Shown one piece after another: positions 1 through 64,000 of a stretch of 64,000 nucleotides of DNA. The DNA is from Siphonodentalium dalli (taxonomy: Eukaryota > Mollusca > Scaphopoda > Gadilida > Siphonodentaliidae): assembly GCA_032622095.1 (NCBI GenBank), contig CP136064.1, positions 262,797,863 through 262,861,862 of the forward strand, in the 5' to 3' direction. Position 1 is the first letter of the stretch. Each line of letters opens with the position of its first letter. The translations under genes were made by a program, and so were the position numbers. The notes under the pieces are model-generated. The model was not told the DNA's origin. It did no database searches and saw only the letters and a list, made by a program, of their open reading frames with translations.

Positions 1-2849
1 CCTGACATATTACCCACCCCCCCCCCCACCACCACGTTCTCAAACCCCGTTCTGCATATCCATTCCGATTTGTCACCAAATGCTGAGATTTTTTATAAAG
101 CAAGTTTTCAAACTGCTGTTTAATATTCATCGTAGTAGTAAATGGGCATTGAAACACAATCGCTCTTTATCGTTGATGATCCGGCTGACAACAATTCAAA
201 ACCTGCTAAAATAATTATTCGATATCTTGCGAATTTACTAATATGTTCGGTCTCATATTTGCTGGGGGAAAATTCCAATGAGCAGAAACTTACCATGCAC
301 TGGCTCTTGTGGTATACTGGGTATTGGGTATATAAGATACCTGCTGTTCTCAGAGATATTCATGAGTTGAGAAAAACTTCGCGCGCGCATAACACCTCCG
401 CTACCGGCGTCGGTGTCACCAGCACGTGCTCAAGTCCTTCCAACTCACGAATTCCTCGAGACCAGTAGCCAGTAGGCTATATGTAACGATTACGTACCAC
501 GTGCAAAGGTATTATATGGTACCTATAGATACTATCGGGAACCGTTCGAATAATTAATAATTAAAGCACCATATTTTATATATATTATTGGCAACGGGTC
601 AAATAAGTAAAGTACTTTCGTGCATGCAAATGCATGTAGGAATTTCCCGGATTGGTCAGGGGGGGGGGTCGAAAACAAAATTCAGGCACGTATGGCATTT
701 TTTCCCTTCCGATCATTTTTTGTACACACCCACCCCCACCGCCAATTTTTTTTCCGTTTTCGGCAGTTTTTTCCGACCATTTTTTGACACCCACCCCCCC
801 CCCCTTTTAACACTAAAACAGAGATTTGGGGGGGGATTCACTGTAAACAGCTGTATAAGAATTTATGTGCATACTATTTATCATGGATGTTAACATGGAC
901 ATGTAAATAGGAATGAGTCATTTTGAGGTCATTCGGCCAAAAAAAACATGGCTGCCAGCGGCCATCTTGGATTTCAAAATTTGCACAAAATACAACACGA
1001 TAACTGCCTGCAGTCAGTTTACAGTTAGAATTACATTATTTCTCTCATTCAAAGTGGTTTTGAAGCCCAACTCATTGCCAAAACACTAAAAAACAAGCAG
1101 GAATTGTTTTTTTTAGTTGCGGAAAAAATTGCTTGTTGGTGGCTTTGACCACCCACCCACCCCGGCATACGTGCCGGAATTTGTTTTTTCACCCCCCCCC
1201 CCCCCTGGATTGGTCTGGTTCTTATATATCAAGATGTGTACATTATGTGACAATGTCAAGCTACACACAGAAAATGTATTGGGCTAACGTTAAATTCTCT
1301 GTTTATTTCAGGACTTATTTACTTACTATCCTGTTTCTGGATCTGGATATTTTGTGTATAAGCTACGGTACTATACAAGCGGATTCGATCAAAGATTACT
1401 CGTCTGTCGAAACCATTAACGGCTTGGGGATATGAACTTACATGTACAGTATTCCAGCATGGTCTTTCTCGTGTTGCACATCGTTATATTGTGAATATTA
1501 TTGCACGACTGACACCAGCGCGACCGACATAACACCATGTACGACATGAATTCGTCAGTTTATGGTTATTCACTTGGATGGAAATTCTTACTTGTCCTGT
1601 GTTGTGCTTTCAATCAGATGCACACAAAAAAAAACTCGGCATTCATCGGTGTATCGATAATCGGCACTGAAATGATGATGTGTGTTCATCTTGTTGTGGC
1701 AGTTATACATCTGATACATCAGTTATTAATAACGTAATGATAACCTATGAAAATGGTAAATTCCAGATATTCAAGGAGGTGAATATAAAATGGTTTCTCT
1801 CGCGATATGATTTCTTCAGAAGAATTGTCAATCAATGTCCTACAAAACAGTTGCTTCATACAAGCCAAGTTCCTGCATACATATATGCATGAGCCATGAG
1901 TACACTGAATCCAGTTTATGACAGATCATGGAATGATGAAAATATTATTTTTCATATAATATGTTGGGTTTTGTATACATAAATTAATCTTTATGGATCC
2001 ATGGGTTTAATTTCTCCCAGATAAATCATTCCAACATATGCAACAAGTGGCATACATATGTGCATGGATACAAATAAGCTTAGTAATTGCTCATTTCATA
2101 ATATGTCAACAGATAAAATTAATTGCTGTACATGCATGTATTGAATTTATATAATCAGAATCTACAGTATCATGGACTAATTAGAAAACGGATTGCAAAA
2201 ACGCGATATTCTTTCTTATGTGACATTGTATATCACCATGCACAGAGTTCCCTCTATATAATAGCACTGGTACGTAAATGAGCAATTACTAGGTTTAATT
2301 TAATCATATGTACTTTGAGCCGTTTCAAATTTTGCACATCTACATCAGATCACCCTCCAGAATAATGATGTTCGAAGAAGATGTAACCTGACCAAAGTTT
2401 AAAGCCACATAATGTTTGAATATTTTGTTTCCAACATTATCGAGAGCACAAAATCGCAAATTAAGTTGAAATAAAGACATTTCTATTGTATGGTAAAGGG
2501 ATATATAAGCTAACAAAAAAATGGAGCATTTTCGATAACTTTATTCAGGAGACCAATACAAAATATTTTTCTTTAGAGTGAGTAGATGGTCAAGATTCTT
2601 AAAATCAACAACTAATGACATGTCATTTTGTCTTTATTTAAATCGGCATACACTTTTTTTTCTATATGTTTCAGTGTATGTTTCATTTTATTCTGGTTTC
2701 ATATTTGTGAAATTGAATGTTGTTTTCAATTATAATACTTTGACGTTGCAAACATTATGTGAGACTTGAAATAATATTGGTATGTTGTATCTCATCGGAT
2801 GTTAATTTTATAAGGACGCCCTAATGTGAGGGGAATCGACCCTACGAAT
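1..2849. other. Gene-free left flank with homopolymer C/G tracts
   Basis: No exon, domain or transposon ends could be recognised here. The visible structure is a set of long C or G runs (about 17-29, 659-669, 793-803, 828-836 and 1191-1205) embedded in short C/T-rich stretches. The short ORFs encode no recognisable domain. The missing 5' exons of the dioxygenase gene that starts at 6671 could lie here or left of the window; I searched by eye for an N-terminal dioxygenase motif and did not find one. Confidence 0.5.
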
Positions 2850-3372
2850 GGAGCCTCGATCCGTCCCTGTCAATGCCCAAACACAACGTTGGATTCCAAC
2901 GTTGAGAGAAATGACGTTGGCCAAACGTTGGCCCAACTTCGTATTATTAGTGGAATTCACCGTTGGTTCGACGTCGTTTCAACGTCGGCTGCCCGACGGC
3001 GCCCCACCGTCGGATCGACGTCGAACCACCGTCGAGTCGACGACGGGATCCGACGCCGAGCCAGCGGCAACAGCCATAGTTGGCCCAACGTTGGATTTCA
3101 ACGTTGATAGAAATGACGTTGGCCCAACGTTGGCCCAACGTTGGCCCAACGTCGTATTATAAGTGGAATTCACAGTTGGTTCGACGTCGTTTCAACGTCG
3201 GGTGCCCGACGGCGCACCAACGTCGGCTCGACGTCGAACCACCGTCGAGTCGACGACGGGATCCGACGCCGAGCCAGCGGCAACAGCCATAGTTGGGCCA
3301 ACGTTGGATTCCAACGTTGGCCCAACGATAGAAATGACGTTGGCCCAACGTTGGCCCAACGTGGGTGTGCCT
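2850..3372. repeat. GC-rich palindromic repeat, two 213-bp units of AACGTTGG/GACGTCG words
   Basis: A GC-rich island in AT-rich DNA, made almost entirely of short self-complementary words (CCAACGTTGG, GACGTC, CGACGGT/ACCGTCG). A module beginning TGGAATTCAC at 2951 recurs at 3164, so about 213 bp is duplicated, bounded by runs of the decamer GGCCCAACGTT. Both strands are open in several frames because the words rarely contain stops, which explains the cluster of overlapping short ORFs. They are not genes. The identity of the element is unknown; a related, more degenerate stretch lies at 41,655-41,910. Confidence 0.75.
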
Positions 3373-3555
3373 TCTGGGTGGAGCATTCGGACCACACTTC
3401 GTAACAAGAAATACATTAGAAGAGAAATGATTCCTGGATCAGCAGACAGTAACTGACTTCTGACCGCTTCGGACGTCTTCTATCATACTTGGTAGAATAT
3501 GTCTTGATTTCTGCTCGAATGTGTACTATTCGAAATTTTAAGGATAAAACCTTGC

Positions 3556-3640
3556 AAATATGTGAATGTTATGAGAACCAAACGTTATCACGGTGTCGAT
3601 GATGCGGATTTTTATGGTAAGGTCATGGACATTATATCGT
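3556..3640 (+). pseudogene. Decayed duplicate of dioxygenase exon 2 (3' half plus donor)
   Basis: Positions 3565-3616, followed by GTAAGG, match the 3' half of the dioxygenase exon at 9006-9120 and its donor site (GTAAGA at 9121). The similarity continues about 20 bp into the intron (TCATGGACATTATA against TTATGGACATAATA). The encoded peptide keeps NVMRT and the VDxADF core, but the conserved W-Y-P of the functional exon is changed to R-Y-H. No acceptor-flanked 5' half is present. I read this as a relic of a local exon or gene duplication. An alternative exon is possible but unlikely, given the missing first half and lost residues. Confidence 0.7.
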
Positions 3641-3766
3641 CTGGGGATAAGATTTTCGTCAACGTGACTTAACCATAAACGGAATATTAACCCTGTTTAT
3701 ATTAAATGGATTATCCCATACAGTTATCGATATATATATTTTGAGACTTCCGTATATATGTATATA

Positions 3767-4559
3767 TCTATTATATATTTTGGGAGATCTGTGTGTTTGT
3801 GTGTGTGTGTGAGTGTGTGTGTGTTCGCGATGGACTCGAACACAGCTGGACCGATTTCGCCAAACTTGGTACGGACACGTAATTCGACCCGGGAACGAAC
3901 ATGGGCCTATTGATTTTCAGATCCGAGGTCATCTTTTCACGTGCCGATGTCAAATCTGTTTTTACGCTGTGTTACGGGACTTTCATTTGAGTTCGGTGCT
4001 TACAAATCGATTCGAAACAGCGCGAATAATAAAATGCCAGTCATAATAATGACACTTTGAGAATCTTTCGTGTTTCCTCTTTCCAACGATTTATAATGCG
4101 TATGTATCCGTTTTAGTTATCTGCCTCAATTATCAAGAAGTGGTACTATCTTCCATCAGGATAAAAACAATGCGTAACTTCTATGACGTCGTTAGAGGTC
4201 ATAACGTTAGATCACGTTAACGCTTAAACGGCCGATGCATTTGACTGTTTCAGACGTCTTGGCGATATCTCGGGCACCGATGGTAATTTATCTTTACGTT
4301 GAAACTTGGTAATTAATGAGCGTGTGTATATGAGGCGCGTTTATACACTTGAGTGGAAATCAAATCGGGTTAAACTGGCGGATTTGTACGGACGAAATTT
4401 GATGCATAGGGTATCTCGGTATCCGCTGGGCCGATTTCCCGGTATCCGCTGGGCGATTTCCACCATTTTTGGGGTGTTGGTGTTTGACCCCATCTGACCT
4501 TGACCTTCAAAATGGTCAATTCAAGGTCAAAGCCCGGACGAAGTCGGGTCACCTTCTAG
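3767..4559 (+). mobile_element. Non-autonomous Helitron nested inside the outer Helitron
   Basis: The head is TCTATTATATATTTTGGGAG at 3767, preceded by A3766. The tail is a slightly degraded CCCG..CGGG hairpin at 4533-4548, then seven bases and CTAG (4556-4559), followed by T4560. It therefore sits exactly in an A|T site inside the outer Helitron. A GT-rich run follows the head (3790-3823). Its head and tail style, and the rc of the 'GGATACC...CCAACACCCC' block, match the Helitron at 51,682-52,645, so the two belong to one family. It is 793 bp long with no coding capacity. Confidence 0.85.
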
Positions 4560-4845
4560 TATATATATATATGTGTGTGGGTACTTCATGGAATCAAAAA
4601 CGCGTGTACAGATTGAGCTCAAACTTCCTATGTAAGTGTAAAATTCCACCGACACCGCCGTGGTCGCGTTTTGGAGAAGCTCAGATCACCCGTTCTCCAA
4701 ACTCAGTCACAAAAAACGGCACTGCGGTGGTTAAGACATCAACGATCTTTATATTGACCTTATACGGAGGTGTTAACAATCAACGCTCTTTATTGCAATG
4801 GACGTGGCTAAACGACTGACCCCATGCGTCCGAAATGCGTTATCT

Positions 4846-5246
4846 TGGAATCGGGTGGAGCTATCGACTTGAAATTTGCTATGTGAATGTATCTTGCCCC
4901 GGATACAAATATTATCCGGTCGCCGAGTCCGTGCGACGCCCGTACAGCGCGTGCGCAGACGAGATCTCGGAAACGGGTGGAGCTATCGACTTGAAATTTG
5001 GTATGTGAATGTATCTTGCCCCGGGTACGAATTTTATCGGGTCGCCGAGCCCGTGTGACGCCCGTACAGCGCGTGCGCAGACGAGATCTAGGAAACGGGT
5101 GGAGCTATCGACTTGAAATTTGCTATGTGAATGTATCTTGCCCCGGATACGAATTTTATCGGGTCGCCGAGCCCGTGCGACGCAAGCTTCGCGCATGCGC
5201 AGACCAGATCTCGGAAACGGGTGGAGCTATCAACTTGAAATTTGGT
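4846..5246 (+). repeat. 122-bp tandem repeat inside the outer Helitron
   Basis: About 3.3 copies of a unit of about 122 bp containing CTATCGACTTGAAATTTG and CCCCGGATAC. The GAAATTTG anchor recurs near 4871, 4993, 5114 and 5237. It lies near the 3' end of the Helitron at 3727-5320, the place where non-autonomous Helitrons often carry short tandem arrays. Confidence 0.8.
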
Positions 5247-5691
5247 TAAATTAAAAAAATGTCATGTTTCTGAAACAAAGCCATGAGACGAATGCCGCCA
5301 GTGGCGGGCCAACCTGCTAGTAAAATATATATTAGAATGGTCTAGTATTCATTTGGGGATGTAAAGGATAAACATATATGCACAGACGACAACAAGACCG
5401 TGTGATAATATAAGTGCAGACTACATATTCATTGACGGGAGATATTTAGATAATAAGTTCAACATGGTTGTTTGTTGAACTTATCTGTTGAACTGATCAT
5501 CTGAACATTTTAAGGGAACTATTAGTCAATGAAATTTAGTATAGAAAGTGTTAAACTATTTGAATCGGCAGTTAACAAAGAACCCGATTTAGACAGCATA
5601 GCGCTGGTATGATACATTTTGTATCTGAACCATGAACTTTCTTTCTTATTCAATGTGCGGAGACGGCTAGGCCTGCCATATGAGTGATAAC

Positions 5692-6130
5692 AACGATCTT
5701 ATATCGATAATATGTGACCCGCCATTTCAAATCCAGTCGTAAGTCAGCGTAAGTCGGGATTTGTTTACCCTGTGCCAATGCATTCTCTTATATATGCGAG
5801 TCGACCATAGGTCGCATCGCATATATAAGAGAATGCATTGGCCTAAACAATTTTTTACAATTTTAATAATTTTGTCTTGTATTCTTTAACAATTTTATAA
5901 TTTCACCCATACAGAGCCCTAGACAAACATGAGCAGACGACACTCTTATATATGATTCTATAAATGTGTGGGGCTTTACTTTATGTCCTAAACATTGTAA
6001 GAAACATTTATTTTGTTTAAATGATAAAAAATTATTGCGAGGCGAGGCGACCTTGGCACAGGGTAAAAACATCCCGACTTACGACTGGATTTGATATGGC
6101 GGGTCACATATTATCGATATAAGATCGTCT
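5692..6130. mobile_element. Inverted-repeat element with internal long hairpin
   Basis: Terminal inverted repeats of about 75 bp, beginning ACGATCTTATATCGATAA on the left (about 5692) and ending with its complement on the right (about 6127), enclose about 290 bp. Inside is a near-perfect hairpin at 5775-5841 (arms CCAATGCATTCTCTTATATA). The same hairpin is found in the piggyBac-like MITEs at 7393 and 44,228. No target-site duplication is obvious, and no coding region is recognised. Confidence 0.7.
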
Positions 6131-6670
6131 CCAGCTATTGGAAATGCAGGAGTTGTGAAATTCACAAAATTGATGGTATGTTCTGAGCAATTATGTTGAC
6201 TTGTGTTTTGTCCTCTGTGTATTTCCATGTTTAGTTTTCCTCCCATTGAATACAGTTATCAATCCAACTGGTCTCCAAACTATAACAGACGAACTTAGAC
6301 TCGGTATAACGAGTGTCCATGTGGTTTTAATCTCAGATGTTTTAACTGGGTGTGACGGATCGGCCATATATTTCACTACAGGGCCATCTTAACTCGAGAT
6401 GAAACCATCAATATTATTTATATATCCTTTCCAATATATGGTACATATCATATCCATGCTGTGACCTGGATGTTGAAATTTAATAAATAATTGTGAGTTA
6501 AATATTTACATAAGACAAGACGGTGTCTATCTCAGACATGTTGTCTGAAAAGATACAATTGATCTAGTTGAAATGTTCACTCACAGTAAATATTGTTCAA
6601 AGGGAAAAGGGTTTGTGCACTCACCTGTCATTTTTACTCACAACTGAAATATGCTCACAATGTCTTTAAG

Positions 6671-6784
6671 GTATGGCCACAGGAAGTGAAGCAATTCGAG
6701 AAGGCACACAGAGACCTCTTCAAACAAGCAGCGGACCTTAGCTACCGCGTTGTCGACACAATTTCATTGAATTTCAACAAAGAG
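6671..6784 (+). CDS. Dioxygenase exon 1 (of those visible)
   Basis: 38 codons (VWPQEVKQFEKAH... to ...SLNFNKE) after acceptor TTTAAG at 6665-6670, with donor GTAAGA at 6785. The WP followed by an amphipathic helix and a hydrophobic stretch is the helical segment that precedes the jelly-roll core in IPNS-like enzymes. The frame is open upstream of the acceptor, so a slightly longer exon cannot be excluded, but the AG at 6669-6670 gives the best fit to the family. Confidence 0.82.
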
Positions 6785-9700
6785 GTAAGAATTTATCTAT
6801 ATAAAAGGCAAGTATGTATCTGTGTTTGTATCTGTGTGTATCTGTCACGATTTTGGCACGTTTAAAAATACATCACACCCATATCCGATTGCGCCAAAAT
6901 TTCCTTCCTGAGGCATAATTATATTATAATACGACGCGAACAATTTCAAACCAATCGGTATTATATAAGACAACATGAGACATCCCAAATGTTATCATGG
7001 TGATATTTTCAGGACAAAGTCTGCGCACCGTTTGTCGGTTTCTTTATATCGATATCAGCAGTACAGTGGTGACGATATTTTCCTACATGAAATGTTTGTC
7101 ACCCGTACCTTTTCACCTCTTGTGACTTAAAGGGACATAATATATGAGCAAAAAGAGCCTTCATTAGCAGCTTAGAAAATATGTAGGGAATTTGGTTCAC
7201 ATTGCTCACGTGGCCAGGGGAATGTCATGGGATAGGCGCCTTCGACCTCAGATGATTTAAAGGATGACTTATAAACTGCGAATAATAAAGAGCGTTTATT
7301 ATCATCTCAGAAAATATGTGGGATAATTGGTGCACGGAGGTAACAAGACATGGGAAATATCAGTTAGGTGCCGTTGTCACCAAATAGCTTAACCCTTTAC
7401 CCAACAAACCGGCCAAAAACGCCCAAATAAAGCTTCAACAGCCTAAAATATCTTCGGTCTGTCTCAATAACACCATACAAATATGGATATCGTTGGAACC
7501 GGTTCATTGACCACATTGTGATGGTTACAGTTATGCCCTGTGCCAATGCATTCTCTTATATATGCGAGTCGACCATAGATCGCCTCGCATATATAAGATA
7601 ATGCATTGGCCTAAACAACACTTTTTACCATTTTTTCTTACAACAATTTTATAATTTTTCTTACATTTTTATCATTTTTAATATGTTAAGCCAATGCATT
7701 CTCTTATATATGCGAGGCGACCTATATATAAGAGAATGCATTGGCACAGGGCCGTTGTTGGGTAAAGGGTTAAATGCACTAATAATACCCATGATGATTC
7801 GTATCTTATTGGGGATGTACTCATAAATATTCCCGTTTCTGTTGGAACATGACTTTTCCATGTGACTAATCCACTGTATATTCTGCTCCCATTTAGCACA
7901 GTCTATCTATCTGCATATGGAGTCGCGAAGGAACAATACATAAGTACTATATATCACAATAATTTGTTTTGTGAAAACTCCATAATTGCAAACGCTTTTT
8001 GTTATCAACCGCTATTGGTTGACGGAATCATGGACGCCCTTTATATGAGGCGGTCATTGGAATATTTCCCTGACTGACAACAATAAAAAACGTGTTAAAA
8101 CTTCCTCCGTTGAAAGTCGATACGTGGTCTGCATTGATCCGCTCCACGCACATATTGATTTGGTTGTAACTGGTCCAAATTCGTTGCTCTTCTAAGACTT
8201 TCAGGCAAAACTATAAGCCTCGCTATTCCACTATGGTACATTTCAAACGCTTTTTGTGGTCAACCACTATTGGTTGACGGAATCATGGACGCTCTTTATA
8301 TGGGGCGGTTATTGGAATAGGCCTGGTTGAAAAAATTCAAGACAAATTCAAACTTCCTCTTTTGAGAGTCCATATCTGGTCACAAAGATCTCATATTGAT
8401 GGTTTCATGAGCCCGATCTAAAATGTTCTGGTGTATAATGCCTACGGGTGATGGTTTTATGGTGCCAGTAGTAATAGTACATGAGCTGGTAGGACCCCTC
8501 GTGCACCCCACCCCACTACTTAACTTCTTTTGGTATTTTTATGTACCCGAATATGTACCTGTCAGGAAAAATGATGTTAACAGCAAATATTTTGGATCCT
8601 GTTTACCTACTGGGTCAAAGTTTAGCCATTTCATTGGTGACCTTTCATTGATGATGTCACCAGAGGTAAAAAGGTCATGCAACGGCGATGAAAACACAAA
8701 TATAATAGTCTGGGATATGATATGGTACCCCTGCACCCCAGACACAGGACTTAACTTTACCCCACTCATTTTCTTCCTTATTTTTTCCCTCAACTTGAAA
8801 AAAAAATGGCCGTTTCCACACGAGATAAGATGGCGTCCAACATGGCCGCCATATTTAGACAAGGCAATATAAATCAGTTTGATGCAAATTATTAAGATAA
8901 CATCTTGACAAGTGTATATAAATGTATATATTATCTGGTTTCACCATATTTCAAAAAGTATTTTCGTCTGTAAGTATCAATGACGGTATTTTGTACCTCT
9001 TGCAGGACCGACATTTCATGAGGAATTACCACACCCCACTAGAGAAACAAGACGACATTCAATGTGGGAATGTAATGAGAACCAACTGGTATCCTGCTGT
9101 CGACGAGGCCGATTTCGGTGGTAAGATTATGGACATAATATAATAGAAGTTAAATGAATAATATAACCATTTACTACACTACAGTGCCTCACCAACTAAA
9201 GTTACATTCACTGACACATTGTAGCAAACCATCGTGGCATCTGGTAAGGCGAACAATAGATACAGCGATGGAAGACATACTCGCTATTTCCGAAACTCAT
9301 CACTCAAAATATTGCATCAGATATCCACGTATATTTAGTGAAACGAAAATAATTCGAAAGCATAATACGACTGGGACGAAACATTAACCTGCGCCAGCTT
9401 GTTCTCCCGAAAATCTGAAGGTTCTCTGCTTATACTATAACTTGTTTTATGTAGGCAATCTGCTTAGAATCGCCTCATTTTGAGTCGATACAATGTGCTG
9501 AAATGAGAGCGTTTTAGTCACATTATCGACTTATAATGAGGCCATTATAAGCAGATTTAATGACACAAATAAACCAACTCACGACTTTTCGGGTGTACGC
9601 TCTTTAACATTGTGGCCCGCGCCATAAAACAAAATAACGGCTATGACTCCATTATCTGCTTATTCCAGAATCAAATAATCACAGTATGTACCTATTTCTC

Positions 9701-12700
9701 ATTATAGGTAGATTATGTGCGTATTTGTGAGATGATATGTTGCCATCCGAGTAACAAAAGTCATGCTTGTGTCACGGTCATCTTCTATTAACCCTTTCAT
9801 GGCGGGATCTGCGCTGGTGCAGCATTAAAGATAAAGTGCATTATCTTGTATATATAACGCGTCTCCCACGGGGAGCCTAACATATATAAGAAATTGGAAT
9901 GGCTTACAGGGTCAATGTATATATTGTTTGGCCAATGTATTATCTTATATACGGGAGATTCGCATATATGAGAATGTATTGGCACAGGGTTTTCGAAAAA
10001 ATTCAGTCATGAAAGTGTTAAAACTATCTTCCTGAATCCTACAGTTAACATATTGTATTGAATATTAGACAAAACGTCCGGTATGCAGATTGAATAGTAA
10101 TGGCATCGATTACTCCCGAGACCGATGATACATGTTGATGAAATTCATCTATGAACCTCCTATTATGTTGAAATTAATTTTTTTAAAGTACAAGTATGTG
10201 TGAAATGTAGGTCTGTGGTACGTTGTGCATAATTAATAGGCATAATTCACCCCTCCGATCAAATTGGATATATATGATGAGTATCAGTTAACAGGAGGGT
10301 ATGAATCCTACGTAGGCCAACCTCCGAAAAGAACCCGCATTGCTCGTACCATACAAGAATGTTGAAACTCGTTCATTGGACCCACATCGCAAAACTTATT
10401 CCTTAATTCTGAGCATTCGGTTCTGAATATCCAGTTAAGGGATCCTTTCGATATTTCTACTCTCAATTCACAGATACAACCTGGAACAGCCGACTTGGGG
10501 AGCATTGTGACTGGACGACAGTCACGCTAGTATTCCAAGATGACGTCAGTGGCCTCGAGGTGAATAACACCGATAACGCAATTTGCATTTTGGCACAGTT
10601 TGCTTTATTGTTAGGCAGGTTCAGCCTCACGTACGTGTAAGTTGTAAGTGTGTTACTATGGTATTGCTATGGAGATTAACATAGCAGGAGCAGCCAGAAG
10701 AGTTTGCGGCGCCAAACGTACAACCAGTCACAATGCCACCAGCGAAGCGCTCAATTGCCTTCAATCAACTTAAAGACATATTATGTACTTGTTCTGGTTG
10801 GTAAAACTGATCAGTTAGTATCCAGACGCTATGCCAATTGGAGGAATGTAGCATTCTACTAACATTGCCGAAATCTGAACTAAATCGACCGTACCACTTC
10901 ATAGAAAACATCGTTGGAACTACGCTCAATTGTAAATATTTACTACTCGAATCGGGACGCATCTATCGGCGATAAACTAACGAAAACGATTTCGCCATAA
11001 AGAGTCACTGCATTTAATTATTATATAAGAATAACGGTTGTCAATTTGGATATAATATTTGTAAAAATTTCTACTTTGAACAAGATTATTCTCCATTTAT
11101 ATTTGATCACCCTAATGGAGTGTTTCATATCACTTTGAGATTTATTCGCTCAGTTGAACCTCTGCGTGCTGATCGTTAAGATTTCTTCGCTCAGTTTAAT
11201 CTCTGCCTGCACATCGTTAAGATTTATTCGCTTAGTTTAAGCTCTGCCAGCACATCGTTAAGATTTATTCGCTCAGTTTAACCTCTGCCTGCACATCGTT
11301 AAGATTTATTCGCTTAGTTTAATCTCTGCCTGCGCATCGTTAAGATTTATTCGCTTAGTTTAATCTCTGCCAGCACATCGTTAAGATTTATTCGCTTAGT
11401 TTAATCTCTGCCAGCACATCGTTAAGATTTCTTCGCTTACTTTAACCTCTGCCTGCACATCGTTAAGATTTCTTCGCTCAGTTTAATCTCTGCCAGCACA
11501 TCGTTAAGATTTATTCGCTTAGTTTAATCTCTGCCAGCACATCGTTAAGATTTATTCGCTTAGTTTAACCTCTGCCTGCACATCGTTAAGATTTATTCGC
11601 TTAGTTTAATCTCTGCCAGCACATCGTTAAGATTTATTCGCTCAGTTTAACCTCTGCCTGCACATCGTTAAGATTTATTCGCTCAGTTTAACCTCTGCCT
11701 GCACATCGTTAAGATTTATTCGCTTAGTTTAAGCTATGCCTGCTGATCGTTGAATGCGCGTTTCAGATCACTTTACGATTCCCTTCGCTTAGTTTAATCT
11801 CTGCGGCTGATCGTTGAATGCGCGTTTCATATCACTTTAACATTTCTTCGCTTAGTTTAATATCTGCCTGCTGATCGTTGAATGCGCGTTTCATATCACT
11901 TTAAGATTTATTCGCTCAGTTTAACCTCTGCCTGGACATCGTTAAGATTTCTTCGCTCAGTTTAACCTCTGCCTGCTGATCGTTGAATGCGTATTCTTAG
12001 TTTAATATCTGTCTGCTGATCGTTGAATGCGCATTAGGTTATCAGAAGATTGGACTATTCCTCTTCGCTACAATTTCCATATGCTACATGTTAGTATGCA
12101 AACAGATCTTCCACAACCAGTACAATGCATAGTAACGCCTCTGTAAAGAATTCCATATTAAGAATTGAATATGATATTCAAACTTGTGTATCAACAGAAA
12201 TATAATGGTGTATTAGTTCATTTGGTCGGAATTAATCACCAATAAAGATGGAAAAGCTACAACATTAAAGAGTGTCAATTTACGTATGCTACACGTTAGA
12301 CACAAAATTGTAAACGGTTTGACCGTGTCCGTGTAGGCCAAATAATCACGATAATCAGGTTAGCTCCGTTGACAATGTAACACACGATACATGTTACAGG
12401 TACGTGTTTTGTGGTTTATGCCAATTATGGCAAAGGGGATGTCAAGACCTGATAACTTAGGGCAAGGTCCGCAAACACCACACCGACACACCGAGCAGGC
12501 AGATAAAAACCAGCGTGATGGGCCGACTGGTAACCGGAAGGCGTGAACCCACGGTTATCTAGAAGTCAATAAAAAACAGTTAGGATAGTAGAACGGTTAA
12601 GTTTTAATCACGCGATAACAGTATAAGGCATATACATGTATCTATTAAGTATACAGAGTAGTTACACACCCATGTGGTTACACAAATATAGATAAAGGTT

Positions 12701-15700
12701 ATCGCAGTACATTGGATGAGTATATTTCCTCATAAATATAGTTAAATAAAAACCTTATTATAAATAGCACACCTTTTCTGGTGGTACGTTTATGTATATG
12801 TTTATTGTTATACAACACACGATACATGTTACAGGTACTTGTGGCTGAACCTGATTATTGTCATCATTTAAATATATACATATGGCTCATTATGTCCACG
12901 TGATTCACGAAACATACAATCCACCCGCTCTAAATATTCGATAAAAAATGTGGAAACTTACTGAAATTTACTAGTTTTGAATATGTGTCCCATAACTGAC
13001 AAAATTTGTTTAGTTTTACCATACCATACCATACTAACAATGTACGCCCTTTATTACACATAGTTTGTTTACTTATGAATACCCGGAATGTGATATACAC
13101 AATAATTCGTTAGGTTCAATTTTAGGCCTGCACTTTATCAGTCGTTATATATGTCTTTAATTTGAAATCATATTTCAGCACTACATCTAGCATAACCATT
13201 ATTTCGTTCGGTTTCAGGTCTGCGATAAAGCGGGCAACTGGCTGACAGTTGTTCCTATACCAGGGACGATCGTGGTCAATATTGGTGACATGATGAAGAG
13301 ATGGACCTCTGATAAACTGGTTTCGGGTGTAAGTTGTGGCTACAACCAAATCTCCATATTTCTTATAATCGTGATATCACTCGAGTGGCGGGTGGTATAT
13401 ATGCTTTTTATGTTTACCTATACCATAGTATGGTAAACATAGTGTCGTTGTCCGGATTGACCACTCATCGTTAGTCCGTCCGTCCGTCCGTCTGTCTGTC
13501 TGGCTGTCTGTCTGTCTGGCTGTCTGTCTGTCTGTAGACACTTTACGCATGGTGCGATAACTCGAACATTTTATATCTGATCGGAACCAAATTTTTATAT
13601 GAATTTCTCAGCACCAAATACAGATCTAGTTCGAATATGGGTTTGATCCGTTCTTTTTTTTACGGAGTTATGGCCCTTTTTCTACTTAGAATTCATGCAT
13701 GCTGCCATAACTCAAAACATGGAGTTTTAATGGAGTTATGGCCCTTTGACATAGAATCCATGCATACTTCTATAAATTAACCATTTTTCAACTGATAGGA
13801 ACCAAATTTTGTATGTGAGTTTCTCAACTCTAAATACAGATCGAGTTCGAATATGGGTTTGATCTGATATTTTTTAATGGAGTTATGGCCCTTTGATTAT
13901 TTTATTCATCTCTAAAATATATCAAAGATACAGGTTGCATTGTCCAGGTAGAATCTCATAAATCAGGTTTACAAAGCCATAAAGTTGTCTTCTCACATAG
14001 ACCAACAGCGATAGTATCCAGTTACACTGACTCTCTCTTGCATTGAGTTTAATTAACTGCTACCAGATGCTTTGGCCATATGATGAGATATCATAGATGG
14101 AATGTTTATGCTATTATATTTTTTATGCATGGTTATTTAAATGTCATCTTTAAGTTAAAGGCATAATCTGGTTTTATTGTTTAATAGCATTACTATTGGA
14201 GGTTAATGGTGCGATTGTGTTTAGTAGATGTGTTGGAATTATGTTGGTTGCATGGGAAGACAACTTTGGTTTTCAAATATTTAAAAACTTGAGAGCTCTG
14301 TATCAGTCTATGAGACAAAATAAATGTTCATAAAACTTTTAGAACTGCAGGTCTAGTTTGTTTTATTTATATATTAATGGAAAGCCTTTTTGACATTGAT
14401 TTCAATTGATTACAAATGTGAATATAAATATTAAAGGGGCACACCAGGTTTGATATATTTTTCTTGTACTCTGAATGAGATAACACTTTTTATGTGTACC
14501 TATACCATAGTATGGTACACATATTGTCAATGTCCAGATTGACCACTCGTCGTTCGTCCGCCCATCTGTACGTCCGTCTGTCTGTCCGTCCGTAGACACT
14601 TTAGGTATAATGCGATAACTCTAACATTTTCTATTTGATCGAAACCACGATATTGTATATAGGTTTCATATCCCAAAATACAGTTCGAGTTCGAATATGG
14701 GTTTGATCCAATTTTTTGTACAGAGTTATGGCCCTTTTTTACTTAGAATTCATGCATGCTGCCATAACTCACAAATTTTGTATCTGATTGACAAAAATTT
14801 GGTATGTTAGATTGTCAGCCCAAAATACAGATCAAGTTCGATTATAGGTTCGATTTTATTTATTTTAAAGGAGTTATGACCCTTTTTTCTTTTTTTTAAA
14901 GATTCGAAATTTTTTTATTTTTTATTTTTAGATTTCCTCGCTCAATTTAACACGCAAAAAATATTTTAAAACTGTTATAATAATAAATAAATTATTTAAT
15001 TAAAAAAACAATTGTCATTGACACTAATTTGTTTTAGTTGTATATCATTAATTAGGTGTGATGTCCTGTTTTTAAAATATGAAGATTTTATTGCAATAGT
15101 TGCATGTAATATAATGATATCAATAAATTGCCATGTGAACATCCAATATCCAGACTATATGAGTGTACCTTTAATAGATGTCATTCCAAGCGAAATATGT
15201 TATTAATTGAGTGACGACATATGTTACAGAGCTCTAGGGGGTGGTTGTATGAAGGTAAAGATAAACAACCTGCTGGCTGGATAATTGTTTATCCTATCTG
15301 TCCAATTGATTAATGGCTAAACCATTGGATCTCACAGTGAGAGCTCCTTGTGTGAATAGGGACAGAGTTATGAGATTTAAAACGACTCCCCCACCCCAAA
15401 TACTTTAACCCCTTCTTAAGACAAATTATATGAGCTTTTGATTTTAAGTTTAAGTACTGATTTATATGTATTACTGTGATCATATCTTTGACCAATTATC
15501 AGTTATAACTAATCGCTATCGCCAAGGTATGGGTTAAACATCTGCCGATCGTGATGGCCTCTCGTTTATAAACGCATACCTCTTTGGGAAAAGTTGTGGA
15601 TATCCAAAACGACATCAAAGTTTGGCCCATATTGCATATACAATATAGCTTTTGGGGAAAAAACCCATATATATACTGTTGTGTCGAGGTGTGCACTACA

Positions 15701-18700
15701 GGTATGATACAATGACGATACTGGAATGTGAAATAGCTTTACTTTGGGTCAAAACTAATAAGCCGATGACGATGGTTTGTTTGTTATTGTTGTTAGTATT
15801 TACTCTTTAGCATTTACGAGGTTCAAGGCGTGCAGCCGACAATTTATTTTCGCGGAAAAATAATTCTATAAAATATTAAAATGGCTGACGCTGAAAGTCA
15901 CTTTCTGCCAAACGATGTGCTTTCCCATTTGCAGAATTACTTTTGGGTGTACCATTCTATAATTTGAATTGAAGAACGTTTGTATTGTAATTAGTTTAAG
16001 GTTCGACCATACTAGCCAACGAAACATGGTATGCTCATAGTAAGTCAATTGACCAAAACAATTGACCATAAAGGTACATGTATATATAATATGGACAACT
16101 CCCTGCTATTTGTGTCACCATATATATTATAAACCAGCCTATTTCTGCTTATTATAGAAGTTGTTTTATGTAGATAATCTGCTTACAATCGCCTGATTTT
16201 GAGTCGATATTGTGCTGAAAATGTGAACACATTCTAAGCAGATTATATGCGGACAAGGAGTGAAGGACATAAATAAGCCAACTCACGACTTTGCAGGTGT
16301 ACTCGCATATATGAAAGAATGCATTGGCACATGGTTTTCGCAAAATTTCAGGAAGCTTCAGTCGTGGAAGGTTAATAATACGCTTCACATTAGGTGCGTC
16401 TTCAATTCGAGATTGCAAGATTTGTGTGCGTTTGTGAGCCGATTTCTCTATGCAGCGCTTACGATCATACGATTTCGCCCGTGGTAACCAATTCATGTGT
16501 AGTGATAAAAGGTTCACACATGTCGCCTAATTAATACAGTCTCGAGCTGAAACATTAACCTGCGATACATTAAGACAAGGTAGGATAGTGAATACTAGTA
16601 GAGGCTCTTATGTACTCCCGTGTGCACTTTGTGAAGAAATATAGCGACTATGCCAATGACGTTGCTTGATATCTCAGGCACCAGAAAACAAATGTTAGAC
16701 ACATTGGGGTCGCGACTGGGTGGATTTATGACGTCATCAAGGTGGCCGCCATACACAATTTCACAGTATGCACTGAGTCAGTTTGATTAATATCTACTTG
16801 TAAATTTATTATAGAAATTTGATTATCTCACCACTGACGTGAAACTAATACCCCATACTTCCATTTGACAGAAAAAGTGGCCACCATAAACCAAGATGGC
16901 CGCCAAAATGGCGACCGAAATTCAGAAAATTGATGATTTTTCACACTTTCCTCTTGAATCATTAACCGATGTTTGAAATTTGTAACGAATAAAGACCTAA
17001 ATTTGAATAAATTCTAGTATCCAACCATTTCTACAACATAATATGTCATATTTCGGATCTCATTCCTGCCATCTATCTTTAAAATGTGAATTCAAAAATG
17101 TGCTATGAAAGTTAACCAAAATTCAATTATGTGATTTTAGCCAAGAGTTGAACAGAAAATAACTGAATTTGATGAAGATAATGTAAAAATGTTTAAAATA
17201 TGTGAATTGCCATATAGTTACACTGAAAATAGTGCATTTTCGTTTAAGATGGCGGCCAAGATGGCTGCCAAAATGGAGAAATCACAAAAATCTGTCCAAT
17301 TTGTATTGATATCACTCGTGTGTTGGGGAAAAGTAAATATATGTGAATATGTGCTACTTTTTCGCGGACATCCATCGACTTATGGAATGATTTGTAAATT
17401 TGGTGAACCATATATCTGCTTATACCCGAGAATTCAACAGAATTATACCACGGAAATTAAGTCAAATCATCTTCATGGCAGCCACACAAAATTGCAGAAT
17501 GGGCACTGAGTGAGGAAGAAAATTTAACACAGAAAATGAAAAATATTTCTACGGCAATGATAAAATTGCACCAACCTTCCGTTTGAAAGAACAAGATTGA
17601 TAGAAAAAAACAAGATGGCTGTCAAAATGGCGACCGAAATATAGAAATGTGTTGAATTGTTACACATGCCCCTTACATCATTTTCGATTATTTGTAAACT
17701 GTGGCGAGTAGGACTTGTCTTTGTTTTTATCAGTCATGACACCAAGTACTTTGGAAAACATAGTATGCTGTAATTTGTGTCTAATTGTTGTCCATACTCC
17801 GAAAAATGCAAATTAAATAATGCGCTATGTAATTTCACAAATAAACTTGCTTCTCGAAGTTCTAGATTAACATTGGACAGAAATAGGCATAATAAAATAA
17901 ACAAAAGTGTACACAGTTTTAAATATCGTTAGTGTCATTCAATTACACTCGACATTGATCTATTTGACCCAAGATGGTCGCCAGAATGGCCGCGAAAACT
18001 CAGTTATAAAATGTGACAAATGTGTATATTCTCAAACGGCATTTAGCAAAGGAGTTGGATATATTCGCCCAATCTAAATTATATACTATCATGTTAAGGT
18101 ATATTGTGACTATGTTTGACATAGTTTGTTTGTAATCGAGAATATATCAGAATGGACTCTTAGAAACCTAACATGAAATTGCCCAATATAATTTGAACGA
18201 TCCTGCCCTTTTCCTGGGTAGGAGGTCAAACCGGATATGTGCTGACTGTATCATTATAAGAGCATAACGAGTACTCGAGCGCAAAAGAATCCCTGCAGTC
18301 ATAATACAGGCAGAAATCCAACTTTATGGCTATATTATTTCGTTTGGGGCAGATCTGCTTTATTCGTTGCCTATTCTTGATGAATTGTTGACCACGTTGA
18401 TTTCGCCCGGCCACAAAAATTTAGAAGATTCAGGAAAAATATAACACCTTGACTTCATCGAAGTCGAAGTTGCATTGCTATCATACTGCCACCGGGAAAT
18501 ATAATTGATCAACTTAGAAATACACAGGCATTACATGTTAGTGCAAACATTATTTCGTATCTAATTATGAAACAGTTGTGTCTAATAAGATACAATAAGG
18601 GGAGATTGCATTGTTCAGTTTCTTGTTTTTGGCATATATGTGTTTCATCACCCGAAATTCGTTTGAATAGTTGAGACATTGTCACACTTCTCAAGACGTG

Positions 18701-21700
18701 TGTCAGCACATGTACCACTCTTGTTACTTCGTCCAATAGATGGTCACTTTGATGGTAGTCTATCTACAACCAACTCACCCCAGCAACTACAGTTGAATTA
18801 CAAACTCATCTCGCAAGCTAACAGAGCTCACCACAAAACTCTCCGACTGCATATCAGAGACTCCATATAGAATGTTTGCTTCGGTTGTGGAATGGAGAGT
18901 CCATAATACAGATTTAATAAATAAATGTCAATACTGCCGCTGACCTCATAGCAGATACATTGCATGTTCACTTCGATGTAGTCTAACATATGTCAAAACA
19001 TCAGTATCGGGCAAAAATAGCCTAAGGTTTGGCATTCTCCGTGTCGAGTCCAGCAAGTGACAATAACGGCTCCTCAACTTCTTCCTGATTGTCAACGAAA
19101 AAATATCGTGAAATCAAAATGCCTATGCCTAGTGCCTGGATATTTAGTGATGAAATACCTCATCGAAACACCAGAAGCTCATCTTTGGCCCATGCCATAT
19201 GATGGTGCGTCGAAGTAATGAATACAGTGACGGGTCATCAAGGTCATTTAATGGAACGTTTATTAAGATTTCTTGCAAAACGTCCACATGGGGACATTCA
19301 TTAGCATTATACATCAACTGTTAGTTCACAGAAAGTAAAGATCTTCGAATCACAGAAACCCCGCAATCTCGAACGAAATCCTTTAATTGTCCATCGAACA
19401 AATGTAGTTTATAGAATTTGCTGGCAAACCGTACAACCATAATAGTCTGATCCACAAGTAGGCCAATAACAAGCTTGGAATATAGATACTGCGCAAAATT
19501 TAGAAGTAATAGATAACAATGTTATGCTTGAATTGAGAGAATATTGTGAATCGTTAGCTATTTGAAGAGTCCATAACTGAAATTTACTTCAACTATTGCT
19601 CAGGAAGGTATAAGATTACAACGTTTAACGACCTGAGTTTTCTGCAGACCTGATTTCACTGTAGTGGGATATCAAATGTTCCTGTATAAAACATCTGGAA
19701 GAATTCTACAAACTTTCCACCCAATAATAATACATGTACCTCAACATGTCGGTGAGTTGAATTGCCTCTACAGCCAAGCCGAACTGTGCATTTGTACGAG
19801 AAATTATTATCAATTTTATCTGGAACATTGCCGATAGCCGATACTATTACAGAAATGCAGGCATTTAAAGAAAATTTGGTGTGAATATGTTTCTTGTATG
19901 ACATTTTGATGAGACCGCATAACGCAGGCATGAAATAACTTCGATAACACATGTGACAAATATGACATAAGTGCATAAGTTCTGCACCGGAAGATGGGGA
20001 TCAAACACGGAACGAACTTGCAGTATTTGCGATGTCCAGAAAACTATATATGTGGAACTCAAATACACATGTATACCAATTGAACTCATTATATGAGGCT
20101 ATCTTCCTATCCTAGCTTGATCAAAATCAGCCACGCTTCGCAAATCGTGGGTGTGGAGTCAGTGAGTTGAACTATGAGCTGTCCAGAGCTCCACAGCATT
20201 TTCTGTTTTGGTACGAACCTGAACATAATTTATCTCTAGTCGCTCTATATCGCATGTAATAAGCTGAGGTCTGGTAGAAATCCGCCAATGCGATTCTTCT
20301 TCGCAGACACATAGAGCTCACATCTGAACGCTCTCGTTTGGTAGTCCGCGACAAAGCAATTAATGTAATATAATCCCCTGATGCACACACAATATGAACT
20401 AGATGTTATTCAAGGACGAGCAATTGTAAATTTTCTCAGTTTCACAAAAGTATACCCTGTGTTTTCGTACATGTATATTAATAAGAACGAATCACACAAA
20501 TATTAGCTCCTATTCTTATATTTGGACTTAGTGTACACTAATTATTAAGCTTGTTAACATGGAAGATGTCTGTAATGTCAACGCATTATATGCCGCTACT
20601 GTTTTTGGGTACTGCATTGTGTGATGTCCATTCAATTAATGTCCGTGAGCAGCTGAATTTCGGTAGAATTGACTTAGTATGATGGCATTACATGAGCAAT
20701 ACAGGAGTCAAGTGAAACATTCTTAGCCAAACCCCATAAGGGGGGCGATATCAATGGGAAGTAATTAAAGTATTGCTCAATACCGACATCCTTATTGTTG
20801 AGGTAGGGATTTTTCTCCAGTCGAGTCACCCAATCAGGACATTTCCGATGTACATGTAATGATGGATGTAATCAGCATATATTCAGATTTGGATATTTTC
20901 AAATAGGTCAACATCAGATGAATTTATCTACTGTTCATGGTTTCTGTTTCCATTCTCATGAAATCTCGGATATAAGCAGCTACTGTTCGCAAAATATTCA
21001 TATTGTATCAGCATTCCTGGCACTTTTGTCAAGAGGGGAACAAATGTGTTTACCAGTAGTCACTGAAACCGACATTAGGAGCGTTATCAATAAAAACTAG
21101 CAAATTTGGATGATTTCTCCATTTTGGTAACCATCTGAGTCACCATCCTGAATTTAGATTAATATGGATAATAATATATTAATCTAACATATCATGGTTG
21201 TCGAATGATTAGATAGTATAATTCATTCAAAATAAGGTTGCTAGTAGCCACCGATTTCAAACCGCTGTGAATAATTTAAGAGGCGAGTGTGAAAAATCAT
21301 CAATTATTAGAATTTCGGTCGCCGTTTTGGGAGCCATCTTGGATTTTGAGGTCCAATTTGCACCGTCAAGAGGAAGTGTGATCCAATGGTATTATTGGTC
21401 GCGAAACATAATCATTTCACTATCTAAATTTTCCTCCCAGACTAAATGCCAACTCTGAAATTGTTCATGGTTGCCATTTTGATGATTTCATCTAATTTTC
21501 GTCGTTTCATTCTCTCGAATTCTTGAGTATAAACAGCCATTGTTCACAAACTATTCATATTGTTTCATATTTCCATGTTATTACACCAACACGGAGCAAA
21601 TATATTCACCTATATTCACTAAATCGCACATTAGGGGTGATATCAAAGAAAATTTGACAAATTTTAGTGATTTATCAATTTTGGCAACCATTTTGGTCGC

Positions 21701-24700
21701 CATCTTGAATACAGATGCACTTTTTTTGGTTGTAATTATATGGCAATCTATATGTTTAAACCTGTTGCAAATGTTTGTCATCAAATTCAACTATTTTCTG
21801 GCTAACACTTGGCTTGAATTACAAAATCGATATTTGGTAAAATTTCATAGCATATTTATGAATTCACATTTTGACGACATTTTGTAGGAATAAGACCCAA
21901 TGTATGACATATTATCATGTTCAAATGGTTAGGTATTCAAATTTATTTAAAATTAAGTTGCTATTAGCCACCGATTTCAAACAACCGTGAATGTTTTAAG
22001 AGACATGTGTGAAAATTCATCATTTCCCCGAACTTCGGTTGCCATTTTGGCGGCCATCTTGGTTAAATGTGGTCAATTTTTCTGTCAAAGTGAAGCCTGT
22101 TATCATAGTATCACAACAGTAGAGAAATATTATACTTCCTACCATAAATTCACTACTAGCTATTAATCAAACTGATTCAGTGCCTACTCTGAAATGTTGG
22201 ATGGCGGCCATTTTGATGACGTCATAAATCCACCCAGTCGCGACCCCCAGGTGTCTAACATTTGTTTTCTGGTGCCCCAGATATCAAGCAACATCATGAG
22301 CATAGTGGCTATATTTCTTCACAAAATGCACACGGGAGCCAAAAAATGGACATAAGAGCCTCTACTATACATGCTATATTATACATGTGTCATTTGTTAG
22401 CAGTTATAACGTTTCCCGTCAGATCTTCAAACGTTCCCAGGTTTGAACTAGTGTAATATTACGCGTGTAAACATTATAGTAAAGATTCATCGAATGATCA
22501 ACAGCTGCTCGGGTCTTTGTATTGCACCAGACCCTATATCAGTAGGGGAGTATGGAAGGGTGGTGCGAAGTGGCGCGGAAAACTCTCGAGATATGACATA
22601 ATATTCTGATCACAGGTTTATTACGCCCTCTGTGGTCGTGCATTCATGAATCCAATTTATTTTTTATTACATATTAGATCATGACATGACTCTCTACTCT
22701 GGATAACGGGCGTTAGTGTAACATAGTTACCTGTGAACGGGCGTTAGTGTAACATAGTTACCTGTGAACGGGCGTTAGTGTAACATAGTTACATGTGAAC
22801 GGGCGTTAGTGTAACATAGTTACCTGTGAACGGGCGTTAGTGTAACATAGTTACATGATAACGGGCGTTAGTGTAACATAGTTACCTGTGAACGGGCGTT
22901 AGTGTAACATAGTTACCTGTGAACGGGCGTTAGTGTAACATAGTTACCTGTGAACGGGCGTTAGTGTACCATAGTTACCTGTGAACGGGCGTTAGTGTAA
23001 CATAGTTACCTGTGAACGGGCGTTAGTGTAACATAGTTACCTGTGAACGGGCGTTAGTGTAACATAGTTACCTGTGAACGGGCGTTAGTGTAACATAGTT
23101 ACCTGTGAACGGGCGTTAGTGTAACATAGTTACCTGTGAACGGGCGTTAGTGTAACATAGTTACTTGTGAACGGGCGTTAGTGTAACATAGTTACCTGAT
23201 AACGGGCGTTAGTGTAACATAGTTACCTGATAACGGGCGTTAGTGTAACATAGTTACATGTGAACGGGCGTTAGTGTAACATAGTTACCTGTGAACGGGC
23301 GTTAGTGTAACATAGTTACCTGTGAACGGGCGTTAGTGTAACATAGTTACATGTGAACGGGCGTTAGTGTAACATAGTTACCTGTGAACGGGCGTTAGTG
23401 TAACATAGTTACCTGTGAACGGGCGTTAGTGTAACATAGTTACCTGTGAACGGGCGTTAGTGTAACATAGTTACCTGATAACGGGCGTTAGTGTAACATA
23501 GTTACCTGTGAACGGGCGTTAGTGTAACATAGTTACCTGATAACGGGCGTTAGTGTAACATAGTTACCTGTGAACGGGCGTTAGTGTAACATAGTTACCT
23601 GTGAACGGGCGTTAGTGTAACATAGTTACTTGTGAACGGGCGTTAGTGTAACATAGTTACCTGATAACGGGCGTTAGTGTAACATAGTTACCTGATAACG
23701 GGCGTTAGTGTAACATAGTTACATGTGAACGGGCGTTAGTGTAACATAGTTACCTGTGAACGGGCGTTAGTGTAACATAGTTACCTGTGAACGGGCGTTA
23801 GTGTAACATAGTTACATGTGAACGGGCGTTAGTGTAACATAGTTACCTGTGAACGGGCGTTAGTGTAACATAGTTACCTGTGAACGGGCGTTAGTGTAAC
23901 ATAGTTACCTGTGAACGGGCGTTAGTGTAACATAGTTACCTGTGAACGGGCGTTAGTGTAACATAGTTACCTGATAACGGGCGTTAGTGTAACATATTTA
24001 CCCGTGAACGGGCGTTAGTGTAACATAGTTACCTGTGAACGGGCGTTAGTGTAACATAGTTACCTGTGAACGGGCGTTAGTGTAACATAGTTACCTGTGA
24101 ACGGGCGTTAGTGTAACATAGTTACCTGATAACGGGCGTTAGTGTAACATAGTTACCTGATAACTGGCGTTAGTGTAACATAGTTACCTGTGAACGGGCG
24201 TTAGTGTAACATAGTTACCTGATAACGGGCGTTAGTGTAACATAGTTACCTGATAACGGGCGTTAGTGTAACATAGTTACCTGTGAACGGGCGTTAGTGT
24301 AACATAGTTACCTGTGAACGGGCGTTAGTGTAACATAGTTACATGTGAACGGGCGTTAGTGTAACATAGTTACCTGTGAACGGGCGTTAGTCGGAGTAGA
24401 GATCCATGTCATGATCTAATTATATATATGTGCCTAATAATTAACGCCCATCGGGTGTATACTGGTGGGCAAATTTTAGATCGATGTGTGTCTGTGGACG
24501 TTTTATAAATAGATAATCGGTTTTTCCGGTTTTGACAATTCGCAGTAGTATAGGTCCCTATTCGCGGAGTTCCCCTAAAATTGTCAAAATATGTTGATTT
24601 TAATGAGGGAACGGTGCGTATATTTCAATTGATACGTATTTTAAACAAATAACGACACGATCATCATAATAGTGGTTTGTTCTATCAATCATATCATCAT

Positions 24701-25434
24701 CATCATCATCATAATACGGAACAAGTCTTGCGACTTTTCGTCCCAATAATATTATTTGCAATGCTTGTTTACAAATATATGTATCGTCATTCGATATTTA
24801 CTTGTTTACTTTAGTGACAATTCGCAGTAGGTCCCTATTTGCGGAGTTCCCTGAATTCGCGGAGTTCCCCTAAAATGGTCGAAATGTGTTGATTTTATTG
24901 AGGGAACGGGTGCGTATATGTCAATTGATACGTATTTTAAACATATAACGACACGATTTATAGCAGGAACGCAATGACTCCGATTTTTTATCCGCATTTA
25001 GAGACTTCTGGTGTGGTAAATTAGAAACCTGCAGTAATAGGGCGTAGTTTTTTGTAATAATTTGATGGATTAGTTGTTTTAACTGAATTCTGAGGCAGTG
25101 CATTCATGTAACCAATATATTTTACATTTTGTTTTATAATTATTATTTATGCGTAATAATATAATCTTGAGGGCGTTACCATTTCTGAATCTGGTTTTCT
25201 TGTATGATATTGAGGGCGTTACCATTTCTGACAATTATTTTCGTGTTTATACAGCTACACAGAGTGGGCTTGCCAAGTGATACAGAAGGTCGGCGGAAAT
25301 CAAGACAGTCCATCGCATTTTTTTGTGGCCAGAAGCTCGATGAAGAGATTTCATGCTTGGATGGGTCGAACAAGTACCCACCGATAACGCCTCGACAATA
25401 CTATGCCGACATGTTTAAAGTTGTTGGAGTTTAA
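6671..25434 (+). CDS. Isopenicillin-N-synthase-like Fe(II)/2-oxoglutarate dioxygenase, partial (5 exons, 5' end missing)
   Basis: Joining 6671-6784, 9006-9120, 10474-10559, 13218-13328 and 25255-25434 gives one open frame of about 201 residues ending at a TAA. All introns are GT-AG, with phases 0, 1, 0, 0. The product fits the C-terminal two-thirds of the IPNS/DIOX family, whose members use Fe(II) (and usually 2-oxoglutarate) to oxidise small molecules in the cytosol. Exon 3 has the iron motif EHCDW (H-x-D). The distal histidine is in LHRV at the start of exon 5, 54 residues after the Asp, the same spacing as in IPNS. RQS in exon 5 is the RxS motif that binds the co-substrate carboxylate. Exon 5 also has the family-typical CLDGSNKYPP near the C-terminus. 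About 100-130 N-terminal residues (DIOX_N domain) are missing and were not found upstream. Family assignment is firm; substrate unknown. The last intron is 11.9 kb and full of repeats. Confidence 0.88.
7393..7769. mobile_element. piggyBac-like MITE (subfamily 1), TTAA target site
   Basis: Perfect terminal repeats of 15 bp (CCCTTTACCCAACAA and complement) are flanked by TTAA at 7389-7392 and 7770-7773. CCC...GGG ends with a TTAA duplication are the piggyBac signature. The interior has two hairpins with arms CCAATGCATTCTCTTATATA (about 7544-7612 and 7691-7748). It is 377 bp with no coding capacity, and lies in the first visible intron of the dioxygenase gene. Confidence 0.85.
7986..8420 (+). 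repeat. Direct duplication, unit about 257 bp
   Basis: A block beginning CAAACGCTTTTTGT and containing TTGGTTGACGGAATCATGGA near 7990-8060 recurs at 8246-8320. Weaker similarity continues through both units (AACTTCCTC..TTGA, CATATTGAT). No coding function is recognised; this is diverged tandem duplication within intron 1. Confidence 0.65.
9006..9120 (+). CDS. Dioxygenase exon 2
   Basis: 115 nt, from acceptor CTCTTGCAG (ending 9005) to donor GTAAGA at 9121, entering in phase 0 and leaving in phase 1. It encodes the GNVMRTNWYPAVDEADFG block, equivalent to the family's 'LRxNYYPP' strand leading to the iron site. A degraded copy of its 3' half lies at 3556-3640. Confidence 0.87.
9427..9620 (+). 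repeat. Dispersed repeat, copy 1 (second copy at 16,140-16,310)
   Basis: Shares several blocks with 16,140-16,310: TTGTTTTATGTAG, AATCTGCTTA, ATTTTGAGTCGATA and CCAACTCACGACTTT. Both copies also hold internal inverted words (TAATCTGCTTA/TAAGCAGAT). The element boundaries are unclear. Confidence 0.6.
9792..10017. mobile_element. piggyBac-like MITE (subfamily 2), TTAA target site
   Basis: Ends CCCTTTCATG and CATGAAAGTG are flanked by TTAA at 9788-9791 and 10018-10021. It is 226 bp, with an AT-rich interior related to the CGCATATATGAGAATG hairpin arm of the other MITEs. The same subfamily is seen at 26,639-26,866, and part of its right half occurs at about 16,305-16,375. Confidence 0.8.
10474..10559 (+). 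CDS. Dioxygenase exon 3 with HxD iron motif
   Basis: 86 nt after acceptor TTCACAG (ending 10473). Its first two bases complete the codon split by the phase-1 intron. Donor GTGAAT at 10560. It encodes RLGEHCDWTTVTLVFQDD, the family hallmark 'GEHxDxxxxTLLFQD', with His and Asp as the first two iron ligands. Confidence 0.9.
11140..12032 (+). repeat. 41-bp minisatellite, about 20 copies
   Basis: The unit is GATTTATTCGCTTAGTTTAA plus TCTCTGCC(T/A)GCACATCGTTAA. Consecutive GTTAAG anchors are 41 bp apart. Toward the right end longer variants appear that carry GATCGTTGAATGCGCGTTTC and TATCACTTTA, so the array has a homogenised centre and a decaying 3' flank. It lies in the third intron of the dioxygenase gene. 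Confidence 0.92.
12338..12867. repeat. Possible short inverted-repeat element
   Basis: ATAATCAGGTT near 12,350 is mirrored by AACCTGATTAT near 12,850. Just inside both ends lies the same-orientation 24-mer core ACACGATACATGTTACAGG (about 12,383 and 12,816). This may be a small non-autonomous transposon of about 530 bp, but no target duplication was found. Confidence 0.4.
13218..13328 (+). CDS. Dioxygenase exon 4
   Basis: 37 codons from acceptor GGTTTCAG (ending 13217) to donor GTAAGT at 13329. It encodes the WLTVVPIPGTIVVNIGD and MMKRWTSDK segments, which match the 'W..V.P.PG..VVNIGD.L.RWTN' core strands of the family. Phase 0 at both ends. Confidence 0.9.
13415..13905 (+). repeat. Dispersed GTCCGTCC-associated repeat, copy 1
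   Basis: Starts near ACCATAGTATGGTAAACATA, then a (GTCC/GTCT)n tetranucleotide run (13,472-13,536), then TAGACACTTTACGCATGGTG and repeated modules ending GAGTTATGGCCCTTT. A second copy begins near 14,488. From memory, this type of repeat is widespread in mollusc and other lophotrochozoan genomes. Non-coding. Confidence 0.75.
14488..14930 (+). repeat. Dispersed GTCCGTCC-associated repeat, copy 2
   Basis: Same order as copy 1: ACCATAGTATGGTACACATA, a CGTCCGTCTGTCTGTCCGTC run, TAGACACTTTAGG, AGTTCGAATATGGGTTTGAT, then GAGTTATGGCCCTTTTTT and an AT-rich tail. The internal GAGTTATGGCCC module is itself repeated. Confidence 0.75.
14931..16139. other. AT-rich intron sequence, nothing recognised
   Basis: Part of the last dioxygenase intron. 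No exon-like segment, inverted-repeat ends or tandem array was found. The short ORFs show no domain. Confidence 0.45.
16140..16596 (+). repeat. Dispersed repeat, copy 2, plus piggyBac-like MITE remnant
   Basis: 16,140-16,310 repeats the sequence at 9427-9620. It runs into about 70 bp (16,305-16,375) resembling the right half of the subfamily-2 piggyBac-like MITE (GAATGCATTGGCACATGGTT), with the TTAA end degraded to TTAATA. Confidence 0.5.
16597..22366. mobile_element. 5.8-kb DNA transposon with very long terminal inverted repeats
   Basis: The left end AGTAGAGGCTCTTATGT (16,597) is mirrored by ACATAAGAGCCTCTACT ending at 22,366. The complementarity continues inward for roughly 1.4-1.5 kb on each side, for example GGGTCGCGACTGGGTGGATT at about 16,706 against its complement at about 22,230, and CCAAGATGGCCGCCAAAATG at 16,891 against its complement at about 22,040. 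Within each arm, CAAGATGGCNGCCAAAATGG recurs about every 330-370 bp, so the arms are themselves decayed tandem repeats. The interior (about 18.1-20.8 kb) has no convincing transposase; stops break all frames. It is inserted in the last dioxygenase intron. Superfamily unknown. Confidence 0.8.
22574..22618 (+). repeat. 45-bp direct repeat, copy 1 (copy 2 at 26,011-26,055)
   Basis: A block beginning TGGCGCGGAAAACTCTCGAG and ending TTCTGATCACAG is identical at both sites, 3.4 kb apart. The flanks differ on both sides. It may be the edges of a duplicated segment or fragments of one repeat family. Confidence 0.7.
22673..24420. mobile_element. Inverted-repeat element enclosing a 31-bp satellite
   Basis: The left end ATTAGATCATGACATG plus TCTCTACTC (22,673-22,699) is mirrored at the right end (24,394-24,420), with 25 of 27 positions matching. 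Everything between is the 31-bp satellite. The same end sequences and the start of the unit (TAACG.CCGT) occur without any satellite in the 77-bp palindrome at 30,065-30,141. That indicates one family of foldback/MITE elements, of which this member has expanded internally. No clear target-site duplication. Confidence 0.8.
22703..24391 (+). repeat. 31-bp satellite, about 54 copies, with 465-bp higher-order periodicity
   Basis: The unit is AACGGGCGTTAGTGTAACAT followed by AGTTACCTGTG. Each unit contains the hairpin GTAAC-ATA-GTTAC. Variants CTGTGAAC, CTGATAAC, CATGTGAAC and CTTGTGAAC mark individual units. The rare TTACTTGTGA variant occurs at 23,161 and 23,626, exactly 465 bp (15 units) apart, and the following series of variants matches, showing block duplication. 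Confidence 0.95.
24540..24960 (+). repeat. Direct repeat of about 130 bp, two copies
   Basis: TGACAATTCGCAGTAG..AGGTCCCTATT through CAATTGATACGTATTTTAAA to ACGACACGAT occurs at about 24,533-24,662 and again at 24,819-24,957. An ATC/CAT trinucleotide run (24,688-24,712) lies between the copies. No coding function is seen. Confidence 0.75.
25255..25434 (+). CDS. Dioxygenase terminal exon (distal His, RxS)
   Basis: 59 codons plus TAA after acceptor TTATACAG (ending 25254). It begins LHRVGLPSD (distal iron histidine), then SRQSIAFF (RxS co-substrate motif), CLDGSNKYPP and a final helix ending KVVGV. This is the expected C-terminus of an IPNS-like enzyme. The exon is 11.9 kb downstream of exon 4. 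Confidence 0.9.
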   Translation, partial: LHRVGLPSDTEGRRKSRQSIAFFCGQKLDEEISCLDGSNKYPPITPRQYYADMFKVVGV

Positions 25435-26634
25435 CTTATATGACCACTTTTGTCAATAGAAAGAAACAACAAACGCCTGGGAAGGTCACCATTCCAAAGA
25501 TCAAACAGCGACAAGTTGTTTAACTCCCAGCCATGGTGCATACGCTCTTTGTGTTATCATGTGGACTGACGGTGCGGAATTAGAATACAGTGTTGACAAT
25601 TCTTCTAACGCCAATAAGAGTATGGCATAACAGTACACATGTTGACAATTTCATCAGCAGCATCTTTGTACTATCTTGCCCTGATCTCAGTAAAGGGTCC
25701 AACAATTCGTTTAGGCCTACAGTATAGACTGCCTGGCAATCTTACTTTTTAAATGAACAAGCGGACACAAACAAACACATTACAAGGATGCAAAGGTTCC
25801 AAAAACATCCGCATATGCTTTATGGATCCCAAGAGTATGGTGCTTCATTTAAAATATTTATGTGTTTACATAGTGGCGGAATATAAGATTGTGAAGCAGC
25901 GATGTCTCCTGTTGACCTGATTATGTGTTCAAGTATAGATAACATCATTTGGGAAATAAGCATATTAAATGAAGCACCCATTGAGGCTCAATATGGTTTA
26001 TCTCTTCCGGGACACAATGTGGCGCGGAAAACTCTCGAGATATGACATAATATTCTGATCACAGATTGTGAAGCAATGTTGTGTATCTCCTGTCCTTGTG
26101 AAGGAAATCACGGTTCCCAAACTATCGACATGTAGTATAAAGAGTGTGCGATCAGCAAAACACTTAAACAGTGGGGATTTTTCTAGGAATGTAATTCTCG
26201 GTGACCCACTCAGCGCCGAAAGCTTGTTTGCGGCTGTTATATCCAAACCGCACCACACTGTTAAACAATTTCCGTTCTCACGGCACATAATCCCGTAAAT
26301 TTACGAAATATTTACCAGTTTCTTTACGGTTCTATGTCCTTTATGGATATGGAACTCTGCTCCATAGCCGTACAGAACATATGACCGTAATGAAATGGTA
26401 GAATGTTCGTAACCCTTACGGTACAAAGTGCCGGCAGCATTTTTTCCGGAACTTTGTATCGTATGATAACGGATTGTTTTTAACAGTGTATACACGAAAT
26501 GAAACAGAGCGACACACCAGGGATTACCTATAATCACCGCGAACCTTCTATATATATATATAACGGGGAATGCATCGAACAAGTCTTCAACTTCCACAAA
26601 TTATAATTGTGCCGTAATTATACGTTTTAACAAG
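25435..26634. other. 3' flank of the dioxygenase gene; no further gene recognised
   Basis: Begins directly after the stop codon, so it should contain the 3' UTR, but no clear poly(A) signal could be fixed. The second copy of the 45-bp repeat lies at 26,011-26,055. Short ORFs (for example 26,068-26,298) show no domain. Confidence 0.45.
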
Positions 26635-26638
26635 TTAA

Positions 26639-26866
26639 CCCTTTCATGACTGGAGCTTCTTGATTTTTTTGCGAAACCATGTGCCAATGCATTCTGTTAT
26701 ATATGCGAGTCTCTCATAGGATGCCTCGCATATATAAGAGAATGCATTTGCATAAAAATATTTACCTTAACCTTGTAAGCCAGTGCATTCTTTATAGTAT
26801 ATATAAGAGCATGCACTGGCACTTGGTATTTAATGCTGTACCAGCGCAGCTCGCGTCATGAAAGCG
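26639..26866. mobile_element. piggyBac-like MITE (subfamily 2), TTAA target site
   Basis: Ends CCCTTTCATGAC and GTCATGAAAGCG are flanked by TTAA at 26,635-26,638 and 26,867-26,870. It is 228 bp, with an internal hairpin around GCCTCGCATATATAAGAGAA. Closest relative in the window: 9792-10,017. Confidence 0.85.
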
Positions 26867-26870
26867 TTAA

Positions 26871-27759
26871 GGCATGTACATGTAGCTGTTGGTAATCTGC
26901 GGCGATTCTCCTTGTTTCGCGGTAATTGTTAGTGAGCTCTGGGGAGTCTGCATGTCGATTCATGTGTTACACAAGTTACAGGTTACAAGTGTTTATTCTC
27001 AAATAAAACACTTTACATGATATTATGGGAACATAATACATAATTATACAAATACAATATATGGTATGCAACAGTGGACATGGGTTCCTCAGTGTGAAGG
27101 GGGTGCAGCTATTCAATGTTTATATTCTAGGGCAACACAATAATGTTTGATGACATGGATCACTAAATCGCGCCATCTCCTCTAAAATGTTGGAGATATC
27201 GCGACTGAGTGCAGATATAATGCATTATTCGTTATTAATTTGACCGTTCTGAATAAATTTGCAGAGTTTAATTGGTATATTCTTATTTTTGGAGTTAAAT
27301 TAACTAAATTCGGATAATTTCGAAAGTATTTAAAATGGCGCTCCGACATAAGTCTGCTTCAGTTTGCTGGTGGCGACACATGTGCGTTTGTCGTTCTTAG
27401 AAAGAGAACACGTCGTGTTCTACTTGGAACACGTCATGTTCTGAATAGAACACGTTATATTATCTGAAAATAATGTGACGTGTCATTCAGCTCCGCGAGT
27501 ATTTTTGAATACCGGCGTTCTGTTTTTTTGAACACCGGCGTTCTGTTTTCGCAGTTTGTATCTGACGATTCGTAATAAAAATGTGTTACATTAACTACAT
27601 GTATATGTTAAATATATTTTATTAGTTTTATATTCAAATCTTCTTATAAATAGGCCAATGCCAATTCTTGCCACACCCCACCTCAAATATATAGGCTTTT
27701 ATAAGGAAATATATATTCGTTTGGAAAAAGAAGGATACGAAAGACAAAATATACACACA
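26871..27759. other. Gene-free stretch with short palindromic motifs
   Basis: No gene found. Three spaced copies of a palindrome-like word (AGAACACGTCGTGTTCT, GGAACACGTCATGTTCT and a degraded third) lie at 27,399-27,455. A duplicated CCGGCGTTCTGTTTT occurs at about 27,513-27,548. Confidence 0.5.
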
Positions 27760-29115
27760 AATTCGCTGAGTGTACTGCTGCGATGATGATATCCACGACC
27801 TAACCACCTCGGTAAAAAGGCTCGGTTACGGGGACACCCTTTATATACCATAAATGGATATTCGCTGAGTGTACTGCTGCGATGATGATATCCACGACCT
27901 AACCACCTCGGCTACTGGGACACCCTTTATATACCCGGCTACATGGACACCCTTTATATACCCGGCTACGGGGACACCCTTTATATACCCGGCTACGGGG
28001 ACACCCTTTATATACCCGACAGGCAATTCTTCAAGGATTGTCCACTTATAAATGGACAATCGGTACCTAAAATGGTCATTAATAAATGGACAATCCAACC
28101 ACGCGTGGCACGCGAGCTTGGGATTGTCCACTAAATGAAGACATGTTTTGTTAATCCTGAATGAAGGGCAATAACTCTATAAATAATGTTAATTTGCTAA
28201 ATAACGGTGATTTGTATGAGAAGAAGTGTTTTTGACGAAATAACGGAGAGATTTGAAGAAGAGTTTTTGACGAAATAACGGAAATGTTCGGAAATATTCG
28301 GCTACGGGGACACCATTTATATACCCGGCTACGGGGACACCCTTTATATACCCGGCAACGGGGACACCCTTTATATACCCGGCTACGGGGACACCCTTTA
28401 TATACCCGGCTACGGGGACACCCTTTATATACCCGGTTACGGGGACACCATTTATATACCCGGCTATGGGGACACCATTTATATACCCGGCTACCGGGAC
28501 ACCCTTTATATACCGGTCTACGGGGACACCCTTTTTATACCGTAAATCCTAACCACCTCGGCTACGGGGACACCCTTTATATACCCGGCTACGGGGACAC
28601 CCTTTATATATCCGTATACGGGGACACCCTTTATATACCCGGCTACGGGGACATCCTTTATATATCCGGCTACGGGGACATCCTTTATATATCCGGCTAC
28701 GGGGACACCCTTTTTATACCGTCGTAAATCCTAACCACCTCGGCTACGGGGACACCCTTTATATACCGGCTACGGGGACGCCCTTTCTATATCCGTATAT
28801 GGGGGCACCCTTTATATACCCGGCTACGGGGACACGTTTTATATACCCGGCTACGGGGACACCCTTTATATACCCGGCTACGGGGACACCCTTTATATAC
28901 CCGGCTACGGGGACACCCTTTATATACACGGCTACGGGGACACCCTTTATATACCGTAAATCCTAACCACCTCGGCTACGGGGACACCCTTTATATTCCC
29001 GGCTACGGGGACACCCTTTATATACCGTAAATCCTTACCATATCGGCTACGGGGACACCCTTTATATACCCGGCTACGGAGACACCCTTTATATACCGTA
29101 AATGGATATTCGCTG
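27760..29115 (+). repeat. 27-bp minisatellite array with interspersed spacers
   Basis: The unit is CGGCTACGGGGACACCCTTT plus ATATACC. Because 27 is divisible by three and the unit lacks stops in most frames, several frames stay open on both strands (9-residue repeats such as GDTLYIPGY on + and IKGVPVAGY on -). These ORFs are a by-product, not proteins. Sub-blocks are separated by CCTAACCACCTCGG junctions and by TAAATGGATATTCGCTGA, which occurs at both edges (27,852 and 29,099). A non-repeat island at 28,020-28,300 contains a palindrome (GATTGTCCA...TGGACAATC). Confidence 0.93.
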
Positions 29116-30064
29116 ACAATATATGACACGTCATAAATACAATAATAATAATGCTATATAATAATAAATATCTAATACTGAATTGTATTTTCACTGTGTT
29201 ATGTACTGTTTTGTTTTGTTTTTTTGTTTATATATTTAAAAAGAAAATGGTTTGTGATATATTTAGATCGCGGAACGATCTAATCATATCATGACCTTTG
29301 AAATGGTAGGTTCTAATCTGAACTTATGCTGTTCTCTGCAAGGAGACATGTCCGGACAGTACTAGTTATTCGTGTAGGCTATTGCAAATATAGATTGACG
29401 CTGTCAATCATATTGCGTCGTGGCTTAAATTGTCTCACGATTTAACAATTTGAGTGTATATTTTATCTTTCCTATCTTTCCTTTTCCAAAAACGAGTATA
29501 TATAGCGTTATCGCTGTAAAAAATACATTTCTACAGCTGTTCCACGGCCTTGATTTCGACAATTTTATAATGAAACTTCTGGTGTCCGGCCAGTGGCGGG
29601 GTTAATATATATGTGTCTGGGGCGAATATCGGCCTTTCGTTAGACACCAAAAAGGAGCCCTATACGTGCTGTATGCTTCGAGATATCGGCCGTTCCACGC
29701 AATTTCAAATTCTGCTCCTCAGATTGTCATCCTATTCCATATTCCATCCCATCCCGCATATTGTCATGTCCCCATTTCTTCACGTTACGTGTAGATGCGG
29801 GCAGCGGTAAAGCCGGGCGCACACGTCGCAAAAATGTTGTGCAACAATGTTATAGGGGTCATACAACATTGTTGTAAGTGTGCGCACACGCTACACCAAA
29901 ATGACACAACAAATTTTGTGCAACAATGTTGTGACTGATCGCATACGGCGAATTTGTTGTACAACAAGTCACGTGATTAAACGTCATCAAATCACGTGTT
30001 TATTGCATACTTTTTTCAGCTCTGGGTTTTTCCCAAAGTTGATCGATGCGGAAAGCAGGCATCA

Positions 30065-30141
30065 TGCTAGATCATGCCACGAATATCTACTCTGGCTAAC
30101 GCCCGTGGAGCCAGTGTAGAGATTCGTGGCATGATCTAGCA
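30065..30141. mobile_element. 77-bp palindromic foldback element, relative of the satellite-bearing element
   Basis: TGCTAGATCATGCCACGAAT at the left is perfectly complemented at the right, with CTACTCTGGCT...AGCCAGTGTAG continuing the stem and an 11-nt loop. Its arm matches the terminal repeat at 22,673 (TAGATCATG, TCTACTCTGG, TAACG..CGT). It is a minimal member of that family without the satellite. Confidence 0.75.
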
Positions 30142-30629
30142 CCATAATTATTTCCTCCGACTTTTAAATAAATTTGATCTTGTCTTATCTTATGTGATGA
30201 CGAAATTCAAAGGGATATCAGGAGTTATTATTATACATCCTTTATTAAGTTATATGGTGATTGAGGGCATGATATACGCCAAACATGGACCTTGTTTTTT
30301 GTTTTATTTGGACAGAGTTCCTCTTACAAGTGTTTATGAATACATCTCATGTCCCTTCAGTGTTATTGGGAATTTTGGAACGAGCGTGTAGCCGTGGACT
30401 TTGATTTCGAACCTTTGTTCATATTAACTTTTTTTGTTTTGTATTTCGAGCGGTTCGAAATACGATTTACTTGCATTTACCAACCGCTTGAGCGATAGCC
30501 AACTTCTGTGTTGAATATATTGTTATTTTCACTACTATGTCTTGGTGAATTAACTTCCTATCCAAAGGAATGACACACCCACATCTTGAAAATTTTACAG
30601 GTCTGGGTAAATCATCAGTAAGCGAGATC

Positions 30630-30880
30630 ACTGAGTCGTGGCCATATTGGATTCATCCAGCTCCGATCCATGGTTTCCGAGATTCATCCAGCTCTCGTTG
30701 TGTGGCTCTAGGGCTACAGGTCAAAGTTCTTGAGCAGCATTTCCATATGTGGAAGTCATGAATAATTCATGACTTCCACGCAGAGAATTCCACTCCACAA
30801 CCCCGACCCGTAGTACCAAAACCACGGAACCGGGCGTGGTGGATCCAATATGGAAACGACTCGCACGAGTCAGAGACAGG
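30630..30880. repeat. Imperfect 250-bp palindrome with perfect 31-bp core
   Basis: The core GTGGAAGTCATGAAT-A-ATTCATGACTTCCAC (15-bp stem) is at about 30,749-30,779. The outer arms GAGTCGTGGCCATATTGGAT and its near-complement lie at about 30,632 and 30,840. A small GACTCGCACGAGTC palindrome sits at the right edge. Likely another foldback element. Confidence 0.7.
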
Positions 30881-31829
30881 GCATATTGATCGACAACAGC
30901 CCGATCGGGCAATAATCGACTGATGGATCTTTCACAGCCATAACGGTTGCATAACAGATGTTTCGCTCTCTAAAATATTTGTTACGTCTCAATTGGTATA
31001 ATTTAACTATAAATTTTCACTGTAAACATCCATCAATTCTAGGTGTAAATAGGAACCGACATGAAAAACTTCCTTTACGCAAACGTTATGAAATCACGTG
31101 AATATTGATATGTGATTGAACCCATATAAATCTCGACCGATCGGTCTATTATAGTGATTTATAGTCAAGTTGGGCTATTATAGTTCAATCGGTGGTTCAA
31201 TCAGATTCAGTCAATTTCAGATCTGTACGGTACTGCTGTGACAGTGTAGTTTGTACAAATTACAATTATTGTCAAGTCATGGGAAGTGGAACATAGAAAA
31301 TGTATTCACCAAGACATAGAACAATTGAAATCGATTTCTGAAACTAGAACGTGGCCATTGCCATCGCTGAAAATGTTGTGGTATTGTCGAAAATGTAATA
31401 GCAATACATTATACAGTACTGGAGAACTGAACTGAATTCTGAACAGGAGAATGCCATGTTCACAAATTCAAGCGGCTGGTAGATAAAATCAAATCACATT
31501 TCGAAACCAAGAACCACTCCGCTAGGTCATACTATATCATTTCTCAATGTCTGCGCCTATTTTGTTTGAAAGCATGCTTCAGTTTTCAATGTTAGTTCAG
31601 AAAATCGACTGTAATAAATATCGAAGTGGAAGCCGCCATGTTTCTCTTCACCTTTAGTCATGTGATTTGACGCTATCCATCCATTGGCTACAACACGCAA
31701 AAAAATAAAAAACATTTGATCGCTCGCAACATTGGTGCGCAACAATTTTTTTTTCCTGCAACAAAAAGCGGGCCGCCGCACCCGACGCAACAATGTTGCA
31801 CATTGTTGCAACGTGTGCGGCGGGCTTAA

Positions 31830-32216
31830 GTCATGCGTAGGGGACGAAACTCTGTATGGAGCTTGGAGACTCACATGTTGACTGGATATGAACAACAACT
31901 TGTGTATATAACAGTGTGTACATTAAAAAATATATACAGGAACATTTATACATTCAATACTAAGTCCAAATATATCGAAAATGTGAAAACGGCTTGCCGT
32001 AAAAATATCAGTATTTATACTTAAGTATAACTCCTCGCCGAATTCACAAGTATGTGATATTTGGACTTTAAGTACAATTCGCTATTTGGACTTAAGTGCA
32101 AATATTTGCACTTAAGTACAAATAATTGCACTTAAGTGGAAAGGTCGAAATGCATGCTGATTTAACCCTAAACGGTTGCCATAGTATTTGTTTCGGCCAG
32201 CAAATTAGGTCTTTGA
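31830..32216. other. Gene-free; short ACTTAAGT palindromes
   Basis: Between 32,020 and 32,135 the word CACTTAAGT or GGACTTAAGT recurs four to five times with A/T-rich spacers (AAGTACAAAT). Nothing else is recognised. Confidence 0.5.
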
Positions 32217-32482
32217 CATACAGCTTGGGATATCGGTTGTGATGATACTGTAAAAGCTTGGGATATCGATTGTGATGATGTTGTAACAGCTTGAGATATC
32301 GGTTGTGATGATGTTGTAACAGCTTGGGATATCGGTTGAGTTGATGCTGTAACAGCTTGGAATATCGGTTGAGTTGATGCTGTAACAGCTTGGGATATCG
32401 GTTGAGTTGATGCTGTAACAGCTTGGGATATCGGTTGTGATGATGTTGTAACAGCTTGGGATATCGGTCGTGATGACGCTGT
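32217..32482 (+). repeat. 33-bp minisatellite, 8 copies, with one inverted unit downstream
   Basis: The unit is CAGCTTGGGATATCGGTTGT plus GATGATGTTGTAA. CTTGGGATATCG anchors are about 33 bp apart. A single inverted unit (CTCAACCGATATCCCAAGCT) lies at 32,826-32,850, directly beside the left direct repeat that flanks the TLR gene. A poly-C run follows at 32,501-32,508. Confidence 0.9.
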
Positions 32483-32880
32483 TTTTTGGACCGAGTCCCC
32501 CCCCCCCGTTGCGCTTCTATATAAAACGTTATCGCCCAGAATCGTGGGTGGGAGTTATGTTGCTTTCCAGAGAATTTTGATTTGTCGCGCTATCAGAAAA
32601 TGCATGTAAACAATACATTAAATGATCGTACCATCACTATACCTTCTTCTATCATGGTAGATGATATATCATTTTGAAGAAGGTTAATCGGGGACATGTC
32701 AGGTGATCAATCACATTCAGGGATTTACGTGAATGTCCTGGCTCCATGTTTACATGTACGTCGTTTTAATGAACGCCGGTTATAGACGAGCAACAGGACG
32801 GGACTCGCTCCTAAATTAGCATAATCTCAACCGATATCCCAAGCTGTTGTTAACCGAGAAGACTTGGTCCAGTCTTTGGA

Positions 32881-33165
32881 GAGATCCAGACCTAATTTAC
32901 TGGACGATTTTTGTAAATTTCGCTATAAACTTGGAACGAGTTGTCGATTATATGCATTACTTGATTCAACAATCTGCATTAAACATACATAAATCAATAA
33001 TTTGGTTGTGAAATTAACATCGGCTTCTATAATGCATGCGATGACGTTTCACGTAACTATATACATTCGTTGTTTACCCGCGTAAAGAAATAGTCCCATA
33101 TAAATAAGACTCTGGTGTAATTAATGGCGTAAATCTAATGAAATGGCTTTTCTAACTATATCAAC
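32881..33165 (-). repeat. Direct repeat flanking the TLR gene, 3' side (uninterrupted copy)
   Basis: AGACCTAATTTACTGGACGA through GTTTCACG and CGCGTAAAGAAATAGTCCCA matches the TLR upstream copy (35,862-35,985 plus 37,521-37,665) in the same orientation. The site GAAATTAACATCGGC at 33,010-33,024 is the unoccupied equivalent of the Harbinger-like insertion in the other copy. Having a copy of the gene's 5' flank downstream of it suggests a former tandem TLR array. Confidence 0.8.
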
Positions 33166-33327
33166 ATCAAACACAGGCACGGATTCTCATTCATTCCTTG
33201 TCAACCGAATCTGAATCACGTTTGCGAAACAATAATAAATTTGGGTACACCTGGCATTATTTGATGATGAAAACGGTCATGGACCTTGCATTCAATATAA
33301 TATGTGTTTATGTGTTTGGGACTATGT

Positions 33328-35826
33328 TTATTGAGTTTGTTTGCACGGAAGTGGCAACAGTTTCTCCTCCTTCTGCGGTCTAATACATTCATACAGTCGC
33401 TGCCAAAACATATGCTCCCCGAATCCTTCAGTGTATGTAATGTAAGTATCAAGCTCTCTGTGTTCCTTCATCTCCATGGGAATAAGCGACTCTGGAACGA
33501 AGCTGTATTCCACCAGAATAACGACGTTTCTATCAGAGTATATACCTTCCATTTTCGCCATGTTGAATTCATATCTGCACCACGAGCTCCGCACGTAGTC
33601 ACGTGATAAAATGACGACTGTACGTCTGCTATTATTAATAGCATTTAAGATGTTGGATGCAATTGCTTCGCCCGGCATAAAATCTCTCTGATGTAGACAC
33701 AATTTCAAACCGCGATCTTCCTCTAGAATTGGGATAATTTTACGGAAAATGAATTGATAATCCTCTGCTGCGTACGATATAAACACATCCCATTTGTACT
33801 CGTGTAAAGCCAGATTATCATAATCGTAATATTTCGACCGGAACAGATTGTACAAATACTGAAGTTTTAACCTCTCTTTATAAATCATCCCAATTAGAAT
33901 AGCGATAATTGCCAATGTGTTACATATTACACCAAACGCGATTATCAATGAGAAGGTGGCACAATTTAATTCCAGAGCGAGCAGTATGTTACCGATATCA
34001 GATTGTACAGTGGTTCCGTTCGGTAAGGTGCACTCAACAATGTGGTCATATGAAACATTTACACGTGTGTTTGTAAGCCAGTGAATGTAGTCAATGTTTT
34101 TGCACGAGCACTCCGGGGAATTCCCTGTAATGTCCAATCGAAACCCTGAACCAAACATTACCAGGGTTCTCCTGACAGACGCGGGTATTGTACTGATTCT
34201 GTTCCGTTTTAAACTGATGAACTGCAAACTCTTCATATGTGATATTTCTATGTTGATTTCGGTGATCGTATTGCCATTAAGAAGAATGGTTTTCATCTTT
34301 GTTTGATTAATGAAGATGTCATTATGTACGTCTCGTATATTGTTCACGCCAAGGTCAATCATCTCCAAATATCTCAATTCACTGAAAATGGCGCGGTGTT
34401 CAGGTCTCGACAAGACTATCCCCATCAAGTTATGACTGAGGTGTAGCTTTTTCAATCGTTTGCCGGCGTCGAAGAAACTAACTGACACACTACTGCATTG
34501 GTTTCCAGACAAATCGAGCATCGAGAGTGTCTCCATTGGCTGCAGGGAAACCCAATGTAATGCACCATTGTAACTATAATCGTAAATCTCCAGTGTTGGA
34601 ATAACACCGTAGGCAAAGTCTAGATAATCACGCTTCATTAGAGATCTGCTTACATCTAAATATATTAGAGATTTCAAAGATGATAATTGCGCATAGGCGG
34701 CTTGTGATGGGAGTAATCGGTTATAGCTCATGAAAAGATACTGGAGACCTTTCGGTAATAATTCTGGAAGCCCCGTCTCTACCGCCTCGATCGCGTTTGC
34801 ACCTATGTCAATGGAGCGCAAAGTCGTGTTTGTCATCCAAGATACGTGTTGTTTGCCGAGCATCACGCCTACGTCATAACGTCCAGTTATTTTGCTTACT
34901 TGTAGCAATACCAGCGTGGTCGACCCCCGAAATGGATAGAACGATGTTGCTAACACGTCCAATCCCAACCCTGGGTTGCGAGAAATATCCAAATGGCCGA
35001 CAGTGCGCACATGTGCAAATGTGGCGGGATGAATGGATTGAATGTTGCAATCACTAAGAGTGATGTTTCTGAGGTTAGGAATCGATTTGAAGAAATCCCG
35101 ATTGAGACGGTTTATTTGACAGAAGCCATAAGAATATCCCATCTTCAATGTCGTAAGATTAAAGAGGTTAACGGTGTCGGAGCTGAACGTGGCATTACTG
35201 AGTCCGTCTATCATCAGTTCTTCTAAAGATGTGAGTTTACCCAATGAATCGAGAGGGTAATGGTAAGATGGGTCCATGAATTGTATGTTACGACTCATAT
35301 ACAGAGTCTTTAGATTCACCAGGTTGATAAACAATTTTTCTGTGTAAGTCGATTGTGTCATTTTCAAATGATTCCCGGTTAAATCTAGTTCTATGAGTTC
35401 CATTAGACCATCAAATGCCAGAGGCTCCAATGTATCTATTCTGTTTTTTGACAAATCAAGTATGAGCAACACAGATGCACGCGTGAACACGTGATTAAGG
35501 ATAACCTCCAAATGGTTATGACTGAGATCGAGGGACAGACAGCCAGAATAGAATTCCGGGATCTCGGTAAATCCTTCCGATGGACACTCACATATCCATC
35601 CTGTTAACGTGAAGACGTCGCCTCTTCTCATTTGACAATTGCCAGCTGGCCTAATCATACTGGACCAATCACTGCTGCCACGAAGGGTCACATGTTGAGA
35701 ATCAATCACGCTCGTGAGAAAAACTGCATACAGATAAACCAATAACATCTCCATCGTGTTGTAAACGCACAGCAAAAGGTACTGAAAGGACATAAGCAAA
35801 AAATAATAATCATAGGATGGTCTCAT
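33328..35826 (-). CDS. Toll-like receptor, single-exon, 832 aa
   Basis: Pattern-recognition receptor signalling through TIR adaptors at the plasma or endosomal membrane. The hydrophobic N-terminus (residues 1-40) contains M25/M27, so the true start may be 24 or 26 codons in; an in-frame stop lies 51 nt upstream of the first ATG. A Cys-rich N-terminal cap (C64, C79, C81, C96) is followed by about 17-20 leucine-rich repeats (about 97-560; clear LDLSxNxL at 98-106 and 123-131). LRRCT has the CxC...C...C pattern (C573, C575, C599, C622), i.e. a single cysteine cluster, vertebrate-like type. A transmembrane helix spans about 624-649 and the TIR about 677-815, with box 1 WDVFISYAAED, a BB loop RDFMPGE carrying the key proline (P718) and box 3 FW (807-808). 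An AATAAA overlaps the stop codon. There is no intron, frameshift or missing TIR residue, so it looks functional. Invertebrate TLRs are often intronless and clustered. Confidence 0.97.
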   Translation of the reverse strand: MRPSYDYYFLLMSFQYLLLCVYNTMEMLLVYLYAVFLTSVIDSQHVTLRGSSDWSSMIRPAGNCQMRRGDVFTLTGWICECPSEGFTEIPEFYSGCLSLDLSHNHLEVILNHVFTRASVLLILDLSKNRIDTLEPLAFDGLMELIELDLTGNHLKMTQSTYTEKLFINLVNLKTLYMSRNIQFMDPSYHYPLDSLGKLTSLEELMIDGLSNATFSSDTVNLFNLTTLKMGYSYGFCQINRLNRDFFKSIPNLRNITLSDCNIQSIHPATFAHVRTVGHLDISRNPGLGLDVLATSFYPFRGSTTLVLLQVSKITGRYDVGVMLGKQHVSWMTNTTLRSIDIGANAIEAVETGLPELLPKGLQYLFMSYNRLLPSQAAYAQLSSLKSLIYLDVSRSLMKRDYLDFAYGVIPTLEIYDYSYNGALHWVSLQPMETLSMLDLSGNQCSSVSVSFFDAGKRLKKLHLSHNLMGIVLSRPEHRAIFSELRYLEMIDLGVNNIRDVHNDIFINQTKMKTILLNGNTITEINIEISHMKSLQFISLKRNRISTIPASVRRTLVMFGSGFRLDITGNSPECSCKNIDYIHWLTNTRVNVSYDHIVECTLPNGTTVQSDIGNILLALELNCATFSLIIAFGVICNTLAIIAILIGMIYKERLKLQYLYNLFRSKYYDYDNLALHEYKWDVFISYAAEDYQFIFRKIIPILEEDRGLKLCLHQRDFMPGEAIASNILNAINNSRRTVVILSRDYVRSSWCRYEFNMAKMEGIYSDRNVVILVEYSFVPESLIPMEMKEHRELDTYITYTEGFGEHMFWQRLYECIRPQKEEKLLPLPCKQTQ

Positions 35827-35861
35827 ATATAGAGGATCTACAACGAGCCACCAGTTTATCT

Positions 35862-35985
35862 GAGGTCTAGACCTAATTTAATGGACGAATTTTGTAAATT
35901 CCGCTATAAATTGGGATGAGTTGTAGATTCTATTTATTACATGATCCAAAACATTCTTAAATCAACAAATGGGACGCGAAACTAA
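35862..35985 (-). repeat. Direct repeat flanking the TLR gene, 5' side, first part
   Basis: Begins 36 bp upstream of the TLR start codon and matches 32,881-33,017 (TAGACCTAATTTA, GGACGAATTTTGTAAATT, GCTATAAA). It is cut at TAA (35,983-35,985) by the Harbinger-like element and continues at 37,521. Confidence 0.8.
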
Positions 35986-37517
35986 GGTGACGTTCACACA
36001 TAGCCGGTGAAGCCGTTACCCGGCGAACCCGTTAGCCGGCGAAGGTTGGGCAGAGTGTTTACACATCGCCGGCGAAGATAAGCATATATTCATGTGTCTC
36101 CTTTACTTGTTAATAGTTTTCGTTTTAGTTCTCACTGAACTGCAATATGATATTGCTGTACACCTGTAAACATCTAGCCGCTTCCTGTTAGAGATATGGT
36201 TGGGCAGTATAGTGAAATGAAACTTTTTAGAAATGGAAATGCTGAAATTATTAACATCCAACTCAAACTTTCAGGTATTGCTATTGGTAATTTTATAGAT
36301 ATTTAAAAAACATTGTTAATGGTTTGTTTGGATTCATATACAGCATGTGAAGTGAGTGTCGCACCAAAAGCATGGCCATTGTCAGTTTTGAGATCTTTTC
36401 GTCGCATACATCTACAAATTGGTGTCTAATCATTCGGATTGGATTTTATATTATATATATAAGTTTCAACATCGCGAATCTATTGTGACACATTTTCCGT
36501 TTGCACATTATACAATAAAATATGTTTTTCATTTTACTCGGGCGTTCACCATGTCCATGTATATAGGGCCGTGGCGATGGGGTGTCTCATCCCAACTTTA
36601 ATCAAAATATTCAAAAGCTGGAAATTTCATACCTGACACGGCAATAGTTGGACATTTGACACCAGCAATATGTTGAAATTGTTCTCGTAGTTTTATTTTC
36701 ATCAATTTGTTATTGGTGATTTCTTTAGGCAACATTTGCTTATTTTTTTACCAAATTGTTGGACTGAAATGACCATCAGTTGGAAATGATCCAACCTTAT
36801 TAGAGGTGCGTCAAGTTTGGAAAATGTCCAACAATTGGAAATATTAAGGCTGAATGCTAGGGTTTTGCAATTTTCAGGGTTCAGATTAAAAAAATTCTCA
36901 CACCTGCCATAACCACGGTCGGTCGATAAATTCCAAAGATGAACAGTCCCACACTCAGATTTAGATTATTGAACTAATTTTCCATTAAGTTTGAATCCAT
37001 AGAAACGTGCCATCCCATTTCCTCCATATATATATATGGACATACATGTACATGAATTAATTCCCTCGAATGCGCAACAAATGTACCATGCACATGCAGA
37101 GTACGTGTACCATCATCGGTTAGTATTTATAATAATAGCTTATAACCAAGGTGCGTGACCACCGACCTGACAGCTGATTAGAGACAATCAAACTGGCACA
37201 CTGACCAATATATACACAGGTGAAAAGCGGGCTGGTCTATCAGAGATTACACAATACTATTGTTCGAGTTAATTGTTGAAAGGAAATCACCCATGACGGC
37301 ATGACCACAGATAAACATCTAACTTAACCGCAGAGCGAATTAGAATCCACACGACAATCAGGTGCTTGTACTAAATCATTTTATCCAAAAGTTGAAAACC
37401 GTATAGCTGAGTATCCGGATAGCCGTAATTCTTATCCGGCGAAGTATAAACACTCTATTGTTATCGCTGCCGGCTAAAGCGAATGCGATCTTCGCCGGGT
37501 AATGTATAAACACCCCC
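35986..37517. mobile_element. Non-autonomous Harbinger-like element, TAA target site confirmed by paralogous empty site
   Basis: The ends are GGTGACGTTCACACAT and (complemented) GGGGGTGTTTATACAT, with similarity continuing about 110 bp inward (AGAGTGTTTA.AC..CGCCGG on both sides). TAA lies at 35,983-35,985 and 37,518-37,520. The uninterrupted repeat copy near 33,010-33,024 reads AAATTAACATCGGC where this copy reads AAACTAA-element-TAAGATCGGC, so the insertion created the TAA duplication. It is 1,532 bp with no transposase. The 3-bp TWA duplication points to PIF/Harbinger. Confidence 0.85.
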
Positions 37518-37520
37518 TAA

Positions 37521-37665
37521 GATCGGCTTCTATAAGGCATGCGATGACGTTTCACGCAACTATGCGTTGTTTGTCCGCGTAAAGAAATAGTCCCAGATAA
37601 ATAAAGATTCTTTGGGGTATTTAATGGCAAATATTTAATGACATAACTTTTCAAACTCTTCATTC
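37521..37665 (-). repeat. Direct repeat flanking the TLR gene, 5' side, second part
   Basis: Continues the repeat after the Harbinger-like insertion: CGGCTTCTATAAGGCATGCG, GATGACGTTTCACG and CGCGTAAAGAAATAGTCCCA match 33,018-33,165. Confidence 0.8.
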
Positions 37666-38079
37666 ATTATTCATTATAGTTTGTTGGAAAAATATTGGAA
37701 GCCATAGTATTTTGAGACGTAGCGTACTACATGTAAACAGACCGTGACGACAAACTGGAAGTCAAAGGTAACCTGGTACTATATCCTGTTATTAAACGAA
37801 CGTTTAATATCACAATTTACAAAATGGGTTTATTGAATGGAATAAGGGTAGGATCATGTAATAAATAGCGTTATATCCAAAGTAGTTTCCAGTATAAATA
37901 CGTCAATCAGATTAAACATACCACATATCAGAGACTTCAAGTTAAGGTAAATGCATAAAACTGGCATTTGAATACTACTACATTGTATTAACAAGAATGC
38001 CAAACTTCCGATATAAAATGAAAGTTGGCAAAAACAAAATCTTGTTATATGTTGCACGATGACACCATCATATGCTCAG

Positions 38080-38640
38080 AAATACAGACACCGTATGTGG
38101 GCGACGAGAGTATACAGAGTCAGAATACAGACACCGTATGTGGGCGACGATAGTATACAGAGTCAGAAATACAGACACCGTATGTGGGCGACGATAGTAT
38201 ACCGAGTCAGAAATACAGACACCGTATGTGGGCGACGATAGTATACAGAGTCAGAATACAGACACCGTATGTGGGCGACGATAGTATACAGAGTCAGAAT
38301 ACAGACACCGTATGTGGGCGACGATAGTATACAGAGTCAGAATACAGACACCGTATGTGGGCGACGATAGTATACAGAGTCAGAAATACAGACACGGTAT
38401 GTGGGCGACGATAGTATACAGAGTCAGAATACAGACACCGTATGTGGGCGACGATAGTATACAGAGTCAGAATACAGACACCGTATGTGGGCGACGATAG
38501 CATACAGAGTCAGAAATACAGACACCGTATGTGGGCGACGATAGTATACAGAGTCAGAATACAGACACCGTATGTGGGCGACGATAGTATACAGAGTCAG
38601 AATACAGAAATACAGACACCGTGTGGGCGACGATAGTATT
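38080..38640 (+). repeat. 43/44-bp minisatellite, about 13 copies
   Basis: The unit is CAGACACCGTATGTGGGCGA then CGATAGTATACAGAGTCAGA(A)ATA. One extra A in some copies alternates 43 and 44 bp lengths. Open frames across it on both strands arise from the repeat and are not genes. Confidence 0.93.
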
Positions 38641-38775
38641 CTGAGTCAGAATACAGTACTATCCCAGAATACAGTACTAACCCAGAATACAGTACTATCC
38701 TAGAATACAGTACTAACCCAGAATACAGTACGATCCCAGAATAGAGTACTATCCCAGAATACAGTACTATCGCCA
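38641..38775 (+). repeat. 18-bp minisatellite, about 7 copies
   Basis: The unit is CAGTACTATCCCAGAATA (variants CTAACCC, CTATCCT). It starts where the 43-bp array ends and shares its CAGAATACAG word, so it probably grew from the edge of that array. Confidence 0.9.
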
Positions 38776-39478
38776 ACAAACATAGTTTGTATGTGATAAC
38801 TGATATGACGCGATGGCACCATCATATATTCAGAATGATGTTGCCCACATACGAACGTTTTATTGTGATAAATTATATGAAACGACTATGTTCAGAATAC
38901 TGTGATTTTGTTTATAAACAACACACTTACATAAACTCGCCTCACAGATAGCTGCCAGATATATTTTTCTCTAGGCGGAGGCGGGAAAAAATTCCGGACA
39001 CCAAGCCACTTTTTAAATGTTGACCTATCTTCGCACCACCATTTGTTTACAAATAATTTCCGGTGTATTTTCAGAGACCAATATTTTGTGGCCAATTCAG
39101 TTAATCGGTGGTAATGGCGGAGCCAAATGCGAGAAACGGGTATTTGTGGTAGTATATTCGCCCTGTAATTTTTCGAAAACACCACACTGTCACCATTCTA
39201 GTTATCTTCGAACTTAACACGGTATTTCAATACACACATGCCTCGTAATTATCCAAGCTGCAAACCAGTTCAGTCCCCTTGCTACGCTATGTTTGACCGC
39301 TGCCGGCATGTGTATTTTCTTAATTAAATTTAATATTTTTTATTGAAGTGTTTTGTCAGTTACAATTCATTCTGGCTTGATCTAGACAATTTTCAAACGA
39401 ATATGGACAGTTCTGTTTCTCAGAATAATGCAGAATGAATTGTAACCTACAAAATTTTCAAATAAATAAATGTGACAT

Positions 39479-39530
39479 GTCTTCACATTACGTGTATGTG
39501 CGGGCAGGGGTAACTCTACATGGAGCTCGG
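39479..39530 (+). repeat. Short paralogue of the flanks of the 29.8-31.8 kb Harbinger-like element
   Basis: TCTTCACATTACGTGTATGTGCGGGCAGGGGTAA resembles the left flank at 29,777-29,810. The next bases, CTCTACATGGAGCTCGG, resemble CTCTGTATGGAGCTTGG at 31,850 just beyond the right flank. It looks like a degraded unoccupied site, but the right-flank register is offset by about 20 bp. Confidence 0.4.
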
Positions 39531-39839
39531 TAATTATCAATGAAATGTATAGTGACTGCAGTCATAGAAAACACTCAGCCAATTCACGACTTTTTAAAAA
39601 CAAATTTAATGCGCTGGATAAAACATAGTCCCTCAATTAGTATCACTCTTACCGCTACAAATGCTGATTTAGGTAAAACAAATTGCCATATAAAGCAGAA
39701 ATAAATATGCACAAAAATTAGTTTCTGCTGTAACTGATATCTTTTTCAGATCTTTGTCACTTACAAATGATTTTTCATCGGCGACCTGACCCATATCTTT
39801 GATTTGACTTCAACTTGAATGAAAGTGTCTATGACACTG

Positions 39840-40189
39840 TAGCTCAACTTGTATTGGGGATTATTTCATGTGTTACAGTCAAGTGAGCGATTAGGAATGC
39901 GGAAAGTTAAAATGTCTAAGTAATACTAGATGTCAAATGAGGATATATATATATAAAGTAACTTCCAAGATGTCTGCCATGTTTTTTACCGAGTTTCGGA
40001 ATAAAATAGATGGCTCCCATCTAGAGGTCACCCCGAAAATCCACATGACGTTTGCTGACCTGTAGGGTGTGCTAACCGAAAACTGTTGACGGACGCACGG
40101 CTCGGCGCACGGGAGAACGAAAGCACGCAAAGACGGACGACGGACGCCAACCCAAGACAATAGCTCAAACATGACTTCAAGTTGAGCTA
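39840..40189. mobile_element. 350-bp inverted-repeat element with TAGCTCAACTTG ends
   Basis: TAGCTCAACTTG at 39,840 is mirrored by CAAGTTGAGCTA at 40,178-40,189. The interior has GACGGACGACGGACGCCAA close to the right end, a combination I recall from bivalve repeats. The segment GGCTCCCATCTAGAGGTCAC is shared with the 4.7-kb array unit (GGCTCCCATTTAGAGGTCAC at 53,516). Non-coding. Confidence 0.6.
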
Positions 40190-40557
40190 AAAATGGAAAT
40201 TGCTTTTACTAATTGCATGTATGTTTCACGCCGTCTCTGTTTCGTGTCAAGAAATGTTGTCACATAATATCGAGACAATGATATTTAGGGAATAACGGTG
40301 TGTTCGGAAAGTTACATGGCGAATATACTGGCTGGCTGTCAAATTGTGTTAAACCTATAATAATTGTTTATTCTTACGCCATGTGTACATGGGTTTAAAG
40401 AATTAGATATAAGAAAAACACAAATAATTAACAAGAGCATGGCGTGGACATCAAATTCACTGGAAATGTATTCAAATGTATATATGATGGATGTGACAAA
40501 TCGATACATATATAAATATTATTCAATATCATTAGATTTTCAACGTTCGGTCTGTGG

Positions 40558-41280
40558 TCATTGAAAACTGAGGAGAACGGCTAGTTTTCGGTTGACTATA
40601 CCGAGAAACATGCAAAGCCTCTTCGTGAAACTGGGCTTGCTATTTAACAAAAGGATGCGGAATTTAGCTTCATTGTGGAAGTTATAATATGCACGGGGTA
40701 TGTGTAGTTTTCTTTCATCTACAAAAGCATCACAGCTAAGAAGCGTGTGGTATTCATCACCAATCACGTTACGGGTACATAGTTCACATCTGCGTTGAAT
40801 ATAAGGGGTTTTGTTCCAACGACCGCGTTCTACCGGGAGTATATGATTTGCTGTTCTGAATCTTACGAGAATCTGCACATCTTTAAGACTCCGATTATGT
40901 AGGTATTTTTCGACACCAAAGTTTGGTTTGTTTTCCTTGTATGGCAACCCCTTAGTAGAGGCCTCCATTGATGAGGCCCATTCTTGCTTAAATTTATCCT
41001 GCCTTAATTTTACTGCCTTAATAATTATATCGTCTTCTATGTGGTGTTGGCATAACCATGCGTATGACATTCCACATTTGTCAAGCATGTTTTGAATAGG
41101 CGTAAAGTAACATTTCCGCGATGGTCGATATGATCGAGTGATCTTCTCCTTCACCGCATATGCCACAAGCGACGCCGCTGTTTTGTTTATATAGCAACCA
41201 GGTAGTGGCAGTATGCTGCTGTAAAAATATACGCGAAAGAATATCGAACGTTGACGCTGATCTGAATCTTTTGCGACAGT
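40558..41280 (-). pseudogene. LINE (non-LTR retrotransposon) ORF2 C-terminal fragment with CCHC finger
   Basis: The frame is open for 240 codons from a stop at 41,281-41,283 to the TGA at 40,558. The peptide contains FRTANHILPVERGRW followed by RCELC and the spacing C-x2-C-x9-H-x4-C (GDEYHTLLSC), the zinc-finger-like tail found after the reverse transcriptase in many metazoan non-LTR elements. No reverse transcriptase motif (F/Y-x-D-D) precedes it, so the element is 5'-truncated, as is usual for LINEs. No initiating ATG suits this frame. The family is uncertain. Confidence 0.75.
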
Positions 41281-41654
41281 TTATCGATAATTGAACCCAC
41301 ACGGCCACCGCAAATCTTTGAGTTTTCAAGCGGTATATTGGCAGCTAGTGTTTAGAATAATATATCAATGGAATGTATCTGTCTGTCTCTGTCTTTCTCT
41401 CTCTATCTCTATCTCTCTCTATTTTCCCAAATAGACATCCACATTTCGGCACGGATTGCGATGAAATTTTCCATGGGTATGTATTTCGGTTCTCCGGGTA
41501 ACATATGTGGTGGGTCCGTAATGTTCAACGTCGCCTTTTTATATCCACAAAGTCACATTACCGAACAGAAACAACACGTACGCTATGTATCTTTTATCGT
41601 ACCTCAAGCAACTGTCCCTAGCCCGGAGAAACCCAGATATAGCATGACATATGG

Positions 41655-41910
41655 TTAATGTTGGCACAACAACCCTCTGCATGGTTGGGCCAACATTGGT
41701 ATCCAGCGTTGTGCCAACGTAATTTTGCTCATTGTGTCAACATTGGGACAACGTTGGACGACATATATACATGTGGGTCACCAGATCACATGGTTAGCAC
41801 AACATAGGTACATGGTTGGAAACTAAACCCTTTGGTTGGCATAACGTTGCCCAACAGAGGGACATGCAACGTTGGAACCTCAAACTAAAATTGTTGGAAT
41901 AACGTTGGGG
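41655..41910. repeat. Degenerate AACGTTGG-type palindromic repeat
   Basis: Recurrent words GTTGGGCCAACATTGG, GTTGTGCCAACG, CATTGGGACAACGTTGG and AATAACGTTGGGG resemble the decamers of 2850-3372, but without the GACGTC-rich core. Possibly a decayed member of the same family. Confidence 0.55.
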
Positions 41911-44223
41911 AACGGTACTGTGTTATTGTTTTGGCATCCAATAATTCGTTCACACCCTATTAGCCACCTTGTCACTGAGGCGAGTTTGGGGAGAAACTAC
42001 TACATGTACGTCAGTTATCCGCGATTTATATGTACGTACACTCAGCATTTGATTCAGAGAAACATATCGGGAAAATTATTAATTAATTTTAAATAACAAA
42101 AGTAGTGCTAAGAAACGTTAACTTACCTCGGATAGCGACACGATGGCTAAAGAATGAACACACTTTGAATTCCAAAATAAAGAAACTGAATCCTTTAGTT
42201 GCCAAAATCAATAAGAAGTAGTAGTCAGTGGATTAAGTAACATGATTAAAAACCAAGTGAGTTACAATTTGCTAACTCTTGGGAACAGAATAATCATGTT
42301 CGGGATATATGTAAAATAAAAATCAACTTTTTTTTTTACCAATTTTGGTTGCCATTTTGGAAGCCATATTGAGAACTTTTGTCTAAAAACACATTAGCGT
42401 GACACATTTAAGGCAGATCAAAACAATAAACATTTTCGATACCAAAGATAGTTCTATATACTTGAATAAATGGTCCAAACCGGAAAAGTAAATCTTTGCC
42501 GATTTTGATGTCAAGTTTGTATAGTTTCTATAAAAATCCAATAATTCTAGTAATGTCAGTGGTTGCATTAGTAACGCTTAACCAATGTGCATCAGAAATG
42601 TTAGAATTTAATGTATATAAGGCAGAAAAAACAATTTTATTCATCGACCACAACTTGTAAGCGATTATATGGCATGCTGGGCTAATATTTACCTTTCCCA
42701 GATTTTGGTCGCCATTGTGGCAGCCATTTTCAGACCAAGTGACAATCTTGGTTCCATTGAGTTGAAATATTCATATGTCATGGTATGCCTCACTTAGTTT
42801 GGCCAATTCTGTCCATTTCTTGTTAAAATATGACTAGAATCCTAACGGTGATTTTTTGTTCTGTAAAATATAATTTTCGAGGGATTGGAAGGGGCTAAGA
42901 CCTCATGGACGTCATATTTCATAGCTCCAATGATCAGTTAATATGAATAATACAAATATAAAATCACAAATCTGAACCAGTTCCATGCAGCAGAAACTTA
43001 TCTAGAAGATATTGGTAAAAACAAAAGGTCAAATTTTCCACTTACGGCTGCTACCATTTTGACGGCCATCTTGGACGGGAGTTCCAATTGTACCCTAAAA
43101 ATGTGGCATTATATTTCGCAGAATCATAATATTATTTATAGTGGTCGAGTGCTTGCTGCTTTCGGCCCAGTGTCCAACAAGAGAACAACACCGCACACCT
43201 ATGCATATAAGTTGTTTTCGTCAAATGTTGCTTGATGTGCATGTTTTTCCGAACATTGATATTTTAGTCTCGAGTAATATGTGCGTTAACTTGTTGTGAA
43301 TGTCAATCGGATTCATATATGTTACAAACAGATATTGAGTTTCCTGGCTAGACTAATTGAAATTGAATCTTCTATATCTCCGGCGGATATCATATCTGTA
43401 TTAGTTCTTACGGACGTGGATCCGGACTTCATGTTTTGTAATATCTCTCATGCAAATACATGTTATTGATAGTACGATAATCTCCACTGAATATGCACGT
43501 TGATGTTCCGTGTATTATTGCTGTTAGATTATATCCATAAGCACGGCAACTCACTAGCAAGCCAGAATGTCACTGAAAAAAGATGTTTTGTCCACGATTC
43601 TTTTGAGTTAGGTGGCATTTGAATTGGATAAAATGGTAAGTAATGAAATACTGCAGGCTAGTAGCAAATATAAACTAGTCATTAGTCTTGATATATAGAT
43701 ATTCAAATTGTGTTTATGGTTTGGTATATGGCGCCTAGGCCATATCACGACATTGTATGCTTATGGGTGGCGGAAAGACAGCGCAGATCTTACCGCGGAA
43801 TCAATATACTCAGTGCACACATAAACCACCTATACACCCCAAACTTGCAAAGATATTGGAAAGTTATTTTCACTTAACATAGACCTCATATCAGTGTTGC
43901 TGATCGGAATTCATAACACCCTCGTCATTGGTTTCGTGTTTTAAGGGGATACAAGTAACTGAGTTTTAGTCAGAGTGATGTGATCAACTCAAAATTACTG
44001 GCATATAGTATTGTGTTCTTATTTACGCAGTAGAGTCCTTTGCGTTTCTAGAGAAAACCTGGAAGTGCCATGCACAAGTGCCCATTGCTGTAAATGCATA
44101 GATTCACATTGTATGACTCATATTCAATGAACATGTGGGAATTGGACATGTATTGCGCAGATCCCCATGTCTCTATGTCTTTATAAACATGTCGTCACTG
44201 GAGTCATGTTTGACCTTTAGTCA
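41911..44223. repeat. Decayed CCATTTTGG/CCATCTTGG modules, no gene
   Basis: Short blocks of the kind TTTTGGTTGCCATTTTGGAA appear near 42,342, 42,709 and 43,050, spaced about 340-370 bp, as in the arms of the 16.6-22.4 kb transposon. I interpret 42.3-43.1 kb as a decayed single arm of a related element. The rest shows nothing recognisable. Confidence 0.5.
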
Positions 44224-44227
44224 TTAA

Positions 44228-44619
44228 AACTTTACCCAACAAACCGACCAAAACCGGCCAAATAAAGCTTCAACAGCCTAAAATATCTTCGGTCTGTCTC
44301 AATAGAACCATACAAATATGGATATCATTGGAACCGGCTCCTTGATCACATTGTGATAGTTACAGTTATGCCCTGTGCCAATGCATTCTCTTATATATGC
44401 GAGTCGACCATAGGTCGCCTCGCATATATAAGAGAATGCATTGGCCTAAAAAAAATCTTTTTTTAACACTTTTTACCATTTTTTCTTACATTCTTTAACA
44501 ATTTTATAATTTTTAATGTGTTAAGCCAATGCATTCTCTTATATATGCGAGGCGACCTATGGTCGACTCGCATATATAAGAGAATGCATTGGCACAGGGC
44601 CCTTCTGTTGGGTAAAGGG
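44228..44619. mobile_element. piggyBac-like MITE (subfamily 1), TTAA target site
   Basis: Same element as 7393-7769: the interior AATAAAGCTTCAACAGCCTA and TATCTTCGGTCTGTCTCAAT agree almost base for base. The left end has decayed to AACTTTACCCAACAA; the right end TTGGGTAAAGGG is intact. TTAA is at 44,224-44,227 and 44,620-44,623. Two CCAATGCATTCTCTTATATA hairpins are at about 44,378-44,445 and 44,524-44,592. Confidence 0.88.
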
Positions 44620-45469
44620 TTAAACGCTAATTGAATGGTTGGCTATCAGAGCCACGTAATACTTATGATTGAGAAAAGCAAATGTTGCTCATCTATAAAT
44701 AGATAAATATATGTCGATGCTATTCCGTTCCAAAATATTATTATTGAAAAGTTAACTTATCGCGTGATACCTACAATCATCTACCAGCACTAGAGCGAAC
44801 AAACAAACAAACAAACCATTTAAACGGTTGTTGAAGACTTCTGGTACTCCAACAACAAATCCAGCGAAAAAGGACGTCTCTTCTCTGGCTGTTGTACTTC
44901 TTCGCAAAATTGAAGTGACAACCATATTATGGGATTTCATCTTGTATTTTCATATCCCTCTGATAGCGAGTGTGGTTATCACATAATTATGTCGCACAAA
45001 ATGACATATACAACTGCGCATTTGTTGTTTTATTCTTGGTTACGATTCTCAGAGGTACATTTGTGCGCAATGTTATAACTTTAGAGATGAGGAATGTTGA
45101 GTTTTGTGTTTATCATTTCGCAAATTAAAAAATACGTTAATGACAGAACTACTATTTCATATGACTAATGTAACGAAATGAATGTAACGAATCGCCATAA
45201 TGATAATGTATACCACTGGATACGTCATTTATCCTGTTTTCCCGTATTTGTTTTCACGAAGTATTATACATTTGAGACATGACAAAGCTCATCAGATGTT
45301 TTGATTATATACTTGACCGCCCTATATTTTGGTCTCCGCCATCACGCAAACAATAAATTGCCATTTCATAATGGAACACACACTCTAGCTAATACATCGC
45401 TATAAGGAATACCACATGAGACGTGCTTTGCCCGCATATCGCATTAGTTGTTCACAAAGTGTTGACATT

Positions 45470-46300
45470 AAACTTAACTGCCATGTTGGCCCGCCATTAT
45501 GGCACCATAGTGGATGTGATTTCAAACTTTTTTGTTTCTTTATCGTATTCAGCACAAACGAAATCCAAAATGTATGCTCAATTCTTACAATCTTCATTGG
45601 CGCATTTGTGTGGAAGTTTGTGACTGTAGGGGGGGTTAAGTTTTTTGTCTATTGTTTGATCAATTGATAATATAGATTAATGGCGAATCTAATGTTTGAT
45701 ATGAAATAGTCTATGTAGTAAGTACAATGATACATTGTATATAGTACACCAATAGGGACGTACCTGTATTTGTCGTATGCCCGTTCACTAAGTTTTAAAA
45801 TTAAAATTGGCCGCCATATTGTACGCCATCTTGGATTATAATACTCTTCTAATAACAAATCTGGATGGCAATTTTCTCTTGTCAATTCGTATGTGTATTC
45901 TACATTAAATAAAACAAAATGCTGCGCATATATGCGATCATTCGTGGTTCTAATACCAGGCGATAACTTTAGGTCGAATTTTATGACATTGAACGGTGGA
46001 ATAAACTTTTGCCTATTATTTTACCAATTGATAAGATGTATTAATGGTGAAACTAATGTTTGATATGAAATGTTCTTCTGTATGGTCATTACAATAATGT
46101 ACAGTTTACCACTGGGGACGTTCCTTTTCTGGATGTGAGTCTTGAAATTAAAACTGAATGCCATATTCGACGCCATCATGGATTTTGATACTTTTCTAAC
46201 AGTGAATATGAATGGAAATTTCGAATTTTACACTTGTTATGTGTATTCTATATTAAATGAAGGGCAATACTACGCATTGTTCTAAAATTAATGGAACCAA
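45470..46300. repeat. Three decayed GCCGCCAT-type tandem modules
   Basis: Modules of about 345 bp: TTAAAATTGGCCGCCATATT at about 45,803 matches TTAAAACTGAATGCCATATT at about 46,149, with long similarity in between (ATTAATGG.GAA.CTAATGTTTGATATGAAAT). A weaker first module begins near 45,475. Related in style to the arms of the long-TIR transposon. Confidence 0.6.
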
Positions 46301-48394
46301 TCCCCGGCGATGGCTATATTTCGAATTTTATGACAATGGGAGAGGGTTAAATTTTTGCATATTATTTCAAAATATATAGGCATATGACCATAAAGTGTAT
46401 ACCACCAAGTAGCAAATACTCCACTCTTCCGATATATATCATAAGATGGGCTAGTGTATAGTGGTTTTGTATAGAGTTGGCGGGCGACAGTTTCTCGGAA
46501 TCGTCATGGATTTTTTTTACGCAGAACGTTACATTTTATACAATGACGTCGCGAAATCTGAAACAAACCAGAAAAAATAAGAACGTTCCGATCTAGTATC
46601 ACCATGTGCTACATAATAACAAATACATCGTTCTGTTTATTGTGATTTGATTGTCTTTTAACCAATTGTCTATTGCTGGTCAACCGCTGACAATAGGCAA
46701 TTTTTCGGTATGGTGTCTTCTAAAATAGTCTTACCATACAAGTGTACATTGCTGCCAGCAGTTCCGACAAGGCCAAGAATCATTTTCGTAAACAATATAG
46801 ATTTACCATCCAGAAAAAGTTGGTTTCAACTTGTTCTAGCGAGGGTAGGGGTATCTCGAAAACTAAGACTCTTGTTGGATTTGGCTGCTCCTCTAATAAG
46901 GTGGATAAATTGAACAGTGCGTACATACAGTCCACTAGCCAACCAAAGGGGACGACTTGATGACGCCATTTGATTAATCGATAATTATATGTATTTTTGT
47001 CTTGGTCGTCGGAAATAATCTCAAAATTAACGCTCGTATTAATTATACTTCTACTTATGGTGGTTCTCTTGTGAAATGATGGATTAAATTATAAGAAATA
47101 ACTTGTTCGATTAAGCTTATGCATTATGAGACAACTATACTATGTAACAAAAGTTATTTCTTAATTAAATGTTGACAGACCTTGGTAAACTAAGAAGGAT
47201 ACCGTTAAAACATTGAATCTGCCGAAACATCAACACATTTATATCCCGTGTGATGACCTCATGTAATATAGTTTCCATGATGGAGATTTATGCACAATTT
47301 ATGCGGCCACTGTCATTTGTTCGTCGGCTGTAACGACTACTGTAACGTCTGCGCGTTCGTGTTATTGATTTGTTGAGACCGACCAAACAACTTAAAGTGA
47401 CCCGGAACGTTCGTCTCTGAATTTGTATAAGTTTACATCGAGACAGGTGGCTACGTTTTTATAAACCTGAGGATACAACTTGGCAAATACATACTTAGCG
47501 TGATTACTGATATACCAACTATAAAATACAAACTGTATATAACATACATGGTACACTTGAAGAGGCTCGGAAGTGACTGGAATTCATTAGAATTCATTGG
47601 AATTTTGAATTTTTTACGAGTTGTTCAATACTCTACACATGTCTAGTATCGATGTAGTCCAATACAAGGCAATCAGGTTTTTACTAATGTAAGTCTGCGC
47701 TTTATTTTGCATGTCAAGAAATATACTTAATTCTAGAGCGATTCACCACACGGATATATACAACAAAGTGATATTATTCAACATAACCAATATTGATTCA
47801 TGCAGTCTAATATAAGGCAATGAGGATTTTCTTACCCGCTGTAATGGCCATAACAATATGTTCGATGCATGTATCGTCTTATCTCTGTTACTAGTATTTG
47901 TTGGCGCAACAAAATGAGTTATCAATAAATAGTGTATTGTCATATATAGTACTGATATTATTTGAAATAATCAACGTTCAATTCAGGTGGATGGATCGAT
48001 TTTGGTCTCTTCTTGTATTTGATGCGATGCCAGGTGAGATATTGGCATATCCTGGGAAGTAAAATATGCTGTCAAAAATTAAGACAGACGCTCTTCATTG
48101 TATGAGAAAGTAACAAACAGAGAAACCCGGAGAAGCCATGTATTGCATGTTGCAATATCTGTGATACACCGTGACCGTGTACTTTGTTTTTCGTTTTGCG
48201 TCGATAATTTATTTCACTTACTGCAAATGAGAATTATGAATATTGAATTACGAATTAAGTTCATTCGTAGCGGTAGTTTACCTTTTATTCAGAAAATATG
48301 ACATAATAAATAACGACACTAGTAACTACAGTCTAACTGCGGAGCGAGTGCAAAGTGATCAAAATTCGTGATGTGAAATATAATCAGATTCAAA
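46301..48394. other. Gene-free stretch; two overlapping ORFs of unknown meaning near 46.7 kb
   Basis: 46,710-46,913 and 46,742-46,960 are open in two frames (67 and 72 residues), the second serine/lysine-rich. Neither resembles a known domain, and splice-site support is lacking. The remainder shows no exon, tandem repeat or transposon end that I can recognise. Confidence 0.4.
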
Positions 48395-48421
48395 TCAGGG
48401 GGCGGGGGGGGGGGGGGGGGT
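48395..48421. repeat. Poly-G tract
   Basis: A run of about 25 G interrupted by one C. Confidence 0.9.
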
Positions 48422-48630
48422 AGTAAGCAATTTGCAGGAAAGAATGCCGTTTTTTTTGCATCTGGCATTTTGAGGGACCCACACCCCCAAATCTGCAAAA
48501 AAATATATCCTGTTTCAGAAGCTGTTTTAATTTTGTTTTAAATGTTTTATAAATGGCTGATCATCTGCAAACCTAGGTCATTGCAATTGTGCAGGATACA
48601 ACAATTTCATAATTTCTAACTATTTCCACT

Positions 48631-48765
48631 GTGTAGGAACTGTTACATCGGAAGTCGTTCTATCGCCGGTATTGTGATGGTTCTTGTCTGAATTGTTACG
48701 GTTCCTTCTGATTGAAAATAATCATTTTTGTGACAAAATCACGCATAACTATATATATCTTGAAT
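48631..48765 (+). repeat. 135-bp direct repeat, copy 1 (unoccupied relative of the Helitron insertion site)
   Basis: ACTGTGTAGGAAC...GAAGTCGTTCTATCGCCGG...GCATAACTATATATATCTT matches 49,648-49,779. Copy 2 is cut at the TATATATA by the Helitron stack; copy 1 continues uninterrupted into ATCTTGA, similar to TATCTTCA at the far side of the stack (52,646). Confidence 0.7.
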
Positions 48766-49647
48766 ATATTATACTTTCCTAATGCACAGAGACTGTAGAA
48801 GTGCCGTGTTATCGAAACCTGAACTCTAGACCAAAATTAACTCGGTATTAGTAGTTCACGCGTAAATATCAACATGTTATCACTGAAAATCAAGCCACGT
48901 GGACGCAATTTCTTTGTTTTTCGTGGCGTATAAAATATGAAACGCATTCTGAAGACAAACACTGACTATTAATTATACCCGTGTTATTCTTCAGTAAAAT
49001 AGCTGAAAATTATCCCGATAGGGGTTGATAATTGGGAGCTGTGGCCTCGTAATCAACACGGGTGCGTGTTACGGTTCTATTTCAAACCAATCATGGCTGT
49101 GACGGTTCTGTACATGAGATTTATTCGAACGATTTCTGCACTTTGGTCCGAAAATCGTCTTGTGTATCTGACATTTTAAACCAGATAATGACTGTAGCTT
49201 ATGTAATTTGCATAATATAGAATAGGTATATTTAGAAATAACACAATAAATACCTAATACGGGAGATTTAGTGACATTAATTGGCAGAAATAAAATATTG
49301 AAAGTCCCGATGAGTATAGTATCATAATCATGCCCGCCTATATAAATGACCAATGGTAATATAACTCTACTCTCAGGAGAATATAAGATGTTATATTCAT
49401 TTACTTAATCTGGGCATTATTGAAAGATCCAGGTGTGACAATATTTCAATGCCAGCGCCATCACATTTCCTCCTCTGAAGTCCGCCTGAGGGACATAAAC
49501 ACATGTTTATGAAATCACGTTCAACTAAATCATTGATAGGTTATGACGTGATTGGGTGGTGGGTGGACTTGGGGAGGGGGTGCTTAATTTGTGTCTATCC
49601 CCAACTTTGGTCAAAATGCTCAACGGTTACAAATTTCTTATCTTACA

Positions 49648-49779
49648 CTGTGTAGGAACTTTTACATAGGAAGTCGTTCTATCACCGGTATTGTGATGGT
49701 TCTTAACTGATTTGTTTACGGTTTCTTATGATTAAAAATTTTCATTTTCGGGACAAAATAACGCATAATTATATATATA
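49648..49779 (+). repeat. 135-bp direct repeat, copy 2, ending at the Helitron stack
   Basis: Aligned with 48,631-48,765. It ends ATAATTATATATATA directly against CTAG of the first Helitron. Confidence 0.7.
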
Positions 49780-50575
49780 CTAGCAGGTTAGCCCGCCACT
49801 GGCGGCAATCGTCACAAACATGACAATTTTTAATTGTTTTAATTAATTTTTGTAATTAATTTTTGTAATTAATTTTTTAATTTAATTTTTCAATGAGTTA
49901 ATTGTGCCTTTTCAATTTAATGGTTTTTTTAATTAATTTTTGTATTTAATTTTTGTTTTTCAATGAGTTAATTGTGCCTTTTTAATTTTTTAATTATTTT
50001 TTTTGTTTTTCAATTTTACTCGATTTGACCTTGAATTGATCATTTTCAAGGTCAAGGTCAGGTCGGGGTCACAATTTAACCCGCCCATGACACTTCCCGT
50101 ACGTAGCAAGTTTGAGCTCAATCGGTTCGAGTCTATAAAGGACACACACATATATATCATTTGTGGGTACCCGTTTCAAGGTGAAGATCACCTCGGATGG
50201 AAAAACTGACCCGATGAAAATCTCCCCTGTTCCTAGGAAGCCCTAAGAACGAAATTCAGTACGATATTTCGCCTCGAGACGGTCAATGGAGCCGTATTTA
50301 TACTCGTCGTGTATATAGACGCTCTGTATCAACGACACTGATGATACGAACGCTCTTTAACTATCAACGCGATTAACACCACAGTGCCGTTTTTGTGACT
50401 GAGGGTGGAGAACGGGTGCTCGGAGCTTCTCCAAAACGACGCGACGACAATTTCCGTGGTTTTTTACCTTAGATGGGAAGTTTGAGCCCAATCGGTCCAG
50501 CCGCTTTCGAGTCTATAAAGGACAAATATACACATATATTTATATATATACGTAGTTCTCAAAATATATAGTAGA
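49780..50575 (-). mobile_element. Non-autonomous Helitron 1 of the stack
   Basis: On the minus strand the head TCTACTATATATTTTGAGAA starts at 50,575. The tail CCGCC-AGT-GGCGG hairpin precedes CTAG at 49,783-49,780, and the host T follows. It is 796 bp, same family as the outer Helitron at 3727-5320. It contains blocks such as GTGACTGAGGGTGGAGAACG that are complementary to 4690-4720. No coding. Confidence 0.87.
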
Positions 50576-51681
50576 CTAGCAGGTTAGCCCGCCACTGGCG
50601 TGCTTGGTCAGAAACATGACAATGTTTTATGTTTTGTTTGTGTTTTTCAATGAGTTAATATTGGGTTTTTAAATATTTTACCCGATTTGACCTTGAATTT
50701 ATCATTTTCAAGGTCAAGGTCATGTCGGGGTCACAATATATAATTTGTGGGTACCAGTTTGAAGGTTAAGACTGACCCGATGAAAAATTCCCCGTTCCTA
50801 GGAACGACAGACATAAGAATGTTTCACACAATGCGACGTCGACGATCCCCGTGTGTTTTTTACACTTATATACGAAGTTTGAGCTCACCTAGGGCGGAAA
50901 AACTTACCCGATTCGCGTTCTTATGAACACAACACGCTCCGCGTTCTTAGGAACATGTCTATACACGCCCAGACCCAGAAGAGGTATGATTTTTTTAACC
51001 TGCCCGTGGCCATTGAGCAGCCCCTGACAGGAGTTGTCCACCCTTACGAGATGGTCAATAGTCCCCGCAAAGTTAATCCCGTCGTGAACCACATCCTCGC
51101 AAAGAGCGGACAGTCAATTAATCCCGCCGTGAACGCTATCACCAACGCGACGTAATTTTTTTTGGTATCATGTGTTGCGTTCTAAAAATAGGAAAGCACT
51201 TGTTCCCGTATACGTTTGCGTAAATACGAAATTGTGAGTGTTGGTTTGTAACCGGGATTTCTGAGAAGCATTATGCCTATAACTACCCCCCCCCCTAAGC
51301 CCTGACCTAAGTGTCATACATACTATAACAATGATGTTGTAAGAGTACTATGGCATCCAATAATTCTCCCCGCATAGGAAACCACTCAATGTTCCCGTAT
51401 TTCTCTCTGCAGATGCTAATAACGTTGAATGGTAAACAGACGCTCTTTATAGCGATGCGTCAAAAACAAACGCTCATTAAATAATCACTTGATTAACCCA
51501 CGCCGTGCCTTTGCGGTGATTTGGGAGTGGATAAAGGGTGCTCAGAGCTTCTCCAAAACCCGACAATTACGGTGTTCGTGTGTTTTACCCTTATATACGA
51601 AATTTGAGGTCGATGGGTGCAGTCGTTTTCGATTCTATAAAGTACACACACATACGGAAGTCTCAAAATATATAGTATAGA
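50576..51681 (-). mobile_element. Non-autonomous Helitron 2 of the stack, carrying a GC-rich ORF
   Basis: On the minus strand the head TCTATACTATATATTTTGAG starts at 51,681 and the tail ends with CTAG at 50,579-50,576, abutting the head of Helitron 1 with no intervening base. It has the same tail hairpin family (CGCC-AGT-GGCG). It is 1,106 bp. A GC-rich ORF on the opposite strand (50,955-51,155) looks foreign to the AT-rich element and may be captured sequence. Confidence 0.87.
50955..51155 (+). CDS. Unrecognised 66-codon ORF inside a Helitron, possible captured gene fragment
   Basis: ATG-started, ends TAA just before a T-run. It is distinctly GC-richer than the surrounding element and has balanced, protein-like composition (RYDFFNLPVAIEQ, VVHPYEMVN, two NPxVN repeats: VNPVVNHI and INPAVNAI). 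The repeated NP-(V/A)-VN pattern suggests a real peptide once under selection. I cannot assign a family. Helitrons capture host or viral exons, so a captured fragment is the simplest reading; expression is unproven. Confidence 0.4.
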   Translation: MSIHAQTQKRYDFFNLPVAIEQPLTGVVHPYEMVNSPRKVNPVVNHILAKSGQSINPAVNAITNAT

Positions 51682-52645
51682 CTAGCTGAGTACCCGTCCT
51701 GACGGGGAGAGTCGTTGTGTTGTTGTTTTTTCACCAACACCCCAAACAATGGTGGAAATCGGCCCAGCGGATACCGAGATACAGGTTCAAGGTCATTTGA
51801 AAGGTCAAGATCACGCTGGGTGGGACGGAATTTATTGGCATCCCCATCTACAACAATACCCCAAAAATGGTGGAAATCGGCAGAGCGGATCCCGAGATAC
51901 GGTTTCAATGTAATTTGAAAGGTCAAGGTCATTTTGAAAATGTTTGGCTACCCGAACTATCCCTACCTACGAAATTTCATCCCGATCGTCCCATCGCATT
52001 CCGAGATACAGAGTCAAGGTCATTTGAAGGTCAAGGTCACGCCGCACGGGCATCTGGGTGGGACGAAATGCATTGGCATTCCCATCTACACCAACACCCC
52101 AAAAATGGTGAAAATCAGCCCAGCGGATACCGAGATAAAGGTTCAAGATCATTTGAAAGATCAAGGTCACGCTACTACCCGTTGAACATATTTGGCTACC
52201 CGAACCATCCCTACCTACGAAATTTTATCCCGATCATCCCATCAGATCCGGAGATAGAGAGTCAAGGTCATTTGAAGGCCAAGATCACGTCGCACGGGCA
52301 TCTCGCTGGGACGAAATTTATTGGCATCCCCATCTACACCAACACCCCGAAAATGGTGGTAATCGGCCCAGCGGATACCTAGATACAGGTTCAATGTCAT
52401 TTGAAAGGTCAAGGTCACGCCGCACGGGCATCCGAGCGTAACGAAATGGCTCGGCGCCTCACACTGCCCCTACATACCAAATTGGTCCAAATCGGCCCAG
52501 CAGGAGCCGAGATACAGGTTGAAGGTCACCGGTTTGAAGGTCAAGGTCACTCCGCACGGGCAAACGGATAAGCCCATGTTGTCCTCTTTTCGAGTCCATC
52601 GCGGCCACACAGACACACACACACACTCCTCAAATATATAATAGA
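51682..52645 (-). mobile_element. Non-autonomous Helitron 3 of the stack, with eight TCAAGGTCA motifs
   Basis: On the minus strand the head TCTATTATATATTTGAGGAG starts at 52,645 after host A. The tail is CCCGTC-AG-GACGGG, seven bases and CTAG at 51,685-51,682, abutting the head of Helitron 2. It is 964 bp, same family as the inner Helitron at 3767-4559. The body consists of about 249-bp modules (TGGCTACCCGAAC at 51,942 and 52,191). ORFs running through it in both orientations are repeat-driven. The 4,683-bp tandem array begins 54 bp inside its 3' end. Confidence 0.87.
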
Positions 52646-52990
52646 TATCTTCACAGTGTATAAACCGTACAAACATTAAATCGGAAGTTGTTTTCGAAAA
52701 GACAAAAAATGCTATTTTTAGAACGTAAATGTGACAGAAATGTCACAACAACACCACAAAATCCAGGTTTCAGACGGACACACGGTTGCACCACTTCTAC
52801 ATACACATTTGCCGATCGTAAGCGAGCTCCATTCGAGCGAAAGACTCTGTTTAATAGATCAAAATGGCCTTTGATCACTTCAGAAAATAATTTTCTCGCA
52901 AAATTTCCCTCTTCAAATGTCATTTTAACACATATCCAGCATCTGTCGGAAATCCCACTATATTGCAACGGAAAGACCGTTATGTGTGTA

Positions 52991-55079
52991 ACATATATGG
53001 ACATGCCCTTGGCTCGATTGTATTCAAAATTTGAACGTAGAGAGTATTTATTTGGACACCCCGCTCTCAGTCTATGTACGCCTAGTTGTTAAAGTTGATG
53101 ATCACTAGTTGCCAAAAATATGTACGCCAAGTTGTGATGGGTTTGTGTGCAAAGACGAACCCGTGAATTAGGTTTCCATATTAGAGATACTCGGTCTACC
53201 GATGGTCATTATTAACCTTCAATCACAAGAGGAAGTTACTGTTCCGCTCCACATCCGTTTTCCGATTCTGGGATAGGGACCCACTCCATCCAAACTGCGT
53301 CAAATGACTATTTTACTCAGTGTTCCTGATCTATCTTTTCATTATCATGATTATAGAAGCATTCCTACTTTTATATACCAACAGCACTGTAAAGTTTCAA
53401 AACAATTCTCCAATAAATGTGGGCTGTAGGGTATGCTGATGGATTGACATTTTAAATCCAAGATGGCTGCAGGTGCCCATGTTTGTTTTAAACAAATTTT
53501 GGGGAACAATGGAGGCTCCCATTTAGAGGTCACGTCGAAGATCCATATGGAGTTCGGTGACGATTTGATGAGAAATGTGACCTGTAAAGTGTGCTAAAGG
53601 ATTTGGTCATACAAAGAGTAAAATCCAAGATGGCCAAAATGGCAGCCATTTATTTTACAAAATTTGGAAAAAATCGAAGGCACCCATCGAGAGGTCTCAA
53701 CGAAGATCCATTTAAAGGTTGGTAATGATCGGATGAGGGATAAGCTCTGCATGGTGTGTTAAAGGATTTAGTGATGCAAAGAGTAAAATGCAAGATGGCT
53801 GCCAGTGGCCATATTTTTCAAAAAAAATCATTCAAATTTGACAGCTCTCCTCGATCCATATACCGAATATTGTTGAAATCGGTCAAAGTTTGTTTTAACA
53901 CATTTGTTTTATTTTATTACAGATTTTTAATAGTCTATTTTTATTTGAAGAGTTAAAGGTACTCAATCCGAAATGTCTATTTCCTTGGCATCGGCGGTAA
54001 AAGATATTTGATCCGAGTCGAGGAACCGACCCATCAAAGCTCAGAGTAATCAGATCTCGATGTTTGAATTCTATTATTTTAATTTTAGGTGGCCCAGTAA
54101 ATAGTCGACGAGAAGACTTCTCTGAACAAATTGCGGATGAAGATGGATAACTCTAAAATCAAGTGACTTTTTTGTGTCAGATATTTGACAATAACATGTT
54201 TTGGGCAATTGTATACTATAGTTGACTGTGATTAACAATATTTTTGGGCAATTACTCGATTCTTATAACTGAAGCGGCATTTGTTTTTAAATTGTTGTTG
54301 TTGGAATCTGATGATATGGGGACCATCGAATCGGATTGAGTACCTTTACGTGAAGAGTTTACATTTATTTGAAGAATATATTATTGTGTTATGTTTTCGA
54401 TTAAATGATTTTTAATAAAACTATTTAAATATGAGCCTTTCCATGCCAGTGTGCAATTATAGATCCTTGGTGAAAACATTTAGCAAGCTGACATTTTTAT
54501 TACCCCTTGGTGTCATTCCTCATTATTAACTGCTGGTGAACTCAACCCCCCTACCAAGAGTTAAGTGCATACATATTACATAATTGAAGCATTCTTAAAA
54601 CCTTTTTGTCCCATTATTTTGAAGAAAAATGACTCTAGGAAAAACATTACAGGGACAGGGAAAATGTGTAAGCATGGCTGCAGAACCAACCACCGCCCCA
54701 CCTAGTGTTCGAAAAACAATTGCAGACCCCACCGTTGACGTATACAAATTCCATCACAGAATACAACATATTTCCTCAACCCCCAAATACAGTTTTGTTA
54801 CATGCGGAGTCGAATAAAAGTAGCTAAGTGTTAATCGGAATACCTTGTTTGATTCAGGCAGAGTCTATACGTTCAATGCCGTGACATGTCGAAGACATAG
54901 TTATGTTTAAGTGGGTCGAAAGGAACATATCATTACTATACGATTCATGTACAACGTCGCAACTGGTATTGTCGTCGTACACAACTTGCCGGACATAGAC
55001 TGAAGAGTGGGGTGTCCAAATAAATACTCTCTACTTTCAAATTGTGAATACACTCGAGCCAAGGGCATGTCCATATATA
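52991..55079. repeat. Inverted 87-bp pair within the unit (also in copies 2 and 3)
   Basis: ATATGGACATGCCCTTGGCT...AGAGTATTTATTTGGACACC (52,991-53,078) is mirrored at 54,993-55,079 with a few substitutions. Both arms are open in the corresponding frame (MDMPLAR.YS.FE.REYLFGHP), but the four differences all change the amino acid, so coding constraint is not supported. They may be terminal repeats of an older 2.1-kb element. Confidence 0.65.
53955..54347. mobile_element. 393-bp MITE with AAAGGTACTCAATCCGA ends (array copy 1)
   Basis: AAAGGTACTCAATCCGA at the left is perfectly mirrored by TCGGATTGAGTACCTTT at the right. The interior is AT-rich and non-coding. Target duplication is unclear. It is repeated at 58,638-59,030 and 63,321-63,713 as part of the tandem units. 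Confidence 0.75.
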
Positions 55080-56418
55080 GTCTGGTCGATAAAAGGTTTG
55101 ACCTAGAAAAAATTTGGACTAAGTTGGTTTTTATTCCATTTTGAAGAGGAATATTTCCTCTACAACATATCCAAAATCCGCTAAAATCCGCTTTGAGCAA
55201 ACTTTTTTACAGAGATTTTAAAAAATGCTCATTTTTCGACCTTGCGAAGTACGTTTTTCTACAATATCCCGCATCGGCGACACCAGGACGCATTAATCCT
55301 CCATCCGATATATACCAGTTTGTGTAAAAGAGTATAGGAGGCGAATAGAGTGACAAGGACAGAAAACAATGCATTCGCGGCGATGAAATGGCTGTCAAAA
55401 TGGCCGCAACTACAATCCATGCTACGATGAAAGCAATATATTGGATAACCCCCTATAAGCGAAAATACACATTTGTAATTTACAAGAATGTTGTTATATA
55501 TCTTTAAAGGCACACATATAATTAAAACAGATCTATCTGAATTATTTATCGATCACTGCTACGCACGTTAACCCAATAATTTACGTTCGGGTTTTCTTAT
55601 TAGAATACATCCAACAGTCGGACCAAAATCAGTTATGTTGGGCATGGAACACACGAAGTAATATTTCGTCACACAGTGCGTGGTAGTTTCCTTTTGGAAT
55701 GGTGATTAATTATTGAATGTAAAGCAGAAACTGAAGTGTCCACCCTATCTGTGTAAATACTAGTTATATTTCCAGAATTTTCAACACTCTCCGTGACAAT
55801 AAACCATACACGTATGTCGTAATGCTGATTATACTGTCAAGAAACACTTATCTCTTCAACAGAATAGTACCCTATCTCACTAGATCGAAGAGACTGTACA
55901 TCGTACATTTTATTTAGTACTTATTTTCATGGTGCTCCCAAACCGGTTTCTTAGTAGTCAATTATGTTCAAATTACTTCAATCGACACTTTACAACATAA
56001 ATATGTACAACGCAATACACACTATTAGTTGTCAGTATCTTGTTGTTTGACATTATGTTACCATTGCCACCCATATACTTGCGGTAAATATCAGGTCATC
56101 AGCGTTTACAGTTATTAGTTCTGCGTTTACCATTCACTCAATGTTGCTATTTATGGTTTTGTATGCAGCAGATATGTGTAACATTAGGGAGAATGGGTAA
56201 ACGCGGCGATGCGGTTGCAGAAAAGGTCGTACGTTTCGCGTATATGTGGCCTTAGTGCATTTAAGTGCACACAATTTCCAGGTATAAAGACAGTCTCTGC
56301 CATAGAGTATGTAGGCAATTTGGGTTATGTTGAGAATTTATTGAAGATAGTCTATTGTAATCCTTTGTATTTTGATAAATTGCGTTCATGGTATACCACC
56401 ATGTATTTGTGTGATAAA

Positions 56419-59400
56419 AACACCCCAAACAATGGTGGAAATCGGCCCAGCGGATACCGAGATACAGGTTCAAGGTCATTTGAAAGGTCAAGATCACGCT
56501 GGGTGGGACGGAATTTATTGGCATCCCCATCTACAACAATACCCCAAAAATGGTGGAAATCGGCAGAGCGGATCCCGAGATACGGTTTCAATGTAATTTG
56601 AAAGGTCAAGGTCATTTTGAAAATGTTTGGCTACCCGAACTATCCCTACCTACGAAATTTCATCCCGATCGTCCCATCGCATTCCGAGATACAGAGTCAA
56701 GGTCATTTGAAGGTCAAGGTCACGCCGCACGGGCATCTGGGTGGGACGAAATGCATTGGCATTCCCATCTACACCAACACCCCAAAAATGGTGAAAATCA
56801 GCCCAGCGGATACCGAGATAAAGGTTCAAGATCATTTGAAAGATCAAGGTCACGCTACTACCCGTTGAACATATTTGGCTACCCGAACCATCCCTACCTA
56901 CGAAATTTTATCCCGATCATCCCATCAGATCCTGAGATAGAGAGTCAAGGTCATTTGAAGGCCAAGATCACGTCGCACGGGCATCTCGCTGGGACGAAAT
57001 TTATTGGCATCCCCATCTACACCAACACCCCGAAAATGGTGGTAATCGGCCCAGCGGATACCTAGATACAGGTTCAATGTCATTTGAAAGGTCAAGGTCA
57101 CGCCGCACGGGCATCCGAGCGTAACGAAATGGCTCGGCGCCTCACACTGCCCCTACATACCAAATTGGTCCAAATCGGCCCAGCAGGAGCCGAGATACAG
57201 GTTGAAGGTCACCGGTTTGAAGGTCAAGGTCACTCCGCACGGGCAAACGGATAAGCCCATGTTGTCCTCTTTTCGAGTCCATCGCGGCCACACAGACACA
57301 CACACACACTCCTCAAATATATAATAGATATCTTCACAGTGTATAAACCGTACAAACATTAAATCGGAAGTTGTTTTCGAAAAGACAAAAAATGCTATTT
57401 TTAGAACGTAAATGTGACAGAAATGTCACAACAACACCACAAAATCCAGGTTTCAGACGGACACACGGTTGCACCACATCTACATACACATTTGCCGATC
57501 GTAAGCGAGCTCCATTCGAGCGAAAGACTCTGTTTAATAGATCAAAATGGCCTTTGATCACTTCAGAAAATAATTTTCTCGCAAAATTTCCCTCTTCAAA
57601 TGTCATTTTAACACATATCCAGCATCTGTCGGAAATCCCACTATATTGCAACGGAAAGACCGTTATGTGTGTAACATATATGGACATGCCCTTGGCTCGA
57701 TTGTATTCAAAATTTGAACGTAGAGAGTATTTATTTGGACACCCCGCTCTCAGTCTATGTACGCCTAGTTGTTAAAGTTGATGATCACTAGTTGCCAAAA
57801 ATATGTACGCCAAGTTGTGATGGGTTTGTGTGCAAAGACGAACCCGTGAATTAGGTTTCCATATTAGAGATACTCGGTCTACCGATGGTCATTATTAACC
57901 TTCAATCACAAGAGGAAGTTACTGTTCCGCTCCACATCCGTTTTCCGATTCTGGGATAGGGACCCACTCCATCCAAACTGCGTCAAATGACTATTTTACT
58001 CAGTGTTCCTGATCTATCTTTTCATTATCATGATTATAGAAGCATTCCTACTTTTATATACCAACAGCACTGTAAAGTTTCAAAACAATTCTCCAATAAA
58101 TGTGGGCTGTAGGGTATGCTGATGGATTGACATTTTAAATCCAAGATGGCTGCAGGTGCCCATGTTTGTTTTAAACAAATTTTGGGGAACAATGGAGGCT
58201 CCCATTTAGAGGTCACGTCGAAGATCCATATGGAGTTCGGTGACGATTTGATGAGAAATGTGACCTGTAAAGTGTGCTAAAGGATTTGGTCATACAAAGA
58301 GTAAAATCCAAGATGGCCAAAATGGCAGCCATTTATTTTACAAAATTTGGAAAAAATCGAAGGCACCCATCGAGAGGTCTCAACGAAGATCCATTTAAAG
58401 GTTGGTAATGATCGGATGAGGGATAAGCTCTGCATGGTGTGTTAAAGGATTTAGTGATGCAAAGAGTAAAATGCAAGATGGCTGCCAGTGGCCATATTTT
58501 TCAAAAAAAATCATTCAAATTTGACAGCTCTCCTCGATCCATATACCGAATATTGTTGAAATCGGTCAAAGTTTGTTTTAACACATTTGTTTTATTTTAT
58601 TACAGATTTTTAATAGTCTATTTTTATTTGAAGAGTTAAAGGTACTCAATCCGAAATGTCTATTTCCTTGGCATCGGCGGTAAAAGATATTTGATCCGAG
58701 TCGAGGAACCGACCCATCAAAGCTCAGAGTAATCAGATCTCGATGTTTGAATTCTATTATTTTAATTTTAGGTGGCCCAGTAAATAGTCGACGAGAAGAC
58801 TTCTCTGAACAAATTGCGGATGAAGATGGATAACTCTAAAATCAAGTGACTTTTTTGTGTCAGATATTTGACAATAACATGTTTTGGGCAATTGTATACT
58901 ATAGTTGACTGTGATTAACAATATTTTTGGGCAATTACTCGATTCTTATAACTGAAGCGGCATTTGTTTTTAAATTGTTGTTGTTGGAATCTGATGATAT
59001 GGGGACCATCGAATCGGATTGAGTACCTTTACGTGAAGAGTTTACATTTATTTGAAGAATATATTATTGTGTTATGTTTTCGATTAAATGATTTTTAATA
59101 AAACTATTTAAATATGAGCCTTTCCATGCCAGTGTGCAATTATAGATCCTTGGTGAAAACATTTAGCAAGCTGACATTTTTATTACCCCTTGGTGTCATT
59201 CCTCATTATTAACTGCTGGTGAACTCAACCCCCCTACCAAGAGTTAAGTGCATACATATTACATAATTGAAGCATTCTTAAAACCTTTTTGTCCCATTAT
59301 TTTGAAGAAAAATGACTCTAGGAAAAACATTACAGGGACAGGGAAAATGTGTAAGCATGGCTGCAGAACCAACCACCGCCCCACCTAGTGTTCGAAAAAC

Positions 59401-61101
59401 AATTGCAGACCCCACCGTTGACGTATACAAATTCCATCACAGAATACAACATATTTCCTCAACCCCCAAATACAGTTTTGTTACATGCGGAGTCGAATAA
59501 AAGTAGCTAAGTGTTAATCGGAATACCTTGTTTGATTCAGGCAGAGTCTATACGTTCAATGCCGTGACATGTCGAAGACATAGTTATGTTTAAGTGGGTC
59601 GAAAGGAACATATCATTACTATACGATTCATGTACAACGTCGCAACTGGTATTGTCGTCGTACACAACTTGCCGGACATAGACTGAAGAGTGGGGTGTCC
59701 AAATAAATACTCTCTACTTTCAAATTGTGAATACACTCGAGCCAAGGGCATGTCCATATATAGTCTGGTCGATAAAAGGTTTGACCTAGAAAAAATTTGG
59801 ACTAAGTTGGTTTTTATTCCATTTTGAAGAGGAATATTTCCTCTACAACATATCCAAAATCCGCTAAAATCCGCTTTGAGCAAACTTTTTTACAGAGATT
59901 TTAAAAAATGCTCATTTTTCGACCTTGCGAAGTACGTTTTTCTACAATATCCCGCATCGGCGACACCAGGACGCATTAATCCTCCATCCGATATATACCA
60001 GTTTGTGTAAAAGAGTATAGGAGGCGAATAGAGTGACAAGGACAGAAAACAATGCATTCGCGGCGATGAAATGGCTGTCAAAATGGCCGCAACTACAATC
60101 CATGCTACGATGAAAGCAATATATTGGATAACCCCCTATAAGCGAAAATACACATTTGTAATTTACAAGAATGTTGTTATATATCTTTAAAGGCACACAT
60201 ATAATTAAAACAGATCTATCTGAATGATTTATCGATCACTGCTACGCACGTTAACCCAATAATTTACGTTCGGGTTTTCTTATTAGAATACATCCAACAG
60301 TCGGACCAAAATCAGTTATGTTGGGCATGGAACACACGAAGTAATATTTCGTCACACAGTGCGTGGTAGTTTCCTTTTGGAATGGTGATTAATTATTGAA
60401 TGTAAAGCAGAAACTGAAGTGTCCACCCTATCTGTGTAAATACTAGTTATATTTCCAGAATTTTCAACACTCTCCGTGACAATAAACCATACACGTATGT
60501 CGTAATGCTGATTATACTGTCAAGAAACACTTATCTCTTCAACAGAATAGTACCCTATCTCACTAGATCGAAGAGACTGTACATCGTACATTTTATTTAG
60601 TACTTATTTTCATGGTGCTCCCAAACCGGTTTCTTAGTAGTCAATTATGTTCAAATTACTTCAATCGACACTTTACAACATAAATATGTACAACGCAATA
60701 CACACTATTAGTTGTCAGTATCTTGTTGTTTGACATTATGTTACCATTGCCACCCATATACTTGCGGTAAATATCAGGTCATAAGCGTTTACAGTTATTA
60801 GTTCTGCGTTTACCATTCACTCAATGTTGCTATTTATGGTTTTGTATGCAGCAGATATGTGTAACATTAGGGAGAATGGGTAAACGCGGCGATGCGGTTG
60901 CAGAAAAGGTCGTACGTTTCGCGTATATGTGGCCTTAGTGCATTTAAGTGCACACAATTTCCAGGTATAAAGACAGTCTCTGCCATAGAGTATGTAGGCA
61001 ATTTGGGTTATGTTGAGAATTTATTGAAGATAGTCTATTGTAATCCTTTGTATTTTGATAAATTGCGTTCATGGTATACCACCATGTATTTGTGTGATAA
61101 A
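56419..61101 (+). repeat. 4,683-bp tandem unit, copy 2
   Basis: Same length as copy 1 with no indel. I found four substitutions against copy 1: 52,250 G vs 56,933 T; 52,795 T vs 57,478 A; 55,543 T vs 60,226 G; 56,100 C vs 60,783 A. More may exist. The Helitron portion (56,419-57,328) lacks the CTAG/hairpin terminus and is preceded directly by the end of unit 1. Confidence 0.95.
58638..59030. mobile_element. 393-bp MITE (array copy 2)
   Basis: Copy of 53,955-54,347 carried by the second tandem unit; same ends. Confidence 0.75.
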
Positions 61102-64000
61102 AACACCCCAAACAATGGTGGAAATCGGCCCAGCGGATACCGAGATACAGGTTCAAGGTCATTTGAAAGGTCAAGATCACGCTGGGTGGGACGGAATTTA
61201 TTGGCATCCCCATCTACAACAATACCCCAAAAATGGTGGAAATCGGCAGAGCGGATCCCGAGATACGGTTTCAATGTAATTTGAAAGGTCAAGGTCATTT
61301 TGAAAATGTTTGGCTACCCGAACTATCCCTACCTACGAAATTTCATCCCGATCGTCCCATCGCATTCCGAGATACAGAGTCAAGGTCATTTGAAGGTCAA
61401 GGTCACGCCGCACGGGCATCTGGGTGGGACGAAATGCATTGGCATTCCCATCTACACCAACACCCCAAAAATGGTGAAAATCAGCCCAGCGGATACCGAG
61501 ATAATGGTTCAAGATCATTTGAAAGATCAAGGTCACGCTACTACCCGTTGAACATATTTGGCTACCCGAACCATCCCTACCTACGAAATTTTATCCCGAT
61601 CATCCCATCTGATCCTGAGATAGAGAGTCAAGGTCATTTGAAGGCCAAGATCACGTCGCACGGGCATCTCGCTGGGACGAAATTTATTGGCATCCCCATC
61701 TACACCAACACCCCGAAAATGGTGGTAATCGGCCCAGCGGATACCTAGATACAGGTTCAATGTCATTTGAAAGATCAAGGTCACGCCGCACGGGCATCCG
61801 AGCGTAACGAAATGGCTCGGCGCCTCACACTGCCCCTACATACCAAATTGGTCCAAATCGGCCCAGCAGGAGCCGAGATACAGGTTGAAGGTCACCGGTT
61901 TGAAGGTCAAGGTCACTCCGCACGGGCAAACGGATAAGTCCATGTTGTCCTCTTTTCGAGTCCATCGCGGCCACACAGACACACACACACACTCCTCAAA
62001 TATATAATAGATATCTTCACAGTGTATAAACCGTACAAACATTAAATCGGAAGTTGTTTTCGAAAAGAAAAAAAATGCTATTTTTAGAACGTAAATGTGA
62101 CAGAAATGTCACAACAACACCACAAAATCCAGGTTTCAGACGGACACACGGTTGCACCACATCTACATACACATTTGCCGATCGTAAGCGAGCTCCATTC
62201 GAGCGAAAGACTCTGTTTAATAGATCAAAATGGCCTTTGATCACTTCAGAAAATAATTTTCTCGCAAAATTTCCCTCTTCAAATGTCATTTTAACACATA
62301 TCCAGCATCTGTCGGAAATCCCACTATATTGCAACGGAAAGACCGTTATGTGTGTAACATATATGGACATGCCCTTGGCTCGATTGTATTCAAAATTTGA
62401 ACGTAGAGAGTATTTATTTGGACACCCCGCTCTCAGTCTATGTACGCCTAGTTGTTAAAGTTGATGATCACTAGTTGCCAAAAATATGTACGCCAAGTTG
62501 TGATGGGTTTGTGTGCAAAGACGAACCCGTGAATTAGGTTTCCATATTAGAGATACTCGGTCTACCGATGGTCATTATTAACCTTCAATCACAAGAGGAA
62601 GTTACTGTTCCGCTCCACATCCGTTTTCCGATTCTGGGATAGGGACCCACTCCATCCAAACTGCGTCAAATGACTATTTTACTCAGTGTTCCTGATCTAT
62701 CTTTTCATTATCATGATTATAGAAGCATTCCTACTTTTATATACCAACAGCACTGTAAAGTTTCAAAACAATTCTCCAATAAATGTGGGCTGTAGGGTAT
62801 GCTGATGGATTGACATTTTAAATCCAAGATGGCTGCAGGTGCCCATGTTTGTTTTAAACAAATTTTGGGGAACAATGGAGGCTCCCATTTAGAGGTCACG
62901 TCGAAGATCCATATGGAGTTCGGTGACGATTTGATGAGAAATGTGACCTGTAAAGTGTGCTAAAGGATTTGGTCATACAAAGAGTAAAATCCAAGATGGC
63001 CAAAATGGCAGCCATTTATTTTACAAAATTTGGAAAAAATCGAAGGCACCCATCGAGAGGTCTCAACGAAGATCCATTTAAAGGTTGGTAATGATCGGAT
63101 GAGGGATAAGCTCTGCATGGTGTGTTAAAGGATTTAGTGATGCAAAGAGTAAAATGCAAGATGGCTGCCAGTGGCCATATTTTTCAAAAAAAATCATTCA
63201 AATTTGACAGCTCTCCTCGATCCATATACCGAATATTGTTGAAATCGGTCAAAGTTTGTTTTAACACATTTGTTTTATTTTATTACAGATTTTTAATAGT
63301 CTATTTTTATTTGAAGAGTTAAAGGTACTCAATCCGAAATGTCTATTTCCTTGGCATCGGCGGTAAAAGATATTTGATCCGAGTCGAGGAACCGACCCAT
63401 CAAAGCTCAGAGTAATCAGATCTCGATGTTTGAATTCTATTATTTTAATTTTAGGTGGCCCAGTAAATAGTCGACGAGAAGACTTCTCTGAACAAATTGC
63501 GGATGAAGATGGATAACTCTAAAATCAAGTGACTTTTTTGTGTCAGATATTTGACAATAACATGTTTTGGGCAATTGTATACTATAGTTGACTGTGATTA
63601 ACAATATTTTTGGGCAATTACTCGATTCTTATAACTGAAGCGGCATTTGTTTTTAAATTGTTGTTGTTGGAATCTGATGATATGGGGACCATCGAATCGG
63701 ATTGAGTACCTTTACGTGAAGAGTTTACATTTATTTGAAGAATATATTATTGTGTTATGTTTTCGATTAAATGATTTTTAATAAAACTATTTAAATATGA
63801 GCCTTTCCATGCCAGTGTGCAATTATAGATCCTTGGTGAAAACATTTAGCAAGCTGACATTTTTATTACCCCTTGGTGTCATTCCTCATTGTTAACTGCT
63901 GGTGAACTCAACCCCCCTACCAAGAGTTAAGTGCATACATATTACATAATTGAAGCATTCTTAAAACCTTTTTGTCCCATTATTTTGAAGAAAAATGACT
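61102..64000 (+). repeat. 4,683-bp tandem unit, copy 3 (cut by window edge)
   Basis: 2,899 bp visible. It shares the T at 61,616 and the A in CCACATC with copy 2, so it is closer to copy 2, but has its own changes (for example 61,610 T, GATAATGG at 61,502, GAAAGATCAAGG near 61,770, AAGTCC at 61,937, AAAGAAAAAA at 62,065 and CATTGTTAAC near 63,888). Confidence 0.95.
63321..63713. mobile_element. 393-bp MITE (array copy 3)
   Basis: Copy of 53,955-54,347 carried by the third tandem unit; same ends. Confidence 0.75.

Follow-up and report, generated by a model that had tools for sequence, protein, structure and literature searches.

A head-to-tail stack of three Helitrons in Siphonodentalium dalli and the landing places of Helitrons in its genome

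How do three Helitrons come to lie head-to-tail in a genome with no base between them, and can the order of their arrival be read from the joints? The question is raised by a locus at 49780..52645 of the window, i.e., the whole stretch of 64,000 nucleotides of Siphonodentalium dalli DNA that was analyzed. There have been few direct tests of Helitron site choice. The earlier note on this locus proposed that each newcomer landed on the A/T formed by a host A and the first T of the resident element (here and below, the slash marks the insertion point or joint), which would give the order Hel1, Hel2, Hel3. We consider it probable that three unlike, non-autonomous Helitrons make up the stack, each brought in by its own transposition and joined seamlessly to the end of another, and that resident heads are a very frequent landing place genome-wide. 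The order of arrival is a separate matter.

Architecture of the stack

On the minus strand, the stack reads, from 5' to 3', Hel3, Hel2, Hel1, and all three elements have canonical ends, TC...CTAG, in agreement with the 5' TC and 3' CTRR pattern. Helitron 3 (Hel3, 51682..52645, minus strand, 964 bp) starts with TCTATTATATATTTGAGG and ends with a hairpin and CTAG; its body contains 129/248-bp repeats and its tail is of type D. Helitron 2 (Hel2, 50576..51681, minus strand, 1,106 bp) starts with TCTATACTATATATTTTGAG and ends with GGCGGGCTAACCTGCTAG, and Helitron 1 (Hel1, 49780..50575, minus strand, 796 bp) starts with TCTACTATATATTTTGAG and ends with GGCGGGCTAACCTGCTAG as well. Hel1 and Hel2 have their ends in common and part of the body, whereas Hel3 differs in its tail and its repeat body. 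There are no ORFs of at least 200 aa in the stack, so that all three elements look non-autonomous, and Rfam gave no matches in window 49000-54000. Each of the three tails contains a short hairpin that ends 10-13 nt before the 3' end and is statistically weak (shuffle z -1.7 to -2.0).

The CTAG of Hel3 touches the TC of Hel2 at 51681..51682 (...TACTCAGCTAG/TCTATACTATATATTTTGAG), and the CTAG of Hel2 touches the TC of Hel1 at 50575..50576 (...TAACCTGCTAG/TCTACTATATATTTTGAG), both on the minus strand, without a spacer and with 0 added bases. Hel3 is preceded by a host A at 52646 (GAAGATA/TC), the 5' border of the stack, and Hel1 is followed by a host T at 49779 (CTAG/TATATATATAATTATG), the 3' border, after which comes a TATATA-rich host target. 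The outer borders of the stack are accordingly those of a Helitron insertion, i.e., between A and T and without target duplication, and the same A and T borders are found at a single-member locus, L111. The description given in the earlier note, namely three Helitrons stacked head-to-tail with host A and T at the outermost junctions only, is exact in its coordinates and joint letters. Unlike elements that are joined as CTAG/TC with no spacer form the arrangement from which consecutive insertion of adjacent Helitrons is recognized, and this is the arrangement seen here.

The 5' part of the stack is included in a tandem duplication with three units of 4,683 bp each, at 51736..56418, 56419-61101 and 61102-65784 (the last in window numbering; this unit extends beyond the window and is seen in L029). 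The unit consists of the first 910 bp of Hel3 and ~3.8 kb of its 5' flank, and neighboring units differ at 4 and 10 positions. Because the breakpoint at 51736 is inside Hel3, the extra copies lack the Hel3 tail, Hel2 and Hel1, and contain instead 3'-truncated Hel3 copies comprising its first 910 bp (56419..57328 and 61102..62011, both on the minus strand). For the same reason, these copies are silent on the order of arrival and were rejected as informative relatives. They do keep the Hel3 head together with its host A, and we can show that Hel3 was already present before the tandem duplication. A true empty site of the stack locus was not found; the segment 48611-48758 matches the 3' host flank next to the Hel1 end (49631-49779) at 86%, with homology that ends at the insertion point, and was rejected as not clean for this role.

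Resident heads and host sites as landing places

Exact patterns were counted over the 2.23-Gb assembly (nine contigs). The tail GGCGGGCTAACCTGCTAG, of the Hel1/Hel2 type, is present in 10,907 exact copies, and TCTA follows directly in 4,993 of these (46%), against ~2% expected from base composition by a rough estimate. Among the 4,770 exact copies of the head TCTATACTATATATTTTGAGA, 2,462 are preceded by CTAG, 1,820 by A, and 488 by neither. All whole-genome tail and head counts were controlled with reversed patterns, which yielded 0 matches. The excess of CTAG-TC junctions over chance, which the earlier note suggested counting, is therefore large, and the joints are not due to chance.

Some joints belong to arrays of a single element. 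L139 (C1:5785600-5789400) is a head-to-tail array of three identical 1,125-bp units, and L140 (C1:49031400-49036600) contains units of 1,301, 1,118, 1,301 and 1,302 bp, of which the ~1.3-kb units are near-identical. Such multimers or arrays imply that the raw joint counts exceed the number of independent events. They also show that head-to-tail arrays made from one Helitron, either as a rolling-circle multimer after missed termination or by tandem duplication, do exist in this genome, and termination bypass is described for bats and silkworm in the available text of PMC4067079. For the stack itself, however, this origin is refuted by the units, which are unlike in length and body, Hel3 differing in the tail too, where near-identical units would be expected; we regard it as extremely improbable.

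Individual tails were also examined in context. We surveyed 80 of 100 listed tails, taken by position, all from C1 1.45-24.4 Mb, with the 20 tails in two local arrays excluded. Of these, 42 lie exactly at another head, 13 in or near a head, and 25 at host DNA (21 distinct sites); a TC start follows in 0 of the 25 host-touching tails, a class that is itself defined by having no head. The 55 stacked joints represent 32 tail-by-head combinations, with a mild subtype association (permutation p 0.007). In a Hel2-biased sample of 115 tails, 71 abut exact heads, 12 split heads (at +4) and 3 the interior of a head, 1 lies two bases short, and 28 are others, a few of which resemble heads by eye. The Hel3 family behaves similarly: among 20 places that reach the tail (window excluded, judged by eye), the tail meets an exact head in 14, a head in 1 where the tail itself is mutated, the interior of a head in 1, and host DNA in 4, two of the latter being duplicates of one site, i.e., contact with a head or head interior in 16 of 20. 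In L130, a Hel3-family tail classed as host by eye, the next bases are TCTA.

The split heads are of particular relevance for the side on which newcomers land. In this form, the tail is followed by TACTATATATTTT, i.e., a head minus its first four bases. There are 12 such joints, in which the tail is followed by TA[CT]TATAT, and in 5 of them (L004, L020, L022, L026 and L028) the TCTA or TCTTA of the resident is found upstream of the newcomer or newcomers. These newcomers are inside split resident heads, which implies that resident heads serve as targets. In the other 7 of the 12, the first bases of the resident were not found upstream; at some of these joints, the nearest upstream head comes directly after CTAG, as expected of a moved composite. 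Newcomers at heads are also seen in a set of 32 Hel2-family copies, which is biased to stacks because the search query was the whole stack. The heads of 10 of these copies are interrupted at +4 by a newcomer, and another 10 directly abut the exact tail of an upstream element; a tail lies inside the head in 2 copies and takes a different form in 1, a host A precedes 4, and 5 are ambiguous. On the downstream side, 21 are followed by a head and 7 by host or other sequence, and 4 are without a tail. Thus, two proposals of the earlier note gain support: that resident heads act as targets, from the common mixed joints and the five split heads with an upstream remnant, and that different elements were inserted separately, from joints that are common and mixed in kind.

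Extended heads with extra 5' TCTA or TCTTC units are present in L020, L024, L028, L061, L074 and L093; these could have originated if, in a split head, transposition began from the outer TC.

The host targets have a feature in common with the heads. In 17 of the 21 distinct host sites, the A/T is followed by TATAWA starting at +3 to +7 after the tail, compared with 164 of 9,288 background A/T sites (window 5501-49700), or 130 of 1,576 AT-rich ones. Within heads, the TATAWA core is mostly at +6 or +8; for the +4 site inside TCTATAC heads the core is at +4, and for the 0-site of these heads the TATA core is at +8, beyond the range scored for host targets. A position-specific matrix of the host targets was also tried: TCTATAC heads score poorly in it, with 15% of background A/T sites equal or better, probably because the core offset varies, and it was set aside in favor of the test for a core at an offset. 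The +8 core and the low matrix rank of TCTATAC heads both speak against a simple rule.

A simpler explanation would be that targets are chosen only for being AT-rich or TATA-like, such that heads are struck merely because of their AT-richness. The host targets are indeed AT-rich with a TATAWA core, and Helraiser, according to the accessible part of its description, favors AT-rich target flanks and has an AT-rich left end itself (Grabundzija et al., 2016; PMC4778049). However, with ~8.3 million core sites genome-wide (extrapolated from 44 kb of the window) and 40,000 heads (a generous assumption), less than 1 of 80 insertions would be expected at heads, whereas 55 of 80 are seen, so that the TATA core alone does not account for the preference for heads. 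Moreover, no tail among the 80 is found at an inner A/T step of TATATATTTT. We consequently give little credence to a choice by AT-richness alone.

One host repeat (TATTCTAT..TTA.AATCATGGGTATATA), seen in L016, L018 and L133, was struck at the identical place by different Helitron copies.

Target choice, we infer, makes use of the same recognition as the left end. Under the mechanism we propose, the transposase would select targets by the same rule that defines its own left end, i.e., an A/T shortly upstream of a TATAWA core; a host A together with a resident head would then be a ready target, and each newcomer would supply a fresh head at the same A, making the target self-renewing. By extension, and tentatively, since this larger scheme may well be wrong, the main Helitron target in this genome could be the left end of other Helitrons, with target choice equivalent to left-end recognition and stacks that grow by themselves, and both ends of a resident (A/TC and CTAG/T) may accept newcomers. 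A TATA-core rule common to the target and the donor end has the attraction of being a simple recognition idea.

Probable separate assembly and the order of arrival

The three-part order recurs in a second stack, L030, which lies on another contig between different flanks and is bordered by the canonical A and T. This order suggests that the whole stack, or its Hel2-Hel1 part, might have moved as a composite, with read-through of the inner CTAG ends; L030 is also the nearest relative in the small Hel1 sample, and for 49 of 87 joints in long loci, a sequence elsewhere can be aligned over the joint, with 71-97% identity. Judging from sequence comparison, units may have moved at other loci. For the stack in the window, several observations disfavor such movement. 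The Hel3 bodies of the two stacks are alike at the ends only, whereas the Hel2 copies are 3.3% apart (36 substitutions in 1,090 positions) and the Hel1 copies 5.7% (36/630), i.e., Hel1 is more diverged (Fisher p 0.018). The Hel2 copies of the window and L030 do not group together in a tree of 30 copies, which is weakly resolved, and other Hel1 copies across the genome match with 92-94% identity over 553-639 query bases. The different flanks, the unlike Hel3 bodies, the unequal divergence and the ungrouped Hel2 copies jointly make the two stacks look separately assembled, and composite movement appears improbable here.

If the three elements arrived one by one, in which order did they come? The joints themselves do not tell, because an exact CTAG/TC is identical for head-side (A/T) and tail-side (G/T) joining. 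A strict A/T rule, as assumed in the earlier note, places Hel1 first, Hel2 onto the Hel1 head and Hel3 last onto the Hel2 head. Long loci contain 14 distinct heads that stand behind no tail, intact or mutated (sorted by eye). In 13 of them, TC comes after an A of the flanking DNA, and two heads nested in other heads also have an A there (9 further core matches are without a TC start). The exception, in L016 near 8202, is a head that comes after a G inside the body of another element, and the 488 heads with neither an A nor a CTAG directly before them likewise weigh against an exclusive rule. Head-side insertions do occur, given the split heads and the Hel2-family copies described above, and the greater divergence of Hel1 than of Hel2 between the two stacks fits an arrival of Hel1 before Hel2; Hel2 likely landed on Hel1.

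The position of Hel3 in this sequence of events is more problematic. In 723 aligned columns, Hel3 shows 41 differences of its own, spread along the body, against the three relatives fetched, which are 8.5-9.2% away and come from 40 of 1,462 candidates that were scored, such that a closer donor may lie among the rest. The Hel2 end branch is 0.017 (30 copies), or ~18/1,069 as reckoned from the branch length, and that of Hel1 is 0.038 (9 pieces); these private branches set maximum ages and come from unequal samples (30 Hel2 copies, 9 Hel1 pieces, 4 Hel3 pieces). As far as such divergences go, Hel3 looks older than Hel2, which is not expected of an element that landed on Hel2, and Hel3 as the last arrival is doubtful. 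Across the Hel2 family, the terminal branch shows no usable trend with stack position (by eye). The earlier note also suggested looking for relatives of the locus with Hel1 only or Hel1 plus Hel2; none were present among the loci fetched. Of the order that it proposed, the precedence of Hel1 over Hel2 is favored, and the final arrival of Hel3 is not. Taken as a whole, we view the strict A/T order as a real possibility that falls short of probable.

The alternative is joining on the tail side, at the G/T that follows a resident CTAG, in which case Hel2 would have come last, either between Hel3 and Hel1 or behind Hel3. Mechanistically, a transposase that nicks both ends of a resident could allow a newcomer to join either. 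Among the three elements, private divergence is lowest in Hel2, which agrees with this sequence of events, within the limits set by the unequal samples and the upper-bound nature of the branches. A pair of paralogous loci bears directly on this; their host flanks are the same, and they differ by 26/2,078 substitutions. L112 reads host A, X, Y, host T, and L111 reads host A, X, host T, i.e., the upstream member only, against the expectation from a strict A/T order. Either Y joined behind X in L112, or L111 has lost Y through recombination of the two tails, a possibility given that X and Y agree in their last 20 bases. Y in L112 has 8 private differences in 806 columns, more than half the duplication divergence, a difference that is not significant (p 0.33). 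Three other paralog pairs were considered as evidence on order and found uninformative. In maize, too, there are lines with the upstream member only, and insertion at GT is discussed by the authors in the part of the report that is available (PMC2267711); the maize lines thus argue for tail-side joining and against the strict A/T order. On the other side of the ledger, A precedes TC at most host insertions, and tail-side joining is, in our judgment, rather unlikely.

We retain, then, separate transpositions as the probable origin of the stack, with a likely landing of Hel2 on Hel1. If both ends of a resident are receptive, stack order becomes unreadable from the joints, here and in maize alike.

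Relation to known Helitrons and other features of the window

Tandem or adjacent Helitrons were reportedly described in Myotis bats by Pritham and Feschotte in 2007. In the maize r1 region, adjacent head-to-tail Helitrons were found, for which consecutive insertion was inferred and both orders were discussed, according to the available portion of the report (Du et al., 2008; PMC2267711). The maize pair resembles the present stack in that the CTAG of one element touches the TC of the next, a different element, forming a G/T joint; unlike that single pair, with lines that have the upstream member alone, there are here three members, thousands of joints and split heads. Perfect head-to-tail joints, the A/T target and the AT-rich flank are shared with the Helitrons of Myotis bats; as far as the accessible text goes, the bat cases are given as exemplars, whereas here about half of the counted exact heads and tails are in joints (Grabundzija et al., 2016; PMC4778049). 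For fungi, the same limited kind of access to the source gives self-insertions and multiple 5' termini of FoHeli in Fusarium, and three copies in tandem in Metarhizium acridum (PMC5148889). The stacking of three and the extra 5' termini produced by nesting parallel our observations, but those are single cases of non-canonical Helitrons, unlike the elements with canonical TC/CTAG ends described here. Nested maize helitrons likewise become multi-ended elements, with no genome-wide preference for heads given in the available part of PMC3288121, and the accessible portions of PMC7492417, PMC4683698 and PMC3789558 bring nothing further in this respect.

Adjacent head-to-tail Helitrons are thus already known from maize and bats; it is the scale observed here that makes the side and order of addition testable by counting, as seamless joints number in the thousands and there are also split heads and paralogs with a single member. 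In our literature search, we found neither a family for which head-to-tail joints were described as the most frequent setting nor a TATA-core rule, which does not prove that such reports are absent. In the annotation of transposable elements, caution is advisable, because stacks may be merged into false composite families.

The window contains several further features. A nested Helitron pair is present at 3727-5320 on the plus strand, in which a C-type-tailed element (3767-4559) lies within the front part of an A-tailed element. There are tandem arrays at 22705-24391 (31 bp, 54 copies) and 28299-29103 (27 bp, ~25 copies), and on the minus strand, at 33328-35826, an ORF of 832 aa, Toll-like-receptor-like, with LRRs and a TIR domain.
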